A stretch of DNA of 64,000 nt from Noviherbaspirillum sedimenti. Its GTDB lineage: Bacteria; Pseudomonadota; Gammaproteobacteria; Burkholderiales; Burkholderiaceae_D. Positions 1 to 64,000 of the stretch are shown piece after piece (positions within the stretch are counted from its first letter, which is position 1; every line of letters begins with the position of its first letter). The notes under the pieces are model-generated. The model did no database searches and was not told the DNA's origin. It was given only the letters and a program-made list of their open reading frames with translations. The position numbers were made by a program, and so were the translations under genes. The stretch lies in NCBI RefSeq assembly GCF_003590835.1, contig NZ_QYUQ01000002.1, positions 2,232,001 through 2,296,000 of the forward strand, written 5' to 3'.

Positions 1-459
1 AATGTCTGCTACGGCGATATCGACCATTTCAAGCCGTTCAACGATGTTTACGGCTACCTGCGCGGCGACGACATCATCCGTCTGACCGGCGATATCCTGG
101 CGCGCTATTGCGTGCCGGGGGTGGACTTCCTCGGTCATGTCGGCGGCGACGATTTCATCATCCTGTTCCAGAGCGCCGATTGGAAATGCCGCTGCGACGG
201 CATACTGGAGACATTCGCAGCGGAGACGCCGGCGTTTTTCAGCGCCGCGGACCGCAGCAATGGCGGTTACGTGAGCGAAGACCGGCGTGGCAACCGGGTG
301 TTCCATCCGCTGGTATCGCTGTCACTCGGCGTGGTGAAAATCGACGCCGCGCGCCATTATTCAAGCTACCAGATTGCCGCCGCCGCAGCGGACGCCAAGA
401 AACAAGCCAAGACCATGAGCGGCAACAGCCTGTTCCTGGAACGCCGGGAATTGCAATAG
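1..459 (+). CDS. GGDEF-domain protein, C-terminal part (5' end outside window)
   Basis: The frame is open from base 1 and stops with TAG at 457-459, so only the last 152 codons are present. The translation holds a GGDEF-type nucleotide-cyclase domain: a metal-site stretch GDIDHFKPFNDVYGY near the edge and the signature GGDDF at about residues 48-52. The FKPFNDVYGY variant is typical of large proteins that combine EAL, a CBS-type sensor and GGDEF. A diguanylate cyclase or bifunctional c-di-GMP enzyme is likely, but the sensor and any EAL domain lie outside the window. It converges on the siaABC operon, with only 21 bp between the two stops. Confidence 0.85.
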   Translation, partial: NVCYGDIDHFKPFNDVYGYLRGDDIIRLTGDILARYCVPGVDFLGHVGGDDFIILFQSADWKCRCDGILETFAAETPAFFSAADRSNGGYVSEDRRGNRVFHPLVSLSLGVVKIDAARHYSSYQIAAAAADAKKQAKTMSGNSLFLERRELQ

Positions 460-480
460 ATCCGGGCTTTCGCCTGGCAT

Positions 481-1134
481 TCAGCTGCTGCTATTCGCTT
501 CGCCCAGCACCACTTTGGCGCCAGTCACCAGCGCCGATTTCACTTGATCCAGGTACGGGCTGGCGAAGCGCTTTCCCTGCGGCGAATCGCGCAAGGCCAT
601 GTTCCAGTGACCGGCCACGGCCATCAGCTGTGCAGGTGTTCCGGCTTTTTCGATGCGCTGGATCACGGGGGCGCTCAGCAAGCCAAGATAGGTTTGCGCA
701 GTGGTGGTCATGAAATCCTTGACCAGGCGGATGGTCGCCGGGTCTTCCGTCAAGACGCCCCCGGCCTCGGCGCCGCTGGCGGCCGGCGCCACCACGGGCG
801 CATTGCCCCGCGCAGCTGGCGCCGGCGCCGGCGCGGCAGATTCCACTGGTGTTGCGCGCAATGCACCAGCATGGGACTGGCCGCGTGCATCGCTGTCCGT
901 CTGCGCAATGAAGCCATGCTCCAGCAAGTGGCTGAGAATTTCCTGCAACTGTCCCGACGGCACCATTGCCGGGACCATTTCAATAATCGTCTCCAGGTCC
1001 TTGCTGCCGTCAATGATGATGAGCACGCGTCGTTGCATGGGGGTCAGGCCATGGGCACGGCTGGACATTTCCTCGCGCCCTTTTTCGGTCTTTGAAAAAA
1101 CGAGCCCGGTACTTGCCATGGTTTGTGCCAGCAT
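481..1134 (-). CDS. hypothetical protein, last gene of the siaABC operon
   Basis: This 217-residue protein is not a family I can name. Residues about 15-75 look like a compact helical, winged-helix-like domain (LTPMQRRVLIIIDGSKDLE). An Ala/Pro-rich linker follows at about 85-125, then a conserved-looking helical C-terminal domain. There is no signal peptide or membrane segment, so it is probably cytoplasmic. I chose the ATG at 1134 because AAGGA lies 7-8 bases upstream; an in-frame start at 1251 would overlap siaC. It follows siaC by 64 bp on the same strand and is probably cotranscribed, which makes it a candidate partner or output of the Sia switch. That role is inferred from position only. 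Confidence 0.7.
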   Translation of the reverse strand: MLAQTMASTGLVFSKTEKGREEMSSRAHGLTPMQRRVLIIIDGSKDLETIIEMVPAMVPSGQLQEILSHLLEHGFIAQTDSDARGQSHAGALRATPVESAAPAPAPAARGNAPVVAPAASGAEAGGVLTEDPATIRLVKDFMTTTAQTYLGLLSAPVIQRIEKAGTPAQLMAVAGHWNMALRDSPQGKRFASPYLDQVKSALVTGAKVVLGEANSSS

Positions 1135-1198
1135 ATATTTTTCCTTTTTCACCGCATCCCAGGCTGCCTCAAGGGGAGCCGCGCGGCGCACGACGACA

Positions 1199-1591
1199 TC
1201 ACGCCACGAACGGCGCTTCGTTAAAATTGAGCCAGGTAACGCCCAGGCCATGCATCAAGTCCTCGCCCAGATCCTGGATGGCATCGTCTTCCTCATCGAA
1301 CTCCCAATCGATATCGACTGCGCAACCGGCGTGGGCGGCTTCGTTCAGCACCATGAACAGTTGCCGCATCGATTTGGTCGAGGCGCTGTTGACATAGGAA
1401 AGCCGGATGCGTGCATAAAATTTCGCCGAGACCTTGTTGTCGAAATGCGCTTGCATCGTGCCGATGATCGGCTGGAAAAACAGGTTCGGATTCTCCGGAT
1501 AACACTCGCCTGCGATAAACAGGGTGTTGTGCACCGGGTTGAAAATGACTTCTGGCGTACTGTCCGTGCGGACTGTTTTAATGGCTTGCAT
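1199..1591 (-). CDS. siaC: SiaC-family regulatory phosphoprotein (DUF1987)
   Basis: This 130-residue protein matches the SiaC/DUF1987 family in length and pattern, with TPEVIFNP near the start and SAKFYARIRLSYVNSASTKSM in the middle. In Pseudomonas aeruginosa SiaC is phosphorylated by the kinase SiaB, dephosphorylated by SiaA, and in its unmodified form activates the diguanylate cyclase SiaD. The phosphosite region there reads NTSS; here the matching stretch is NSAS (residues 68-71), so the acceptor is probably Ser69 rather than Thr. GGGAG lies 9 bases upstream of the ATG. It follows siaB by 19 bp. No siaD sits in this operon. Confidence 0.88.
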   Translation of the reverse strand: MQAIKTVRTDSTPEVIFNPVHNTLFIAGECYPENPNLFFQPIIGTMQAHFDNKVSAKFYARIRLSYVNSASTKSMRQLFMVLNEAAHAGCAVDIDWEFDEEDDAIQDLGEDLMHGLGVTWLNFNEAPFVA

Positions 1592-1610
1592 TTTTTCGGC
1601 TCCCGAAAAA

Positions 1611-2177
1611 TTAAATCACTGTCTTCAAGTAAAAATAGGAAAAGCGCCCCGCCGACTGCGTATGCGGAACGAATTCGAACTCGATTGGCTGGGTGCTGTC
1701 GCGTGCAATCGTCAACAAGCCCAGGCCGGCGCCCTTGCTGATGGCATCGGTCGCCTCATGCTCGTCATTGGCCAGTTGCTGGCGGTAGGCGGCCTTGATT
1801 TCCGCCAGCGACATGCTCTTCAGCGCAGTCAGCTTGCCGTGGATGCGCTCAACCTGTTCGCTCGGCACCAGGTTGCCGCAGGCTATCCAGTAGGATTGTT
1901 CCGCCTGCCCCATGCCAATCGCGCCGGGCTTGCCCGGTTCCGGGCAAGTGCCATTGCCGGGGGCGCCGCCATAGTGCAGGATGTTCTGCGCCATCTCGAC
2001 AAAGCTGGAAAACAGCTTGCGCTTGACCGGGCCGCTGACGTTTTCGTACTCCAGCTTATCCTTGAGCGCACGCGACAGGACATTCATCATGTCGCCGTCA
2101 AAGCAGCCGGCGTAGTAATAAATTACGCCGGCATGCGCGGCCCCCTCCTGGAACTGTTCAAACGATCGCAAGTTCAT
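1611..2177 (-). CDS. siaB: SiaB-family protein kinase
   Basis: This 188-residue protein fits the SiaB family (DUF6272), a small GHKL-like kinase that phosphorylates SiaC. An N-box-like helix, SSFVEMAQNILHYG, lies at about residues 57-70, and a glycine-rich stretch, SKGAGLGLLTIAR, at about 147-159 resembles a G-box. There is no membrane segment. The start ATG (2177-2175) overlaps the siaA stop as ATGA, which implies translational coupling and near equal amounts of the opposing kinase and phosphatase. The frame is open further upstream to 2795, but that part is antisense-like sequence inside siaA and is rejected. Confidence 0.85.
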   Translation of the reverse strand: MNLRSFEQFQEGAAHAGVIYYYAGCFDGDMMNVLSRALKDKLEYENVSGPVKRKLFSSFVEMAQNILHYGGAPGNGTCPEPGKPGAIGMGQAEQSYWIACGNLVPSEQVERIHGKLTALKSMSLAEIKAAYRQQLANDEHEATDAISKGAGLGLLTIARDSTQPIEFEFVPHTQSAGRFSYFYLKTVI

Positions 2178-3460
2178 GCCTGGCCCTCGGCAGCGAAGGC
2201 GAGGAAGCAGACATCGTCGCGGCGGCGCTGCTGGCCTTGCCATTCGGCGAAGCGCTCCAGCAGCAAGGCAGAAAATTCTTTCGGCGCCAGGGCCCGTTCC
2301 TCCGACAGCATCTGGTACAGGCGCCGGCGGCCATGCGCGATACTCTTCGGGCCGCCGATCTGGTCGATCACGCCGTCGGTGGTAACCAGCGCGCGATAGC
2401 CGGCCGGCAGGCGCACGCGGTGCGAACGGAAAATAAAATCGTCCGGTGTGTCGCTGTAGCCGACGCCCATGCGGTCGCCCTCGAACAGGCTGACTTCTTC
2501 GGCTTGCGGCTGCACCAGCGCCAGCTCCAGGCGAGCGCCGGCGTAATGCAAGGCGCTGGCGGCTTCGGTCAGGACGAACATGAAGGCATCCATGCCGTCG
2601 TCCGATTTGTCCGCCGCCTGGCTGCCCGGTTTCTTTTCCTCGTTGCGCTGGCCCAGCACTTTCTTGATGTAGGTATTCAGTCCGCTGAGCACCACGCCCG
2701 GGTCGGGTTCCTCGGCGCCGCTCGCGACCTGGTTTTCCAGGTAGGACAGGGCAATCAGCGTCATGAAGGCGCCCGGCACGCCATGGCCGGTGCAATCAAT
2801 AATGGCGCCGAAGATGCCGTTTTTTGTGGTACGGAAGAAATAGCAATCGCCGCCGACCACATCGCGCGGCAACCAGGTCAGCTGCGCAGCGGGCATGGCT
2901 GCCAGCAGTTCCTGGTTGGAGCTGCGCAGGTTGGATTGCTGGATGGCTGAAGCGTAGTCAATACTGGAAAGCAGCTGGCGGGTCTTTTCCGCTTCGATAT
3001 CCGACATCGCCTTCAACAGCGACATGCCGGTACCAAGGCCGAAGTACTTGCCGCCCCGGGTACAGATGAAGCCATCCTTCATGACGCGCGCATCCGGCTC
3101 GACTGCATGGCGCACCAGCACTTCGATCGGCGCATCCTCCGCAGCGATCAAAGGCGCGGCATCGGCAAAACCGAGGCACGATTTTTTGCCAAAAAGCTCG
3201 CGGCTGAAGGGTTTGCTGTACTGCTCCATGAAAGCATTGCGGTTGACCAGGCCGACCGGAACATCATCCTCGACGATTGCCACGGTTTCCATGTCGGGAT
3301 GATCCCGGAAAAATTCCTGTAGCCCGGCATTGGTCATGTCCGGGCCGATGGCCGGGACTGCGCTCGCCAGCTGCCCCGCATGCACTGCCAAGCTCCCATG
3401 TGCACCGGCGCTGGAAGCCGCATTGGCGATGGAACTGTACAGATCTTCGATACTTGCCAC
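2174..3460 (-). CDS. siaA: SiaA-type PP2C/SpoIIE phosphatase with a CBS-like sensor region
   Basis: This 428-residue protein has a CBS-pair-like region at about 40-150 (VAIVEDDVPVGLVNRN, GKYFGLGTGMSLLKAMSD), a short helical linker, and a SpoIIE-type PP2C domain from about 190 to the end. The metal-site motifs are intact: RDVVGGDCYFF, IDCTGHGVPGAFM, TTDGVIDQ and RRRDDVCF. It should dephosphorylate SiaC. The P. aeruginosa SiaA is a membrane protein with HAMP; this form is soluble. I chose the GTG at 3460 because AAGGAGC lies 7 bases upstream and because the ATG at 3637 lies upstream of the predicted PhoB promoter (3546-3590). Confidence 0.85.
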   Translation of the reverse strand: MASIEDLYSSIANAASSAGAHGSLAVHAGQLASAVPAIGPDMTNAGLQEFFRDHPDMETVAIVEDDVPVGLVNRNAFMEQYSKPFSRELFGKKSCLGFADAAPLIAAEDAPIEVLVRHAVEPDARVMKDGFICTRGGKYFGLGTGMSLLKAMSDIEAEKTRQLLSSIDYASAIQQSNLRSSNQELLAAMPAAQLTWLPRDVVGGDCYFFRTTKNGIFGAIIDCTGHGVPGAFMTLIALSYLENQVASGAEEPDPGVVLSGLNTYIKKVLGQRNEEKKPGSQAADKSDDGMDAFMFVLTEAASALHYAGARLELALVQPQAEEVSLFEGDRMGVGYSDTPDDFIFRSHRVRLPAGYRALVTTDGVIDQIGGPKSIAHGRRRLYQMLSEERALAPKEFSALLLERFAEWQGQQRRRDDVCFLAFAAEGQA

Positions 3461-3545
3461 TTGTATTGCTCCTTCGATTAAATGCCTTTGAACATCCGCC
3501 TGTCTGCATGCATGGACTATTTTCCTGACGGCAAATCTGACGGCA

Positions 3546-3590
3546 AATATATAGCCGCCGTATGACATAGGCATGAAGTAATGATGACAA
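3546..3590 (-). promoter_or_regulatory. PhoB box and -10 of the siaABC operon
   Basis: Read on the minus strand, three 7-bp half-sites, TTGTCAT (3590-3584), ACTTCAT (3579-3573) and ATGTCAT (3568-3562), recur every 11 bp. They are followed after exactly 10 bp by TATATT (3551-3546), a 5/6 match to the -10 consensus. The geometry equals that of the pstS and ppk1 promoters in this window. Transcription should start near 3539, giving a leader of about 80 nt before the GTG at 3460. Confidence 0.75.
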
Positions 3591-3626
3591 ATGTAAATTT
3601 TTCTGATGCGCGCCGGCAGCACCGCC

Positions 3627-3692
3627 ATGTCATGCAATCGTCACAAAAAATTTCCTATTTGTAACAACCCCGTCACAAGCCATCCCTAGAAT
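3627..3692 (+). promoter_or_regulatory. tandem PhoB boxes and -10 of pstS
   Basis: The first box is ATGTCAT (3627-3633), four bases, TCGTCAC (3638-3644). The second is TTGTAAC (3659-3665), four bases, CCGTCAC (3670-3676). A 10-bp gap leads to TAGAAT (3687-3692), a 5/6 match to -10, and there is no good -35 hexamer. This is the standard class of PhoB-activated promoter, in which the box replaces the -35. It lies back to back with the siaA site. Confidence 0.85.
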
Positions 3693-3742
3693 TCGCTTCA
3701 GAAATTTCGGTTTCTTCTTTGACAAACAATAGGAGTTGATCA

Positions 3743-4723
3743 ATGAATTTGAAAAAAGTGTTTGCAGCAATGGGCGTTGCATCCGTCGCGCTGCTGACCC
3801 AGGGCGTCCAGGCCCAGGCAGTGAAGGTCGATGCCGGTCTGCCGACTTATCAAAAAGCTGCTGGCGTAGCCGGCAACTTCACCAGCGTCGGTTCCGATAC
3901 GCTGAATAACCTGATGACACTGTGGGCGGAAGAGTTCAAGCGTCTCTATCCGAACGTGAATATTCAAATCCAGGGCGCCGGCTCCTCCACCGCGCCGCCG
4001 GCACTGACCGAAGGCGCCTCCAATTTCGGCCCGATGAGCCGCATGATGACCGCCAAGGAAGTCGAAGGCTTCGAGAAAAAGCATGGCTACAAGCCATACG
4101 CCGTGCCGGTCGCGATCGACGCGCTGGCCGTGTACGTCAACAAGGACAACCCGATCAAGGGCCTGAGCCTGCAAGACATCGACGCCATCATGTCGGTCGG
4201 CCGCAAGTGCGGCGGCGCTGCCGATGTGACCAAATGGGGCGAAGTCGGCATGAAGGGCGAATGGGGCAGCCGCGATATCGCCATGTACGGCCGTAACTCG
4301 GTCTCCGGCACCTATGGCTACTACAAGGAAATCGCACTGTGCAAGGGCGACTTCAAGCGCAACGTCGCCGAGCAGCCGGGTTCGGCTTCGGTGGTGCAAA
4401 GCGTCGCTACCCAGCTGAACGCCATCGGCTACTCGGGCATCGGCTACAAGACATCCGGCGTGCGCGCATTGCCGCTGGCGAAGAAATCCGGCCAGCCTTT
4501 CGTCGAGCCGGATGCCGCCCACGCAATTGACGGCACCTATCCGCTGGCGCGCGTGCTGTACGTGTACGTGAACAAGAAGCCGAACCAGCTGCTGGCGCCG
4601 CTGGAGCGCGAGTTCTTCAAGATGGTGCTGTCCAAGCAAGGCCAGACCGTGGTGGTGAAGGATGGCTTCGTGCCAATGCCAGCACGCATGGCGCTCAAGG
4701 CCAGCCAGGACTTGAGCAAGTAA
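3743..4723 (+). CDS. pstS: phosphate ABC transporter substrate-binding protein PstS
   Basis: This 326-residue periplasmic protein has a clear signal peptide ending in VQAQA near residue 25. The PBP-like fold carries [28 protein letters not shown] and [15 protein letters not shown], stretches typical of phosphate binding in this PstS group. It captures inorganic phosphate for PstCAB and is usually the most strongly induced Pho protein. AGGAG lies 7-8 bases before the ATG. Tandem PhoB boxes lie upstream at 3627-3676, and a GC-rich hairpin follows the stop. The repeat lipoprotein and pstC follow on the same strand. Confidence 0.95.
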
Positions 4724-4732
4724 GCAGCATCC

Positions 4733-4753
4733 GCGGCGCGTTCTGCGCGCCGC
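4733..4753 (+). other. GC-rich hairpin after pstS
   Basis: GCGGCGCG (4733-4740) and CGCGCCGC (4746-4753) form an 8-bp stem around a 5-base loop, 9 bp after the pstS stop. There is no T-run, so it is more likely an RNA-stabilising or processing stem than a terminator. It could protect the abundant pstS message from 3' decay. Confidence 0.55.
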
Positions 4754-4901
4754 ACCCTCCCGCCTTTTCATGTGCGGGAATCAGTCATGACATGCTGCCG
4801 CGAGCCGCGGCAGCAGATCGAATTCAACAGGCAGCGCGGAAGAATCCAGACCGGCACGCCGGCACCGTTGCTGCATGATCTTTAATACGAGGGAGTTAGG
4901 C

Positions 4902-5534
4902 ATGAAGCAAAAAATGCGCATGGTGGCATTGCTCGCGGGCACGGCTGCGGCACTGGCCCTGAGCGGCTGCGCCACCGACATGAACCAGACCGCGCCAGCG
5001 GCAGCTGCACCGGCAGCTGCGCCGGCAGCCAAGCCGGCAGCCCCGGTAGCCGAAAAAGCGGCTGTGGCGGCACCGTCGGCCAAGGAATTCTTCATCATTC
5101 TGCCGGCAAGCGGCCGTATCCACGCCTTCGGCGACACCAGGAATTACCTGCAATACCTCGCCAATGGCGAAGTGGCGCTGACCCGTACCCAGATCGGTAC
5201 CGGTCCGAAAGGCGAAACCGTCGTTTATGGCATCACCAGCGACGACGTCAAGAAAAACCAGCCGAGCCTGGGCGAACTGGTCTACCAGGACAAGTTGCCG
5301 GCTGCCGAGGACTTCCATGGCGAAGTGTTCAAGAACGGCCGTTTCTACGTCTTCGGCAACCTGCAGGACATGAAAGCCTTCGCCGCCTTCGGCGAAGTGC
5401 CCTACTCCTACACCGATATCGGCGCCGGCCCGAAAGGCGAGACGCTGGTTTGGGTAATGAACAAGGATAGCTACAAGAAGGGCCGCCCGCTCGCCAACAT
5501 CGAGCGCTTCAAGCAGATTCGCGCAGCGACGTAA
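4902..5534 (+). CDS. lipoprotein with internal duplication between pstS and pstC
   Basis: This 210-residue protein starts at the ATG at 4902, with GGGAG 7 bases upstream. It has a lipoprotein signal (LALSGC, Cys near residue 21) and an Ala/Pro-rich tether to about residue 58. Two similar repeats of about 55 residues follow. They align around GRIHAFGDTRNYL / GRFYVFGNLQDMK, GEVALTRTQIGTGPKGETVV / GEVPYSYTDIGAGPKGETLV and DDVKKNQP / DSYKKGRP. I know no function for it. Its place inside the pst cluster, probably under the pstS promoter, suggests a surface or periplasmic role in phosphate starvation. A terminator-like hairpin follows. Confidence 0.8.
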   Translation: MKQKMRMVALLAGTAAALALSGCATDMNQTAPAAAAPAAAPAAKPAAPVAEKAAVAAPSAKEFFIILPASGRIHAFGDTRNYLQYLANGEVALTRTQIGTGPKGETVVYGITSDDVKKNQPSLGELVYQDKLPAAEDFHGEVFKNGRFYVFGNLQDMKAFAAFGEVPYSYTDIGAGPKGETLVWVMNKDSYKKGRPLANIERFKQIRAAT

Positions 5535-5592
5535 GCGCCGCGGAGCCAGGTGCGACATGCCTGGTTCCGGGCGCATGCGCAAGGATCGCAAA

Positions 5593-5627
5593 AGGGCGGC
5601 GGCTTATCGTCGCCCTCGTTTTATTTT
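5593..5627 (+). terminator. Rho-independent terminator between the lipoprotein gene and pstC
   Basis: AGGGCGGCG (5593-5601) pairs with CGTCGCCCT (5608-5616), nine pairs with one G-T wobble, around a 6-base loop. A T-rich tail follows at 5618-5627. It ends 18 bp before pstC, so it probably lowers pstCAB-phoU transcription relative to pstS, or separates the units. Confidence 0.7.
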
Positions 5628-5645
5628 AAAACACACAAAATCTCC

Positions 5646-7925
5646 ATGAATACCACAAGCCAGCGTCAGAGTCCGGCCAGCGGCGCGACCGCCGTGCTCG
5701 GAAACCGTCCGATGAGCCGCCGCATGCTGATCGATCGCCTGTTCAAGCATCTGATGTCGATCGGCGGCATCAGCGTGATCGTCGCGATCTCGGCCATCTT
5801 TTTCTATCTCGCCAGCGTCGTCGTGCCGCTGTTTACCCCGCCCACGATCGAGCAGGAAAGCCAGTTCGCCGTACCGGGCGCGGCAGGCCAGGATACCGCT
5901 GCGCTGTCTGGCGAAGAACAGCGCGAGATCGGCATCCGTGTCGGCGCCAGGGGCGCGATCAGCTTCTTCAGCTTCGCCAGCGGCCAGGTGCTGGCCAGCC
6001 ATGCCATCAAGCTGCCGGATGGCGCCCAGGTCACCAGTTACGCCAGCGGCGAACGGCGCACCTATGCGCTGGGCTTCGGCTTGTCGGATGGCCGTGTGGT
6101 GCTGGTCAAGCAAGGCTACCAGGTCACCTATCCGGACAACAAGCGGCTGATCACGCCGTCGATCGAATACCCGCTGGGTGAAGAACCGCTGGTGATCGAT
6201 CCGCAAGGCAAACCAATCGTGCAACTGGCGATCCAGCAATCCGAGGAGGGTTCCACCATCGTCGCGCTGACCGAGGACGGTCGCCTGCTGGTATCCGCGG
6301 TGAGTCTCACCAACAACCTGATGACCGGCGAATCGACCAGCCAGGTCGAGCAGTCGGAAATCGTGCTGCCGCCGTCGGACATCCGTCGCCTGCTGGTGGA
6401 ATCCAAGCAGCGCGAACTGTACGTGCTGCATGGCGACCGCGCGCTGGCCCGCTATGACATTGGCGACAAGACTCAGCCCAGGCTGATCGAAACGGTACAA
6501 CTGACCGACGCCGGCGAAAAAGTCACGGCACTGACCATGCTGAGCGGCGGTTTCTCCATCATCGTCGGCACCAATCGCGGCAATCTGGCGCAGTGGTTCC
6601 CGGTGCGCAAGGAATCCAACCATTTCATCCTGACCCGCATCCGCACTTTTGATCCCATGCAAGGCGCCGTCACCGCACTCGCGCCGGAATTCAACCGCAA
6701 GGCCTTCATTGCCGGCGACAGCCAGGGCAACCTCGGCAGCTACTTCGCCACTTCGAACCGTCTGCTGTTCAACAAGAAGCTGAGCGACCAGGCGCTCACC
6801 GTGCTGGGCATTCCGCCGCGCGGCAATGGTTACCTGGCGCAGGATGCCGCCGGCAAGGTATATTCGGCGGCGGTGCACAACGACCATCCGGAAGTCTCGT
6901 TTTCCAGCCTGTGGCAAAAGGTCTGGTACGAAAGCTATGAAGCGCCGGATTATGTCTGGCAATCGTCGGCCGCCAACTCGGACTTCGAACCGAAGTTCAG
7001 CCTGGCGCCACTGACCTACGGCACCATCAAGGCAGCCGCCTATGCGATGCTGATCTCGATCCCGCTGGCCTTGCTGGGCGCCATCTTCACCGGCTACTTC
7101 ATGACGCCGAAGATGCGCACCATCGTCAAGCCGAGCATCGAGATGATGGGCGCCCTGCCGACCGTGATCCTGGGTTTCCTCGCCGGCCTGTGGCTGGCGC
7201 CGCTGGTGGAAAACAACCTGGCCGGCGTACTGCTGTCGATTGTCTTGCTGCCGGTCTCGCTGGTCGGCTCCGCCTGGCTGTGGCAACTGCTGCCGGAAAA
7301 CCTGCGCAACCGCGTGCCGCCAGGCTGGGAAGCCGCGCTGCAATTGCCGGTAGTGGCGTTCATGCTGTGGTTCCTGTTCCAGATCGGCCACCCGATCGAG
7401 GCGGCATTTTTCGGTGGCGACCTGCCAAGCTGGCTCAGTAACGAGCTCGGCATCAGCTACGATCAGCGCAACTCGCTGGTGGTCGGCATCGCCATGGGCT
7501 TTGCGGTCACCCCCAACATCTTCTCGATTGCCGAAGACGCCATCTTCAGCGTGCCCAAGCACCTGACCTCGGGTTCGCTGGCGCTGGGCGCGACGCCCTG
7601 GCAAACCCTGGTGGGCGTAGTACTGCTCACGGCCAGCCCCGGCATTTTTTCGGCGGTGATGATCGGCCTGGGCCGCGCGGTCGGCGAAACCATGATCGTG
7701 CTGATGGCTACCGGTAATACCGCGGTGATGGATTTCAGCATGTTCTCGGGTTTCCGCACCCTGTCGGCCAACATCGGCGTCGAAATGCCGGAAGCCGGCG
7801 TCGGCGAAACCCACTACCGCCTGCTGTTCCTGTCGGCGCTGGTGCTGTTCGCCTTCACATTTATCGTCAACACTCTCGCTGAACTGGTGCGCCAGCGCAT
7901 GCGTGAAAAGTACAGCACTATCTAA
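5646..7925 (+). CDS. pstC: phosphate ABC transporter permease PstC (long form)
   Basis: This 759-residue inner-membrane protein has one membrane segment near residues 40-65, a soluble, probably periplasmic, domain of roughly 380 residues, then the BinPDT permease region from about 460 to the end. The coupling loop reads SGSLALGATPWQT and the C-terminal helix ends in VRQRMREKYSTI. E. coli PstC has about 320 residues; a long form with a periplasmic insert is known from Pseudomonas and many betaproteobacteria. The ATG at 5646 lies downstream of a terminator and has only a weak ribosome site. pstA follows by 14 bp. Confidence 0.92.
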   Translation: MNTTSQRQSPASGATAVLGNRPMSRRMLIDRLFKHLMSIGGISVIVAISAIFFYLASVVVPLFTPPTIEQESQFAVPGAAGQDTAALSGEEQREIGIRVGARGAISFFSFASGQVLASHAIKLPDGAQVTSYASGERRTYALGFGLSDGRVVLVKQGYQVTYPDNKRLITPSIEYPLGEEPLVIDPQGKPIVQLAIQQSEEGSTIVALTEDGRLLVSAVSLTNNLMTGESTSQVEQSEIVLPPSDIRRLLVESKQRELYVLHGDRALARYDIGDKTQPRLIETVQLTDAGEKVTALTMLSGGFSIIVGTNRGNLAQWFPVRKESNHFILTRIRTFDPMQGAVTALAPEFNRKAFIAGDSQGNLGSYFATSNRLLFNKKLSDQALTVLGIPPRGNGYLAQDAAGKVYSAAVHNDHPEVSFSSLWQKVWYESYEAPDYVWQSSAANSDFEPKFSLAPLTYGTIKAAAYAMLISIPLALLGAIFTGYFMTPKMRTIVKPSIEMMGALPTVILGFLAGLWLAPLVENNLAGVLLSIVLLPVSLVGSAWLWQLLPENLRNRVPPGWEAALQLPVVAFMLWFLFQIGHPIEAAFFGGDLPSWLSNELGISYDQRNSLVVGIAMGFAVTPNIFSIAEDAIFSVPKHLTSGSLALGATPWQTLVGVVLLTASPGIFSAVMIGLGRAVGETMIVLMATGNTAVMDFSMFSGFRTLSANIGVEMPEAGVGETHYRLLFLSALVLFAFTFIVNTLAELVRQRMREKYSTI

Positions 7926-7939
7926 TCGGAGTTCACAAC

Positions 7940-9595
7940 ATGCGAGACTGGTTCAAATCAGGCACCCCCTGGATCTGGCTGACCGCCGGCGCGGTAGCGC
8001 TGGCGCTCTTGATGGTCGCTGGCGTACTGGGCTTGACCGCCATGCGCGGCCTCGGTCACTTCTGGCCAAAGCCGGTGGCGGAAACCACCTACAAGGAAAA
8101 GGATGGCAGGCAGATTCGCCTGATCGGCGAAATCCGCGAGCGCGAGGAAGTGTCGGTCAAGCGGCTCAAGGAGGCGGGCTTTGACATCGGCGGCGAGCAA
8201 GTGTTCGTCAACCGCCTGCTGGTGAAACTGGGCAACCGCGACGTCAGCGGCGTCGACTTCCGCTGGTTTCCGGAACCGCTGCTGGGGGAAATGCGCTATC
8301 CCGGCGATGTACTCACCATCGAGCGCCACGAATGGGGCAATTTCTACGGCCATCTGAAATCGGTCAAGGAAAACGGCGCCGTGGTTGCGTCCGGCGAGAC
8401 CGCCTGGCCCGAGTTGCAGAAGCGCTTCGAACGCGCCGGCGAACTGTTCAGGAAGATCCACCAGATCGAAAAGGATGACATCGGCGAAATCAACCATGGC
8501 ATCGAACAGTTGCGCCTGCAACAGCGCCGCGCCGAAATCAAGGGCACGCTGAGCGAGGCCGACAAGGCCGCGATGGCGGCACGCAAGCAAAAGCTGGATG
8601 AGCGCTTCGCGGTCGTGCAGCAGGAGTTGCAGGCGCTGCGCGCCGATATCGGCCGCGACTCGCTGGTGGCGGAAGTCATGGATGGCAAGGAAGTGGAAAT
8701 CAAGCTGGCGCTGGTGGCGGACGTCTATCGCGCCAATGCCATGGGCCTGTTCGACAAGATCGGCCATTATTTCCGCAAGATGGGCGAGTTCGCCTTCGAC
8801 GACCCGCGCGAAGCCAATACCGAAGGCGGCATCTTCCCGGCCATCTTCGGCACCGTGCTGATGGTGCTGATGATGTCGGTGATCGTGACGCCCCTGGGCG
8901 TCATGGCGGCGGTGTACATGCGCGAATACGCCAGGCAAGGCCCGCTGATCCGCATGATCCGCATCTCGGTCAACAACCTGGCCGGCGTGCCTTCGATCGT
9001 GTATGGCGTATTTGGCCTGGGCTTTTTCGTGTACTTCTTGGGCGGCAATATCGACCAGCTGTTCTTTGCCGAATCGCTGCCGGCGCCGACCTTCGGCAGC
9101 CCCGGCATCCTGTGGGCATCGCTCACCCTGGCGCTATTGACCCTGCCGGTGGTAATCGTCTCCACCGAAGAGGGCCTGTCGCGGGTGCCGCGTTCGGTGC
9201 GCGAGGGCAGCCTGGCACTGGGCGCAACCAAGGCCGAAACGCTTTGGCGCACCGTGCTGCCGATGACCGGCCCGGCCATGATGACCGGCCTGATCCTGGC
9301 GGTGGCGCGCGCCGCCGGCGAAGTGGCGCCGCTGATGCTGGTGGGCGTGGTGAAGCTGGCGCCGACGCTGCCGCTGGATGGCTATTTCCCGTTCATCCAT
9401 CTCGAGCGCAAGTTCATGCACCTGGGCTTCCACATCTACGACGTCGGTTTCCAGAGCCCCAACGTCGAAGCCGCGCGCCCGCTGGTGTACGCCACCGCCC
9501 TGCTGCTGGTGATCGTGATCATGGTCCTGAACATGACCGCGATCCGCCTGCGCAACCGCATGCGCGAAAAACTCCGCGGCCTGGAATCGGTCTGA
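7940..9595 (+). CDS. pstA: phosphate ABC transporter permease PstA (long form)
   Basis: This 551-residue permease partner of PstC has a first membrane segment at about 12-35. A large soluble insert with a coiled-coil-like stretch (about 150-235) precedes the transmembrane core from about 305 to the end. The coupling motif EGSLALGATKAETLWRTVLP is present, as is the family stretch NNLAGVPSIVYGVFGLG. E. coli PstA has about 300 residues, so this is again the long variant. CGGAG lies 7 bases before the ATG. It forms the phosphate channel with PstC, driven by PstB. Confidence 0.93.
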   Translation: MRDWFKSGTPWIWLTAGAVALALLMVAGVLGLTAMRGLGHFWPKPVAETTYKEKDGRQIRLIGEIREREEVSVKRLKEAGFDIGGEQVFVNRLLVKLGNRDVSGVDFRWFPEPLLGEMRYPGDVLTIERHEWGNFYGHLKSVKENGAVVASGETAWPELQKRFERAGELFRKIHQIEKDDIGEINHGIEQLRLQQRRAEIKGTLSEADKAAMAARKQKLDERFAVVQQELQALRADIGRDSLVAEVMDGKEVEIKLALVADVYRANAMGLFDKIGHYFRKMGEFAFDDPREANTEGGIFPAIFGTVLMVLMMSVIVTPLGVMAAVYMREYARQGPLIRMIRISVNNLAGVPSIVYGVFGLGFFVYFLGGNIDQLFFAESLPAPTFGSPGILWASLTLALLTLPVVIVSTEEGLSRVPRSVREGSLALGATKAETLWRTVLPMTGPAMMTGLILAVARAAGEVAPLMLVGVVKLAPTLPLDGYFPFIHLERKFMHLGFHIYDVGFQSPNVEAARPLVYATALLLVIVIMVLNMTAIRLRNRMREKLRGLESV

Positions 9596-9640
9596 TCGGC
9601 GCCGGCAAACACAACTGAATAATTTATCGAGGTAAAACCC

Positions 9641-10486
9641 ATGCAAACCACAATCCAAACCGCCCTGCCTGGCATGAAGGCAAATGCCGCGATTGCCCAG
9701 CCGACGGCCGGCTTTGCCGGCCTGGTCGATCCGGACGTCGCGCTGAAAGTCAGGAACGTCAACCTGTTCTATGGCCAGACGCAAGCGCTGTACGACGTCA
9801 GCATGGATATCCCGCGCGGCCAGGTGGTCGCCTTCATCGGCCCCTCTGGCTGCGGCAAGTCAACCCTGCTGCGCTGCTTTAACCGCATGAACGACCTGGT
9901 GGACGATTGCCGCGTCGAGGGCCAGATCCTGGTCGATGGCAAGAACGTCTACGAGCGCGGCGTCAATGTGGCCGACCTGCGACGGCGGGTCGGGATGGTG
10001 TTCCAGAAGCCGAACCCCTTCCCCAAGTCGATCTATGAAAACGTCGCCTACGGCTTGCGCCTGCTGGGCATCAAGGACCGCGCCACGCTGGACGAGAACA
10101 TCGAGCGCGCCCTGCGCCAGGCCGCCCTGTGGGATGAAGTCAAGGATCGCCTCGACAGCAGCGGCCTGTCGCTGTCCGGCGGCCAGCAACAGCGCCTGGT
10201 GATCGCCCGCGCGGTGGCGCTGGAACCGGAAGTGCTGCTGCTGGACGAACCCTGCTCGGCGCTCGATCCGATCGCCACGGCCAAGGTGGAAAATCTGCTG
10301 GAAGAATTGAAAACGCGTTACACCATCGTCATCGTCACGCACAACATGCAGCAGGCGGCACGCGTTTCGGACTACACCGGTTTCATGTTCATGGGCAAGC
10401 TGGTCGAATTCAGCGAGACCCAGCAAATGTTCACCCAGCCGGGCAATCAGCAAACGCTGGACTACATCACCGGACGTTTCGGCTAA
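9641..10486 (+). CDS. pstB: phosphate ABC transporter ATPase PstB
   Basis: This 281-residue ABC ATPase has an N-terminal extension of about 30 residues compared with E. coli PstB. Walker A is GPSGCGKST, the Q-loop sits in [19 protein letters not shown], the signature is [14 protein letters not shown], Walker B is [12 protein letters not shown] and the switch His is in [18 protein letters not shown]. The [15 protein letters not shown] stretch is diagnostic of PstB. It powers PstCA and, with PhoU, relays phosphate status to the PhoR sensor. GAGGT lies 7-8 bases upstream of the ATG. Confidence 0.96.
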
Positions 10487-10518
10487 TCCCTGTCTGAACC
10501 AATATGAGAGAAAATCGC

Positions 10519-11217
10519 ATGAGTACTCCACATATCGTCAAATCCTATGACCAGGAATTGCAAACACTGGCTTCCAGCGTCGGTGCCATGGGCGACTTCA
10601 CCGGCGTGCAATTCGCCGACGCCGTCCAGTCGCTGCTGGCGCGCGACACCGTCATGGCGCAACGCGTCATCGATCAGGACCGCATGGTCGATGCGCTGCG
10701 GCGCGATTTGTCCGCCGCCGCCGCCAACGTGATCGCCCGCCGCCAGCCGGTCGCCAACGACCTCGATGAAGTGCTGGCGGAACTGCGCATCGTCGAAGAC
10801 CTGGAACGCATCGGCGACCTGGCAAAAAACATCGCCCGGCGCGCCATCACCATCGCCGCCGAACCGTTGCCCGTAGAAGTCACCGACAAGATCCGCCGCC
10901 TGGCGGCGCTGACTTCGGAGCAGTTGCGCAATGCGATCGACGCGTATATCGCGCACGATGCAGAAAAGGCCCAGGCAATGCCTGCGGATGACGACGAGAT
11001 CGATGCCCTGCACGCCGACATTTTTGCCGACATCATCGCCATGATGAACGCCAGCCAGCAGCAGGTGATCGGACTTGTACATCTGCTGTTTTGCGCGAAA
11101 AACATCGAGCGCATCGCCGACCACGCGACCCATATCGGCGAGGTCGCCTTCCAGTCGGTGAGCAGCCGCCCATCACGGCCACGGCAGTTCCAAACCGACG
11201 GCGGTGTCGGTAATTAA
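10519..11217 (+). CDS. phoU: phosphate signalling protein PhoU
   Basis: This 232-residue all-helical protein has two PhoU repeats with the metal-binding-type motifs EDLERIGDLAKNIAR and KNIERIADHATHIGE. PhoU links PstB to PhoR and represses the Pho regulon when phosphate is plentiful. I chose the ATG at 10519 because GAGAG lies about 8-10 bases upstream; an in-frame ATG at 10504 would carry that site within the gene. It closes the pstCAB-phoU run. phoB and phoR, which often follow, are not in this window. Confidence 0.94.
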   Translation: MSTPHIVKSYDQELQTLASSVGAMGDFTGVQFADAVQSLLARDTVMAQRVIDQDRMVDALRRDLSAAAANVIARRQPVANDLDEVLAELRIVEDLERIGDLAKNIARRAITIAAEPLPVEVTDKIRRLAALTSEQLRNAIDAYIAHDAEKAQAMPADDDEIDALHADIFADIIAMMNASQQQVIGLVHLLFCAKNIERIADHATHIGEVAFQSVSSRPSRPRQFQTDGGVGN

Positions 11218-11235
11218 AGAGGACAAGGGCGGGAC

Positions 11236-11862
11236 ATGCGCTTGGCGAATATCGAGGAATCCGGTGTAACGGTGCCGCCAGACGGTTGCGCTCACGCGGC
11301 CTGCCCCGGCGCCGCCACGCCTCATCCGCCCTACCGCATCCTGCTGCACCATGATGGCCAGGCTTATGTCGCGGAGGTTCCGGAATTGCCCTCCTGCAGG
11401 GGCGTAGGCGAAACGCGCGCTGACGCACTGGCGGCCGCAGAACAGGCCATGGCGACCTGGCTGCAAGAAACTCGCGTGAGTGGCGCGGCATTGCCCGCCC
11501 TGCTGGCACCAGCCGAACTGGCAAGGAATATCAGGGAACGACTTGCCGCTGCCTGCCCGGAACAAATGCCGGTGCCGAGAATGTCTCCGGTCAAACTCTT
11601 GCTGGTCAAAAAATTCGGCAAGATGTCCAATCGCGAGCTTGCTGGCCGCATCGGGCTAAGTGGCCGGGATGCGCCCACCATGCTGTCGGCAGCCGCTTCG
11701 GGCAAAGGCACGCGGCGGGCGCGCTGCGCCATTGCGCTGGCCTTGAATGCACCGCCTTCCCGCCTATGGCCGGAGCGCCCACCGGAAATCGGCCAGGACG
11801 ACGATCGCCTGTATCTTGCCTTGCGCGCCACCGCTGACGCGCGGCCAGCGTCGCCAGCTTGA
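11236..11862 (+). CDS. HicB-like protein without a HicA partner
   Basis: This 208-residue protein has a HicB-type partial RNase H fold at about 33-85 (YRILLHHDGQAYVAEVPELP, then ETRADALAAAEQAMATWLQE). The C-terminal half carries a helix-turn-helix-like stretch, SNRELAGRIGLSGRDAPTMLS. HicB proteins are usually antitoxins encoded beside the small RNase HicA. No HicA-sized gene with the dsRBD-like pattern flanks it, so it is either an orphan antitoxin or has become a DNA-binding regulator. It follows phoU by 18 bp and may be read with the pst operon. Confidence 0.7.
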   Translation: MRLANIEESGVTVPPDGCAHAACPGAATPHPPYRILLHHDGQAYVAEVPELPSCRGVGETRADALAAAEQAMATWLQETRVSGAALPALLAPAELARNIRERLAAACPEQMPVPRMSPVKLLLVKKFGKMSNRELAGRIGLSGRDAPTMLSAAASGKGTRRARCAIALALNAPPSRLWPERPPEIGQDDDRLYLALRATADARPASPA

Positions 11863-11895
11863 CTGCTGCGCTGGACAATATCTCAGACGCCTCTT

Positions 11896-11951
11896 CCGTA
11901 ACACGCTTGTAACCAAGCCGTCACGTCAACGTAATGTTTCTTATCTACACT
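11896..11951 (+). promoter_or_regulatory. PhoB box array and -10 of phoX
   Basis: Four half-sites in an 11-bp register, CCGTAAC (11896), TTGTAAC (11907), CCGTCAC (11918) and ACGTAAT (11929), lead after 10 bp to TACACT (11946-11951), a 4/6 match to -10. The middle pair equals the downstream pstS half-sites. The ATG of phoX follows at 11992. Confidence 0.8.
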
Positions 11952-11991
11952 CCCGCAGGTTATCGCCTTAACCTCAACCGGAGCAAGATGC

Positions 11992-14223
11992 ATGAACAAG
12001 CCCAAGGATCTTCCGCTGACACATATCGATTCTGACGATATTGGCCACAACACTTCGAATAATTCTGAATTCGGCGAAATTCTCAACGCCCGCATCAGCC
12101 GCCGCAATATGCTGCGCGGCGGCGCGGTATCGGCAGTCAGCGCCCTGTTCGGCTCGATCGGTTTGTCCGCCTGCGGCGGCAGCAGCGAAGTGGTCGCGCT
12201 TGCTCCCGTACCACCGGCGCCAGTTGAAAAATTGCTCGGCTTTGCTGCCGTGAGCAAGAGCCTGGCCGACAGCGTCGTCGTTCCCGCCGGCTATACTGCT
12301 TCCATCATCTACGCGTTGGGCGACCCCCTCGCGGCCGCGACGCCGGCCTACAAGAACGACGGCACCGATACCGATTACGACAACCGCGCCGGTGACCATC
12401 ACGACGGCATGGAGTGGTTCGGCTTGTCGGGCACCGGCACGCCGTCGTTGACCTCGGTCGATCGCGGCCTGCTGGGCATGAACCATGAAGCCACGACTGA
12501 CGAAACCAAGGCGTCATTCTTCCTGCATGCAAATGGCGGCACCACCACGCTCCCGCGTCCGGCAGCCGAAGTCGACAAGGAAATTCCAATTCACGGCGTA
12601 GCCATCGTCGAAGTCAAGAAAACCGGCGCAGCCTGGGCCTATGTGAAAGACTCGACGTTCAACCGCCGCATCACGCCGATGACGGTCGCAGAGATTGCCG
12701 GGCCGGCGCGCGGCAATGCGCTGATGACCACCAAATATTCGACCGCCGGCACCACCACGCGCGGCACCATCAACAACTGCGGCACCGGCAAGACGCCCTG
12801 GGGCACGCTGGTCACCGGCGAAGAGAACTGGAACGGCTACTTTACCCGCGGTGCCGCTGACAATGCCGCGCGCGGCAATGACAAGAGCGTGACCTCGCTC
12901 AACCGTTACGGCAAGTCGCAGGGTGGCGCGTCGCGCCATGGCTGGGAGTCGGCTGGCGCCGACGACAAGTACGCGCGCTGGAACATCGGCGTGACCGGCG
13001 CCACCGCCGCCGATGACTATCGCAACGAGATGAACACCTTCGGCTACATCGTCGAGATCGATCCGTACGACAAGACCAAGTCGATCAAGAAGCGCACCGC
13101 GCTGGGCCGCTTCGCGCACGAAAGCGCCGCCTTCGGCAAGCTGGAAGCCGGCAAGCCGCTCGCCGTGTATCAGGGCGACGATTCGCGCGGCGAATACATC
13201 TACAAGTTCGTGTCCAACGCCAACTGGGACCCGGCAGATGCGACTGCTGCCGATCGCATCGCCACCGGCGACAAGTACCTCGATGCCGGCAAGCTGTATA
13301 CCGCCAAGTTCAATGCCGATGGCAGCGGCCAGTGGATCGAGCTCAGCATCAGCAACGCGGCAATCTCCGGCTATGCCGGCTACGCCTTTGCCGACCAGGC
13401 CGATGTGCTGGTCAATGCCCGCCTGGCAGCCGATGCCGTGGGTGCGACCAAGATGGACCGCCCGGAATGGTGTGCCACCAATCCTGCCAACGGCGAGATC
13501 TACTTCACTCTGACCAACAACTCTAATCGCACGGTCAATTCGGCGACCACGCCGCCCGATGCCGCCAATCCGCGTGCCTACACGGACATGAAGGGCGCCA
13601 CCGCCCAAGCGGGTAACCCCAACGGCCACCTGATCCGCCTCCGTGAGGGCGCGGCCGGCGCGGCTGCCACCGCCTTTACCTGGGACGTGTACCTGTTCGG
13701 CGCCGAAGCCAGCGCGAGCAAGTCCCTGGTCAATCTGTCGAGCCTCACCGACGACCAGGACTTTTCCAGCCCGGATGGCCTGGCATTCACCCCCTCGACC
13801 GGCATCTGCTGGATCCAGACCGACGATGGCGCTTACACCGACGTCACCAACTGCATGATGCTGGCGGCATTGCCGGGTCAGATCGGCGACGGGGCTGCGC
13901 AGACGCTGAGCTATACCAAGGCCGATAGCAGCCAGCTCAACGTTACCACCCCTGTCGGCAAGGCGCCGACGGCCGACACCCTGAAGCGCTTCCTGGTCGG
14001 TCCGAAGGCTTCCGAAATTACCGGCATCTGCGAAACTCCGGATGGCAAGGCATTGTTCGTCAATATCCAGCATCCGGGCGAAAGCACAAAGGCAGCCGAT
14101 ATCGGTGATCCGACCAAGTACACCAGCCAGTGGCCGAGCAATGCCGGCTTCGGCGCCGGCAACCGGCCGCGTTCGGCAACCATCGTCATCACCAAGAATG
14201 ACGGCGGCCGCGTAGGTACTTAA
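11992..14223 (+). CDS. phoX: PhoX-family alkaline phosphatase, Tat-exported
   Basis: This 743-residue protein belongs to the PhoX/DUF839 family. A twin-arginine signal starts at about residue 36 (SRRNMLRGG) and runs into LSACGG at about 58-63, which also fits a lipobox, so it may be a Tat-exported lipoprotein. Family stretches include GMNHEATTD, WGTLVTGEENWNGYF, FAHESAAFGKLEAG, RPEWCATNPANGEIYFTLTN and FSSPDGLAFTPSTGICWIQTD. PhoX enzymes use calcium and iron to release phosphate from organic esters. The PhoB array upstream and a 16-bp-stem terminator downstream frame it as a single unit. Confidence 0.92.
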   Translation: MNKPKDLPLTHIDSDDIGHNTSNNSEFGEILNARISRRNMLRGGAVSAVSALFGSIGLSACGGSSEVVALAPVPPAPVEKLLGFAAVSKSLADSVVVPAGYTASIIYALGDPLAAATPAYKNDGTDTDYDNRAGDHHDGMEWFGLSGTGTPSLTSVDRGLLGMNHEATTDETKASFFLHANGGTTTLPRPAAEVDKEIPIHGVAIVEVKKTGAAWAYVKDSTFNRRITPMTVAEIAGPARGNALMTTKYSTAGTTTRGTINNCGTGKTPWGTLVTGEENWNGYFTRGAADNAARGNDKSVTSLNRYGKSQGGASRHGWESAGADDKYARWNIGVTGATAADDYRNEMNTFGYIVEIDPYDKTKSIKKRTALGRFAHESAAFGKLEAGKPLAVYQGDDSRGEYIYKFVSNANWDPADATAADRIATGDKYLDAGKLYTAKFNADGSGQWIELSISNAAISGYAGYAFADQADVLVNARLAADAVGATKMDRPEWCATNPANGEIYFTLTNNSNRTVNSATTPPDAANPRAYTDMKGATAQAGNPNGHLIRLREGAAGAAATAFTWDVYLFGAEASASKSLVNLSSLTDDQDFSSPDGLAFTPSTGICWIQTDDGAYTDVTNCMMLAALPGQIGDGAAQTLSYTKADSSQLNVTTPVGKAPTADTLKRFLVGPKASEITGICETPDGKALFVNIQHPGESTKAADIGDPTKYTSQWPSNAGFGAGNRPRSATIVITKNDGGRVGT

Positions 14224-14250
14224 TCAGCAACTGCGATAGCAGGTTCCGCG

Positions 14251-14294
14251 CGACGGGCTACGGTAATTACCCTTACCGTAGCCCGTCGTTTTTT
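14251..14294 (+). terminator. Rho-independent terminator of phoX
   Basis: A perfect 16-bp stem (14251-14266 with 14273-14288, starting CGACGGGC) closes a 6-base loop and is followed by six T at 14289-14294. It begins 28 bp after the phoX stop and is the strongest terminator in the window. Confidence 0.92.
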
Positions 14295-14793
14295 GAACAG
14301 TTCAACCGGCGCTGGCCAGTGTAACGAGTTGTATGCCTTCGGCGGACGTTCGTTCTCGATCTGGAACGCGGCCACCGGTGCGCGTGTGTATGACTCCGGC
14401 GACGCTTTCGAAACCATCACGTCCACGCTGGCAGGTACGCCTGGCTTCGACTTTACGTTCAACACCGGTCACGACGAATACGCATTCGACGGCCGCAGCC
14501 CCAACAAGGGCCCTGAGCCTGAAGGCGTGGTGCTGCAGCGCTTCGGTGCCAAGGTCTATGCCTTCATCAGCCTGGAGCGCGTCGGTGGCGTGATGGTGTA
14601 TGACGTGACTGCGCCGGCCGCCCCCAAGCATGCGACCTACATCAATACCCGTACCGGCGCCACCGGCGATCTCGGACCTGAGGGCCTGATCGTGATTCCG
14701 GCAGCAAAGTCGCCTAACGGCAAACCTTTGATGGTGGTCGCGAACGAAATCAGCGGCACAACGCGGATTTTCGAAATCAAGCTGACTTACTGA
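14295..14793 (+). pseudogene. C-terminal remnant of a choice-of-anchor I family protein
   Basis: About 165 codons match only the C-terminal end of large secreted choice-of-anchor I proteins, many annotated as alkaline phosphatases. Recognisable stretches are FNTGHDEYAFDGRSPNKGPE, EGVVLQRFG, ERVGGVMVYDVT, LGPEGLIVIPA and VANEISGTTRIFEI. Full-length members have well over 500 residues. Here the reading begins directly after the T-run of the phoX terminator, with no ATG, signal peptide or ribosome site, and the missing part is nowhere in the window. A 5' deletion is inferred. It keeps its stop and its own terminator. Confidence 0.75.
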
Positions 14794-14832
14794 GCAAGGC
14801 ACTGGCCGGCGCATGCCGGTCGTTCGAAAAAG

Positions 14833-14859
14833 CCCCGGGATCCGCTCCAGGGGTTTTTT
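14833..14859 (+). terminator. Rho-independent terminator after the choice-of-anchor remnant
   Basis: CCCC (14833-14836) pairs with GGGG (14850-14853) and, inside one mismatch, GGA pairs with TCC. A run of six T follows at 14854-14859. Confidence 0.7.
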
Positions 14860-14919
14860 ATGTCTTACAGAAATGCTGTGGCCGGCATATCGGCATCCGG
14901 CCTTTCGTCGACGATAGTA

Positions 14920-14953
14920 TTGTCATGGATATGTCATATTTTCAAAATATAAT
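14920..14953 (+). promoter_or_regulatory. PhoB box and consensus -10 of ppk1
   Basis: TTGTCAT (14920-14926), GGAT, ATGTCAT (14931-14937) is a near-perfect 18-bp Pho box. Exactly 10 bp later comes TATAAT (14948-14953), a full -10 consensus. The start near 14960 would give ppk1 a leader of about 150 nt. Confidence 0.85.
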
Positions 14954-15108
14954 TGAAGTTCTTTGCGCCCAAAAAGCAGCTGCCTGCATATCCGGCGTCG
15001 GTGCCCGGCCTGGCGCAGGCGCTGCGGCTGTTATAGTATGATCAATCAAACTTCTGGACGCCGTGCCAGTTCTTATTGCGCAGCCTCATGCCAACATCAC
15101 GGAGCCGC

Positions 15109-17211
15109 ATGGATCAACGTGTAAAAGCCGCCCGCAAGCCCGCAGTCGCCCCGGATGCGGCAGAGATTTTCCTGAACCGCGAATTGTCGCAGCTGGCCTT
15201 CAACCGCCGCGTGCTGGCGCAGGCCGAAGATCCCGAGATTCCCCTGCTGGAGCGGCTGCGCTTCCTGTGCATCGTCAGCAGCAACCTCGACGAATTTTTC
15301 GAAGTACGCATTGCCAGCATGCTGGCGCAGGACCAGCGCGAAGGCAACACACCAGGAACGCCTGGCTTCGTCGAGCCCCTCGAACGCATTGATGAAGAAT
15401 GCCATCAACTGGTTGAACGGCAGTATGCCGTCCTGAACCAGGAAATCCTGCCGCAACTGGCGCTCCACGGTATCCACCTGCTGCGCCACCAGGACCGCAA
15501 TGAAGCGCAACGGGCCTGGGTCAAATCCTATTTCGAACGCGAAGTGCGGCCGCTGCTCACGCCGATCGGCCTGGATCCGGCCCATCCATTCCCCCAGGTC
15601 GTCAACAAGAGCCTGAACTTCATCGTCCAACTGGCGGGCAAGGATGCATTCGGCCGCAGTACGGCCATCGCCATTCTCAAGGCGCCGCGGGTTTTGCCGC
15701 GCATTATCAAGTTGCCGCCCGAGCTGTGCGAGGATGGCATGGCATTTTGCCTGTTGTCGTCGGTGATCCATGCGCATATCGCCGACCTCTTCGCCGGCCG
15801 CGAAGTGCTGGGGTATTCGCAGTTCCGCGTCACCCGCAACAGCGACCTGTGGGTCGACGATGAGGAAGTCAAGAACCTGCGCGAAGCCTTGCAAAGCGAA
15901 TTGCAGACGCGCTCCTTCGGTTTTGGCGTGCGGCTGGAAGTCGCAAAAAATTGCCCCGAGTACCTGTCGCAATTCCTGCTGGAACAGTTTGCCATTCCGA
16001 TGCACCGCCTCTACCATGTCGACGGTCCGGTCAACATGGTGCGCCTGCTCGAACTCGTCGATTACGTCAACGCGCCGACGCTGCGCTTTGCGCCGTTTTC
16101 CCCGTCCTTTCCAGCCCGGCTTGCCGAAGGCGGCATTTTTTCCATTCTCGGCAAGCAGGACGTGCTGCTGCACCACCCTTTCCAGTCCTTCCAGCCGGTG
16201 GTCGATTTCATCCGCAGCGCCGCCAGCGACGCCAATGTGCTGGCGATCAAACAGACCATTTACCGCACCGGCATGAATTCCGACCTGATGGAAGCGCTCA
16301 TTACGGCGGCCCAGCAAGGCAAGGAAGTCACGGTAGTGGTGGAATTGATGGCGCGCTTCGACGAGGAAGCCAACATCAACTGGGCCGAACGGCTGGAACG
16401 GGTCGGCGCCCAGGTGGTGTATGGCGTGGTCGGCCTGAAGACCCATGCCAAGCTGGCGCTGGTGCTGCGCCGCGAGGAAGGCAACCTGCGCTACTATGCT
16501 CACCTCGGCACCGGCAACTACCATCCGACCACCACCAAGTTCTACACCGACTTCGGCCTGCTGACCTCGCGCCCCGAACTGACGCGCGACGTCAATGAAG
16601 TGTTCCTGCACCTGACCAGCCTGGCCAGGCCCAAGAAACTCAACCACCTGTGGCTGGCGCCGTTCGCGCTGCAAAAGGAATTGATCCGCTCGATCCAGAA
16701 CGAAGCGCGCATCGCCCGCGAAGGCCGCCCGGGGCGCATCATCGCCAAGATGAATGCCTTGCTGGACGAATCCGTGATCCGTGCGCTGTATGGTGCTTCC
16801 GACGCCGGCGTCAAGATCGACCTGATCGTGCGCGGCGCCTGCGCCTTGCGCCCGGGCGTGCCGGGACTGTCGGAAAACATCAAGGTGCGTTCGATCATCG
16901 GCCGTTTCCTCGAACATACCCGGATCTTTTACTTCCGCAACGACCTTGCCCACGATGTCTACCTGTCCAGCGCCGACTGGATGAGCCGCAACCTGTTCCG
17001 GCGCATCGAGGTCGCTTTTCCGGTGCTGGACAAGGCGCTCAAGAAGCGCGTGATCACAGAAGGCCTGAACCCCTATCTGAAGGATAACCTGAACGCCTGG
17101 GAACTCGAACCAGATGGCGGCTATCATCACAGGACGCCACGCGGCAAACAAAAACCCTACGGCGCCCAGCAAACCCTGATGCAAACCCTCGGTTCGCCGC
17201 TGGCCAAATAA
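15109..17211 (+). CDS. ppk1: polyphosphate kinase 1
   Basis: This 700-residue protein matches Ppk1 over its full length: N-terminal helical domain (FLNRELSQLAFNRRVLAQA), head domain, and two phospholipase-D-like catalytic domains. Catalytic stretches include GLKTHAKLALVLRRE, YYAHLGTGNYHPTTTKFYTD, LIVRGACALRPG and the final VYLSSADWMSRNL. It makes polyphosphate reversibly from ATP through a phosphohistidine. I chose the ATG at 15109 because GGAG lies 6-8 bases upstream; in-frame ATGs at 15076 and 15088 lack a site. sixA follows after 3 bp. The Pho box at 14920 ties polyphosphate synthesis to phosphate limitation. Confidence 0.95.
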   Translation: MDQRVKAARKPAVAPDAAEIFLNRELSQLAFNRRVLAQAEDPEIPLLERLRFLCIVSSNLDEFFEVRIASMLAQDQREGNTPGTPGFVEPLERIDEECHQLVERQYAVLNQEILPQLALHGIHLLRHQDRNEAQRAWVKSYFEREVRPLLTPIGLDPAHPFPQVVNKSLNFIVQLAGKDAFGRSTAIAILKAPRVLPRIIKLPPELCEDGMAFCLLSSVIHAHIADLFAGREVLGYSQFRVTRNSDLWVDDEEVKNLREALQSELQTRSFGFGVRLEVAKNCPEYLSQFLLEQFAIPMHRLYHVDGPVNMVRLLELVDYVNAPTLRFAPFSPSFPARLAEGGIFSILGKQDVLLHHPFQSFQPVVDFIRSAASDANVLAIKQTIYRTGMNSDLMEALITAAQQGKEVTVVVELMARFDEEANINWAERLERVGAQVVYGVVGLKTHAKLALVLRREEGNLRYYAHLGTGNYHPTTTKFYTDFGLLTSRPELTRDVNEVFLHLTSLARPKKLNHLWLAPFALQKELIRSIQNEARIAREGRPGRIIAKMNALLDESVIRALYGASDAGVKIDLIVRGACALRPGVPGLSENIKVRSIIGRFLEHTRIFYFRNDLAHDVYLSSADWMSRNLFRRIEVAFPVLDKALKKRVITEGLNPYLKDNLNAWELEPDGGYHHRTPRGKQKPYGAQQTLMQTLGSPLAK

Positions 17212-17214
17212 GCC

Positions 17215-17673
17215 ATGGACATCCTGCTCTGGCGCCATGCGGAAGCGGAGATCGGTGAACCCGATGAAGGGCGCGCCCTGACCCCCAAGGGCGTGCGGCA
17301 GGCGCAAAAGATGGCGCAATGGCTGGAGCGCAACCTGCCCAGCCGCTGCCGCATACTGGTCAGCCCGACCGTACGGACCCTGCAGACAGCGCAGGCGCTG
17401 GAACGCAAATTCAGGATATGCCCCGAAATTGCCCCCGGCGCGACACCGGAAGCGCTACTGGCCGCCGCCAACTGGCCCGACGGCAAGGAGCCGGTGCTGC
17501 TGGTGGGCCATCAGCCAAGCTTCGGCCAGGCGGCGGCCCTGCTTTTGTGCGGCAGCACGCAAGACTGGACCATACGCAAGGGCAATATCTGGTGGATCGC
17601 CCAGCGCGAACGCGACGGCTCCAGCGACAATTACCTCAAGGCCGTGGTGGCGCCTGACCTGGTGATGAAGTAA
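17215..17673 (+). CDS. sixA: SixA-type histidine phosphatase
   Basis: This 152-residue protein belongs to the histidine phosphatase (phosphoglycerate-mutase-like) superfamily. The catalytic RH motif is at the very start (LLWRHAEAE), LVSPTVRTLQTAQ supplies the second arginine region, and the second histidine is in VLLVGHQPSFGQ. SixA removes phosphate from phosphohistidine in signalling and PTS-type proteins. It starts 3 bp after ppk1 and is almost surely cotranscribed with it, a common pairing in betaproteobacteria. The substrate here is unknown. Confidence 0.9.
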   Translation: MDILLWRHAEAEIGEPDEGRALTPKGVRQAQKMAQWLERNLPSRCRILVSPTVRTLQTAQALERKFRICPEIAPGATPEALLAAANWPDGKEPVLLVGHQPSFGQAAALLLCGSTQDWTIRKGNIWWIAQRERDGSSDNYLKAVVAPDLVMK

Positions 17674-17676
17674 GGT

Positions 17677-18747
17677 TCATGCAACCGAAGATTCGGACAT
17701 TTCGCCCAGATGCAGTATCGAAGGCGGAAAGGCAGCGGCGGGCCTGGTTTTGGCGGCCGGCCGCAGATTGCGAAGAAATTGCTGGGTCGCCGCTTCCCAT
17801 GAGTATTTCAATGCATGCTGCCGGACTTGCTCGCGCGGCAGGCGCAGCGCCTCGAAGCAGGCGCGTTCAATGTCGTGGTCGAGCACACCGGTCTTGCCCT
17901 GTTCGACCACATCGATTGGACCGGCCACCGGATAGGCGGCAACCGGCACCCCGCACGCCATCGCTTCCAGCATGACCAGCCCAAAAGTATCGGTCAGGCT
18001 GGGGAAGACCAGGACATCGGCACAGTTGTAATACGGCGCCAGCTTGTCGTGCGCACGCGCGCCGAGGAAGTGTACCGATGGATAGCGGCGTTCGAGCGAC
18101 TCGCGCTGCGGGCCGTCGCCGATGACCCATTTGGTGCCCGGCAAACCCATTGCCAGGAAGGCGTCGATATTTTTTTCCACCGCCAGGCGGCCGACGTACA
18201 GGTAGAGCGGGCCTTCGATGCCGGCGTGCTCGCGTGCGAGCGGCTTGAAGTGGCCCGTGTCGACACCCCTGCCCCACAAGACCAGCTTGCCGAAGCCGCG
18301 CTGCGCCAGATCGTGCATGACGGCCGGAGTCGATACCATGACGGCACTGGCCGGCTCATGGAACCAGCGCAGCCAACGGTAGCTCAAGCCTAGCGGCAGC
18401 ATGAAACGGGCGCGGATGTATTCCGGAAAGCGGGTGTGGTAGGACGTCGTGAAACGCAAACCCTGACGCAGGCAGTAGCTGCGCGTGGCCAGCCCGATCG
18501 GCCCTTCGGTGGCAATGTGGATACAATCCGGTGCAAAGGCATCGATGGCCTGGGCGACCTTGCGGTACGGCCGGTACGCCAGGCGAATTTCCGGATAAGT
18601 GGGACAGGAAAATGTCCGCATGTTTGCCGCTGACAGGACCAGCACGTCGTGCCCCAGCCGCTCCAGGCGCTCACGCGTCGCCATGAGCGTATTGACGACG
18701 CCGTTGACCTGCGGCGCCCAGGCGTCGGTGGCGATTACGATACGCAT
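17677..18747 (-). CDS. GT4 glycosyltransferase, Agt-like (glycolipid synthesis in lipid remodelling)
   Basis: This 356-residue GT-B enzyme starts with IVIATDAWAPQVNGVVNTL, has the nucleotide-sugar domain stretch YVGRLAVEKNIDAFL, and carries TDTFGLVMLEAMACGVPVAAYPV. The usual EX7E acceptor motif appears as DX7E, as I recall for this subgroup. Similar enzymes (Agt) lie next to PlcP in phosphate-starved alphaproteobacteria and put sugars on the diacylglycerol that PlcP releases. I chose the ATG at 18747 because GGAG lies just upstream. It overlaps plcP by 13 bp. The function is inferred from family and context; a mannosyltransferase for another lipid is possible. Confidence 0.78.
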   Translation of the reverse strand: MRIVIATDAWAPQVNGVVNTLMATRERLERLGHDVLVLSAANMRTFSCPTYPEIRLAYRPYRKVAQAIDAFAPDCIHIATEGPIGLATRSYCLRQGLRFTTSYHTRFPEYIRARFMLPLGLSYRWLRWFHEPASAVMVSTPAVMHDLAQRGFGKLVLWGRGVDTGHFKPLAREHAGIEGPLYLYVGRLAVEKNIDAFLAMGLPGTKWVIGDGPQRESLERRYPSVHFLGARAHDKLAPYYNCADVLVFPSLTDTFGLVMLEAMACGVPVAAYPVAGPIDVVEQGKTGVLDHDIERACFEALRLPREQVRQHALKYSWEAATQQFLRNLRPAAKTRPAAAFPPSILHLGEMSESSVA

Positions 18748-19610
18748 AATTCTCCGCTTGTTGCTGCCCTGGCTTGTTTCTGCAGTCCCATGATTTCTTG
18801 CCAGCTGACCAGGCGCAATTCGCCATTCAGGTCTTCCACCAGCGCCGACAGGCTTTCTACCCAGTCGCCATCGTTGCAATAGGTGATGCCGTCGATATCG
18901 CGGATTTCCGGCTTGTGGATATGACCGCAAATCACGCCGTCCAGCCCCTTCTTCTTGGCTTCCGCCGCCAGCGCATGTTCGAACGAGCTGATGTAGCTGA
19001 CCGCGTTCTTGACCTTCAGTTTCAGGTATTGCGACAGCGACCAGTATGGCAAGCCGGCACGGGCGCGCCAGCTGTTGTACACCTGGTTGAACTTCAGGAT
19101 CACGGTGTAAAGACTGTCGCCGACATAGGCCAGCCACTTGGCGCAGGCGATCACGCCATCGAAGCGGTCGCCGTGCAGCACCAGCATGCGCTTGCCTTGC
19201 GCCGTCACGTGCACCAGCTCGTCGCGGATGCGGATGCCGCCGAAATCGAGATCGATGAACTGGCGCACCGCTTCATCATGGTTGCCCGGGACGAAGATGA
19301 CTTCGGTGCCTTTCTTCGCTTTCTTCAGTACCGTCTGCACCACGTTGTTGTGGGTCTGGTCCCAGTACCAACGGCGTTTCAGTTGCCAGCCATCGATGAT
19401 GTCGCCGACCAGGTACAGCGTTTGCGATTCAGTCGCGCGCAGAAATTCCAGCAGGCGGGCCGCCTGGCAGCCGGTAGTGCCGAGATGGATATCGGAAATC
19501 CAGATGGCGCGAAAGCGGGTGCCATTGTGCCCCCTCTCCGACGCCGTCGACCGGTCCGCGGCTTGATGCTCGCGGAATGCGTCTGCCAGAAACTGCTCGC
19601 TCGGCTTCAT
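18735..19610 (-). CDS. plcP: PlcP-like metallophosphoesterase (phospholipid turnover)
   Basis: This 291-residue calcineurin-type phosphoesterase of the LpxH-like group (COG2908 type) has its metal motifs intact: ISDIHLG at about 38-44, LVGDIIDGW, VPGNHDE, LHGDRFD and CGHIHKP. These proteins are often labelled UDP-2,3-diacylglucosamine hydrolases. The insert-rich pattern LKRRWYWDQTHNNVVQ and YWSLSQYLKLKVKNAV resembles Sinorhizobium PlcP, which degrades phospholipids to diacylglycerol under phosphate starvation. It sits between an OlsB-like acyltransferase (ATGA overlap) and an Agt-like glycosyltransferase, downstream of a Pho box, which favours PlcP over a lipid A role. Confidence 0.8.
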   Translation of the reverse strand: MKPSEQFLADAFREHQAADRSTASERGHNGTRFRAIWISDIHLGTTGCQAARLLEFLRATESQTLYLVGDIIDGWQLKRRWYWDQTHNNVVQTVLKKAKKGTEVIFVPGNHDEAVRQFIDLDFGGIRIRDELVHVTAQGKRMLVLHGDRFDGVIACAKWLAYVGDSLYTVILKFNQVYNSWRARAGLPYWSLSQYLKLKVKNAVSYISSFEHALAAEAKKKGLDGVICGHIHKPEIRDIDGITYCNDGDWVESLSALVEDLNGELRLVSWQEIMGLQKQARAATSGELCVS

Positions 19611-20377
19611 GCTGCGCGCGCCTCCAGAAAGTGACGGGCATAGCGGCTGTCAAGATTGGCCAGCGGCATCAGCATGAACAGGTCGATGCAATTGAAATCA
19701 GGATCCCAGGCCGGTTCGCCGCACACCCAGGCACCGCTGCGCAGGTAACCCTTGATCAGCGGCGGGATAAAGGCGCCCTGATGCTCCGGATTGCGTTCGC
19801 CCACCGGGAACGGCAGGCGCGGGCGCACCCGGTATTCTGCCGGAGCGATGTTGTTCTCGTTTAAGGTATGGTAGATCGACAGCGCATTCTGGCCGCCATC
19901 GGCCAGGCTGACGCTGGCGCAGCCGATCAGGTAATGGCAGTTTTCCTTTTTCAGGTAATCCGCCAGGCCTGCCCACAACAGCATGATGACGGCGCCGCTG
20001 CGGTAATCCGGGTGGATGCAGGCGCGGCCGGCCTCGGCCATATTCGGGCGCAAATGGTTCAGACGCGACAGTTCGAACTCCTGCTCGGAGTAGTAGAGGC
20101 CGATGCGGCGCGCCGCATGCGGACTCAGGACGCGGTAGGTGCCGATCACCTTCAGCGAGCGGGCGTCACGCACGATCAGGTGGTCGCAGTGCTGATCGAA
20201 TTCGTCGCGATCCAGCCGTTCGGCATTGGCCAGGGCGGACAGCCCCATGCCTTCGACGAACACCTGGTAACGCAGGCGCTGCACCTCGCGCACCTCTTCC
20301 GGGGTACTGGCAAGGCTGAGAACGAACTTCGAGGAACTAGACGGGTTTTCCGCCGGAGCCGCATTCAGTTGACGCAT
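19607..20377 (-). CDS. olsB: OlsB-like ornithine N-acyltransferase (GNAT fold)
   Basis: This 256-residue GNAT-like acyltransferase of the OlsB/hemolysin-type family has VQRLRYQVFVEGMG, CDHLIVRDARSLKVIGTYRV, EAGRACIHPDYRSGAVIMLL and LIGCASVSL. OlsB adds a 3-hydroxyacyl chain to ornithine, the first step to phosphorus-free ornithine lipids; OlsA is not in the window. It is the first gene of the operon olsB-plcP-agt, with a 4-bp overlap to plcP. A three-half-site PhoB array lies at 20436-20464, about 60 bp before the start. Some relatives act on other amino acids, so substrate identity is inferred. Confidence 0.78.
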   Translation of the reverse strand: MRQLNAAPAENPSSSSKFVLSLASTPEEVREVQRLRYQVFVEGMGLSALANAERLDRDEFDQHCDHLIVRDARSLKVIGTYRVLSPHAARRIGLYYSEQEFELSRLNHLRPNMAEAGRACIHPDYRSGAVIMLLWAGLADYLKKENCHYLIGCASVSLADGGQNALSIYHTLNENNIAPAEYRVRPRLPFPVGERNPEHQGAFIPPLIKGYLRSGAWVCGEPAWDPDFNCIDLFMLMPLANLDSRYARHFLEARAA

Positions 20378-20419
20378 GGATCATCATCCTGGTTATGAAG
20401 ATGATCCAAGCGTAACGAT

Positions 20420-20464
20420 AGATTACTTCGAGAAAATGACAGTTCCGTGTCAGTTTAATGACAT
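20420..20464 (-). promoter_or_regulatory. PhoB box and -10 of olsB-plcP-agt
   Basis: On the minus strand ATGTCAT (20464-20458), CTGACAC (20453-20447) and CTGTCAT (20442-20436) recur every 11 bp. After 10 bp comes TAATCT (20425-20420), a weak -10. The start of transcription would fall near 20413, about 36 nt before the olsB ATG. Confidence 0.78.
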
Positions 20465-20518
20465 GACAACACCCGGCGGGACGCATACCTCGCCGCAAGC
20501 GAGGGGTTTACGAGGGGC

Positions 20519-20998
20519 TTACTTCGCCTTCTTGGGGCGTCCCGCCTTCAGTGACGGCAGCGTCGCCAAAACCTGCTGCAGCTGAGCGACATCGGCGCGC
20601 TGCATCAGCGCCACACCGACGCGCAACAGTTCGCTCTTCTTGACTTCAAAACCGGCCTTGATGCAGGCTTTCTTGAGGTCGGCCAGAACCTTGTACTCGG
20701 CTTCGGGCATGGTGAAACTGTCCCGCACCAGCTTGGGCTTCTTGGGCTTGTCCTTGGGCGCGGCCAACGCTGCGGCTGGTGCAACTGCGTTGGATTTCGC
20801 CGGCACGGCTTTCCTGGAGACGACCGGCTTGACGGCGCCTGGCGGCGTCGGTGCCGGCTTGGCTACGGCAGCCGGCTTGGCTGCTGCGGCCGGTTTGCGA
20901 ATGGCGTCCGCAGGCTGGGCGGCGGCCTTGCGCGGCGGCGTCGCCACGGCTTTGGTGGACGCCTTGGCGGGCGCTTTGGTCGGAACTTTGCTTGCCAT
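20519..20998 (-). CDS. Lys/Ala/Pro-rich basic protein with conserved C-terminal domain
   Basis: This 159-residue protein has a low-complexity basic N-terminal 85 residues built of Lys, Ala and Pro (like AKAPAKASTKAVATPP), similar in composition to histone H1-like tails. The conserved-looking C-terminal domain is SFTMPEAEYKVLADLKKACIKAGFEVKKSELLRVG. That domain resembles a small helical, ribbon-helix-helix-like fold, but I cannot name the family. I chose the ATG at 20998 because GGAAG lies 6 bases upstream within an earlier in-frame ATG codon context. It may bind nucleic acid or polyphosphate; that is a guess from charge and position next to ppx. Confidence 0.65.
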   Translation of the reverse strand: MASKVPTKAPAKASTKAVATPPRKAAAQPADAIRKPAAAAKPAAVAKPAPTPPGAVKPVVSRKAVPAKSNAVAPAAALAAPKDKPKKPKLVRDSFTMPEAEYKVLADLKKACIKAGFEVKKSELLRVGVALMQRADVAQLQQVLATLPSLKAGRPKKAK

Positions 20999-21057
20999 GT
21001 CGCTTCCTTTCATAAAATGGTATAAATAATATATACAATTTTATTCAAAAAGACAAC

Positions 21058-22509
21058 TTAATTGCGTACTACAAACTCGATACCGGCTTCGGCCCACCAC
21101 TCCTGTTCCTTCTCGATCCAGTAGGCCAGCGTGGCGTGCTGACGACTCCAGTCGCGCCGGATCTCGAGCTCGATACGGCTTTTCATTTTCACGCGCAGTT
21201 CGTCGGCCAATACATCGATGCGCGAATGCATGGCCATCACGGCCAGGCGCAGGGCCAGTACCGCCTTGGCGAAATCGGCATCGGCCAGCATGCCGTTGAG
21301 CTTGCGCAGATTGCCTTTATGGCCGAGCACCAGCTTGCTCAACAGGCGCTGCTCGCCAGTGGTAAACCCGGGCAGGTCGGCGTTTTCGATCATGTAGGCG
21401 CCATGCTTGTGATAGCCGCTGTGCGACACCACCATGCCGACCTCATGCAGCAGGCCGCTCCAGTACAACTGCCTTTCGTAGGCATTCGAGGACGGCTTCA
21501 ATTGCGCATACAGGCCGCTGGCGATTTGCGCAACGCGGTCGGCGCGCGTGGCATCGAGCGCAAAGCGTTCGAGGAAACCCTGCACGGAGAGTTCGCGGCG
21601 ATCGCGCCGGGTGGCGCGCAATTGCAGATCGCGCAAGACGCCCATGCGCAGACCGGCTTCGAGCGGCTGCAGGTTCTTGACGCGCAACTCGCGCAAGACG
21701 CCCATCAGCACGGCCAGCCCGCCCATGATGATGGCGGCGCGGTCCGGCTTCATGCCGAGCAGGTCGATCCTGCCGACATGGCCGAACTCGATCAGGCGTG
21801 CCTTGAGCGCTTCCATGCTCTTGTAGGAGAGCTTGCCGTCGCCCAGGGAATTCCTGACAATGGCATCGGCGATGGCGCGGATGGTGCCGGAAGAACCGTA
21901 GACGCTGCCCCATTGCCGTTCCAGGAAAGCCGGCACGCCATCTTCGAAATGACTGCGCGCCGACAGGATCGCCTTGTCGAAGGCTTCCTCGGTGATGAAA
22001 CCGTCGGGAAAGAAGGCGTGGCTGTGGCTGACCGTACCGATGCTGAAGGATTCCACCAAATCGATACCGAAACCCTGGCCGACGATCAGTTCGGTCGAGC
22101 CACCGCCGATGTCGATCACCAGGCGCCGCTCCTCGGGGGAACCGAGCACGCTGGCCACCCCCATGTAGATCAGGCGCCCTTCCTCTTCGCCGGAAATGAT
22201 TTCGATCGGATGACCGATTGCCTGCTCCGCTGCCGGCAGGAACGCTGCGGCATTCTTGGCAATGCGCAAGGTGTTGGTGGCAACCACGCGCACCCCATCC
22301 AGCGGATAGGCGTTCAATACTGTGCGAAAGCGCGCCAGCGAATCGAGTGCAGCCTGTATCGCCGCGTCGGTCAGGAACATGTTCTTGTCAAGACCGGCAC
22401 CCAGCCGGATCGGATCGCGCTCGCTCTTGACGATGCGGATGGCATCGCCATCCTGCCTGCCGATATGCAAACGAAAACTGTTCGAACCCAAATCCACTGC
22501 CGCCAGCAT
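21058..22509 (-). CDS. ppx: exopolyphosphatase, Ppx/GppA family
   Basis: This 483-residue protein has the ASKHA-fold phosphate loops LAAVDLGSNSFRLHIGR at the start and VIDIGGGSTELIV at about 130-142. The stretches ISGEEEGRLIYMGV and GSSGTIRAIADAI also belong to the family. A C-terminal HD-like domain follows (WSGLLHEVGMVVSHSGYHKH). It hydrolyses polyphosphate, or pppGpp, from the chain end. The gene lies on the opposite strand from ppk1 and outside its operon. It and the basic protein downstream share a strand, 59 bp apart. Confidence 0.92.
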   Translation of the reverse strand: MLAAVDLGSNSFRLHIGRQDGDAIRIVKSERDPIRLGAGLDKNMFLTDAAIQAALDSLARFRTVLNAYPLDGVRVVATNTLRIAKNAAAFLPAAEQAIGHPIEIISGEEEGRLIYMGVASVLGSPEERRLVIDIGGGSTELIVGQGFGIDLVESFSIGTVSHSHAFFPDGFITEEAFDKAILSARSHFEDGVPAFLERQWGSVYGSSGTIRAIADAIVRNSLGDGKLSYKSMEALKARLIEFGHVGRIDLLGMKPDRAAIIMGGLAVLMGVLRELRVKNLQPLEAGLRMGVLRDLQLRATRRDRRELSVQGFLERFALDATRADRVAQIASGLYAQLKPSSNAYERQLYWSGLLHEVGMVVSHSGYHKHGAYMIENADLPGFTTGEQRLLSKLVLGHKGNLRKLNGMLADADFAKAVLALRLAVMAMHSRIDVLADELRVKMKSRIELEIRRDWSRQHATLAYWIEKEQEWWAEAGIEFVVRN

Positions 22510-22633
22510 GCAAGACCTCGCTTCAACTAATTACATCGCAAAGGATGCAGGATACACCAGAGTCGTGGGTCTGTTTTCCGGCACCGGAAAACGCGACTGA
22601 AAAATGATGGATTGCATCATAAAGCCGCTACCC

Positions 22634-22667
22634 TGGTCATCGTCTTGTCATGAATTGGCAATAGCAT
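22634..22667 (+). promoter_or_regulatory. candidate PhoB box and -10 of the GGDEF/EAL gene
   Basis: TGGTCAT (22634-22640), CGTC, TTGTCAT (22645-22651), then 10 bp and TAGCAT (22662-22667, 4/6 match to -10). A further weak half-site TGGCAAT continues the 11-bp register at 22656. The spacing equals that of the other Pho promoters here. Confidence 0.6.
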
Positions 22668-22715
22668 GGCGTACGCTTGCCAACTCATTTTGCCACGTAA
22701 CAGGCAATCTTCAGC

Positions 22716-25391
22716 ATGAAACACCATCCTGCCAACAAAGGCAGCAAGAACCTCATTTTTTTCTGGCCCCTCATCTGCCTGGTCGCCGGCGCCGCCTTGT
22801 GGCTGTTCGTCGAGGCCCGCCAGGCCGCTGAACGGTCCGCACTGGAAGCCCAGGCCCTGAAGGATACGGCCTCGCTGTCGCGCGCGTATGCCGCCTACCT
22901 TGGCCGCAGCCTGGAACAGATGGACCAGATCACGATGCACGTCAAATCGGACTGGGAGCGCTGGAACCGGCGCTTGCGCCTGGAAGACCTGAAAAAGGAT
23001 GGCTTGTTTACCGCTTCCACCTTCATTGCAGTGACCGTGATCGACCGCGACGGCCGCCCGGTCACCAGCACGGCACCGATGCTGGGTGATGCAGATTACG
23101 CCAAGAACGCTTACTTTCAATTCCACCGGTCTAACATCTCGACTGCGCTGCGCATCGGCAAGCCTGACCTCAAGCGCGCTGATTCCTCGTCCGTCATCCA
23201 TTTCACCAGGCGCCTGGATACGGTAGATGACTCCTTCGACGGCGTGGTGCTGATTGCGGTCGAGCCGGAATACTTCCTGTCCTTTTACGACGGTACAATT
23301 CTGGGCGAATCCGGGCTGCTGGCGGTGCTCGGCGACGACCATGTCTTGCGTGCCGAGACCATCGGCAACAAGCACAGCAGCGGCGCGGCGATCGGCGACC
23401 TGGCGGCCTTGCAAGATATCGGCAAGCCGCGGCTATTGTCCGATGCCGACGCCTTTACTGATGGCAAGGTGCGTTTTGTCGCCTGGCAGGAATTGAAAAG
23501 CTATCCGCTGACCGTGATGGTCGGCCTGTCGCAACAGGAATTGCTGGCGCCGCATGAACAGATCTGGAATACCTATCGCAATGTCGCCCTCGGCGGCACG
23601 GTATTCCTGCTCATCGTCGCCCTGGTCGGCGCCATCTTCGGCGTGCGCGTCGCCCGCCAGGAACGCCAGGCGCTGGCCTTGCGCAAAACCTACCGGCTGG
23701 CCACCGACAGCGCCAATGAAGGCTTTTTCATCCTCGATCCACTGCAGGACGGCGACGGCGAAATCGTCGATTGGCTGGTAGCCGATGCCAACGAGCGCGG
23801 CGCCAGCTTTTACGGCATGCAGAGCGGCGAGCTGATCGGCATGCTGTTATCGGAAATGTATCCGGGCCCGCTGTTCCAGATCATGCTGGATCTGTTCCGG
23901 GTCGCCTGCGCCTCCGGCGTGTACGAGGATGAATGCCGGGTGCCGCCGGAAAGCCCGTTGAAGGTCAAATGGCTGCATCGCCGGCTGGTCAAATCCGAGA
24001 CCGGCCTGGCGATGGCCATCCGCGACATCTCGCAGGCCAAGAAGAATGAACAGGAACTGCTGCGCCTGGCCAATGAGGATGCCCTCACCGGCTTGCCCAA
24101 CCGCCACTGGCTGTTCCGTTTCCTGCCGCTGGCGATGCAGCGTGCGCACCAGAACGGCGACATGCTGGCAGTGCTGTTCCTTGACCTCGACGAATTCAAG
24201 AACGTCAACGACACGCTCGGCCACTCTGCCGGCGACAAGCTGCTGCAGATCGCCGCGCAGCGGGTCAAATCGGTGCTGCGCCCAAGCGACCGGATCGTGC
24301 GCCTGGGCGGCGACGAATTCACCGTCATCGTCGAGCAGGTCGGCCACAGGAGCGCTGCTGCCCATGTGGCCGAGCGCATTGCGCAGGCCTTGCGTGCGCC
24401 ACTGGAACTGGGCGGCCGCCGGCAGTCGATCCACGCGTCGATCGGCATCAGCGTTTATCCGGACGATGGCATGGAGGCGGAAACCCTGCTGAAAAACGCC
24501 GATATCGCCATGTATTCAGCCAAAGCCGCCGGCAAGGGCCACTACCGATTTTACGAGGCGCAACTTTACGAAAGCCTCAAGGAACGCCTGGAGATAGAGC
24601 AGGCGCTGCGCCAGGCGATCGAACTGGACCGCTTCGTGCTGCATTACCAGCCGCGCGTCAACGCCTTGAGCGGCGAGATCTGCGGCATGGAAGCGCTGGT
24701 GCGCTGGATCGACCCGGTGCGCGGCATGATCCCGCCACTCGAATTCATCCCGGAGGCCGAGCGCACAGGGCTGATCCTGCCGCTGGGCGCCCTGGTGATC
24801 GACAAGGCCTGTGCGCAGATCGCCGCATGGAAAATGCTCGGCTTGCCGACGGTACCGGTATCGGTGAATGTCTCGGCGCGTCAGTTCAACGAAGGCGACA
24901 TCAAGGGCCATTTACTGGAATGCATCGCGCGGCACGGCATCGCCGCCAGCGACATTCAGATCGAATTGACCGAATCGGCGATGATGGGCGAGCAGGCCGA
25001 CGTCGCCGACCAGCTCGCCGCCATCCGCAGCCGCGGCATCAAGCTGATGGTGGATGATTTCGGCACCGGCTACTCGTCGCTGTCGCAACTGCAGCGGCTC
25101 GACATGGACGCATTGAAGGTGGACCGCGCCTTCACCGCCGAACTGGGCAAGGCCGGCGAAGGCCAGGTATTTTTCAAGGCGATCGTCTCGATGGCCCATG
25201 CGCTGGGCATGAAAGTGACGGCCGAAGGCGTGGAAAACATGCAGCAGCTGGCGATCCTGAGGGCGCTGGACTGCGACGAAGTCCAGGGCTATTTCATTTC
25301 GCGTCCAATGCCTGCGGCCGAGATGGCTGCCATGCTGCGGCAGCAGCCGGTTTTCGCTGCAGCGCCCCGGCTTGCGGAAATCGCGTCCTGA
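22716..25391 (+). CDS. membrane dCache-PAS-GGDEF-EAL c-di-GMP enzyme
   Basis: This 891-residue protein has membrane segments at about 13-32 and 290-312 enclosing a periplasmic sensor domain of the dCache type. A PAS-like domain (about 325-440), a GGDEF domain (about 445-610) with the intact motif LGGDEFTV, and an EAL domain (about 625-875) follow. The EAL domain keeps MEALVRW, NVSARQF, ELTESAMM and [10 protein letters not shown], so both cyclase and phosphodiesterase activities are possible. It lies divergent from ppx. The Pho box at 22634 suggests phosphate starvation changes c-di-GMP. The ribosome site is weak. Confidence 0.92.
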   Translation: MKHHPANKGSKNLIFFWPLICLVAGAALWLFVEARQAAERSALEAQALKDTASLSRAYAAYLGRSLEQMDQITMHVKSDWERWNRRLRLEDLKKDGLFTASTFIAVTVIDRDGRPVTSTAPMLGDADYAKNAYFQFHRSNISTALRIGKPDLKRADSSSVIHFTRRLDTVDDSFDGVVLIAVEPEYFLSFYDGTILGESGLLAVLGDDHVLRAETIGNKHSSGAAIGDLAALQDIGKPRLLSDADAFTDGKVRFVAWQELKSYPLTVMVGLSQQELLAPHEQIWNTYRNVALGGTVFLLIVALVGAIFGVRVARQERQALALRKTYRLATDSANEGFFILDPLQDGDGEIVDWLVADANERGASFYGMQSGELIGMLLSEMYPGPLFQIMLDLFRVACASGVYEDECRVPPESPLKVKWLHRRLVKSETGLAMAIRDISQAKKNEQELLRLANEDALTGLPNRHWLFRFLPLAMQRAHQNGDMLAVLFLDLDEFKNVNDTLGHSAGDKLLQIAAQRVKSVLRPSDRIVRLGGDEFTVIVEQVGHRSAAAHVAERIAQALRAPLELGGRRQSIHASIGISVYPDDGMEAETLLKNADIAMYSAKAAGKGHYRFYEAQLYESLKERLEIEQALRQAIELDRFVLHYQPRVNALSGEICGMEALVRWIDPVRGMIPPLEFIPEAERTGLILPLGALVIDKACAQIAAWKMLGLPTVPVSVNVSARQFNEGDIKGHLLECIARHGIAASDIQIELTESAMMGEQADVADQLAAIRSRGIKLMVDDFGTGYSSLSQLQRLDMDALKVDRAFTAELGKAGEGQVFFKAIVSMAHALGMKVTAEGVENMQQLAILRALDCDEVQGYFISRPMPAAEMAAMLRQQPVFAAAPRLAEIAS

Positions 25392-25400
25392 ATAGGGCAT

Positions 25401-27335
25401 TTACTCCAATTTGAACATCGACACCGCCTGAGCCACGTGCATGGCCTGGGCATGCATGCTTTCGGTGGCGTCCGCTGCCTGCTCCACCAGCGCGGCATTT
25501 CGCTGGGTCAGTTGCTCCATGCTGACGAGTGTCTGGTTGACGTTTTCGATGCCGCTGCGCTGCTGATGGCTGGCGGCGGTAATGTCCTGCATGATGTCAG
25601 CGACCCGCTTCACCGAAGAGATGATCTCATGCATGGTCTGGCCGGCAGCGCCGACCTGGGCGCTGCCGGCATCGACCTTGTCGATCGAGTCCAGAATCAG
25701 CGACTTGACTTCCCTGGCCGCCCCGGCGGTGCGCTGCGCCAGGCTGCGGACCTCGGCCGCGACCACCGCAAAGCCGCGGCCCTGCTCGCCGGCGCGCGCC
25801 GCCTCCACCGCCGCGTTCAGCGCCAGCAGATTGGTCTGGAACGCGATCGTGTCGATGACGCCGATAATGTCGCCGATCTTGCGCGAGGACTGCGTAATCG
25901 AGTCCATGGTGCCCACCACCCGTTCGACCGCCTGGCCGCCGCTGGCGGCAATCTGCGACGCCGACAACGCCAGCCGGTCGGCCTGCTGCGCATTGTCGGT
26001 ATTTTGCCTGACTGCGGCAGTCAGCACCGCCATCGCCGCCGCGGTCTGCGCCAGCGCGCCGGCCTGCGCCTCGGTGCGCGACGACAGATCGGCATTGCCG
26101 GCGGCGATGTCGCGCGAGACGACCGCCATCTTGCGTGTGCCGGAACGGACCTCCTCGGCCATGCGCGCCAGGCCGGTGTTCATTTCGCCGAACGCGTTCA
26201 GCAAGGTGCCGATCTCATCCATGGCGTCGGAACGCACGCGGTGGCTGAGATCGCCGCCGGCGGCGCGTCCAACCGCCAGATCGAGGGCCCGCACTTCGGT
26301 CGAAAATGACGCATAGAAGCCAACCAGCAGGTATAGCGCCAGCAGCACCGTAAACAGAACGCCGCCGAGGATCAGATTGCGCCGCTGGACATCACGTTCG
26401 ATGCGTAGCGCCAAAGCCTGGTCGAGCCGCACGGCGGCGGCGTCGGCAAAGCCGTACAGACCGTCAAGCGCCTGGCGTCCGGCGTCATGGAAGCGGGCGC
26501 CAGAGCTCTGGTCGACCGATTTCAGCACCTCATTGCGGACGCGCTCGAGAAAGGCGCCGGCTTGCCGGATCGCGCCCTCTTGTGGCGCCAGCGCCGTGCG
26601 CAACGCCGGGCTCGCCCTGAACATGGCATCGAGTTGTACCGAAATACGCGCCAGGTCGCGTTCCGCGACCATCACTGCAGCGTTCAGCATGACGTCTTCA
26701 TTGGCTTCGAACAGACCGGTGTCGATATAAGCGGCACCGCGCCCGCTGATTTCTGCCACGCCGTCGGCCACCTCCGGGAACGACTTGATGAAGGCGACGA
26801 TCAGGTAATGGGTATTGACCTGCGGATCGAGCGTCAGGTTGGAACGATCCGCAATCAGCGCGTTCAGCTTGTACAACTGCTCGATCAACGCCCCGTGCGC
26901 GGCATTGCTGTCTTTCGCCTTGGCCTGCTCCAGGCCCGCCTGGAGCAAGGCCCAGCTGCGCTTGATGCCTTCCAGCGATGAACCAGTGCCCAGCGCCGCG
27001 CGCGCGGCCGCATCGGCTTCCAGACGCGCCATGCCGGCGTTGATCGCCTGCTGCGCCTGGCTGGCTTGCTGACGCACAGCGGCGTTGCCGCCCAAGACCA
27101 TGTGGCGCAGCGCGCGGTGCTGCTGGCTCAGTCGCAGCAAATCTTCTACCTGTCGGGCATGGCGTACACCGACGCGCTCTTTTTCGGCAAAGGCGATCGA
27201 GCGGTTCAATTCCTCAATCAGCAGCGCGCTGACCAGCAGCAGCGGCACCAGCACCAGCAAGGTCACCAGGGAAAACTTGGGCAACAGACGGAGACGCCGC
27301 ATCAGGCGAATGGCGGGTTGAAACACGATATTCAT
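25401..27335 (-). CDS. methyl-accepting chemotaxis protein
   Basis: This 644-residue chemoreceptor has membrane segments at about 22-42 and 325-345 enclosing a helical periplasmic domain of about 280 residues. A HAMP domain follows, then the signalling domain. The hairpin tip carries IGDIIGVIDTIAFQTNLLALNAAVEAARAGEQGRGFAVVAAEVR, shown here only as the landmark for family assignment. The C-terminus ends MFKLE with no NWETF-type pentapeptide. The ligand is unknown. It converges on the GGDEF/EAL gene with 9 bp between stops. A weak PhoB-like site lies about 330 bp upstream. Confidence 0.93.
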   Translation of the reverse strand: MNIVFQPAIRLMRRLRLLPKFSLVTLLVLVPLLLVSALLIEELNRSIAFAEKERVGVRHARQVEDLLRLSQQHRALRHMVLGGNAAVRQQASQAQQAINAGMARLEADAAARAALGTGSSLEGIKRSWALLQAGLEQAKAKDSNAAHGALIEQLYKLNALIADRSNLTLDPQVNTHYLIVAFIKSFPEVADGVAEISGRGAAYIDTGLFEANEDVMLNAAVMVAERDLARISVQLDAMFRASPALRTALAPQEGAIRQAGAFLERVRNEVLKSVDQSSGARFHDAGRQALDGLYGFADAAAVRLDQALALRIERDVQRRNLILGGVLFTVLLALYLLVGFYASFSTEVRALDLAVGRAAGGDLSHRVRSDAMDEIGTLLNAFGEMNTGLARMAEEVRSGTRKMAVVSRDIAAGNADLSSRTEAQAGALAQTAAAMAVLTAAVRQNTDNAQQADRLALSASQIAASGGQAVERVVGTMDSITQSSRKIGDIIGVIDTIAFQTNLLALNAAVEAARAGEQGRGFAVVAAEVRSLAQRTAGAAREVKSLILDSIDKVDAGSAQVGAAGQTMHEIISSVKRVADIMQDITAASHQQRSGIENVNQTLVSMEQLTQRNAALVEQAADATESMHAQAMHVAQAVSMFKLE

Positions 27336-27665
27336 ATGAAAAATTCCAATTGCACGCAGTAGCTGTACGGAGTACCAGCGTTACCATATTGCAATAAATT
27401 TATGACAGGGTAATGAATGGGGATGCAATTGCCGGGCTTTGCAGTACGAAATGGCCGGGTCTGAGCAAGGGATACGGTACGATGGCGCAACGGCGGCAGG
27501 CCGGGAGCAGTGCGCCAGTAAGGCGCTGAAAAGCCCATTTAAAAGGAGACTTGGCGAGAATTCGCCGAAGGACAAGAATCTGGTTGGTGGGCCAGCCCGA
27601 CTCTATCGGGCCCGGCGCACCTGCCCGCCGTCATGCATATCGGTTGCATGTACTGCGGATAAAGC

Positions 27666-27699
27666 ATCCTAACCCTGCTTTGTGACAGCATGATGAATG
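27666..27699 (-). promoter_or_regulatory. weak PhoB-like site upstream of the chemoreceptor
   Basis: On the minus strand CATTCAT (27699-27693), CATG, CTGTCAC (27688-27682), 10 bp and TAGGAT (27671-27666) repeat the Pho promoter layout, though the first half-site matches only 5/7. The chemoreceptor ATG is about 330 bp away, so a long leader would be needed. Confidence 0.35.
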
Positions 27700-27759
27700 G
27701 TACAAACTTTCGCTGACGCAGCGCAAACCATGCCAAATGTAAAATCGCCAATCCGAATT

Positions 27760-27793
27760 CCGTCACACTGTTGTCATGTGCAGCGGTTATGGT
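27760..27793 (+). promoter_or_regulatory. PhoB box and -10 of a candidate small RNA
   Basis: CCGTCAC (27760-27766), ACTG, TTGTCAT (27771-27777), exactly 10 bp, then TATGGT (27788-27793, 4/6 match to -10). The same spacing occurs at the pstS and ppk1 promoters. No coding gene follows before the terminator at 27917-27944. Confidence 0.65.
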
Positions 27794-27799
27794 TATGCC

Positions 27800-27944
27800 T
27801 GTCAACTCAGACATGCAGGTTTTTAGCGATTCCGCGCATGCCCCTGAACCCTGGCAAGCACCCGATGCATTTCGTCGTGTGCGTCTCCTCTTTCTTCTCC
27901 GAGATCTGGAGTTTTGCCCGCTGCATTCCTGCAGCGGGTTTTTT
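27800..27944 (+). ncRNA. candidate PhoB-controlled small RNA of about 145 nt
   Basis: This is an otherwise gene-free interval with a Pho-type promoter at one end and a strong terminator at the other. The start near 27800 is inferred from the -10. Every plus-strand reading frame that opens inside runs through the terminator stem, and none has a ribosome site, so a noncoding transcript is the simpler reading. A 17-base pyrimidine tract at 27884-27900, TCTCCTCTTTCTTCTCC, could pair with purine-rich ribosome-binding sites. I do not recognise a known family. Confidence 0.5.
27917..27944 (+). terminator. orphan Rho-independent terminator
   Basis: CCCGCTGC (27917-27924) and GCAGCGGG (27931-27938) form a perfect 8-bp stem with a 6-base loop, followed by six T. 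The only annotated gene upstream is on the other strand, so it must end an unannotated plus-strand transcript. Confidence 0.88.
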
Positions 27945-28114
27945 CTTTCCCCCGGCCGCAACCTGCCGCTTTAGCCTTGTCTTGCCTTGCCTTGCCTTGA
28001 AATAATCGGAAAGCAATAAACTGATTTACAATGCATCGCGTGTGGCCCATGGCCCTCCATCATCCTGTTTACAAGCGCTACGCAAGCGACCCATTATTCA
28101 CGAGGACTATCACG

Positions 28115-29869
28115 GTGTGCCGTCAATTGCTGCGCCAGCTGCTGTACCGTCTGTTGCGCGCGCTCGGCGTGCTGCTATGGCTGGCCGCGGCCGGCACGGC
28201 GCATGCTTATACCGTTGAAATCCAGGGTGCCGGACAATTTTCCAAACTGCTCGACTTGCACCTGGACATCCGCCGCCATCAAGACGATCCTGACATCTCC
28301 GACGAGGAATGGCGCCGCCTGGCGGGCATCACGCCGCAGCAAATCCGCGAATTGCTCGCCACCGAAGGGTATTTCTCGCCCGTCGTCACCGCGGAGCTGC
28401 TGACCGAGGGCGACCAGCGGCTGGCGCGCTTTCGCATCGAACCTGGCGCGCCGACCACCATCGAAACGGTCGATATCCGCTTTCACGGCGCGGTGGTCGA
28501 CGCCTATCCCCAGCGCGTCGAACGCCTGCGCCGCCAATGGGGCCTGAAGCCGGGCGAGCGGTTTACCCAATCCGCCTGGAGCGATGCCAAGAATGCCCTG
28601 CTGAAAGGTTTGCTGGTGCGCGATTACCCGGCCGCCGCCATCCGCACCAGCGAAGCGCGCATTGAACCGGAACAGCGGCGCGCCACGCTGGTCGTCGAGA
28701 TCGATTCCGGCCCCGCCTTCACCTTCGGCGAACTGCAGATCGAAGGCTTGCAGCGTTACTCGCGCGCCATGATCGACGGCCTCAACCCGATCCAGCCCGG
28801 CGAACGGTATTCTCAGGAAAAGCTGAATGAATTGCAGTCGCGCCTGACCGACACCGGCTATTTCAGTTCGGCATTCCCCAGCATCGACCTCGATCCGGCC
28901 CACCCGCAGCACGTCCCGGTCAAGCTCAACGTGGCGGAAAACCAGCGCAAGCATCTGGGGCTGGGGCTGGGCTTTTCCACCGATACCGGCGCTGGCGTGC
29001 AGGTAAAATGGCTGGACCGTAATTTCCTGCAACGCGACTGGCGCTTGCAGACACAGCTGGAATTGAATCGCGAGACCAGTCTGCTCGACGGCGCATTGTA
29101 TTTGCCCGCCAGGCGCAACGGCTGGATTCCCAATTTTAATGCGCGCTTCGAGCGCAGCACCACCGCCGGCGAAATCATTGACAAGATCCGCGCCGGCGCA
29201 CGCATGAGCACCCCCAGCCGTATCGACGAACGTTCCGCCGGCATCGCCTTTTTCGCCGACAACCAGAAACTGCCGGACGGCAGCGTCAACAATCGCCAGG
29301 CTCTTATCGCCGCCTACAGCTATACGCGCCGGCGCGTCGACAACCTGCTCACGCCGCGCCGCGGCTACGTGGCGTCGCTCGAATTCGGCGCCGGCCCCAA
29401 GGGAGTGGTCAATGAGGCCAATATCGTGCGCATGGCTGGCCGCGCCACCTGGCTCGCGCCGCTGCAGCGCAACTGGCAAAGCGTATTGCGCGGCCAGATC
29501 GGCCAAGTATTGATCGCCGATCGCACCAGAGTGCCAGGCGACCTGCTGTTCCGTACCGGCGGCGCCCAGAGCGTGCGCGGTTATGGCTTTGAAACCCTGG
29601 GCGTGCAACAGGGCGGCGCCGTGGTCGGTGGCCGCGTGGTGGCGGTGGCGAGCGCGGAACTGGTGTACCGGATCACGCCGCAATGGGGCGCCGCCGTCTT
29701 CCATGACGCCGGCAATGCCGCCGACAGCTGGCGCAATTTCAAATTCGTCCATGGCAGCGGCATCGGCGCACGCTGGCGCAGCCCGATCGGCCCGGTCAAC
29801 CTCGACCTCGCCTACGGCCATGCGACCAGCGAGCCGCATCTGCATTTTTCGGTCGGCTATGTCTTCTGA
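28115..29869 (+). CDS. tamA: TamA, Omp85-family outer-membrane assembly factor
   Basis: With the GTG at 28115 (GAGGA 8-10 bases upstream) the protein has 584 residues and a clean signal peptide ending TAHA near residue 32. In-frame ATGs at 28031 and 28049 would add residues before the signal peptide and lack a ribosome site. Three POTRA domains (about 35-270) precede a 16-strand-type barrel with the Omp85 signature GGAQSVRGYGFETLG near 485-500 and a C-terminal phenylalanine. With TamB it inserts and folds outer-membrane proteins. tamB overlaps it by 11 bp. Confidence 0.9.
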   Translation: MCRQLLRQLLYRLLRALGVLLWLAAAGTAHAYTVEIQGAGQFSKLLDLHLDIRRHQDDPDISDEEWRRLAGITPQQIRELLATEGYFSPVVTAELLTEGDQRLARFRIEPGAPTTIETVDIRFHGAVVDAYPQRVERLRRQWGLKPGERFTQSAWSDAKNALLKGLLVRDYPAAAIRTSEARIEPEQRRATLVVEIDSGPAFTFGELQIEGLQRYSRAMIDGLNPIQPGERYSQEKLNELQSRLTDTGYFSSAFPSIDLDPAHPQHVPVKLNVAENQRKHLGLGLGFSTDTGAGVQVKWLDRNFLQRDWRLQTQLELNRETSLLDGALYLPARRNGWIPNFNARFERSTTAGEIIDKIRAGARMSTPSRIDERSAGIAFFADNQKLPDGSVNNRQALIAAYSYTRRRVDNLLTPRRGYVASLEFGAGPKGVVNEANIVRMAGRATWLAPLQRNWQSVLRGQIGQVLIADRTRVPGDLLFRTGGAQSVRGYGFETLGVQQGGAVVGGRVVAVASAELVYRITPQWGAAVFHDAGNAADSWRNFKFVHGSGIGARWRSPIGPVNLDLAYGHATSEPHLHFSVGYVF

Positions 29870-32800
29870 AGCGCCAGCACCACCACGGCGCCGCCGGCGT
29901 CTCGTGTCCGCTGCCCTGGCGCTGGCTGCCCTTGGCTTGCTGGCGCTGTTCGTCTGGCTGGGCGCGACCACCGGCGGCGCACGCGCGGTGCTGTCGGCGC
30001 TGGCCGCCGCCAGCGGCGGCAACGTCCGGATCGGCGCAGTCGACGGCCGGCTGACCGGGCCCTTGCATCTGCAGCAGTTGACCCTGCAGAGCGCCGGCCT
30101 GCAAACGGAACTGCAGGATATCCGTCTCGACTGGCGGCCGCAGGCGCTTTTGCAGGGACGCCTGCATGTCACGACGCTGCGCATCGGCACAATCCAGATC
30201 AGGCAACGCATCGGCCAGCCGGCAACCCCGGCCGCACTGCCGGCGAGCCTTTCCCTGCCGTTGCGGCTGAACATCGACAGTGTGCAAGTCGGCCGCGGCA
30301 GGCTCGACTGGGGCGCCTTGAATGTGGTCGAACTGGGCGCTTTCACCATGCACCTGGATTACGATGGCGCGCGCTACCGCCTCGCGCTCGAAAAACTGAC
30401 GGCCAGTACCGATATGCAGAGCGACGCCGCTACTGGCGCTGCCGGCGCCCGGGTGGGCAAGTTCCACGGCAGCATGCGCGGCCAGGCCGAGCTGGCCGAC
30501 ACCCGGCCTTACCCGCTCAGCGGCGTCTTTCACGCCGAGGCCGACGCGCTCATCGGGCAACAGCGTCTAGCCGGCGCCGGCAAGCTGCAGCTCGACGGCA
30601 GTCTGGCGCAACTGCAAACCGGCATGGACTTTGCCATGGGTGCCGCCAGCCTCAAGGGGCGGGCGCGCTTGCAGCCGTTTTCCGATTTACCACTGGGCGA
30701 CGCCGAAATCAACCTGCAGGGACTGGACCTTGCCGTATTCGGCGCCGGCTTGCCGCGCACCCGCCTCAGCGGCAAGCTGGCAACCAGCACCGCAGGCGGC
30801 ACGCTGACGCTGACCAACGCGGAAGCGGGCACTTACGACGCCGGCCGCCTGCCGCTGCGCGCGCTGTCGAGCCGATTCCGCCAGGATGCGCAGGGGCTGC
30901 ACTTCGACGCCATTGCCGCGGCGCTCGGTGCCGCCGCCGAACCGGCGGGCGACATCCGCGGCAGCGCTCAGCTTGCCAAGGGCACGCTGGACCTGGCGCT
31001 GGCGACAACAGCGCTCGACCTGCGCCGACTCGACCGCCGCGTGCTTGCCACCCGCCTGGCCGGCAATGCCGTCGTGCGGCATGTCGCCGGCCGCCAGGAA
31101 TTCACGCTGGAACTGTCCGAACCACTGCAAAGCCGCCGCCTGGCATTGTCGGCACAGGCCACGCTGGCCGACGAGGCGCTGGCGCTGCAACGCGCCGAAC
31201 TCAGGCTGGGCGACGGCACGCTGCGCGCCAGCGGCCGCCAGCAGCTGACCGGCAAGCGGGAATTTTCCGCCAGCGGCGTCGTCAGCCGCTTCCATCTGCA
31301 AGACCTTGGACGGTTCAACGGCTTTCCCGATCTGTACCTGAACGGCGAATTCTCCCTCAGCGGCGCACTGGCGCCGCAGCTCACCGCCGCACTGGATTTT
31401 CGCATCGCCGACAGCCGCCTGGCGAACCAGCCCCTGCAAGGGAATGGACGCGCCCGTCTGCATGCCGACAGCCTGGATATCCCGAAACTGACGCTCGCAG
31501 CCGGCGTCAACCGACTCGATATCGCCGGCCAGCTGCAGCCACAGGGTGGCCAATTGACGTTCGCGCTGGCCGCCCCCAGCCTGGCGCAATTCGGCGCGGG
31601 ATTTGCCGGCGCGCTCGAAGCCAAAGGCACGGCACGCGGCAGCTTCACGCGCCCGCGCATCGCCGCCGAATGGCATGCCAGCCATTTACGCCTGCAGGAC
31701 TTGCTGCAGCTCGACAGCCTGCATGGCAGCGGCGAGCTGGATCTGGACCGCAAGGCGCCCTGGCTGCTGGGCCGCGCCAGCATGGACGCCACCGCCCAGG
31801 GCGTGCGCAGCGGCGCCGCAAAAGCCGAAAGCCTGGCGGCGTCCCTGCGTTTCGCACCGCCCGCCAATGCGCCGCTGACGCTGCAAGTACGTGCGCAAAA
31901 AATCGCCGCAGCGGATTACCGCGCCGACAGCCTCACTGTCGATGCCAGCGGCACCACCGGCCGCCACACTTTGGTCGCCAGCCTGGCGCAGGCAGGACAG
32001 CAATGGCGCCTGCAGGCCAGCGGCGCACTGCAGGCGCAAGCGCTGCGCTGGCAAGGCAGCATCGACCAGCTAAGCGGCAGCGGCCGCCTGCAGGCACGGC
32101 TTGCAGGCGCCGCGCCGCTGGAAGTTTCGCGCCAGCGCATCGAGCTGCGGCAATTCCGGCTGGAAATGGACGACGCCATTCTGGCGATTGAACAATTACG
32201 GCGCGACGAGCAAGGCATCCAGACGCGCGGGCGCTTTGAACATCTGCCGCTGGCGGCATTATTGCCCTACCTGCGGCCACAGCCGGATATCAGTACCGAC
32301 CTGCTGTTCGGAGGGGAATGGGATGTCCGGCTGGCGGGCGTGCCGAGCGGCACGCTATCGCTGCGGCGCGAGCGTGGCGACCTTGCCACGCGCGGCATGG
32401 CGCCGGTGGCGCTGGGTCTCACGCGCCTGGAAGCCAGCGCCCGCGCCGGCAGCGGCAAACTTCAGTTGCAGCTGCATGCCGATGGCGCCAACCTGGGCAG
32501 CATTGAAGTCGACGCCGGCCTGGCGCTGGGCGGCGCGGGCCGCTTCGGCATCTCGCCGCAGTCGGCACTGTCCGGCGGCGCCAGACTCACGGTTCCCACG
32601 CTGCGCTGGGCTGCGCCGATGATTGCCGCCACCGCCATCGCCGATGGCAGCCTGGACGGCGCACTCAGCATTGCCGGCAGCCTGGCCGCACCACGCCTGG
32701 CTGGCCAGGTCAACGGTCGCAGTTTGCGCCTGGCCCTGCCCGACCTCGGGGTGGATTTGCGCGGCGGCAGCCTTGCTGCCAGCTTCCAGGATACCCGGCT

Positions 32801-33821
32801 GCTGGTGCACAACCTCACTTTCGCACAAGGCCCCGGCAAGCTGAGCATTGCCGGACCGATCGATCTGGCCGGCGCCCAGCCCGACGTGCAACTGACGCTC
32901 AAAGCCGAACGCTACCCCCTGCTGGTACGCAGCGACCGCAAGCTGGTGGTCAGTGGCGATGGCGCAGTCAGCCTGCGCGAGGGACGCCTGCAGGCAACTG
33001 GTGGCTTCACTGCGGATTCCGGCCTGATCGATATCGGCCAGGCCGACAGGCCGACGCTGTCTGACGACGTGGTGGTGGTCGGCGCGACGCCAAGGAAAGC
33101 AGTCACGCCGCTGGCGCTGGACCTGGTGATCGGACTGGGTGAAGGGATTGTCATCCGCGGACGTGGCATAGATGCCGTGCTGGTCGGGCAATTGCAGTTC
33201 AAAAACGATGCCGGCGAACAACTGAAGGCGCAAGGCGCCATGCGTATCGTGCGCGGCACGTTTGCCGCCTATGGCCGCAAGCTCGATATCGAAAAGGGCT
33301 TGCTGTACTTTAACGGCCCGCCCGGCAATCCCGGCCTCGACATCCTGGCGATGCGACGCGGCCAGCAAGTCGAAGCCGGCGTCGCCGTGCTCGGCACCGC
33401 ACTGACGCCGCGCATCGTGCTGGTGTCGGAACCGGCGGTGGCGGATGCGGAGAAACTCTCCTGGCTGGTGCTCGGGCGCGGACTTGATGCCGCCACCGGC
33501 GGCGCCGACCTGGCGGCCCTGCAGGATGCGGCTGCCTCACTCTTGACCCAGGGTGCTGCCGCCGGCGTGCAAGCCGGGCTGGCGGGCGCCTTCGGACTGG
33601 ACCAGTTAAGCTTGGGCACCAGCAGCGACAGCCTGCAGCAGCGCATCGTCACCATCGGCAAGCAAGTTTCGTCGCGCCTGCATATCGGCATCGAACAAGG
33701 GCTGGAAACCGCCAGCAGTGTATTGCTGCTGCGCTATACGATTTCGCGCAAGCTCAGCCTGGAAATCGACACCGGCGCCCGCTCCGCATTCACCCTGTTC
33801 TATAACTTTGCCTTCGATTGA
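29859..33821 (+). CDS. tamB: TamB, inner-membrane-anchored translocation module
   Basis: This 1320-residue protein starts with a short basic stretch and one membrane anchor (about 14-36). A very long beta-rich periplasmic body follows, and the conserved DUF490/TamB domain ends it (about 1000-1320, with RIVRGTFAAYGRKLDIEKGL, FNGPPGNPGLDILAMR and the final TLFYNFAFD). It bridges the periplasm and works with TamA, and is also implicated in lipid transport between membranes. The ATG at 29859 lies inside the tamA stop region, so translation is coupled. The frame is open upstream to 29583, inside tamA, which is rejected. Confidence 0.92.
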   Translation: MSSEAPAPPRRRRRLVSAALALAALGLLALFVWLGATTGGARAVLSALAAASGGNVRIGAVDGRLTGPLHLQQLTLQSAGLQTELQDIRLDWRPQALLQGRLHVTTLRIGTIQIRQRIGQPATPAALPASLSLPLRLNIDSVQVGRGRLDWGALNVVELGAFTMHLDYDGARYRLALEKLTASTDMQSDAATGAAGARVGKFHGSMRGQAELADTRPYPLSGVFHAEADALIGQQRLAGAGKLQLDGSLAQLQTGMDFAMGAASLKGRARLQPFSDLPLGDAEINLQGLDLAVFGAGLPRTRLSGKLATSTAGGTLTLTNAEAGTYDAGRLPLRALSSRFRQDAQGLHFDAIAAALGAAAEPAGDIRGSAQLAKGTLDLALATTALDLRRLDRRVLATRLAGNAVVRHVAGRQEFTLELSEPLQSRRLALSAQATLADEALALQRAELRLGDGTLRASGRQQLTGKREFSASGVVSRFHLQDLGRFNGFPDLYLNGEFSLSGALAPQLTAALDFRIADSRLANQPLQGNGRARLHADSLDIPKLTLAAGVNRLDIAGQLQPQGGQLTFALAAPSLAQFGAGFAGALEAKGTARGSFTRPRIAAEWHASHLRLQDLLQLDSLHGSGELDLDRKAPWLLGRASMDATAQGVRSGAAKAESLAASLRFAPPANAPLTLQVRAQKIAAADYRADSLTVDASGTTGRHTLVASLAQAGQQWRLQASGALQAQALRWQGSIDQLSGSGRLQARLAGAAPLEVSRQRIELRQFRLEMDDAILAIEQLRRDEQGIQTRGRFEHLPLAALLPYLRPQPDISTDLLFGGEWDVRLAGVPSGTLSLRRERGDLATRGMAPVALGLTRLEASARAGSGKLQLQLHADGANLGSIEVDAGLALGGAGRFGISPQSALSGGARLTVPTLRWAAPMIAATAIADGSLDGALSIAGSLAAPRLAGQVNGRSLRLALPDLGVDLRGGSLAASFQDTRLLVHNLTFAQGPGKLSIAGPIDLAGAQPDVQLTLKAERYPLLVRSDRKLVVSGDGAVSLREGRLQATGGFTADSGLIDIGQADRPTLSDDVVVVGATPRKAVTPLALDLVIGLGEGIVIRGRGIDAVLVGQLQFKNDAGEQLKAQGAMRIVRGTFAAYGRKLDIEKGLLYFNGPPGNPGLDILAMRRGQQVEAGVAVLGTALTPRIVLVSEPAVADAEKLSWLVLGRGLDAATGGADLAALQDAAASLLTQGAAAGVQAGLAGAFGLDQLSLGTSSDSLQQRIVTIGKQVSSRLHIGIEQGLETASSVLLLRYTISRKLSLEIDTGARSAFTLFYNFAFD

Positions 33822-33914
33822 CGTGCGCTTGGATCGACAACAATGCCAGAGGCCGTTTTCTACGTATGCTGGAGATGAAATGTATTCCGACAATGCATCG
33901 CAGAGGATGAAGCC

Positions 33915-34205
33915 ATGGATGACGATCGTCAATTGCATAAATTGCATATACTGCCGAAGTCGCGACGCCGTTTCACCGGCGCCACGCCAATGCTGCTGGG
34001 CGCCGCAACCGGCCTTGCCCTGTTCGCCGGATGGTCGGCGTTGCGCGCCAACCGGCGCGCACGCAGGTACGCCGACCACGGCCTGGAACGCCGCGCCCCG
34101 CTCAGCATGTTTGCCGGTGGCGACCATCCCCGGCGCCGGGAAATCGATTATTCCGGCACCCACCCCCTGTTCGAGCGGCGCCAGTCGGTCTACGACGCCT
34201 ATTGA
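33915..34205 (+). CDS. small membrane protein, hypothetical
   Basis: This 96-residue protein has one hydrophobic segment at about 24-42 (ATPMLLGAATGLALFAGW), a basic stretch next to it (RANRRARRYADHG) and a polar C-terminal tail ending RRQSVYDAY. AGAGG lies about 9 bases before the ATG. It starts 93 bp after tamB on the same strand. Family and function are unknown; codon use looks like the neighbours, which supports a real gene, though a longer shadow frame overlaps it. Confidence 0.5.
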   Translation: MDDDRQLHKLHILPKSRRRFTGATPMLLGAATGLALFAGWSALRANRRARRYADHGLERRAPLSMFAGGDHPRRREIDYSGTHPLFERRQSVYDAY

Positions 34206-34311
34206 TGCCTATTGAGAAATAAGCCCCCCACAGTCTTGCGTCTGGCTTCATCCTGAGCCAAACGCCATGCCATTGCAAAAATCCATTTAAAGTTTCCTTT
34301 CGGCTAAACAT

Positions 34312-34337
34312 TAGCCTGCTGCATGCCACTCAGGCTA
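34312..34337. repeat. inverted repeat upstream of the PBP7-type gene
   Basis: TAGCCTG (34312-34318) and CAGGCTA (34331-34337) form a 7-bp inverted repeat with a 12-base spacer in an AT-richer gap of 250 bp. There is no T-run, so it is more likely an operator or a stem than a terminator. Nothing else was recognised in this gap. Confidence 0.35.
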
Positions 34338-34455
34338 GCATGCTAAACAAGGTTTTCTTGATTTCCCTAAAAAAACACTGGTTAACTGGCACTATTGTCC
34401 AGCATTAAAGCGGTAAGATAGACGCTGTGCGTTAATTTTCTGTTTTTGCCGGATC

Positions 34456-35370
34456 ATGTTGAAAAAAACCCTGCTTGCCCTTCTCCTGTGTTCGGCTTCG
34501 TCCGCCTTCGCGCTGCCATTTCATTCGCAGCATGCGATGGTATTTGAGGAAGGCAGCGGCAAGGTATTGCTGGAAAAAGACGCCAATGCGGTGGTGTCGA
34601 TCGCTTCGATCACCAAGCTGATGACCGCCATGGTGGTGCTGGACGCCAAACAAAATATGCAGGAATTGATCGATATTGAAGAAGCCGATGTCGACATCGT
34701 CAAGCATAGTTCCTCGCGCGTGCCGGTAGGCGCGGTCCTGCCACGCACCACCGTCCTGAAACTGGCGCTGATGTCGTCGGATAACCGTGCGGCAGCAGCG
34801 CTGGCCCGGACTTACCCGGGCGGCCGCAATGCCTTTCTGGCGGCAGTTCAGCAAAAGATCAAGACGCTGGACATGCGCAATACCGTGATCGAAGAGCCAA
34901 CCGGCCTGTCGCCGCAGAACCGCTCGACGGCGACCGACCTGGTCAAGATGGCCAGCGCCGCCGCCTATTACCCCGACATCGCCCGCCTGACCACCAACAC
35001 GGAAGACCAGGTCGACATGAAGGGCCATCTGGTGCACTTTCGTAACACCAACCGCCTGGTCGGCAAGCAGGATTGGGATATCCAGCTATCGAAAACCGGT
35101 TTCACCCGCGAAGCCGGCCGTTGCCTGATCATGCGCATGAAAGCCGCCGACAAGAATGTGGTGGTAGTGCTGCTCAATGCCAGGGACAGCTTCGCGCGCA
35201 TGGCGGATGCCGAAAACGTTCTGCGCCACCTCGAAGGACGCCCGACCGCCATGACTGCCCTTGCGCAGGCCCCGGCCGCCACCAAGGCAACATCACGTCC
35301 GCGCGCCCAGCGCAAGCTGCATGGCACGAAACTGGCGGACAAGCGCCAGACCAAAAACCGCCGCGTCTAA
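34456..35370 (+). CDS. pbpG: D-alanyl-D-alanine endopeptidase (PBP7 type)
   Basis: This 304-residue periplasmic serine peptidase has a signal peptide ending SAFA near residue 19. The three penicillin-binding motifs are present: SITK at 51-54, SDN in [10 protein letters not shown] near 108-110, and KTG in [11 protein letters not shown] near 214-216. The HFRNTNRLV stretch before KTG is typical of the PbpG/DacD group. It cuts cross-links in peptidoglycan. The C-terminal 40 residues are basic and Ala-rich rather than a membrane-binding helix. It lies between the small membrane protein and rdgC on the same strand. Confidence 0.9.
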
Positions 35371-35551
35371 GTACGCTACAGACACAGACGCAGCGACGCG
35401 CCGCCGCCGGCAGAGGCGCCGGAAAATCCTGTCAAGACCTTTTGCCTACCAGCATTTTCCGCTATCCTGCCCGGCTCGCCTTATTGCCGGCGCGCTGCTT
35501 GCCGCACTTGCGCCGACCCCTACCCGCACTCCGCACTCGACAGGACATGAC

Positions 35552-36451
35552 ATGTGGTTCAAGAATCTGCAAATATTTCAACTGACTTCGCCGTGGACCC
35601 TCGGCGCCGATGAACTCGAAGACGCGCTTGCCAAGCAAGACTTCCAGCCTTGTGGCAGCTCGGACATGCAAAGCCAGGGTTGGCTGGCGCCGCGCGACAA
35701 TGGCGGCCTGGTGCATACCGTCAACCGCCAGATGCTACTGCGGTTCGGCACCGAGAAAAAGCTGCTGCCAGCCTCGGTGATCAATCAGTTCACCAAGCTC
35801 AAGCTGGCCGACATCGAAGAACAGCAGGGCTACAAGCCCGGCAAGAAGCAGCGCAAGGACGTCAAGGAACAGGTCACCGATGAACTGCTGCCGCGCGCCT
35901 TCGCCGTCAGCAACAGCACCCACGTCTGGATCGACCCGGTGCATGGCTGGCTGGTCGTCGATGCCGCCAGCCCGGCCAAGACCGACGATGTCTTCAAGTG
36001 GCTGCTGCGCTCCGTTCCCAACCTGGCAGTGACCGCCCTGCAAGTAGTGCGCTCGCCCGGCGAAGCCATGACCAGCTGGCTCGAACTCGACGAGGCCCCC
36101 TACAGCTTCACTGTCGACCAGGATACCGAACTGACTTCCACGGGCGAAAACAAGGCCACCGTGCGCTATGTGAAACACACCCTGGAAGCCGACGACATCC
36201 GCCGTCACATCAAGAGCGGCAAGCGCTGCACCAAGCTGGCCCTGACCTGGAACGACAAAATTTCCTTCGTGCTGACCGAGACGCTGGCGGTCAAGCGCGT
36301 CGCCGCGCTCGATGTACTGAAGGAAAACGCCGGCGGCGGCTCCAAGGACGAGGATGAACGCTTCGACACCGACTTCGCCCTCATGACCGGCGAACTGGAT
36401 GGCATGCTCACCAGCCTGGTGGCAGCCCTGGGCGGCATCGCGCCGGCCTGA
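35552..36451 (+). CDS. rdgC: recombination-associated protein RdgC
   Basis: This 299-residue protein fits RdgC in length and pattern: [15 protein letters not shown] at the start, [28 protein letters not shown] and [18 protein letters not shown]. RdgC forms a ring on DNA and limits RecA filament formation. I chose the ATG at 35552 because AGGA lies just upstream; the frame is open to 35261 but that part has no recognisable homology. The 3' end overlaps the open frame of the truncated GGDEF/EAL gene. Confidence 0.93.
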
Positions 36452-38006
36452 CGCGCCTCCGAACGGATGGCAGGCGTTCTGCGTGCCAATTTGCCCAGAC
36501 GACAGGAACATCGTTGCCAACGCCCTGCAACGACTCGCCCAACCCAAGCAGATCGTCTCGGCAGACGGCAGGATCGCGCGCAGCGACGGCAGCACGGCCG
36601 ATATCGAACTGGCGGCGACCCCATTCATCATCCAGGGCCGGCAGGATACCTTGCTGGTGGTGCGCGACGTCTCCGAAAGAAAGAAGACGGAGCAGAAAAT
36701 TTACCATCTCGCCCATCACGACCCCCTGACGGGACTCGCCAACCGGATGCTGCTCAAGGAACGCCTCGAACATGCGATCGCGCACGCGCACCGTACCGGC
36801 AAGCCGCTTGCCGTCCTGTTCATCGACCTTGACCGCTTCAAGGGCATCAACGACAGCGCCGGCCACAGCACCGGTGATCAGGTATTGATCGAATGCGCGC
36901 ACCGGCTGCGTCACTGCCTGCGCGACAGTGATACCGTCGCCAGGACGGGCGGCGATGAATTCCTGATCCTGATCGAAGCGTCCACCGATCCGCTGCATGT
37001 GCCGGCGGTGGCGCAGAAAATCCTGGCGTCCATGGAACGCCCCTTCCACGTCGGCGGCAAGGAATACGCGATCAGCGCTTCCATCGGCATCAGCACTTAT
37101 CCGACCGATGGCAGCAATGTCGAGGCGCTCATCAAGCATGCCGACATTGCGATGTACCGTGCAAAGAACGAAGGCAGGGGCGGCTTTCGCTACTATTCGG
37201 CGGCGATGGCTGCGCAAAGCCTGGAACGCTATGCCATGGAAGGCGCCTTGCGGCACGCGCTCGAGCGCGGCGAAATGGAACTGTACTTCCAGCCCAAGGT
37301 CACCCTGCAGGATGGCCGCATCAGCGGCGCCGAAGCGCTGATCCGCTGGCATCACCCGAAACTCGGATTGCTGCTGCCGCACCGCTTCATTCCCCTGGCC
37401 GAAGAAATAGGGCTGATTACCGAACTGGGATGGTGGGCCATCGCTGAAGCATGCCGGCACTGCCGCGACTGGCAGGAGCAACATCTGCCGCCCATCCGGA
37501 TCGCGGTCAACCTTGCCTACAGCCAGTTTACCGATGACCGCTTCTGCGACAAGGTCAGGCATTTCCTGCAGGCGGCCAAACTTTCCCCGAGCAGCCTGGC
37601 GCTGGAGCTGACCGAAACCATGGTAATGAAAAATGCCGAACGCCTGATGAGCACGCTGCAGCAACTGAAACAGCTTGGCGTGCACTTGTCCGTGGATGAC
37701 TTCGGCACCGGCTATTCTTCCCTGGCTTTCCTCAAGCGCCTGCCGGTAGACAGCGTCAAGATCGACCGCTCCTTCATCAAGGATCTGCCAGGCGACAGCG
37801 AAGATGTGGCGATTACACGCGCGATCCTGGCCCTGCTGCACAGCCTGAAGCGCACGGCGGTGGCGGAAGGCGTGGAAACCCGCGCGCAGTATGAATTCCT
37901 GTTGGAAAATGGCTGCGAGGAAGGGCAAGGCTATTACTTCAGCGCGGCATTGCCGCACCAAGAATTCCATGCACTGCTGGCCGATGCGCGCTGCTTTGCA
38001 GTATGA
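36399..38006 (+). CDS. GGDEF-EAL protein missing its N-terminal half-PAS (5'-truncated)
   Basis: The longest frame gives 535 residues, but the first 30 or so overlap rdgC and look non-homologous. Recognisable sequence begins in the second half of a PAS domain ([16 protein letters not shown] to [17 protein letters not shown]). A complete GGDEF domain (motif TGGDEFLI) and EAL domain ([30 protein letters not shown]) follow. No convincing ribosome site precedes 36399 or a GTG at 36483. A deletion that fused the gene to the rdgC end is inferred; if expressed, it would be a sensor-less c-di-GMP enzyme coupled to rdgC. Confidence 0.75.
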
Positions 38007-38010
38007 ATGA

Positions 38011-38679
38011 CTAAGCGGGCGGGCGGTAATCCAGCTGCTGCGCGACAAAGCCGTCAAACGCCTGCAGCAGCGGCTGGAATTTGGGATCGCAGTTTTCGAG
38101 CTGCATCAGCGCATGACACGTCGCTTCCAGCGTTGACAACTGGTGCGGGCGATGCGCCTTGCGGATCGCGTAGCGCGATGGCGGCGCCTGCAGCAGCGGC
38201 AAGCGCGGCAACTGCTGCAGCAGCGGATTCAGGTAAAGCATTTTCCGGCTTTTGCGCCATGTGCCATCCAGCACGACCAGGCGCAATTTTTCCGGCACGG
38301 CCAACAGCGCCGGCGCCAGAGGGGGAGACGGCGCTACGCCGGCGATTTCCGGATACAGCAAAACCGCTTGCATGGCGTCCGGAGCGGCGGCTGTGCCGCT
38401 CTCCTGTGTCAAGGAAAATGGCGCGTACAGCAGCGCCTGCAATGCCTGTTCCGCAAATACCTCGCCGACGGCCAGCCGGCTGCGCGGCAGGCTCAGATGC
38501 AAAAGGCGCGCACTGCCCTTGGCATTCGCCACTTCCAGCGGATGCTGCAGGATCACGACTTCAACCGCATGCGCGACCGGCGTAATCCAGCGGCAGATGC
38601 AGGCTTGCTGCGGCCGCAGGCAGGTCAGGCAGGCCAGCCGCCTGGCATGCGATGGCGGCGTGATTGCAATCGCGCTCAA
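38011..38679 (-). CDS. DTW-domain protein, tRNA-uridine aminocarboxypropyltransferase type
   Basis: This 222-residue protein has the DTW-family signature LDGTWRKSRKML, with DG-TW in place of D-TW spacing, the cysteine cluster CLTCLRPQQACIC near the N-terminus, and ILQHPLE. Family members such as E. coli TapT make acp3U at position 47 of tRNA from S-adenosylmethionine. The start appears to be TTG at 38679, overlapping the stop of the upstream DUF924 gene as TTGA; no ATG precedes the cysteine motif. AAAGG lies 9 bases upstream. Coupled translation with the DUF924 gene is likely. Confidence 0.82.
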   Translation of the reverse strand: MSAIAITPPSHARRLACLTCLRPQQACICRWITPVAHAVEVVILQHPLEVANAKGSARLLHLSLPRSRLAVGEVFAEQALQALLYAPFSLTQESGTAAAPDAMQAVLLYPEIAGVAPSPPLAPALLAVPEKLRLVVLDGTWRKSRKMLYLNPLLQQLPRLPLLQAPPSRYAIRKAHRPHQLSTLEATCHALMQLENCDPKFQPLLQAFDGFVAQQLDYRPPA

Positions 38680-39290
38680 AACGACGAGCCTTTCTCCTGC
38701 AGGAATTCAAGCTCCTCCGGCCGGGACGGGCGCCCCAGTATCCTGTTACGGTGCGGGAAGCGGCCAAACCGTGCAACGATATCCCGGTGGCGTACCGCAA
38801 AATCCAGGAAACCTGCAAAAACCGGGCGCTGCGGCAGCGGCACGCTGGCCAGTAGTTTTTCAAACAGGGCAACGGCAAGATCCTGATCTTCGCGGGACTC
38901 CGAGTGTTCCAGGGGCAGATAGAAAAATACCCGCTCAATCGGGCGCAGCAGCATGTCGAAGCCATTCCGCATCCCTTCCTTGCAGTATGCAAGGGCCAGC
39001 GGATCCAATGCGAACGCTTGCGGCGTGTCTCTGTAAATATTTCTGGGGAATTGATCCAAAAGAAGTATCAGGGCAAGGCAGCCAGCTGCGCTGCGCGACC
39101 AGGCATCCAGCTCCCTGTTTGCGGCCTTGGTCACCCATGCCTCAAACCGCTGCCGAATCTCTGCATCGGCTTGCGGATTTTTACGCCACCACAGCTTTGC
39201 CTTTTCGTTCGCAAGCTCGGCATCGCTTTGACTGAAGCCAAACCAGAATTCGTGGAGCGTGTTTTGCATGGACAGTTCATTGAGCGTCAC
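38676..39290 (-). CDS. DUF924 family protein
   Basis: This protein of about 204 residues matches DUF924: LHEFWFG near the start, KLWWRKNPQADAEIRQRF, LALILLLDQFPRNIYRDTP, LALAYCKEG, FFYLPLEHSES and GRFPHRNRILGR. Its alpha-helical fold resembles tetratricopeptide repeats, but the function is unknown. I chose the GTG at 39290 because AAGGA lies 7 bases upstream; an ATG at 39269 without a site and a TTG at 39317 are alternatives. It lies divergent from a heat-shock promoter at 39335. Confidence 0.82.
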   Translation of the reverse strand: MTLNELSMQNTLHEFWFGFSQSDAELANEKAKLWWRKNPQADAEIRQRFEAWVTKAANRELDAWSRSAAGCLALILLLDQFPRNIYRDTPQAFALDPLALAYCKEGMRNGFDMLLRPIERVFFYLPLEHSESREDQDLAVALFEKLLASVPLPQRPVFAGFLDFAVRHRDIVARFGRFPHRNRILGRPSRPEELEFLQEKGSSF

Positions 39291-39334
39291 AGCCGAATCC
39301 TTAAAAGTGGAAATCAAAGGCGTTTTTTCAAGAT

Positions 39335-39362
39335 CTTGAAACGCCCAGCACCAATCCTATCT
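39335..39362 (+). promoter_or_regulatory. sigma32 heat-shock promoter
   Basis: CTTGAAA (39335-39341), a 14-bp spacer and CCTATCT (39356-39362) match the sigma32 elements CTTGAAA and CCCATnT with one mismatch. It heads the thermometer leader and the ibpA remnant. Confidence 0.7.
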
Positions 39363-39370
39363 TGAGACCA

Positions 39371-39443
39371 GCGGATGCTCACCGGAGGTCCGCCAGGCGG
39401 GCCAGACCGGCCCACGACAATATCGCTTACTTCGTGAGGATAT
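39371..39443 (+). promoter_or_regulatory. ROSE-type RNA thermometer
   Basis: Three consecutive stems precede the ATG: GCGGA/TCCGC (39371-39393), GGGCC/GGCCC (39399-39413), and ATATC-G-CTTAC with GTGAG-GATAT (39420-39443). In the last stem T-C-G-C-T (39423-39427) pairs with AGGA (39437-39440), leaving G39425 bulged. This is the core of ROSE elements, which melt on heating to free the ribosome site of small heat-shock genes. Confidence 0.75.
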
Positions 39444-39447
39444 CACC

Positions 39448-39531
39448 ATGCGATCATACGATTTTTCCCCGCTCTACCGTTCCGCCATCGGCGGCGATAC
39501 CGTGCAAGTGCTGGAGCGCCAGGCAGCGTAA
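39448..39531 (+). pseudogene. ibpA: 5' remnant of an ibpA/Hsp20 small heat-shock gene
   Basis: Twenty-seven codons begin MRSYDFSPLYRSAIG, which matches the start of IbpA-type Hsp20 proteins (MRxYDxSPLYRSxIGFDR), then diverge and end at TAA. The alpha-crystallin domain is absent. The full regulatory set remains: sigma32 promoter, three-stem ROSE leader with GAGGA, and a terminator 50 bp after the stop. An internal deletion of a heat-shock gene is the simplest reading. Whether the short peptide is still made on heating is unknown. Confidence 0.7.
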
Positions 39532-39581
39532 TTTTTTCGCCAACACCTGCAGCGCCAGCCATCCCGGCAGCGCAATCACGC

Positions 39582-39614
39582 ATGCCGCTCAATGAACTAT
39601 TGCGCGGCATTTTT
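39582..39614 (+). terminator. terminator of the ibpA remnant
   Basis: ATGCCGC (39582-39588) and GCGGCAT (39604-39610) form a 7-bp stem with a 15-base loop, followed by a run of T to 39614. The stretch 39615-39899 beyond it is AT-richer and holds nothing I recognise. Confidence 0.6.
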
Positions 39615-39899
39615 CATGCCGGCTTCTATGCTGAATTCTGACAGTTGGCAAACATATCAAAGCTGCATAATGCCGTGAAAATTCCGCGAAAATGCCGCTC
39701 TGTCATCACATTGCCGGACGTGCATTATCGTCCGCATAACAAGCAGCACGCATGCTGTGGCATAGCGCAAATATTTTTCATTTTCCCTGCGGGCGTCCCC
39801 TTGATAGGCACCGACAAGCGCGCTAAAGTTGCTTGCATCACGGAAAATAAATTTCCATGAAAATCATTGATCAAATAGCTTAGCAAGCGGGAAACAAAG

Positions 39900-40181
39900 A
39901 TGCGAATGACGTTGGCACACAAACATGAATCGGCCTGGGATATGGGCGATTTTGCGTACGATGCAGAGGACACCATAGAAACAGGCAAGGCCAAGGCAGC
40001 AAGTCTGGGAATCCATCCCTGCTCGGATGAATATGCGGCATTCATCACGGCGTTTGGCCGGCGGGTACGCATGAAACAGGTATCGCCCCGCAAGGTTGCC
40101 GCCAACGCTGCCGCAATGGTGCAGGCGGATGCGGATGCGGAAACTGCGAGCGCGTCCGAACTGCTGCGCGCCGTCTCGTAA
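39900..40181 (+). CDS. hypothetical protein
   Basis: This 93-residue soluble, acidic-to-neutral protein has no recognised family, membrane segment or signal. The middle, SLGIHPCSDEYAAFITAFGRRVRM, looks conserved in style, and the end is Ala-rich. GGGAA lies about 8 bases before the ATG. It precedes the VanY-type peptidase by 9 bp on the same strand and may be cotranscribed with it. Confidence 0.5.
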   Translation: MRMTLAHKHESAWDMGDFAYDAEDTIETGKAKAASLGIHPCSDEYAAFITAFGRRVRMKQVSPRKVAANAAAMVQADADAETASASELLRAVS

Positions 40182-40190
40182 AAGATAGCC

Positions 40191-40742
40191 ATGCCTGGAC
40201 ACGCCCACCTCGACCGGATCAAGCGCGAACTCGCCGTGCTTGGCATTGCCGAAGAACTGATTGCCGCCAAGCGCCTGCCCTTCCACGCGGAAGCGCAACA
40301 GCTGGTGGCAGCCGAGACCGACGCGCGCGGCAACACCCATCTGCTGATACCGGCGGCGGCACTGGCATGGCAAGACATGAAACAGGCTGCAGGCGAGGAT
40401 GGCATCGTCATCGAACTGGTGTCGGCATTCCGCAGCATCGAGCGGCAGGTCGACATCATCCGCAGCAAGCTTGCGCAGGGCCTGGCGATCGATACCATCC
40501 TGACCTTGAGCGCGCCACCCGGCTACAGCGAGCATCACAGCGGCTGCGCCATCGACATCAACACGCCGGGTTGCGCGCCCACCGAAGAAGCATTCGATGC
40601 CACCGACGCTTTCACCTGGCTGACGGCGCATGCAGGCCGCTTCGGCTACACGCTCTCCTACCCGCGCGCCAATGCGCTGGGTTTCATCTATGAACCCTGG
40701 CACTGGTTTTTCCGGCAGGCGCACGCCATACAGGCTGCCTGA
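40191..40742 (+). CDS. VanY-type D-alanyl-D-alanine carboxypeptidase (M15 family)
   Basis: This 183-residue protein has the zinc-peptidase pattern of M15B enzymes: VSAFRSIERQ, GYSEHHSGCAIDIN (two metal ligands, His and Asp) and EPWHWFF (third ligand). It would remove the terminal D-alanine from peptidoglycan peptides or recycle wall fragments. No signal peptide is visible, so it may act in the cytoplasm or be exported by another route. Its 3' end overlaps the convergent LysR gene by 59 bp. Confidence 0.85.
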   Translation: MPGHAHLDRIKRELAVLGIAEELIAAKRLPFHAEAQQLVAAETDARGNTHLLIPAAALAWQDMKQAAGEDGIVIELVSAFRSIERQVDIIRSKLAQGLAIDTILTLSAPPGYSEHHSGCAIDINTPGCAPTEEAFDATDAFTWLTAHAGRFGYTLSYPRANALGFIYEPWHWFFRQAHAIQAA

Positions 40743-41616
40743 ACGCCTCCGCCAGGAAATCGATCAGGTGCCGCAACTTCAGCGGCAACTGCTTTCTTGA
40801 AGCATACAAGGCATAAATGCCAAGTTCGGCCGAACGGTAGTCCGGCATCAACTCAACCAGCCGCCCGCTGCGCAAATCCTCGCCAACCAGAAAGTCCGGC
40901 TGCAGGATGATGCCCTGGTGCTCCAGTGCCGCGGCGCGACAGGTGTCGCCATTGTTGGCAGTCAGGCGCGAACGCACGGTCACCTGCGCCGGACCATGCG
41001 GTCCCTCGAAGCGCCATTCGTCGCGCGAAGACCAGTAAGAGTACGAAATCACGTCGTGCCCCGCCAATTCGTGCGGGTGCAGGGGTTCGCCATGCTTTTG
41101 CAGATAGGCCCGCGAGGCACACAGGACCACGCGGCTGGACGCCAGCTGGCGCCCGATCAGGGTCGGGTGCGGCGCCTGGGAGATGCGGATCACCAGGTCA
41201 TAGCCCTCTTCCACCGGCTCGACCGTGCGGTCCGACAAGGACACATCCAGCGTCACTCGCGGATGCAGCGCCAGGAATTTTCCCCACAGCGGCGCCAGGT
41301 ACGCGATGCCGAAGGTGACCGGCGCGCTGACGCGCACCCGGCCGCTGGCCTCACCGCTGCGCGCGCTCAACACCGCTTCGGCTTCATCGATGGATTCAAG
41401 GATTTCGACGCAGTGATGATAGAACGCCTCGCCATCGTCGGTCAGTGAAAGCTTGCGGGTAGTGCGGTTCAGCAGACGTGCGCCAATGCGCTGTTCCAGT
41501 TCGGCCACATGGCGCGACACCGCCGCCTTGGAAGTGCCCAGCGTATCGGCCGCCTTGACGAAGCTGCCGGCATTGACCACTGCGACGAAGGATTGCATTT
41601 CCTGGAACTTGTCCAT
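40684..41616 (-). CDS. LysR-family transcriptional regulator
   Basis: This 310-residue LysR regulator has an N-terminal winged helix-turn-helix (FVAVVNAGSFVKAADTLGTSK to RLLNRTTRKLSLT, about 8-65) and a substrate-binding domain from about 90. The CrgA-like pattern (GEASGRVRVSAPVTFGIAYL, GYDLVIRIS) places it in the large betaproteobacterial group with unknown inducers. It is divergent from the DODA-type dioxygenase and probably controls it. The last 19 residues lie in the overlap with the VanY gene. Confidence 0.9.
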   Translation of the reverse strand: MDKFQEMQSFVAVVNAGSFVKAADTLGTSKAAVSRHVAELEQRIGARLLNRTTRKLSLTDDGEAFYHHCVEILESIDEAEAVLSARSGEASGRVRVSAPVTFGIAYLAPLWGKFLALHPRVTLDVSLSDRTVEPVEEGYDLVIRISQAPHPTLIGRQLASSRVVLCASRAYLQKHGEPLHPHELAGHDVISYSYWSSRDEWRFEGPHGPAQVTVRSRLTANNGDTCRAAALEHQGIILQPDFLVGEDLRSGRLVELMPDYRSAELGIYALYASRKQLPLKLRHLIDFLAEAFRQPVWRAPAGKTSARVHR

Positions 41617-41652
41617 TGTCTCGATTAATGAAACAAAATGTCATGCTAACGC

Positions 41653-41675
41653 ATATTTATCCCATTAATCAATAT
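41653..41675. promoter_or_regulatory. dyad in the LysR-dioxygenase intergenic region
   Basis: ATATT (41653-41657) and AATAT (41671-41675) form a 23-bp AT-rich dyad midway between the divergent genes, with TATAGT (41679-41684) as a possible -10 for the dioxygenase. LysR proteins often bind such sites. No direct evidence ties them together. Confidence 0.35.
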
Positions 41676-41795
41676 TGTTATAGTGCCTGCATAACCTGAT
41701 GTTACTTGCGCCCCTGTGCCTGCACTGCCGGCGCTGCAGGCACGGTGCGCCAGTCCTTAGCCAACCGCCGTATCATTTGCAACCAGGAGATCCCT

Positions 41796-42581
41796 ATGTC
41801 CCGCTTACCGACGCTCTTCATTTCGCACGGCTCACCGATGCTGGCGCTGGTCGACAGCCCGGCGCGCCGCTTCCTGCAGCAGTTGGGCAATTCGCTGCCA
41901 AGGCCGAACGCCATCGTGGTCGTCTCCGCCCACTGGGAGTCAGTTGGCGGCCCCGCCGTGAGCCTGGTCGCGCAACCCGCCACCATCCATGACTTCGGCG
42001 GCTTCCCGCGCGCCCTGGGCGAAATCCAGTATCCCGCGCCGGGCGCCCCGCAAGTAGGCGAACAGGCGGCGGCGCTGCTGGAAGCTGCAGGTTTTGCGGT
42101 CAAGCGCAGCGACACGCGCGGCCTCGACCATGGCGCCTGGGTGCCGCTGTCCCTGATGTACCCCCAGGCCGACATCCCGACCCTGCAAGTGTCGGTGCTG
42201 CGCGGCGCCAGCCCGGCTGCGCACGAACGACTCGGCCAGGCCCTGTCGGCGCTGCGCGAGCAGGGCGTGCTGGTGATCGGCTCGGGCTCGCTGACGCACA
42301 ACCTGTACGAATTCAGGGGCCAGGACATCGATGCGGCCGCGCCGGCCTGGGTCAGCGAATTCAGCGACTGGATGGCCGACAAGCTGGACAACGGCGAGCG
42401 CGAAGCCTTGCTGAATTACCGCCAGCAGGCGCCGCATGCGGCGCGCAACCATCCTACCGACGAGCACCTGATGCCGCTGTATGCCGCCATGGGTGCCGCC
42501 GGCGCGGCGGCCAAGGCCGAACGCATCCACGCCAGCGTCGAATACAGCGTGCTGGCAATGGACGTATACGCATTCGCGTGA
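41796..42581 (+). CDS. DODA-type extradiol ring-opening dioxygenase family protein
   Basis: This 261-residue protein resembles the 4,5-DOPA dioxygenase/YgiD group (LigB superfamily). Likely metal histidines are in LFISHGSPM, VVSAHWES and SGSLTHNL, and LDHGAWVPLSLMYP carries the catalytic-type histidine. The natural substrate of bacterial members is often unclear. AGGAGA lies 6-8 bases before the ATG at 41796. It is divergent from the LysR gene. Confidence 0.87.
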   Translation: MSRLPTLFISHGSPMLALVDSPARRFLQQLGNSLPRPNAIVVVSAHWESVGGPAVSLVAQPATIHDFGGFPRALGEIQYPAPGAPQVGEQAAALLEAAGFAVKRSDTRGLDHGAWVPLSLMYPQADIPTLQVSVLRGASPAAHERLGQALSALREQGVLVIGSGSLTHNLYEFRGQDIDAAAPAWVSEFSDWMADKLDNGEREALLNYRQQAPHAARNHPTDEHLMPLYAAMGAAGAAAKAERIHASVEYSVLAMDVYAFA

Positions 42582-42627
42582 ATGCACGCGAATAAATTAA
42601 ACTGAACCGACAGATTGAAAGACCGCC

Positions 42628-43395
42628 ATGGAACATAGCCTGAACCAACTCGTCACCCATCCCGCCCTGCCGCTGGCGTATCGCCTGCGCAGTCCAGCTG
42701 GTACTGCGCAGGCTGGTACCGCACCGGCTGATACCGCGCATGCTGGTACCGCGGCGGCCGGCACAACGGAAAACGCCGGCGGCGCCGTCCCCTGCCTGAT
42801 CCTGCTGCATGGCGTCGGCGCCAACGAAGCCAACCTGATCGACCTGGCGCAGCGTCAGGACCCGCGCCTGCTGGTGATCCTGGCGCGCGGCCCGCTCGCT
42901 TTCGGCCCGGCGCAGTTCGGCTGGTTCAACGTCAACTTCGCCTCGGGCGGCCCGGTGATCAATGCGCAGCAGGCGGAGCAGTCGCGTGCCGCACTGCTGC
43001 AATTCATCGAAGGCTTGCCGGGCGCTTATGGCGTCGATCCGCAGCGGATCTGGATCGCCGGCTTCAGCCAGGGCGGCATCCTCAGCGCCAGTGTGGCGCT
43101 GACGCGCCCGGACCGCGTTGCCGGCTTCGGCATCCTGAGCGGACGCATCCTGCCGGAGATCGCCCCGATCACGGCGCCGAACGAACAGACGCGCAAGCTG
43201 GCCGGCTTTGTTTCCCATGGCGTCGCCGACGGCAAGCTGACCGTCGAATTCGCCCGCAGCGCCGAGCGCCTGCTGAAGGAAAAAGAAGTGCAACTCCGCT
43301 ACCGCGAATACGATGCCGTGCATGAATTGAACGCGGCAATGCAGAATGATTTCGGCGCATGGCTGACGCAGCAGCTCGATGCCAGCCAGCGCTGA
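42628..43395 (+). CDS. phospholipase/carboxylesterase-type alpha/beta hydrolase
   Basis: This 255-residue alpha/beta hydrolase of the carboxylesterase/YpfH type has LILLHGVGANEANL (oxyanion region), IAGFSQGGILSASVAL with the nucleophile serine, and DAVHELN with the catalytic histidine. Its N-terminal 25-50 region is built of five-residue repeats (AGTAQ, AGTAP, ADTAH, AGTAA) encoded by a 15-bp minisatellite, which looks like an insertion in a surface loop. It follows the dioxygenase by 46 bp on the same strand. The substrate is unknown. Confidence 0.85.
   Translation: MEHSLNQLVTHPALPLAYRLRSPAGTAQAGTAPADTAHAGTAAAGTTENAGGAVPCLILLHGVGANEANLIDLAQRQDPRLLVILARGPLAFGPAQFGWFNVNFASGGPVINAQQAEQSRAALLQFIEGLPGAYGVDPQRIWIAGFSQGGILSASVALTRPDRVAGFGILSGRILPEIAPITAPNEQTRKLAGFVSHGVADGKLTVEFARSAERLLKEKEVQLRYREYDAVHELNAAMQNDFGAWLTQQLDASQR
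42697..42771 (+). repeat. 15-bp coding minisatellite, five units
   Basis: Units start at 42697, 42712, 42727, 42742 and 42757. The second is GCTGGTACCGCACCG; the others differ at one to several bases, and the last is most diverged. Each encodes five residues close to AGTAx, so unit gain or loss keeps the frame. Confidence 0.85.
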
Positions 43396-43454
43396 GATTA
43401 CCTCGGCACCGGCAGAAAATTGCCGCCTCGCGCGGCAACCGAAGTAAGCGCCAA

Positions 43455-44525
43455 CTATGGCAGCAGGCGCTGCGCCCCTTCCCACAGCGCGCGCGCCAGG
43501 TCGGCGGCCGGTACGGCGCGCGCCAGCGCGGCGGATTGTCCTGCCCAGGCCTGCATCCGCTGCAAGTCGCCGGTTTCCTGCGCATGCTTGCGCATGGTCG
43601 CGGTCAGGCCGCGCTGCACCGGATATGGCGCCGGCGCCGGCGCGCCCGGCGCAGCGGCGGCAATCGCATAGTCGGTGGCAAGGCTGCGCCCGGCGCGGCC
43701 GCTGAAGGCGCGCGTCAGGACGGTTTTTTCCGGCAGGGCGGCGGCCAGCGCCTGTGCCCAGGCCGGATGGATACCGGCTTCCGGGCAACGCAAAAAGCCG
43801 GTGCCGATCTGCACCGCCGACGCGCCCAGGGTGAGCGCCGCGGCGATGCCGCGCGCATCGGCAATACCGCCGGTGGCAATCACCGGCACCCGCACCGCAT
43901 CGACCACTGCCGGCAACAGCGAAAACAAGCCTGACTGGGTTGCCTCCGCGCGCGCCGCCTCGAAGCAGCCGCGATGGCCCCCCGCTTCCATGCCCTGGGC
44001 GATGACCGCGTCGGCGCCGGCGCTTTCCGCCGCCCTGGCTTCGGCCACCGTGGTCGCAGTGGCGAACCAGGCAATGCCTGCGGCTTTCAAGCGCTCGACG
44101 AATGCCGGCGCATACAGGCCCATGATCGAGGATACGATCGCCGGCCGCGCCGCCAGCAACGCGTCGCACTGGGCGGCGAAATCCTGGGGGACGGCATCGG
44201 CCGCCGTCAGTGGTACCGGCGGGCCCCATTTGCCGAGGAATTCGCGCACATGCGCTTCCTGCGCGGCATCGCGCTTCGGCGGCGGATCGGGAATCCACAG
44301 GTTAATCTGGAACGGGCGGTCGGTTTGCGCGCGCATGGCGTCCGCCCAGGCAGCGATTTCGGCCGGCTGCATCAGCAGCGCGCCGCAAGCGCCGGCGCCA
44401 CCGGCCTGTGCCACGGCGATCGACAAGGCCGGCGGGCAGGCGCCCGCCATCGGCGCCAGCAGGATCGGTAAATCAAGGCGAAAGCGCTGGCAAAAAGCCG
44501 CGCTGCGCGAACGGATTTCGCTCAT
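43455..44525 (-). CDS. nitronate monooxygenase family flavoprotein
   Basis: This 356-residue TIM-barrel flavoenzyme has ILLAPMAGACPPALSIAV (start of the FMN site), VIAQGMEAGGHRG (flavin and catalytic-type histidine), VPVIATGGIADARGIAAAL (phosphate loop) and GTGFLRCPEAGIHP. Nitronate monooxygenases oxidise nitronates such as propionate-3-nitronate; many relatives have other roles. I chose the ATG at 44525 because AGGAG lies 7 bases upstream rather than the in-frame ATG at 44546. The gene lies between the esterase (convergent) and ureJ. Confidence 0.87.
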   Translation of the reverse strand: MSEIRSRSAAFCQRFRLDLPILLAPMAGACPPALSIAVAQAGGAGACGALLMQPAEIAAWADAMRAQTDRPFQINLWIPDPPPKRDAAQEAHVREFLGKWGPPVPLTAADAVPQDFAAQCDALLAARPAIVSSIMGLYAPAFVERLKAAGIAWFATATTVAEARAAESAGADAVIAQGMEAGGHRGCFEAARAEATQSGLFSLLPAVVDAVRVPVIATGGIADARGIAAALTLGASAVQIGTGFLRCPEAGIHPAWAQALAAALPEKTVLTRAFSGRAGRSLATDYAIAAAAPGAPAPAPYPVQRGLTATMRKHAQETGDLQRMQAWAGQSAALARAVPAADLARALWEGAQRLLP

Positions 44526-44618
44526 CGTCAACTCCTGTATCGGCATGGTCCGGCATGCCGGCGAAACACCGGCACTTGCAACACATTGTACAAGAGACCA
44601 GGAGCAGGCGAAGGCCTG

Positions 44619-45197
44619 CTATGCCACCGCCGACAGCATCCAGCCGCCGCAGGCGGCGATCGCGGAACCGGCCGCCGTCCATCCCCATTTTTGCTGCTGT
44701 AACCTGCCGCCAACGAACAAACCGGCCGCATGCAGCGTTGCCGTCGCCAGGATAAAGCCGGCGCCGTACAGCCAGGGCGACGCCAGTGCCGGCATTTCCA
44801 TACCATGCGCGTAACCATGCGCCAGCGCGAACAGCGCCACCAGCAGCCCACCCAAAGCCGGCGCCATTATCACTGGAGAGGCAATCAGCAATCCAGCCAG
44901 CAGCACCGAAGCGGCGATCCCGCCTTCGGCCAGCGGCATGGCGATGCCGGCCATCCCGATGCCGGCGGCCAGCGCCATGCACACCAGAAAGCTCGCCGGC
45001 ATCAGCCATCGGGCACGCCCGCCCAGGCGGGCAGCCCAGATACCGACCGCCAGCATCGCCAGCAGGTGATCGAGTCCCAGCAACGGATGCAGCACGCCGG
45101 CAAGGACACCATGGGCGTAGCCGGGATGGGCCAGCGCAGCACCGCTAAAGAAAGTGGCGGCCGCTGCGACTGCGGCCTTGAAATAGTGAATACGCAT
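44619..45197 (-). CDS. ureJ: HupE/UreJ family membrane protein, probable nickel transporter
   Basis: This 192-residue protein has a signal peptide ending ALA near residue 23 and about six membrane segments. The family signature HPLLGLDHLLAMLAVGIWA follows HPGYAHG, and FALAHGYAHGMEMP is the second histidine-rich region. HupE/UreJ proteins bring in nickel. Its position, divergent from the urt-ure genes, argues for supplying the urease metal rather than a hydrogenase, and no hydrogenase gene is in the window. Confidence 0.9.
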   Translation of the reverse strand: MRIHYFKAAVAAAATFFSGAALAHPGYAHGVLAGVLHPLLGLDHLLAMLAVGIWAARLGGRARWLMPASFLVCMALAAGIGMAGIAMPLAEGGIAASVLLAGLLIASPVIMAPALGGLLVALFALAHGYAHGMEMPALASPWLYGAGFILATATLHAAGLFVGGRLQQQKWGWTAAGSAIAACGGWMLSAVA

Positions 45198-45312
45198 CAG
45201 ATCTTCCCTTTTTCATCGTTGTTAAATACCAGTGACCGAATCCCAAAGCGAATATCGGGCCTATCCTGGCAGGCAACGCACAAAGCACCTGTCTGTTGCA
45301 TCCGCTGATGCA

Positions 45313-45384
45313 GCACCAGAACCCCGCACCAATTTGCAACACACCCCCTCCCTTCTCGCACCAGACCGCGCCCATCTCGCACCG
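45313..45384 (+). promoter_or_regulatory. GCACC half-site cluster, possible NtrC enhancer
   Basis: GCACCA occurs at 45313, 45326 and 45358, and GCACCG at 45379. NtrC binds dyads of the type GCACCA-N5-TGGTGC, so these resemble half-sites placed 50-120 bp upstream of a sigma54 promoter. They are direct rather than inverted, which lowers certainty. Confidence 0.4.
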
Positions 45385-45434
45385 TTTTAAGGCAATGCAA
45401 GGGGAATCAACCCCAATACTGCGCCCGCTGCTTC

Positions 45435-45450
45435 TGGCACAACTTGTGCT
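45435..45450 (+). promoter_or_regulatory. sigma54 promoter of urtA
   Basis: TGGCACAACTTGTGCT fits the -24/-12 consensus TGGCACRnnnnTTGCW at all but one fixed position, with GG and GC correctly spaced. Transcription would start near 45462, 46 nt before the urtA ATG. This indicates nitrogen control of urea uptake and breakdown. Confidence 0.75.
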
Positions 45451-45507
45451 CATTACAAATTCGCAACTTGCCACAAATCCTTAGACAACCCACTGTAGGA
45501 GAAACGC

Positions 45508-46761
45508 ATGTCCCGTCGCAACCTCTTGAAGGCGACCGCTATCGGCGCTTTGACCCTCGCTTATGCCGACTGGATGCCCCAGGCTCTCGCCGCCGATACT
45601 ATCAAGGTCGGTATCCTCCACTCGCTGTCGGGAACGATGGCGATTTCCGAAACCTCGCTCAAAGACGTGGCCTTGATGACGATCGAGGAGATCAATGCCA
45701 AGGGCGGCGTGATGGGCAAGAAGCTGGAACCGGTGATTGTCGATCCCGCCTCCAACTGGCCGCTGTTCGCCGAAAAGGCGCGTCAGCTGATTTCGCAGGA
45801 CAAGGTGGCGGTCGTGTTCGGTTGCTGGACCTCGGTATCACGCAAATCGGTGCTGCCAGTTTTCAAGGAATTGAACAGCCTCTTGTTTTACCCGGTGCAG
45901 TATGAAGGCGAAGAACTGGAGAAAAACGTCTTCTATACGGGTGCCGCACCCAACCAGCAGGCGATTCCCGCCACCGAATACCTGATGTCCAAGGAAGGCG
46001 GCGGTGCCAAGCGCTTCGTGTTGCTCGGCACCGACTATGTTTACCCGCGCACCACCAACAAGATCCTGCGCGCCTTCCTGAAATCCAAGGGCGTGGCCGA
46101 CAAGGATATCGATGAAGTCTACACGCCGTTCGGCCACTCCGACTACCAGACCATCGTCGCCAACATCAAGAAATTTTCTGCCGGCGGCAAGACTGCAGTA
46201 ATCTCGACCATCAACGGCGACTCCAACGTGCCGTTCTACAAGGAACTTGGCAATGCCGGCCTGAAGGCCACCGACGTGCCAGTAGTCGCTTTCTCGGTGG
46301 GCGAAGAGGAATTGCGCGGCGTCGATACCAAGCCGCTGCTCGGCCACCTGGCTGCCTGGAACTACTTCCAGTCCGTGAAGAATCCGGCCAACGCTGCCTT
46401 CATCAAGCAGTGGAAAGCCTATGCCGCCGCCAAGAAGCTGCCGAACGCCTCCACCGTGGTCACCAACGACCCGATGGAAGCCACCTATGTCGGCATCCAC
46501 ATGTGGAAGCAGGCCGTGGAAAAGGCCAAGTCGACCGATACCGACAAGGTGATCGCAGCGATGGGCGGCCAGACCGTCAAGTCGCCCTCCGGCTTCATGC
46601 TGACCATGGACCCGACCAACCACCACCTGCACAAGCCGGTGATGATCGGCGAAATCAAGGGTGACGGCCAGTTCAACGTGGTCTGGAAAACCAAGGGCCC
46701 GCTGCGTGCGCAACCCTGGAGCCCGTACATTGCAGGTAACGAAGGCAAGCAGAAAATGTAA
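45508..46761 (+). CDS. urtA: urea ABC transporter substrate-binding protein UrtA
   Basis: This 417-residue periplasmic protein has a twin-arginine-like signal (SRRNLLKATA) cleaved near AALA/AD at about residue 29. The Leu/Ile/Val-type fold then begins IKVGILHSLSGTMAISETSL, with VFGCWTSVSRKSVLPVFKE and LLFYPVQYEGEE, which are typical of UrtA. It binds urea for the UrtBCDE transporter. GTAGGAGA lies about 7 bases upstream of the ATG. A sigma54 promoter precedes it, and a hairpin plus a strong terminator separate it from urtB. Confidence 0.95.
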   Translation: MSRRNLLKATAIGALTLAYADWMPQALAADTIKVGILHSLSGTMAISETSLKDVALMTIEEINAKGGVMGKKLEPVIVDPASNWPLFAEKARQLISQDKVAVVFGCWTSVSRKSVLPVFKELNSLLFYPVQYEGEELEKNVFYTGAAPNQQAIPATEYLMSKEGGGAKRFVLLGTDYVYPRTTNKILRAFLKSKGVADKDIDEVYTPFGHSDYQTIVANIKKFSAGGKTAVISTINGDSNVPFYKELGNAGLKATDVPVVAFSVGEEELRGVDTKPLLGHLAAWNYFQSVKNPANAAFIKQWKAYAAAKKLPNASTVVTNDPMEATYVGIHMWKQAVEKAKSTDTDKVIAAMGGQTVKSPSGFMLTMDPTNHHLHKPVMIGEIKGDGQFNVVWKTKGPLRAQPWSPYIAGNEGKQKM

Positions 46762-46768
46762 TCCGGAC

Positions 46769-46790
46769 GCCCCTCTGCCACATGAGGGGC
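46769..46790 (+). other. hairpin just after urtA
   Basis: GCCCCTC (46769-46775) and GAGGGGC (46784-46790) form a 7-bp stem with an 8-base loop, 7 bp after the urtA stop and without a T-run. It may protect the urtA message from 3' decay. Confidence 0.5.
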
Positions 46791-46825
46791 GCATCCTGCA
46801 GCGAGCATGATGTAAAGGTGCAGGC

Positions 46826-46864
46826 CGGGGCGTGGCTTCTTCTTTGCCCACGTCCCGTTTTTTT
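46826..46864 (+). terminator. terminator between urtA and urtB
   Basis: CGGGGCGTGG (46826-46835) pairs with CCACGTCCCG (46848-46857) over 10 bp with one G-T wobble, followed by seven T at 46858-46864. Partial readthrough would keep permease levels below UrtA. Confidence 0.8.
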
Positions 46865-46907
46865 GCCTGCAGATTCTTGTTTCCTGCGTACGTCGGGCGT
46901 TTAAACA

Positions 46908-48503
46908 ATGAAAAAATTACTGGTGTTGATTTGGCTTCTGGCGCATTCGCTCGGCGCCATGGCCGCCATCGACGCGGCATTGCTGGCGCCGCTGGCCGGC
47001 GATGATCCCGATGCGCGCATCGAAGCAGTCAACAGGATTGCCGCGCTGGCCAGCGACGACGCCGTCAAGCTCCTGCATGCATTGCAGAACGATGCGCTCT
47101 ACGCGGCGCCGGATGGCAAGGTCTACATCGTTGAAGACGACCAGGCATTCGACCCGGCCAGCGGCCAGAAGGTCGCCATGCCGGATGGGATCGATGGCAT
47201 CAGCGTCAATAACCGCTTGCGCGGCGCGGTGGAAGACGCGCTGTCCGGATTAAAACTCTTGTCCGAAAACCGCACCGAGCGCCTCGCCGCCGCCAGCGAA
47301 CTGCAAAAAAGCGCCAGCGCCGCCCAGGCGCCGCTGATCAACAAGGCGCTGGAAAAAGAAACCGACCCGGAAATCAAGGCCATGCTGCAACTGGTCGCAG
47401 CCACGGCCAACCTCGTCTCGCCGGATGCGGCACTGCGCCTGGCCGCGGTAAAAGCCTTGGCCACCAGCAGCAATGCCAGCCTCAAGCCGGTGCTGCTGGG
47501 GATGCTCGAAAAAAACCCGGACGGCTCGTATGCCGAGCCGGAAGAAACGGTCCGCGTCGAAGTCGTGCGTACCCTGAGCGACCTGAATGCGCGTCTGGCG
47601 CGCACCGAATTCGTCGGCAACCTGTTTTATGGCGTGTCGCTGGGCAGCGTACTGCTGCTGGCCGCACTCGGCCTGGCCATCACCTTCGGCCTGATGGGCA
47701 TCATCAACATGGCGCATGGCGAACTGTTGATGATCGGCGCCTACACCACCTACCTGTGCCAGCTGGTGTTCCGCAATTACTTCCCGCTGGCGCTGGACGC
47801 CTACCTGTTGGCCGCGCTGCCGGCTGCCTTCATCGTCACCGCGACAGTCGGCATCGTGCTGGAACGCACCGTGATCCGCTGGCTGTATGGCCGCCCGCTG
47901 GAAACGCTGCTGGCCACCTGGGGCATCAGCCTGATGCTGATGCAACTGGTACGCACCATCTTCGGCGCGCAAAACGTCGAAGTCGCCAACCCCTCGTGGA
48001 TGTCCGGCGGCGTCACCGTCATGGGCTCGCTGGTGCTCTCGTATAACCGCATCGTGATCATTTTCTTTGCGCTGTTCGTGGTGGCTGCCGTCTGGGCCAT
48101 CCTCAACAAGACGCGCCTGGGCCTGTTCGTGCGCGCGGTCACGCAAAACCGCCGCATGGCCGATTGCGTGGGCGTCTCCACCGGCCGCGTCGACATGATG
48201 ACTTTCGGCCTCGGCTCCGGCATCGCCGGACTCGGCGGCGTCGCGCTGTCGCAGCTGGGCAATGTCGGCCCCGACCTCGGCCAGGGCTACATCATCGATT
48301 CCTTCATGGTGGTGGTGCTGGGCGGCGTCGGCCAGCTGGCCGGCACCGTGATCGCCGCCTTCGGCCTGGGCGAACTCAACAAATTCCTCGAACCCTCGGT
48401 GGGCGCCGTGATCGCCAAGATCACCATCCTGGTCTTCATCATCATCTTCATCCAGAAACGCCCGCAAGGCTTGTTTGCCCTGAAAGGCAGGAGCGTGGAA
48501 TGA
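46908..48503 (+). CDS. urtB: urea ABC transporter permease UrtB
   Basis: This 531-residue protein has a signal-like N-terminus, then a soluble helical-repeat region of about 210 residues with HEAT-like pattern. A LivH-type permease domain from about 235 to the end follows (LGLAITFGLMGIINMAHGELLMIGAY, then AGLGGVALSQLGNVGPDLGQGYIIDSFMVVVLGG as landmarks). The extra N-terminal domain is usual for UrtB. urtC begins inside its stop codon region (ATGA overlap). Confidence 0.94.
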   Translation: MKKLLVLIWLLAHSLGAMAAIDAALLAPLAGDDPDARIEAVNRIAALASDDAVKLLHALQNDALYAAPDGKVYIVEDDQAFDPASGQKVAMPDGIDGISVNNRLRGAVEDALSGLKLLSENRTERLAAASELQKSASAAQAPLINKALEKETDPEIKAMLQLVAATANLVSPDAALRLAAVKALATSSNASLKPVLLGMLEKNPDGSYAEPEETVRVEVVRTLSDLNARLARTEFVGNLFYGVSLGSVLLLAALGLAITFGLMGIINMAHGELLMIGAYTTYLCQLVFRNYFPLALDAYLLAALPAAFIVTATVGIVLERTVIRWLYGRPLETLLATWGISLMLMQLVRTIFGAQNVEVANPSWMSGGVTVMGSLVLSYNRIVIIFFALFVVAAVWAILNKTRLGLFVRAVTQNRRMADCVGVSTGRVDMMTFGLGSGIAGLGGVALSQLGNVGPDLGQGYIIDSFMVVVLGGVGQLAGTVIAAFGLGELNKFLEPSVGAVIAKITILVFIIIFIQKRPQGLFALKGRSVE

Positions 48504-49581
48504 GCTCATCCCTGTTTTCCCGTCCCGCCTGGATCGGCATCGTCGTCTGCACCCTGCTGCTGGCACTGTTGCCGGTACTGAACCTGGCGTTTGCCCCCGG
48601 CCACTCCTTGCATGTCTCCACCTACACGGTGGCGCTGGTCGGCAAGTTCATGTGCTACGCGATGGCGGCGCTGGCGCTCGACCTGGTGTGGGGCTATACC
48701 GGCATCCTCTCGCTCGGCCACGGCCTGTTCTTCGCGCTGGGCGGCTACGCCCACGGCATGTACCTGATGCGCGCCATCGGCCGCGACGGCGTCTATCAAA
48801 GCCACCTGCCGGACTTCATGGTGTTCCTCGACTGGAAAGAATATCCCTGGTACTGGGCCTTCACCGACAATTTCTGGTACTGCATGGCGCTGGTGGTACT
48901 GGTGCCGGGCGTGCTGGCCTTCGTGTTCGGCTACTTTGCGTTCCGCTCGCGCATCAAGGGCGTGTACTTCTCGATCATCACGCAGGCGATGACGTTTGCC
49001 TTCATGCTGCTGTTCTTCCGCAATGATACCGGCTTTGGCGGCAATAACGGCTTCACCGATTTCAAGCGCATTCTCGGCTTCACCATTCCCGATGCCGCCA
49101 CCAAGGCCACGCTGTATCTGGTCACGCTGCTGTTGCTGCTGGGTTCACTGCTGCTCTGTCGCTGGATCGTCAGCTCCAAGCTGGGCCGTGTGCTGCAGGC
49201 AGTGCGCGACTCGGAATCGCGGCTGATGTTCATCGGCTACAACCCGCTGTGGTTCAAGCTGTTCGTCTGGACCCTGTCGGCGGTGCTGTGCGGGATTGCC
49301 GGCGCCCTGTATGTGCCGCAGGTCGGCATCATCAATCCGTCGGAAATGTCGCCTGCCAATTCGATCGAGATGGTGATCTGGGCCGCGGTCGGCGGCCGCG
49401 GTTCATTGCTGGGCCCGATCATCGGCGCCTTCTCGGTGAATGGCCTCAAGAGCTGGTTTACCGCTGCATTCCCCGACCTGTGGCTGTTTGCGCTGGGCCT
49501 GCTGTTCATTCTGGTCACCCTGTTCATGCCGCAGGGGATACTGGGGCTGGTGAAGAAACTGAGAAAAGACAGGGAGGCAGC

Positions 49582-49585
<4 letters not shown>
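48500..49585 (+). CDS. urtC: urea ABC transporter permease UrtC
   Basis: This 361-residue LivM-type permease has about nine membrane segments. Family stretches are LDLVWGYTGILSLGHGLFF, FRSRIKGVYFSIITQAMTFA, GNNGFTDFKRILGF and EMVIWAAVGGRGSLLGPIIG. The ATG at 48500 overlaps the urtB stop as ATGA and urtD overlaps its stop the same way, so the three are translationally coupled. The frame is open upstream inside urtB; that part is rejected. Confidence 0.94.
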
Positions 49586-50364
<779 letters not shown>

Positions 50365-50369
50365 ACCGA

Positions 50370-51068
50370 ATGCTTAGCGTAAAGCAGCTCAACCAGTATT
50401 ACGGCGCGGCGCACACCCTGCGCGGCGTCTCGCTGTCGCTGGAAAAAGGCCAATGCCTGGCGCTGCTCGGCCGCAATGGCGTCGGCAAGACCACCCTGCT
50501 GAAATGCCTGATGGGTGTGCTGCCGGTGGCCGGTGGCGAGGTGTACTTCGACGACGTCGACATCACCCGGATGAAACCGCACGAACGCGCCCGCGCCGGT
50601 ATCGCCTATGTGCCGCAGGGCCGCGAAATCTTCGCCCGCCTGACGGTGGAGGAAAACCTGCGCATGGGCATGGCGGTCAAGCCCGGCCGCCATGCATCGG
50701 CGATCCGCCAGGATGTTTTCGCGCTATTCCCGGTACTCAAGGACATGCTGCACCGGCGCGGCGGCGACCTCTCCGGCGGCCAGCAGCAACAACTGGCAAT
50801 CGCACGCGCGTTGCTCGCCGATCCGAAACTGATCTTTTTCGACGAACCCACCGAAGGCATCCAGCCGTCGATCATCAAGGATATCGAGCGCGTGATCCGT
50901 CTCTTGCGCGAGCGCGGCGACATGGCGATCCTGCTATGCGAACAGTATTTCGATTTTGCCCATGCGCTGGCCGACAAGTTCATCGTGCTGTCGCGCGGCG
51001 AAGTGGTCGCCGCCGGCGCCCATGCGCAAATGGCTGGCGACGATGTGAAGCGGCATTTGGCGGTATAG
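50370..51068 (+). CDS. urtE: urea ABC transporter ATPase UrtE
   Basis: This 232-residue LivF-type ATPase begins MLSVKQLNQYYGAAHTLRG. It has Walker A GRNGVGKTT, Q-loop AYVPQGREIF, signature LSGGQQQQLAIARAL and Walker B LIFFDEPTEGIQP. I chose the ATG at 50370 because GGAAGG lies 7-8 bases upstream; a GTG at 50361 overlapping the urtD stop is possible and would add three residues. ureD follows by 7 bp, so transport and urease genes form one run. Confidence 0.94.
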   Translation: MLSVKQLNQYYGAAHTLRGVSLSLEKGQCLALLGRNGVGKTTLLKCLMGVLPVAGGEVYFDDVDITRMKPHERARAGIAYVPQGREIFARLTVEENLRMGMAVKPGRHASAIRQDVFALFPVLKDMLHRRGGDLSGGQQQQLAIARALLADPKLIFFDEPTEGIQPSIIKDIERVIRLLRERGDMAILLCEQYFDFAHALADKFIVLSRGEVVAAGAHAQMAGDDVKRHLAV

Positions 51069-51075
51069 CCCGAAA

Positions 51076-51990
51076 ATGAAAATGGACTACGACGCAGTGG
51101 CCACCGTCATGCCACCGGCCATACCCGACGTGACCAGGCCGGTTCCTGCCAGAGCCCATTGGCAGGCACGACTGTCGCTCGGCTTTGCCGACGACCAGGG
51201 CACCACGCGGCTGGTCGAGTGCACCCACCTCGGACCGCTGCGCGTGCAAAAGCCGCTGTATCCGGAAGGCCCCGGCGTCTGCCATGCCATCGTCGTGCAT
51301 CCGCCGGGCGGCGTGGTCGGCGGCGACCAGCTGGCAATCGCGGCCAACCTGCAGGACGCGGCCCGTGCGCTGGTGACGACCCCCGGCGCGGCTAAATGGT
51401 ACCGCGCCAACGGCCATGGTTCGCGCCAGGATGTGCGGCTGACAGCCGGCGCCAGAACGACGCTGGAATGGCTGCCGCAGGAAACGATTTTTTTCAATGG
51501 CGCCGACGTGCAACTCGGCCAGGAAGTCGTGCTGGCACAGGATGCCAGCTACATCGGCTGGGATATCCTGTGCTTCGGCCGCACCCGCTCGGGCGAATCG
51601 TTCGATGCCGGCCGGATTGGGCAACGCACCAGCGTCCGCCGCGGCGGCAAGCTGGTCTGGTTTGAGCAGGGCACCATCGACGGCGGCGGCAGCGCGATGC
51701 ATAGCCCCTTATCACTGGCAGGACATACGGTCTGCGCCACGCTGATAGCGGTCGGCAAGGCGATGCCGGCACCGCTCATCCAGGCGCTGCGGGAACAGGC
51801 GGCCTGCATCGCCAATGGCGACGGCCGGACCGGCCAGACTGGTCTTAGCCAGATGAAACAGGTGTGCGTGCTGCGTTACCTGGGCAACTCCAGCGAAACC
51901 GCCCGACAAGTGATGATCGGCGCCTGGCAGTTGCTGCGTCCAGCCCTGCTGGCGCGCGACGCGATCGTGCCGCGGATCTGGCAAACCTGA
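51076..51990 (+). CDS. ureD: urease accessory protein UreD
   Basis: This 304-residue protein matches UreD/UreH: HWQARLSLGF, GPLRVQKPLYPEG, CHAIVVHPPGGVVGGDQL, TTPGAAKWYRANG and LEWLPQETIFFNGA. UreD binds apo-urease and, with UreF and UreG, forms the complex that delivers nickel. It is the first ure gene, 7 bp after urtE, and an 83-bp gap separates it from ureA. Confidence 0.93.
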   Translation: MKMDYDAVATVMPPAIPDVTRPVPARAHWQARLSLGFADDQGTTRLVECTHLGPLRVQKPLYPEGPGVCHAIVVHPPGGVVGGDQLAIAANLQDAARALVTTPGAAKWYRANGHGSRQDVRLTAGARTTLEWLPQETIFFNGADVQLGQEVVLAQDASYIGWDILCFGRTRSGESFDAGRIGQRTSVRRGGKLVWFEQGTIDGGGSAMHSPLSLAGHTVCATLIAVGKAMPAPLIQALREQAACIANGDGRTGQTGLSQMKQVCVLRYLGNSSETARQVMIGAWQLLRPALLARDAIVPRIWQT

Positions 51991-52073
51991 TGCAGGGAGA
52001 ATGCCAGACCAACGATATAACAAGGGAGCGTGTTCCCTGCACACGCTACAGTCTTGACTGAAAAGGATAAAAA

Positions 52074-52376
52074 ATGGAACTGACTCCGCGGGAAAAAGAC
52101 AAGCTGCTGATCTTTACCGCCGCCCTGTTGGCCGAGCGGCGCCGCGCGCGCGGCCTGAAGCTGAATTACCCGGAAGCGGTGGCGCTGATCACCGCAGCCA
52201 TCATGGAGGGCGCGCGCGACGGCAGCTCGGTTGCCGAACTGATGTCCGAAGGAACCCGAATCCTGACCCGCGCCGATGTGATGGAAGGCGTGGCGGAGAT
52301 GATTCCCGATATCCAGGTCGAAGCCACCTTCCCCGACGGCACCAAGCTGGTTACCGTCCACCACCCGATTCCTTAA
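52074..52376 (+). CDS. ureA: urease gamma subunit
   Basis: This 100-residue subunit has the canonical length and pattern: [49 protein letters not shown] and VTVHHPIP at the end. It is part of the cytoplasmic (UreABC)3 enzyme that splits urea to ammonia and carbamate. Purine-rich AAAAGGA lies 8-9 bases before the ATG. Confidence 0.97.
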
Positions 52377-52384
52377 GAAAAGCC

Positions 52385-52711
52385 ATGATCCCAGGTGAAA
52401 TGCTGATCGAGGACGGCGACATCGAATTGAACGTCGGCCGCCAAACCACCACCGTCAAGGTGGCCAATAGCGGCGACCGCCCGATCCAGGTCGGCTCGCA
52501 CTTCCATTTCTATGAAACCAATCCGGCGCTGCTGTTCGAGCGCAAGCTGGCCTACGGCATGCGTCTCAATATCGCGGCAGGCACTGCGGTGCGCTTCGAA
52601 CCCGGTCAGGATCGCACCGTGGAACTGGTGGCGCTCGCAGGCGAACGCAAGGTCTATGGGTTCAATGGCAAGGTCATGGGCGCATTGAGAAAGGACGAGG
52701 ACGGCAAATGA
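52385..52711 (+). CDS. ureB: urease beta subunit
   Basis: This 108-residue subunit has [52 protein letters not shown] and [10 protein letters not shown], as expected for UreB. It is separate from ureA, as in most proteobacteria. It overlaps ureC by 4 bp (ATGA). Confidence 0.97.
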
Positions 52712-54408
52712 GCAAGATATCGCGACAGGCGTATGCAGAAATGTTCGGCCCCACCGTCGGCGACCGCGTGCGACTGGCGGACACCGACCTGTTCATCGAA
52801 GTGGAAAAAGATTTCACCACCTACGGCGAGGAAGTGAAGTTCGGCGGCGGCAAGGTCATCCGCGACGGCATGGGCCAGTCGCAACGCAACCACGCCGATG
52901 TCATGGATACCGTCATCACCAACGCACTGATCCTCGACCACTGGGGCATCGTCAAGGCCGACATCGGCTTGAAAACCGGCAGGATCGCCGCCATCGGCAA
53001 GGCCGGCAATCCCGACATCCAGGCGGACGTGACGATGGCCATCGGCGGCGCCACCGAAATCATCGCCGGCGAAGGCATGATCGTCACCGCCGGCGGCATC
53101 GATTCCCACATCCATTTCATCTGCCCGCAGCAGATCAAGGAAGCGCTGATGTCGGGCGTGACCACCATGCTGGGCGGCGGCACCGGCCCGGCGGTCGGCA
53201 CCGCCGCCACCACCTGCACGCCTGGCCCGTGGCATATCCACTCCATGCTGGCGGCGGCCGACGCCTTCCCGATGAATCTCGGCTTCCTCGGCAAGGGTAA
53301 CGTCAGCCTGCCGGTGCCGCTGGAAGAACAGATCCGCGCCGGCGCCATCGGCCTGAAGCTGCATGAAGACTGGGGCACCACGCCGGCGGCGATCGATAAC
53401 TGCCTGTCGGTGGCCGACCGCATGGATATCCAGGTGGCGATCCATACGGATACGCTCAACGAAGGTGGCTTCCTGGAGCACACCCTGGCAGCCTTCAAGG
53501 ACCGCACCATCCATACCTTCCACACCGAAGGCGCCGGTGGCGGCCATGCCCCGGACATCATCGCGGCGGTGGGCGAAGGCAATGTACTGCCCTCGTCCAC
53601 CAACCCGACCCGGCCCTACACCGTCAACACCCTGGACGAACACCTCGACATGCTGATGGTGTGCCACCACCTCGACCCGGCGATCGCCGAAGACATCGCC
53701 TTTGCCGAATCGCGCATCCGCCGCGAAACCATCGCCGCCGAGGATATCCTGCACGACATCGGCGCCATTTCGATGATGTCGTCGGACTCGCAAGCCATGG
53801 GTCGCGTGGGCGAAGTGATCATGCGCACCTGGCAAACCGCGCACAAGATGAAGACCCAACGCGGCTCTCTTCCGGAAGATTCGCGCCGTAATGACAATTT
53901 CCGCGCCAGGCGCTATATCGCCAAATACACCATCAACCCGGCCATCACGCACGGCATCGCGCACGTGGTCGGCTCGCTCGAGGTCGGCAAGATCGCCGAT
54001 ATCGTGCTGTGGAAACCGGCCTTCTTCGGCGTCAAGCCCTCGATGATCCTGAAGAGCGGCATGATCGCTGCCGCCCAGATGGGCGACCCCAATGCCTCGA
54101 TCCCGACGCCGCAGCCAGTGTATTCGCGCATGATGTTCGGCGCCTTTGGCGGCGGCCTGAAGACGTCGCTGACCTTCGTCTCGCAGGCGGCCTTTGATGC
54201 CGGCATCGGCGAGCAACTCAAGCTCAACAAGCCGGTGATGGCTGTCAAAAACATGCGCCACCTGCGCAAGCGCGACATGATCCACAACGGCGCCACGCCA
54301 AAAATGGAAGTCGACCCTGAAACCTATGAAGTGCGCGCCGACGGCGAGCTGCTGGTGTGCGAGCCGGCCAGCATACTGCCGATGGCGCAGCGCTATTTCC
54401 TGTTCTGA
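52708..54408 (+). CDS. ureC: urease alpha (catalytic) subunit
   Basis: This 566-residue catalytic subunit has every active-site residue at its canonical number: nickel ligands His134 and His136 (SHIHF), the carbamylated Lys217 and His219 (GLKLHED), catalytic His320 (MVCHHLD) and Asp360 (SSDSQ). The mobile flap region carries His320. An active enzyme is therefore expected. It starts inside the ureB stop; ureE follows by 20 bp. Confidence 0.98.
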
Positions 54409-54428
54409 TAATTCTGAGAATTGCTGGA

Positions 54429-54959
54429 ATGACGATGCTGACCCTGAATACAAAAATCGACCACGCCGACCATATCGACGGCGAACTGTTACTGCCTTTC
54501 GAGTTGCGTGAAAAAAGCCGCCAGCGCGCCACGCTGGCATCCGGCGAGGAAGTCGCAGTCTTCACGGTGCGCGGCACGGTGCTGCGCGATGGCGACCTTT
54601 TGCGCGGCGACGACGGCCGTGTGATGAAGGTCGTAGCGGCACAGGAAGCGACCTACCGCGTCGAGTGCGCCACCGCGCGCGAATTGCTGCGCTGCGCCTT
54701 CCACCTCGGCAACCGCCACACCCAGGCCCAGGTCGGCGCGGGCTTTTTGCGCATTCGCCAGGATGCGGTGCTCAAAGAGATGTTGCAAGGACTGGGCGCA
54801 ACCGTGACTGAAGAACAGGCACCGTTCGAGCCGGAAGCCGGCGCCTATGGCGGCGGCCATCACCACCATGGCGACGAGCATCCGAATTTGCTGGCACCGG
54901 TGCCATTGCGCCAGAAGATCCACCGGCCGGCGCAGGTGGCATCCGAGCCGCGCGATTGA
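54429..54959 (+). CDS. ureE: urease nickel metallochaperone UreE
   Basis: This 176-residue protein has an N-terminal peptide-binding domain and a metal-binding domain with FHLGNRHTQAQV. A histidine-rich C-terminal segment, YGGGHHHHGDEH at about 143-154, binds nickel. The start is either the ATG at 54429 or the one at 54435, with GGA upstream of each. ureF begins at its stop codon. Confidence 0.93.
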   Translation: MTMLTLNTKIDHADHIDGELLLPFELREKSRQRATLASGEEVAVFTVRGTVLRDGDLLRGDDGRVMKVVAAQEATYRVECATARELLRCAFHLGNRHTQAQVGAGFLRIRQDAVLKEMLQGLGATVTEEQAPFEPEAGAYGGGHHHHGDEHPNLLAPVPLRQKIHRPAQVASEPRD

Positions 54960-54961
54960 CC

Positions 54962-55642
54962 ATGCAGGCCGCAGCGTTTTTGCACCTGCTGCAGTTGTCC
55001 AGTCCGTCGCTGCCGGTGGGCGCCTACAGCTATTCGCAAGGGCTGGAAGCGGCGATGGAATGCCGCCTGGTGCACGATGAAGCTACTGCGCGGGCGTGGA
55101 TTGCCGCTGCCCTGCAAGAAGTGGTGGCGCGCTTCGAGGCGCCGGTGCTGTGGCGCCTGCTGCACGCCTGGGGCGCACGCGACGCCGAACTGGTGACCGT
55201 ATGGAGCGAACGCTTCCTGGCGGCGCGCGACACCGCCGAGTTTCGTGCCGAAACCATCCAGATGGGATATTCGCTGGCGAAGCTTGCAAGCGACCTGAAG
55301 CTGGGCGACGATGCCCTGCGCGCCATGCTGGCGCAGCAGGAGGAAATCTCTTTCCCCGTCGCGCTGGCATACGCCGCGGTGGCGCTGGAAGTGCCGGCGC
55401 CGGAAGCCCTGCTGGGCATGCTGTTTTCATGGGCCGAGAACCAGGTGCTGGCCTGCGTCAAATCGGTGCCGCTCGGCCAGGTGGCCGGCCAACGCCTGTT
55501 GCTGTCGTTGCGGCCAGAACTGGAACAGGCGGCGGCCACCGCGCAGCAACTGGCCGACGACGAGCTGAGCAACTGGGCGCCGGGACTATCGCTGCTGTCG
55601 ATGCAGCATGAGGTGCAATACAGCAGATTGTATCGAAGCTAA
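54962..55642 (+). CDS. ureF: urease accessory protein UreF
   Basis: This 226-residue all-helical protein has FLHLLQLSSPSLPVGAYSYSQ, GLEAAMECRLVHDE, ETIQMGYSLAKLA and LSNWAPGLSLLSMQHEVQYSRLYRS, as in UreF. It acts on the UreD-UreG complex and gates GTP use during nickel loading. I chose the ATG at 54962; a TTG at 54956 overlapping the ureE stop would add two residues. Confidence 0.93.
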   Translation: MQAAAFLHLLQLSSPSLPVGAYSYSQGLEAAMECRLVHDEATARAWIAAALQEVVARFEAPVLWRLLHAWGARDAELVTVWSERFLAARDTAEFRAETIQMGYSLAKLASDLKLGDDALRAMLAQQEEISFPVALAYAAVALEVPAPEALLGMLFSWAENQVLACVKSVPLGQVAGQRLLLSLRPELEQAAATAQQLADDELSNWAPGLSLLSMQHEVQYSRLYRS

Positions 55643-55672
55643 ATACCTTCCCAAAAATTTCAGGAAAAACAA

Positions 55673-56290
55673 ATGACCCCAACCTCCAACCCCCTGCGCG
55701 TCGGCATCGGCGGCCCGGTCGGCTCCGGCAAGACCGCCCTGTGCGAAATGCTGTGCAAGTCCATGCGCGACCAGTACGACATGGCCGTCATCACCAATGA
55801 CATCTACACCAAGGAGGACATGGAAATCCTGCTGCGCGCCGACGCCCTGCCGGCAGAGCGGCTGATGGGCGTGGAAACCGGCGGCTGCCCGCACACCGCG
55901 ATCCGCGAGGATGCCTCGATCAATCTCGAAGCAATCGCCCGCATGAGCGCGGAATTTCCCGACCTTGACCTGATCCTGGTCGAATCCGGCGGCGACAACC
56001 TGGCGGCCACCTTCAGCCCGGAACTGTCCGACCTGACCCTGTATGTGATCGATGTGGCCGGCGGCGAAAAGATTCCGCGCAAGGGCGGCCCCGGCATCAC
56101 CCGCTCGGACCTTTTGATCATCAACAAGACCGACCTCGCCCCCCATGTCGGCGCCAATCTCGACGTAATGGCACAGGATGCCAAGCGCATGCGCGGCACG
56201 CGGCCCTTCGTGTTTACCAACCTGCGCAGCGGCGATGGCGTCGCCGAGGTGGTCGCATTCATTCGCCGCCAGGGCTTGCTCGATAAATAG
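55673..56290 (+). CDS. ureG: urease accessory GTPase UreG
   Basis: This 205-residue SIMIBI-class GTPase has the P-loop [10 protein letters not shown], the metal motif [13 protein letters not shown] with the nickel-binding Cys-Pro-His, [15 protein letters not shown], and the guanine motif [11 protein letters not shown]. It couples GTP hydrolysis to nickel insertion. It is the last urease gene, and its 3' end overlaps the convergent opgH by 32 bp. Confidence 0.96.
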
Positions 56291-58574
56291 CCCAGGCCGG
56301 CCAGGTCCGTAGTTCGCTGCGCAGTTCCCGATGCAGTCGCGCCAGCAGCAGCGGATCGCCCAGCAGGGCCAGCCTGTCGTCGTTGCATAGCGCGTCCGGC
56401 CCCGCATCCAGCGCCCTGGCCAGCAGGCGCATGCGCGCTGCACGCGTGGCCGCCGGCAGCACAGGATGGGGCCGCACTGCGGCGCATGCCAGTGCATTGA
56501 TGACGGGATCGCGTACCGCATCGACAAAGCCCGGCAGCGCGTGACTGCCGCCATCGCCGGCCGCGCCGGCATCTGCATCTGCAAAGGCTGCCGCCAGTTC
56601 CGCCGGCGGCGCAACTTCCTCCGGAATCAAAAACAATCGCGCCGCCCGCGCAGAGCGGCCCGGCGCCACCCGGCTCGACCATACCGACAGCAGCGGCGCC
56701 AGCACCAGGGCGCCGGCGATCGGCAGCAGCCATGGCAGGAAAGCCGGGCTGAGCCAGCCGACGAGGCCGCCCCAGCCCAGCCCCAGCAGCGCCTGCCAGC
56801 CATGCTGGCGCAGCGCCTCGGCCCAGCCGGTTTGCGCATCCTGGCGCGGCGGCGACTTCCAGCCCTGGCGCCAGCCAAGCAATGCCGCCAGCACGAAGCG
56901 GGTATGGAACAGCATGCGCACCGGCGCCAGCAGCATCGAAAACAGCCACTCCAGCAGCATGCTGATCACCACCCGCAGTCGTCCGCCGAACGTCTGCGCG
57001 CCGTTCTTGCATACCAGCAGCGCCGCCAGCAGCTTGGGCAGGAACAGCAGCGTGGCGGTGGCGCTGAACAAGGCCAGCGCGCGGCCCGGATGCCACTGCG
57101 GCCAGGTCGGAAACAGCTGGCGCGGCTCGGTGAAATACGCCGGCTCGACCAGCGTATGCTGGGCCAGCAGCACGGTTGACAGCAGCAGGAAGGCAAACCA
57201 GAGCGGCGCCGACAGGTATGCCATGGCGCCGGTCACGAAGACCGCGCGGTGCACCGCATGCATGCCGCGCGCGGCCAAAAGACGGAAATTCATCAGGTTG
57301 CCGTGGCACCAGCGGCGGTCGCGCTTGAGCTCATCGAGCAGGTTGGGCGGCAACTCCTCGTAACTGCCATCGAGGTCGTAGGCGATCCACACCGCCCAGC
57401 CGGCGCGCCGCATCAGCGCCGCCTCGACGAAATCGTGCGAGAGGATTTCGCCAGACAGGCCGCCGCGTCCCGGCAGCGGCGCCAGCGCGCAATGCGCCAT
57501 GAAAGGCGCCAGGCGGATGATGGCGTTGTGGCCCCAGTAATGCGATTCGCCCAGTTGCCAGTAATGCAGCCCGGCGGTAAACAGCGGCCCGTAGACGGCG
57601 CCGGCAAATTGCTGGATGCGTGCATACAGGGTTTCACGGCCGACGGCGCGCGGCGCGGTCTGGATGATGCCGGCGCCGGGGTGCGCTTCCATGAGCCGCA
57701 CCAGGGCGCTGACGCAGTCGCCGCGCATGATGCTGTCGGCGTCGAGCACGATCATGTAGCGGTAGGCGCTGCCCCAGCGGCGGCAGAAATCATCGATGTT
57801 GCCGCTCTTGCGCTTGACCCGGCGGCGGCGCCGGCGATAGAAAATACGGCCGAAGCCATCGAGCTCGCGGCACAAGCGCTCCCACGCCACCAGTTCCGCG
57901 GCGCAGGCATTGGCGTCGTTACTGTCGCTCAGGATAAAGAAATCGAAGCAGGCCAGCTCGCCGGTCTGGCGGATCGATTCATGGGTGGCGCGCAAGCCGG
58001 CAGCCACACGCGCCACATCTTCGTTACAGATGGGCATGACGATCGCCGTCCTGGCCGCCGCGTCGAGCGGTCCTTCACGGGCCGCCTCGCGCGAGACAGC
58101 AAAGCGGTCGCCGCCGCGCCATAGCACCAGAAAACCCGCCAGCGCCGTCCAGAAGCCGGCCGATACCCAGCAAAACAGAAGAGCGAACAAGACCAGGGCA
58201 GCGATCTCCAGCGGCGGCTGCCCCTGATAGGGCAATACCCTGGCCATGGCCTGGGTCGCCAGCGCAGTTTGCGCCAACATCATGAACAGCAAGCTCAGGC
58301 GGCGCAAATTGCCAGGATGCTGCCATTGTCCCAAGGGGTCGGAACCATCGACCGTGTCGCGCTCTTGTGCCTCTTGTGCGCATGCCTTGCCCCTGCGCCA
58401 CAGCGGATTGAGCACGCCCCACGAATGCGGCAGCATGGCGGCACGGCGCAAGCCGGGCGCCAGCGGCAGGCCGTCGACGCGTGCCGCACCGCCCGACGCC
58501 TCGACCGGCGCCACGGCCGTAGCCGCAGCAGCCGCCGGCGCAAGCCTTACTCGGCGGGCAGGATATAGCTCCAT
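56259..58574 (-). CDS. opgH: glucans biosynthesis glucosyltransferase OpgH
   Basis: This 771-residue inner-membrane GT2 enzyme has a soluble N-terminus, two membrane segments at about 90-150, and the catalytic domain ([67 protein letters not shown]). Further membrane segments and a cytoplasmic tail follow. It makes the beta-1,2-glucan backbone of osmoregulated periplasmic glucans from UDP-glucose. The ATG at 58574 lies 28 bp inside opgG, and its 3' end overlaps ureG by 32 bp on the other strand. Confidence 0.93.
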
Positions 58575-60082
58575 GTCTCGGACAGGGTTTGTTGAGCGTT
58601 GCGCAAATAGCCGCGTAATTCCACCGCTTTCTTGTCGTCCGCGCGATGCAGCCGCAAAGCGACACGCCAGCCGCCGGTGACCGCATTGCGGTAAACTTGC
58701 TGCGCCAGGATCCTGGCATTGGCGTCGGCGCTGAAGCTGGCTTCGACGCGGGCATCGGCCGCCAGTTGCTGAAATGCCGGCCCTTCGAAATCGATGAGCA
58801 GGGCAATGCTGTCATCGGGCTTTGCCAGGTAGCCATGCCCGCGCCGGGTTTGCGTCACCCAGGCCAGCGGCGAGCGCGCCTGTTGCTGGCCTTGCCAGAC
58901 GACGCGGTACTCCAGGTCAAAAGGCGCGCCGACAGCTGGCATGGCCTGCGGCACCCAGAAGGCGACGATGTTGTCGTTGGTTTCGTCAGGCGTTGGAATT
59001 TGCACCAATTCCACCCGGCCGGCGCCCCATTTGCCCTTCGGTTCGATCCAGGCGCTGGGCCGCGCTTCATAGCGTGCCTCCAGATCCTGGTAACTGACAA
59101 ATTGCCGATCGCGCTGCATCAGTCCGAAGCCGCGCGGATCGGTCAATCCAAACGATGTCACCAGCAAGCGCTTCGGGTTGACCAGCGGTCGCCAGAGCCA
59201 TTCGCCGCTGGCGGCATGGATCGCCAGGCCATCCGAATCATGCACCTCCGGCCGGTAATCATCGCTGGCGGCATGCTGGTTCTCGCCGAACAGATACATG
59301 CTGGTCAGGGGGGCGAAGCCCGGCTTGGCGAGCGGCTCGCGCAGGTACAGGCGCGCCTTGACCTCGATTGCGGTGTCTTCCCCAGGCTTGAGGACGAAAC
59401 GGTAGGCCCCGCTGGCGCGCGGGGAATCGAGCAAGCCATAGATCGTCAGTTCCTGTGCATGTGCTTGCGGCCGCTCGATCCAGAATTGTACAAAACGCGG
59501 AAATTCCTCTCCCGAAGCGACGGCGGTATCGATGGCCAGCGCCCGCGTCGAAAGACCATACAGCTGGCCCTTGCCGAGCGCGCGGAAATAGCTCGCGCCC
59601 AGAAACACCAGTGCCTCGTCCTTGTACTGCGAGGTATTCAGCGGGTAATGCACCCGGAAGCCGGCAAAGCCCAGGCCGTCCATTTCGCGCGGATCGATGC
59701 GATTCTTGCCGTAATCGAACAGCTCCGGGGAAAACCGAATCGGACGCACCCGCTTGCCGACGATTTCATGGATGCCGACCGGACTGTCGTACAGCGGTCC
59801 CTGATGAAAAAAAGCCAGCTCGAAGGGCAAGCGTTCACGCCGCCACAAAAACTGATCGTGGCGAAAACGGATATCGCGATATTGATCGTAGCCAAGCTTG
59901 GTCAGCGCCGTGGGTAAATTATTTTCCGGTGTCTTGTAAGACGACACAGCCAGACGCTTGGCCTGGCTGGCCACATCATTGAAACCGAATGCCCGTGCTA
60001 TTGACCATGGCAATAGCAGTAGCCAAACGCCAAGCAGGACGAAGCAGATGTAACCGGGGAGTTTCCGGAGAGTTTGCAGCAT
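58547..60082 (-). CDS. opgG: glucans biosynthesis protein OpgG
   Basis: This 511-residue periplasmic protein has a membrane/signal segment at about 10-32 ([21 protein letters not shown]). OpgG landmarks are [31 protein letters not shown], shown as a marker only, [13 protein letters not shown] ending [11 protein letters not shown], and [18 protein letters not shown]. It acts in the branching and release of periplasmic glucans made by OpgH. It is the first gene of opgG-opgH; the 226 bp upstream show no clear promoter. Confidence 0.93.
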
Positions 60083-60308
60083 GGGATTTCCGACGATAAA
60101 AACAGAGAAGAACGAGCCTGCTTATCGTGTCAGAACATGGTCCATGCCTTTTGAGTAGGAGCAATGGCGGTAAGAACAGAAATGCTTTGTTTTGAGCAAT
60201 CTCAAAACAAAGCAATAGCGGTCATGTGAATTGGCAAGTAAATTTAATTGAGGAATCGGTTAACTGTCCAAGACCCGGCATGGTTTGTTCAGGTCTGCTA
60301 CGGCCTGT

Positions 60309-60500
60309 TCAGGCTTGGTGCCGCATATTGGGGCAGACATCGGCTGCGCCTTTTTCCTCATCTACCAGCGCACTCGTTTCTTCCTTGCGCAAAAGATGGA
60401 CGAAGTAAAAAAATACCACTGCTGCCAGTGCAATCGACACCAGCGTTTGTGTAACTTCAGGCGAAGCGAGAAACGGGAAAAAACTGATAACGGCATCCAT
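60309..60500 (-). CDS. 63-aa single-span membrane protein, hypothetical
   Basis: This 63-residue peptide has one hydrophobic span at about 15-36 (VTQTLVSIALAAVVFFYFVHLL) followed by a charged tail, RKEETSALVDEEKGAADVCP. GGAAGG lies about 9 bases before the ATG at 60500. It lies alone between opgG and the PAP2 gene. I cannot name a family. The clear ribosome site and membrane topology support a real small protein. Confidence 0.55.
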   Translation of the reverse strand: MDAVISFFPFLASPEVTQTLVSIALAAVVFFYFVHLLRKEETSALVDEEKGAADVCPNMRHQA

Positions 60501-60810
60501 TTTACGGTCCTTCCAGAGTGATTCAAATTGAAGGGAGAAGCGATGCCGTGCTTGATGTCGCATATCGCGTCGGGCGCCGACCGCATGTAATCAGCCTGCG
60601 CGAAATCCTTTTTATCAGCGCAAGTCTTGTGCAAGGCATACCGGCAGCTTACGCGCAGAGATAGTCATTTGCATCCCATAAATATGGCAAATCATAAGCA
60701 ATTTACAATCGTTCACACTCCTGTTTAGCAAAGGAGACAATTTCCTTCTTTAGAATTTTATTCATGGAAATATTTATACTGACAAAAGCTTAATGCAAGC
60801 AGGTTGCTTG
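60501..60810. other. gene-free stretch, no feature recognised
   Basis: This 310-bp gap between the 63-aa membrane gene and the PAP2 gene is AT-richer than its surroundings. A weak CAAGC/GCTTG dyad lies at 60796-60810, at the PAP2 stop, and may act as a poor terminator. I see no credible coding frame, RNA gene or strong promoter. Confidence 0.5.
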
Positions 60811-61581
60811 TCATCCGTTGTTGTTGCTTTCCGGTTCGACCTTGCCGCGCCCCTGCAGCCATAACATGGTGAGCCAGCACAACAGGGCCCAGCCAATGCC
60901 AACCACCCAACCGGCAATGACATCCGTGGGCCAATGCACCCCGAGATAAATGCGGCTGATGCCAACCACTACGGTCAGGCAAGCTGCAATGCTCAAAAAA
61001 TAAATCTTCAGGCGCACATTTTCCTGTGAGCGTGCAAGCAATGCGCCCAGGGTAAGGAAAACGACGGCAGACAGCATTGCATGCCCGCTCGGAAAGCTCT
61101 GGGAAGTGACGAACGCGCCATGCGGCACGAGATCCGGGCGTGACCGATCGAAAACCCATTTCAGCAAGTGGCTTGCCAGTACGCCGCCGATCACCGCACC
61201 GGCAACCATCAGCGCAGCATGTCGCTTTCGCACCAGCACCAGAAATCCGATGACGACCAGCGTCAGTACCGTGAGGACACCGAAGCTACCCAACGCGGTA
61301 AAGTCGCGCATCATTTCTTCCAGCCAGCGCGGGCCGAGCGGATCCGACAAATTCTGCGGATTGCGGAAAGCCAGCAAGACTGCTTCATCGAATGCCCGTG
61401 TTTCTCCCTCGCTCACTTCATCAGCCAGTTCGCTAAAGACATAAAAGGCAGTGGCTGCCACGGCCATCGTCAACAATGCCGATTTTTCAGCGAATCCGAT
61501 CCGCGCCAGCAAAGACGACAAGGTCATGAACCCGCGCCTCATCCATCCATTCACGATTGTTCGCATGCCTGCCCGTTTCAT
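60811..61581 (-). CDS. PAP2-family membrane phosphatase
   Basis: This 256-residue protein has about six membrane segments and the full type 2 phosphatidic acid phosphatase triad: KWVFDRSRP (KX6RP), FPSGHAML (PSGH) and SRIYLGVHWPTD (SRX5HX3D). It removes phosphate from a lipid such as phosphatidate or undecaprenyl pyrophosphate. The start is uncertain: in-frame ATGs at 61581, 61566 and 61527 are possible, and GAGG before 61527 is the best site. It follows the MgtC gene by 11 bp. Confidence 0.88.
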   Translation of the reverse strand: MKRAGMRTIVNGWMRRGFMTLSSLLARIGFAEKSALLTMAVAATAFYVFSELADEVSEGETRAFDEAVLLAFRNPQNLSDPLGPRWLEEMMRDFTALGSFGVLTVLTLVVIGFLVLVRKRHAALMVAGAVIGGVLASHLLKWVFDRSRPDLVPHGAFVTSQSFPSGHAMLSAVVFLTLGALLARSQENVRLKIYFLSIAACLTVVVGISRIYLGVHWPTDVIAGWVVGIGWALLCWLTMLWLQGRGKVEPESNNNG

Positions 61582-61592
61582 GAAAAAAATTC

Positions 61593-62096
61593 TTACTCGG
61601 ATACCTTGTCTGATCCGGAATGATCCGGCTTTTTGAGCAGGCGTGCCAGCGAAAGAATCGCCAGGCCAAACAGCGTGCTGACAATTGCGGTCGCTTCCCG
61701 CCCCATGCCGGCGGCAATGCCGACGGCGGATGTGAGCCAGATGCTGGCCGCGGTGGTCAGCCCGCGGATTTCGAGCCCCATTCCCAGCTTGATGATGGCG
61801 CCGGCGCCGAGAAAGCCGATGCCGGCGATCACGCCCTGCAACACCCGGGTCATGTCTTCCAGCGGCGTGCCTGCCTGCAGCGGCACCAGCACGAAAAGGG
61901 CCGAACCGAGCGCAACCAGCATATGGGTGCGAAAGCCTGCGGACGCTCCCGCCGATTCCCTTTCATAGCCCAGGATTCCTCCCAGCAGCAAGGCCATGGA
62001 AAGCCGCACGCAGGTTCGCGTAAATTCGGCGACGCTCGGCAGATCGGAAAATTCCTGCCGGATGACGCCCCATACGTCCAGCCACCATCCATCCAT
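61593..62096 (-). CDS. MgtC/SapB family membrane protein
   Basis: This 167-residue protein has four or five membrane segments and the MgtC pattern LLLGGILGYERESAGASAGFRTHMLVALGSALF, shown as a landmark, then GVIAGIGFLGAGAIIKLG and IRGLTTAASIWLTSAVGIAAG. It lacks the C-terminal ACT-like domain of Salmonella MgtC, so it belongs to the short form. The substrate or partner is unknown; MgtC itself modulates the F-ATPase and phosphate uptake in Salmonella. It probably forms an operon with the PAP2 gene. Confidence 0.88.
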   Translation of the reverse strand: MDGWWLDVWGVIRQEFSDLPSVAEFTRTCVRLSMALLLGGILGYERESAGASAGFRTHMLVALGSALFVLVPLQAGTPLEDMTRVLQGVIAGIGFLGAGAIIKLGMGLEIRGLTTAASIWLTSAVGIAAGMGREATAIVSTLFGLAILSLARLLKKPDHSGSDKVSE

Positions 62097-62271
62097 GTCA
62101 ACTTCCTTGCCGGGTTGTTCGCATCCTTATTTATCGCAGCTGACCGGCCTGGCGTATTGATTCTTCGCAGGACACCCCGGCCTCGTCGCGGGCGCGCCAG
62201 CGAACTCCAGCCGATCTGGTTACAATTTCAGGCTATTCACTCCCTGGCGCATCGCTGAATGCCTGCCTGAT

Positions 62272-63291
62272 ATGTCTGCCCCATCCGTTATTGCGCCTCT
62301 TTCCGTACTCGACCTCTCCCCTATCCCAGAAGGCAGCGATGCCGCGCAATCCTTGCGCAATACGCTCGACCTCGCGCGCCATTGCGAGCGCCTGGGCTTT
62401 CACCGCTACTGGCTGGCAGAACACCACAGCATGCCTGGCATCGCCAGTGCCGCCACCGCGGTCGTGATCGGCCATGTCGCTGCCGGCACCTCGACCATCC
62501 GCGTCGGCGCCGGCGGCATCATGCTGCCCAATCATTCGCCGCTGGTGATCGCCGAGCAGTTCGGCACGCTGGAGTCGCTGTTCCCGGGCCGCATCGACCT
62601 CGGCCTCGGTCGTGCACCAGGCTCGGACCAGGCCACCGCGCGCGCGTTGCGCCGCAACCTCGATTCCGACGCGGATCAATTTCCGCAGGACGTGCTGGAG
62701 CTGATGCATTACTTCGAACCGCCACGGCCAGGCCAGACAGTGCGGGCGGTGCCCGGCACCGGCCTGCAGGTGCCGGTCTGGATTCTCGGCTCCAGCCTGT
62801 TCGGCGCCCAGCTTGCCGCCGAACTCGGCTTGCCGTATGCCTTTGCCTCGCACTTCGCGCCGGCGCAGATGATGGATGCCATCGCCCTGTACCGGGCACG
62901 CTTTCGGCCATCGCGCCATTTGCAAAAACCCTACGTGATGCTGGGCTTGAGCGTGTTCGCCGCCGACACCGACGAAGAAGCGCATTTCCTTGCCAGCTCG
63001 ATGCAGCAGGCCTTCGTCAACCTGCGCAGCGGCAATCCGACGCCGCTGCTGCCACCGGTAGAAGGCTACGTCGACAGCCTGATGCCGCACCAGCTCGCGA
63101 TCCTTGAGCACACGATGTCGTGCAGCGTCATCGGCGCCCCGGACACGGTGCGGCGCGGCATCGACGCCTTCGTCGCGCGCACCGGCGCCGATGAATTGAT
63201 GATCACCGCACAAATCTTCAGCCACACGGCGCGCCGGCATTCCTATGCACTGACGGCGGCGGCGACCGGCATGCGTGGCGGGACGGCCTGA
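62272..63291 (+). CDS. LLM-class flavin-dependent oxidoreductase
   Basis: This 339-residue luciferase-like monooxygenase has [14 protein letters not shown] at the start, [53 protein letters not shown] and [20 protein letters not shown]. These place it in the MsnO8/YhbW-type subgroup. It probably uses reduced FMN and oxygen on an unknown small substrate. It is divergent from the MgtC gene; the transporter gene follows by 4 bp, suggesting a shared operon. Confidence 0.9.
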
Positions 63292-63295
63292 CCCC

Positions 63296-64000
63296 ATGCA
63301 GACCACGCCCACGCCCGCGCCAACACATATCCGCCCCCCTTCCCCTACCCTGCTGGCAATCCTGCTGGCAGGCCTGGCGATGCTTGGACCATTTTCGATT
63401 GACACCTACCTGCCCGCCTTCCCCGACATCCAGGCCGGGCTGCATGCCAGCGCAATCGAAGTGCAGCAGACGCTGACCGCCTACATGTTGTCATTCGCGC
63501 TGATGATCCTGTGGCATGGCGCGCTGTCGGATGCCTTTGGCCGGCGCAACATCACGCTCGGTTCGCTGGCGGTGTTTGCCGTCGCCTCGCTGGGCTGCGC
63601 CGCGGCGCACAGCGTCGAATACCTGTGGGCCTTCCGCATCCTGCAAGGCGTGTCGGCCGGCGCCGGCGTCGTCATCGGCCGCGCGGTCATCCGCGACATG
63701 TACGCCGATGCGCGCGCCGCGCGCCTGCTGTCGCTGGTGACCATGATCTTTTCGATCGCGCCGGCGATTGCGCCGATACTGGGCGGCTGGATCGTCAAGC
63801 TGCTGGACTGGCGCTCGATCTTCCTGTTCCTGTTCGCCTTTACGGTACTGCTGCTGTGGTTTTGCTACAAGCGCCTGCCGGAAACCCTGCCGCCCGAACA
63901 GCGGCAACCGTTCAACCCCGCCTTCCTGGCGCAAAGCTACAAGAAAGTGCTGCGCTCGCCGCGGTTCCATCTGAAGACCGGCGTGGTCGCCTTCAATTTC
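63296..64000 (+). CDS. Bcr/CflA-type multidrug efflux transporter, 5' part (3' end outside window)
   Basis: The frame opens at the ATG at 63296 and stays open for 235 codons to the window edge. It shows the first six membrane segments of a major facilitator protein of the Bcr/CflA drug:proton antiporter group. Markers are LGPFSIDTYLPAFPDI in segment 1, LSDAFGRRNITLGS (motif A), RILQGVSAGAGVVIGRAVIRD (motif B/C region) and WRSIFLFLFAFT. It follows the LLM oxidoreductase by 4 bp. Confidence 0.9.
   Translation, partial: MQTTPTPAPTHIRPPSPTLLAILLAGLAMLGPFSIDTYLPAFPDIQAGLHASAIEVQQTLTAYMLSFALMILWHGALSDAFGRRNITLGSLAVFAVASLGCAAAHSVEYLWAFRILQGVSAGAGVVIGRAVIRDMYADARAARLLSLVTMIFSIAPAIAPILGGWIVKLLDWRSIFLFLFAFTVLLLWFCYKRLPETLPPEQRQPFNPAFLAQSYKKVLRSPRFHLKTGVVAFNF

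Follow-up and report, generated by a model that had tools for sequence, protein, structure and literature searches.

A candidate PhoB-controlled small RNA gene at the edge of a Pho island, resembling the double-hairpin RNAs of family RF02278

The small RNAs (sRNAs) closest in style to the locus described here belong to the Rfam family RF02278 ('Betaproteobacteria toxic sRNA'). The RF02278 RNAs of B. cenocepacia form double hairpins and carry CU stretches complementary to ribosome sites (PMC5688073). Overexpression of one of them, ncS27, attenuated planktonic growth and was without significant effect on biofilms (PMC5688073), and, according to a review, ncS27 influences genes for carbohydrate transport as well as catabolic genes for amino acids (PMC10987360). 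The role of the family in B. cenocepacia was called unknown in 2015 (PMC4603805). Four RF02278 RNAs were reported for Herbaspirillum seropedicae (PMC7011215). The primary transcript of S17 of B. pertussis, ~190 nt long, is shortened to a form of 67 nt, and S17 represses genes by acting at their ribosome sites or close to them; when overexpressed in E. coli, it had a modest growth effect and was not clearly toxic (PMC11722255).

PhoB-driven sRNAs are scarcely documented in the searchable literature. For EsrL of E. coli, PhoB control was proposed and is disputed, PhoB binding at esrL not having been seen in K-12 (PMC10294691). In S. meliloti, sRNAs with PhoB sites were predicted (PMC2573895), and a PhoB-induced sRNA acting on rpoS is mentioned in PMC8829014. 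A further candidate precedent (PMC12506140) was set aside, as its sRNAs, according to the accessible text, act on phoB and are not driven by PhoB. Literature searches, with most subscription journals outside their scope, returned nothing on PhoB-dependent sRNAs by such phrases, nothing joining sRNA, phosphate starvation, Betaproteobacteria and PhoB, and nothing on sRNA in Paucimonas lemoignei. The examined parts of published RF02278 accounts contain no link to Pho control.

Promoter, terminator and conservation of the unit

The DNA analysed is a stretch of 64,000 nucleotides (the window), for which an earlier sequence-only reading had proposed an sRNA gene between a Pho-type promoter and an intrinsic terminator. 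Pho promoters consist of two CTGTCAT-like repeats 11 bp apart, located 10 bp before the -10 element. This arrangement was found at 27760-27793, letter for letter as described: CCGTCAC (27760-27766), ACTG (27767-27770), TTGTCAT (27771-27777), 10 bp, and TATGGT (27788-27793). The consensus agrees with the query quoted in the accessible part of PMC2573895. The six T of the terminator were confirmed at 27939-27944; its stem, described as a perfect one of 8 bp, is slightly longer, with nine Watson-Crick pairs and one G-U (27916-27925 with 27930-27939). The pyrimidine tract comprises exactly the 17 bases claimed. Folding of the 146-nt strand gave z = -3.66, none of 200 shuffles being equally stable, and much of this stability is that of the terminator. 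Coordinates are compiled in Table 1.

Table 1. Positions of the putative sRNA gene, its elements and neighbouring genes in the window
Feature	Position	Strand	Basis and remarks
Pho box, two 7-bp repeats, GTCA cores 11 bp apart	27760..27777	+	Sequence reading; GTCAY-N5-TGTCAY in 4/4 orthologues
-10 element TATGGT, 10 bp 3' of Pho box	27788..27793	+	TATNNT at equal 10-bp distance in 4/4 orthologues
Predicted sRNA, ~145 nt	27800..27944	+	Start inferred from -10, end from T run; conserved in 4/6 genus genomes
Pyrimidine tract with two CU boxes (GTCTCCTCT from 27883, TCTCC to 27900), proposed ribosome-site-pairing region	27884..27900	+	Boxes invariant in 4/4 orthologues
First hairpin, CUCC..GGAG with inner UCUU..GAGA	27885..27911	+	Predicted; hairpin at that place in G003 paired differently
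Intrinsic terminator, 10 pairs then T run	27916..27944	+	Conserved in 4/4 orthologues
Pho island: pstS, pstC position, pstA, pstB, phoU, phoX, ppk, histidine phosphatase, OlsB-like, ppx-like	3743..22509		Context
MCP gene, nearest upstream	25401-27335	minus	
tamA and tamB, downstream neighbours	28118..33821	+	Context; tamA start uncertain, 28031 or 28118

Sites that look like terminators are no more frequent than expected (4 found against 4.3 in 4 kb), and loose Pho boxes with up to two mismatches are not particularly rare either (17 in the window against 8.8 expected, about twofold; 17 was reached in 3 of 100 shuffles), so that conservation bears much of the argument. Conservation in relatives had been named beforehand as a test, and by DNA search the unit from promoter to terminator was found to be kept in four of six genomes of the genus (Paucimonas): the own genome, G001, G002 and G003, with an orthologue in Paucimonas lemoignei DSM 7445. 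At the search depth used, it was not found in the genus genomes G004 and G005. The tamA of G004 is 58% identical; its 900 upstream bases are free of the unit, and the surrounding 16 kb do not contain GTCTCCTCT. In G005 (an 87%-complete assembly) there was no close tamA. The whole unit was not found beyond the genus among 392 family genomes, five others of which match only short stretches of ~32-65 bases. A wider contig scan yielded four places, namely two orthologues, one place in Corynebacterium and one in a Planctomycetota MAG. The latter two had no terminator or Pho box on inspection and look like chance.

Pairwise identity among the four orthologues was 67-83% in the Pho box, 67-83% in the -10 element and 20-50% in the 10-bp spacer between them. 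Values were 33-59% for the upstream flank, 44-75% for the 5' part of the RNA, 73-95% for the stretch from GTCTCC to GAGAT, 71-90% for the terminator and 18-43% for the DNA past it. The spacing between Pho box and -10 element is exactly 10 bp, and the latter reads TATNNT, in all four. The Pho box, its 10-bp spacing, TATNNT, the CU boxes and the terminator persist while spacer and flanks drift. The pyrimidine tract is unbroken in two of the four orthologues (own and G001); in G002 and G003, the two CU boxes are separated by purines. Two hairpins were predicted in all four, the first of which pairs unlike that of RF02278 and, in G003, unlike the other three.

The absence of a credible plus-strand gene was also borne out: when frames of at least 12 codons were listed in all four orthologous transcripts, no reading frame persisted across them. 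A conserved coding frame had been named beforehand as a finding that would refute the sRNA reading. A small protein of ~50 residues could be read from the ATG at 27814, which is common, with about ten codons, to the own sequence and G002. The frame shifts between these two at the CU tract, the start is absent from G001 and G003, and the terminator lies inside the frame, which makes such a protein very improbable. The interval could instead be a tamAB leader in which PhoB drives tamA and the terminator serves as an attenuator or lets some transcripts through, and tamA indeed lies downstream in the same direction in all four orthologous places. This explanation has little chance of being correct in view of the strong terminator, the poor conservation (18-43%) and varying length (roughly 170 to 380 bp) of the DNA between terminator and tamA, and the presence in G004 of a tamA without such a unit.

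Phosphate control and genomic neighbourhood

A strict Pho-promoter pattern, GTCAY-N5-TGTCAY-N9-11-TANNNT, was built from the four RNA promoters. The pattern is rare: three sites were found in the 64-kb window versus none in 100 shuffles, and nine in the four genomes versus one reversed control. Four of the nine are the RNA promoters, by construction. Among the other five, two precede ppk (own genome and G003), one precedes a gene with 5'-nucleotidase and metallophosphatase domains, and one precedes the GGDEF-EAL gene of the Pho island; the fifth is located 338 bp from a gene with no evident phosphate role. PhoB is encoded in the own genome (297.2 bits, cut-off 296.2) and was over the cut-off in three of five genomes including the own, the best matches in G002 and G003 being 2-4 bits short.

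The Pho island fills the left half of the window, and the sRNA locus adjoins it. Its PstS family protein, PstA, PstB, PhoU and polyphosphate kinase were over NCBIfam cut-offs; the OlsB-like acyltransferase, LpxH-like metallophosphatase and Ppx/GppA protein were below them; PhoX, the histidine phosphatase and the permease at the pstC position were assigned by Pfam. In G001, the unit is flanked directly by a ppx-like gene on one side and tamA on the other, and genes resembling ppk and pstS come next (names from sequence reading). The proposed Pho control is supported by how seldom the strict pattern occurs and by the genes it accompanies, as well as by the adjoining Pho island and the encoded PhoB. 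The nearest upstream gene, encoding the MCP, is on the opposite strand, as had been stated.

Other features of the window were recorded as well. Pho-like boxes precede the MCP gene at 27402-27418 and 27682-27698 (minus strand; both loose, 2 mismatches), and the strict site before the GGDEF-EAL gene is at 22634-22667 (plus strand). Boxes at these places hint at a coupling of chemotaxis and c-di-GMP turnover to phosphate. The genes for the OlsB-like acyltransferase and the metallophosphatase (18735-20377, minus strand) are located behind overlapping Pho-like boxes at 20436-20463. This arrangement suggests that membrane lipids are remodelled in dependence on phosphate. Rfam 5_ureB_sRNA (RF02514) matched with 148.7 bits at 52857-53143 on the minus strand, antisense to the urease alpha-subunit gene (52708-54408); the model may just be scoring conserved urease coding DNA.

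Kinship with RF02278 RNAs

No Rfam match at gathering scores was obtained at the sRNA locus. RF02278 scored 24.0 bits with the own sequence, 29.1 with G002, 26.5 with G001 and 19.2 with G003 against a cut-off of 50, and by score the sRNA is not a member of this family. The best Rfam bit score was that of anti-hemB (RF02837), whose 29.6 bits against a cut-off of 49.5 place the RNA outside that family as well. Matches to GlmZ, mmgR, Hrs10 and Trp_leader were disregarded, being far below cut-off. The 5' CU box of RF02278 (UGUCUCCUC) was recovered: GTCTCCTC is present in all four orthologues, preceded by T in G002 and by C in the others.

R1, a model built on five rows of the 3' core, one of them from genus g4, had matches in 370 of the 392 family genomes (E <= 0.1), and only in the four orthologues did these exceed 80 bits. 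Seven other R1 loci were scanned (L034, L035, L036, L039, L040, L043, L047) and showed RF02278 over the cut-off. The family-wide hits of R1 lean towards RF02278 because of the g4 sequence among its rows, and a second model (R2) was therefore made of the four orthologues without the terminator. Over 34 sources comprising 229 kb, the only matches of R2 besides the four orthologues were a pair of RF02278 copies at L035, one with 20.0 bits (E 1.3e-4) and one with 15.1 bits (E 0.005). Since 29 of the 34 sources had been fetched for RF02278 copies, those of the other 28 were not matched by R2. Shuffle tests were done with 28 RF02278 copies after removal of GTCTCCTC, the letters being shuffled singly 500 times, with uncorrected p values. 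The L035 copy matched all four orthologues at p <= 0.002; among the other 27 copies, 11 matched the own sequence and one another orthologue at p < 0.025, uncorrected.

Descent from the double-hairpin family RF02278, with divergence and extension at the 5' end, is likely from these comparisons. Convergence, that is, a genus-specific PhoB-controlled sRNA whose CU boxes and hairpins arose independently of RF02278, is the less probable account. It draws on the RF02278 scores of 19.2-29.1 bits against a cut-off of 50, on the observation that without GTCTCCTC most of the 28 copies match the orthologues no better than shuffles do, and on the 5' part, which has no counterpart in RF02278 copies. Against it stand the terminator-free model, which in 229 kb finds nothing besides the orthologues and the two L035 RF02278 copies, and the L035 copy itself, matching all four orthologues at p 0.002 or less.

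The own genome contains eight RF02278 copies over the cut-off (contig C2). None of the nine strict Pho sites was near an RF02278 copy over the cut-off, and these copies have common upstream motifs other than Pho boxes. The best Pho-box letter score was determined for 24 copies of RF02278 type in the genus, of which 22 exceed the cut-off and which include 6 of the 8 own; it was 7-9, except for 11 at L118, a site without GTCA cores, and the Pho-type units scored 10-11. The g4 locus L006/L026 was considered as a Pho-controlled relative and rejected: its near twin L034 is RF02278 over the cut-off, and no second GTCA core accompanies its TGTCAT at a distance of 11 bp.

Oxalobacteraceae carry RF02278-type RNAs in multiple copies, and in some relatives R1 matches are 180-800 bp apart, as if in tandem (G211, G200, G097, G079). 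Just past an RF02278 copy of a g4 genome, a group II intron match (RF02001, 100.8 bits) was recorded at L034 1661-1831. In the own genome, a sub-threshold RF02278-like RNA (39.7 bits) lies at C2:2221295-2221362, ~10.7 kb left of the window and beyond the other end of the island; G002 and G003 likewise have sub-threshold RF02278-like places, at distances of ~33 kb and ~40 kb from their units.

Candidate targets, proposed function and comparison with described RNAs

Candidate target leaders were defined as AGAGGAGAC-N1-8-ATG, of which the four genomes contain 13 versus 2 in reversed controls. Seven are in the own genome, including those of an AMP-binding enzyme, two solute-binding proteins, a Rieske ring-hydroxylase and a lipase. 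By sequence reading, G001 also has the AMP-binding leader, G003 the lipase leader, and G002 and G003 each a Rieske-type leader; no candidate leader is common to all four genomes. The extended site GGAGACRCAC-N0-5-ATG gave 11 matches in the four genomes versus 1 control. One such place, common to G000, G001 and G003, was discarded as a ribosome site because the frame that it opens has just two codons. A hydrolase leader with the extended site recurs in G001 and G002 only. Predicted duplex energies were -18.7 to -28.7 kcal/mol for the seven leaders and -7.9 to -24.0 for 29 gene starts of the window, a gap that carries no weight, since the leaders were chosen for complementarity and it is largely the result of this selection. 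RF02278 copies are predicted to be able to pair with the same leaders, so that phosphate, through the Pho-type RNA, would be one more input on targets that these RNAs have in common.

The best explanation of the locus, to which we assign a probability of about 0.7, is that it encodes a trans-acting sRNA of ~145 nt, activated by PhoB, with CU boxes that block ribosome sites of the AGAGGAGAC type. At low phosphate, phosphorylated PhoB would bind the repeats at 27760-27777 and recruit RNA polymerase to TATGGT; transcription would start near 27800 and stop at the intrinsic terminator, and the RNA would perhaps be processed to ~65-70 nt. By analogy, the RNA would use its CU boxes GUCUCCUCU and UCUCC to bind purine-rich ribosome sites, AGAGGAGAC for example, and mRNAs concerned with the uptake and breakdown of carbon compounds would be translated less. 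The molecule most probably descends from the RF02278 double-hairpin RNAs, from which its Pho promoter and longer 5' part set it apart. Sister RF02278 RNAs could pair with the same leaders; a distinct role of the candidate sRNA is therefore only putative.

More tentatively, and with odds somewhat against it, a PhoB promoter at the border of the Pho island may have taken control of one branch of the ribosome-site-blocking RNAs that Betaproteobacteria carry in multiple copies. Phosphate shortage would then directly brake translation for uptake and breakdown of carbon compounds, amino acids and aromatics, and sister copies would answer other signals via the same mRNA sites. If true, this would provide a concrete route from phosphate shortage to slower carbon use and would assign a signal to one branch of the RF02278 family.

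Compared with described systems, the locus itself is new, as the sequence-only reading had claimed; its style is not, since it resembles described double-hairpin RNAs of the RF02278 type. EsrL, the S. meliloti predictions and the rpoS-acting sRNA share with it a proposed PhoB input; they come from other bacterial classes and are likened to it here by this input alone. The likeness to anti-hemB (RF02837) consists of CU stretches and a terminator. S17 of Bordetella pertussis is similar in having a long primary RNA, a CU-rich short form at the 3' end and ribosome-site targets, processing of the window RNA being presumed. It differs in being made from a constitutive-type promoter, with higher levels in the Bvg+ mode and no Pho control noted in the accessible part of the account (PMC11722255). 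Closest are the RF02278 double-hairpin RNAs, for which the accessible descriptions of B. cenocepacia ncS03, ncS05, ncS27 and ncS62 (PMC5688073, PMC4603805) give a GUCUCCUC box followed by two hairpins, the first with another CU box and the second a terminator, and predicted ribosome-site pairing. The locus here resembles them in its CU boxes, terminator and predicted pairing with ribosome sites; two hairpins are likewise predicted, the first of them paired otherwise than in the family. Unlike these RNAs, the window sRNA has ~80 nt of extra 5' sequence and a Pho-type promoter, and no such promoter is within reach of the eight own RF02278 copies over the cut-off.
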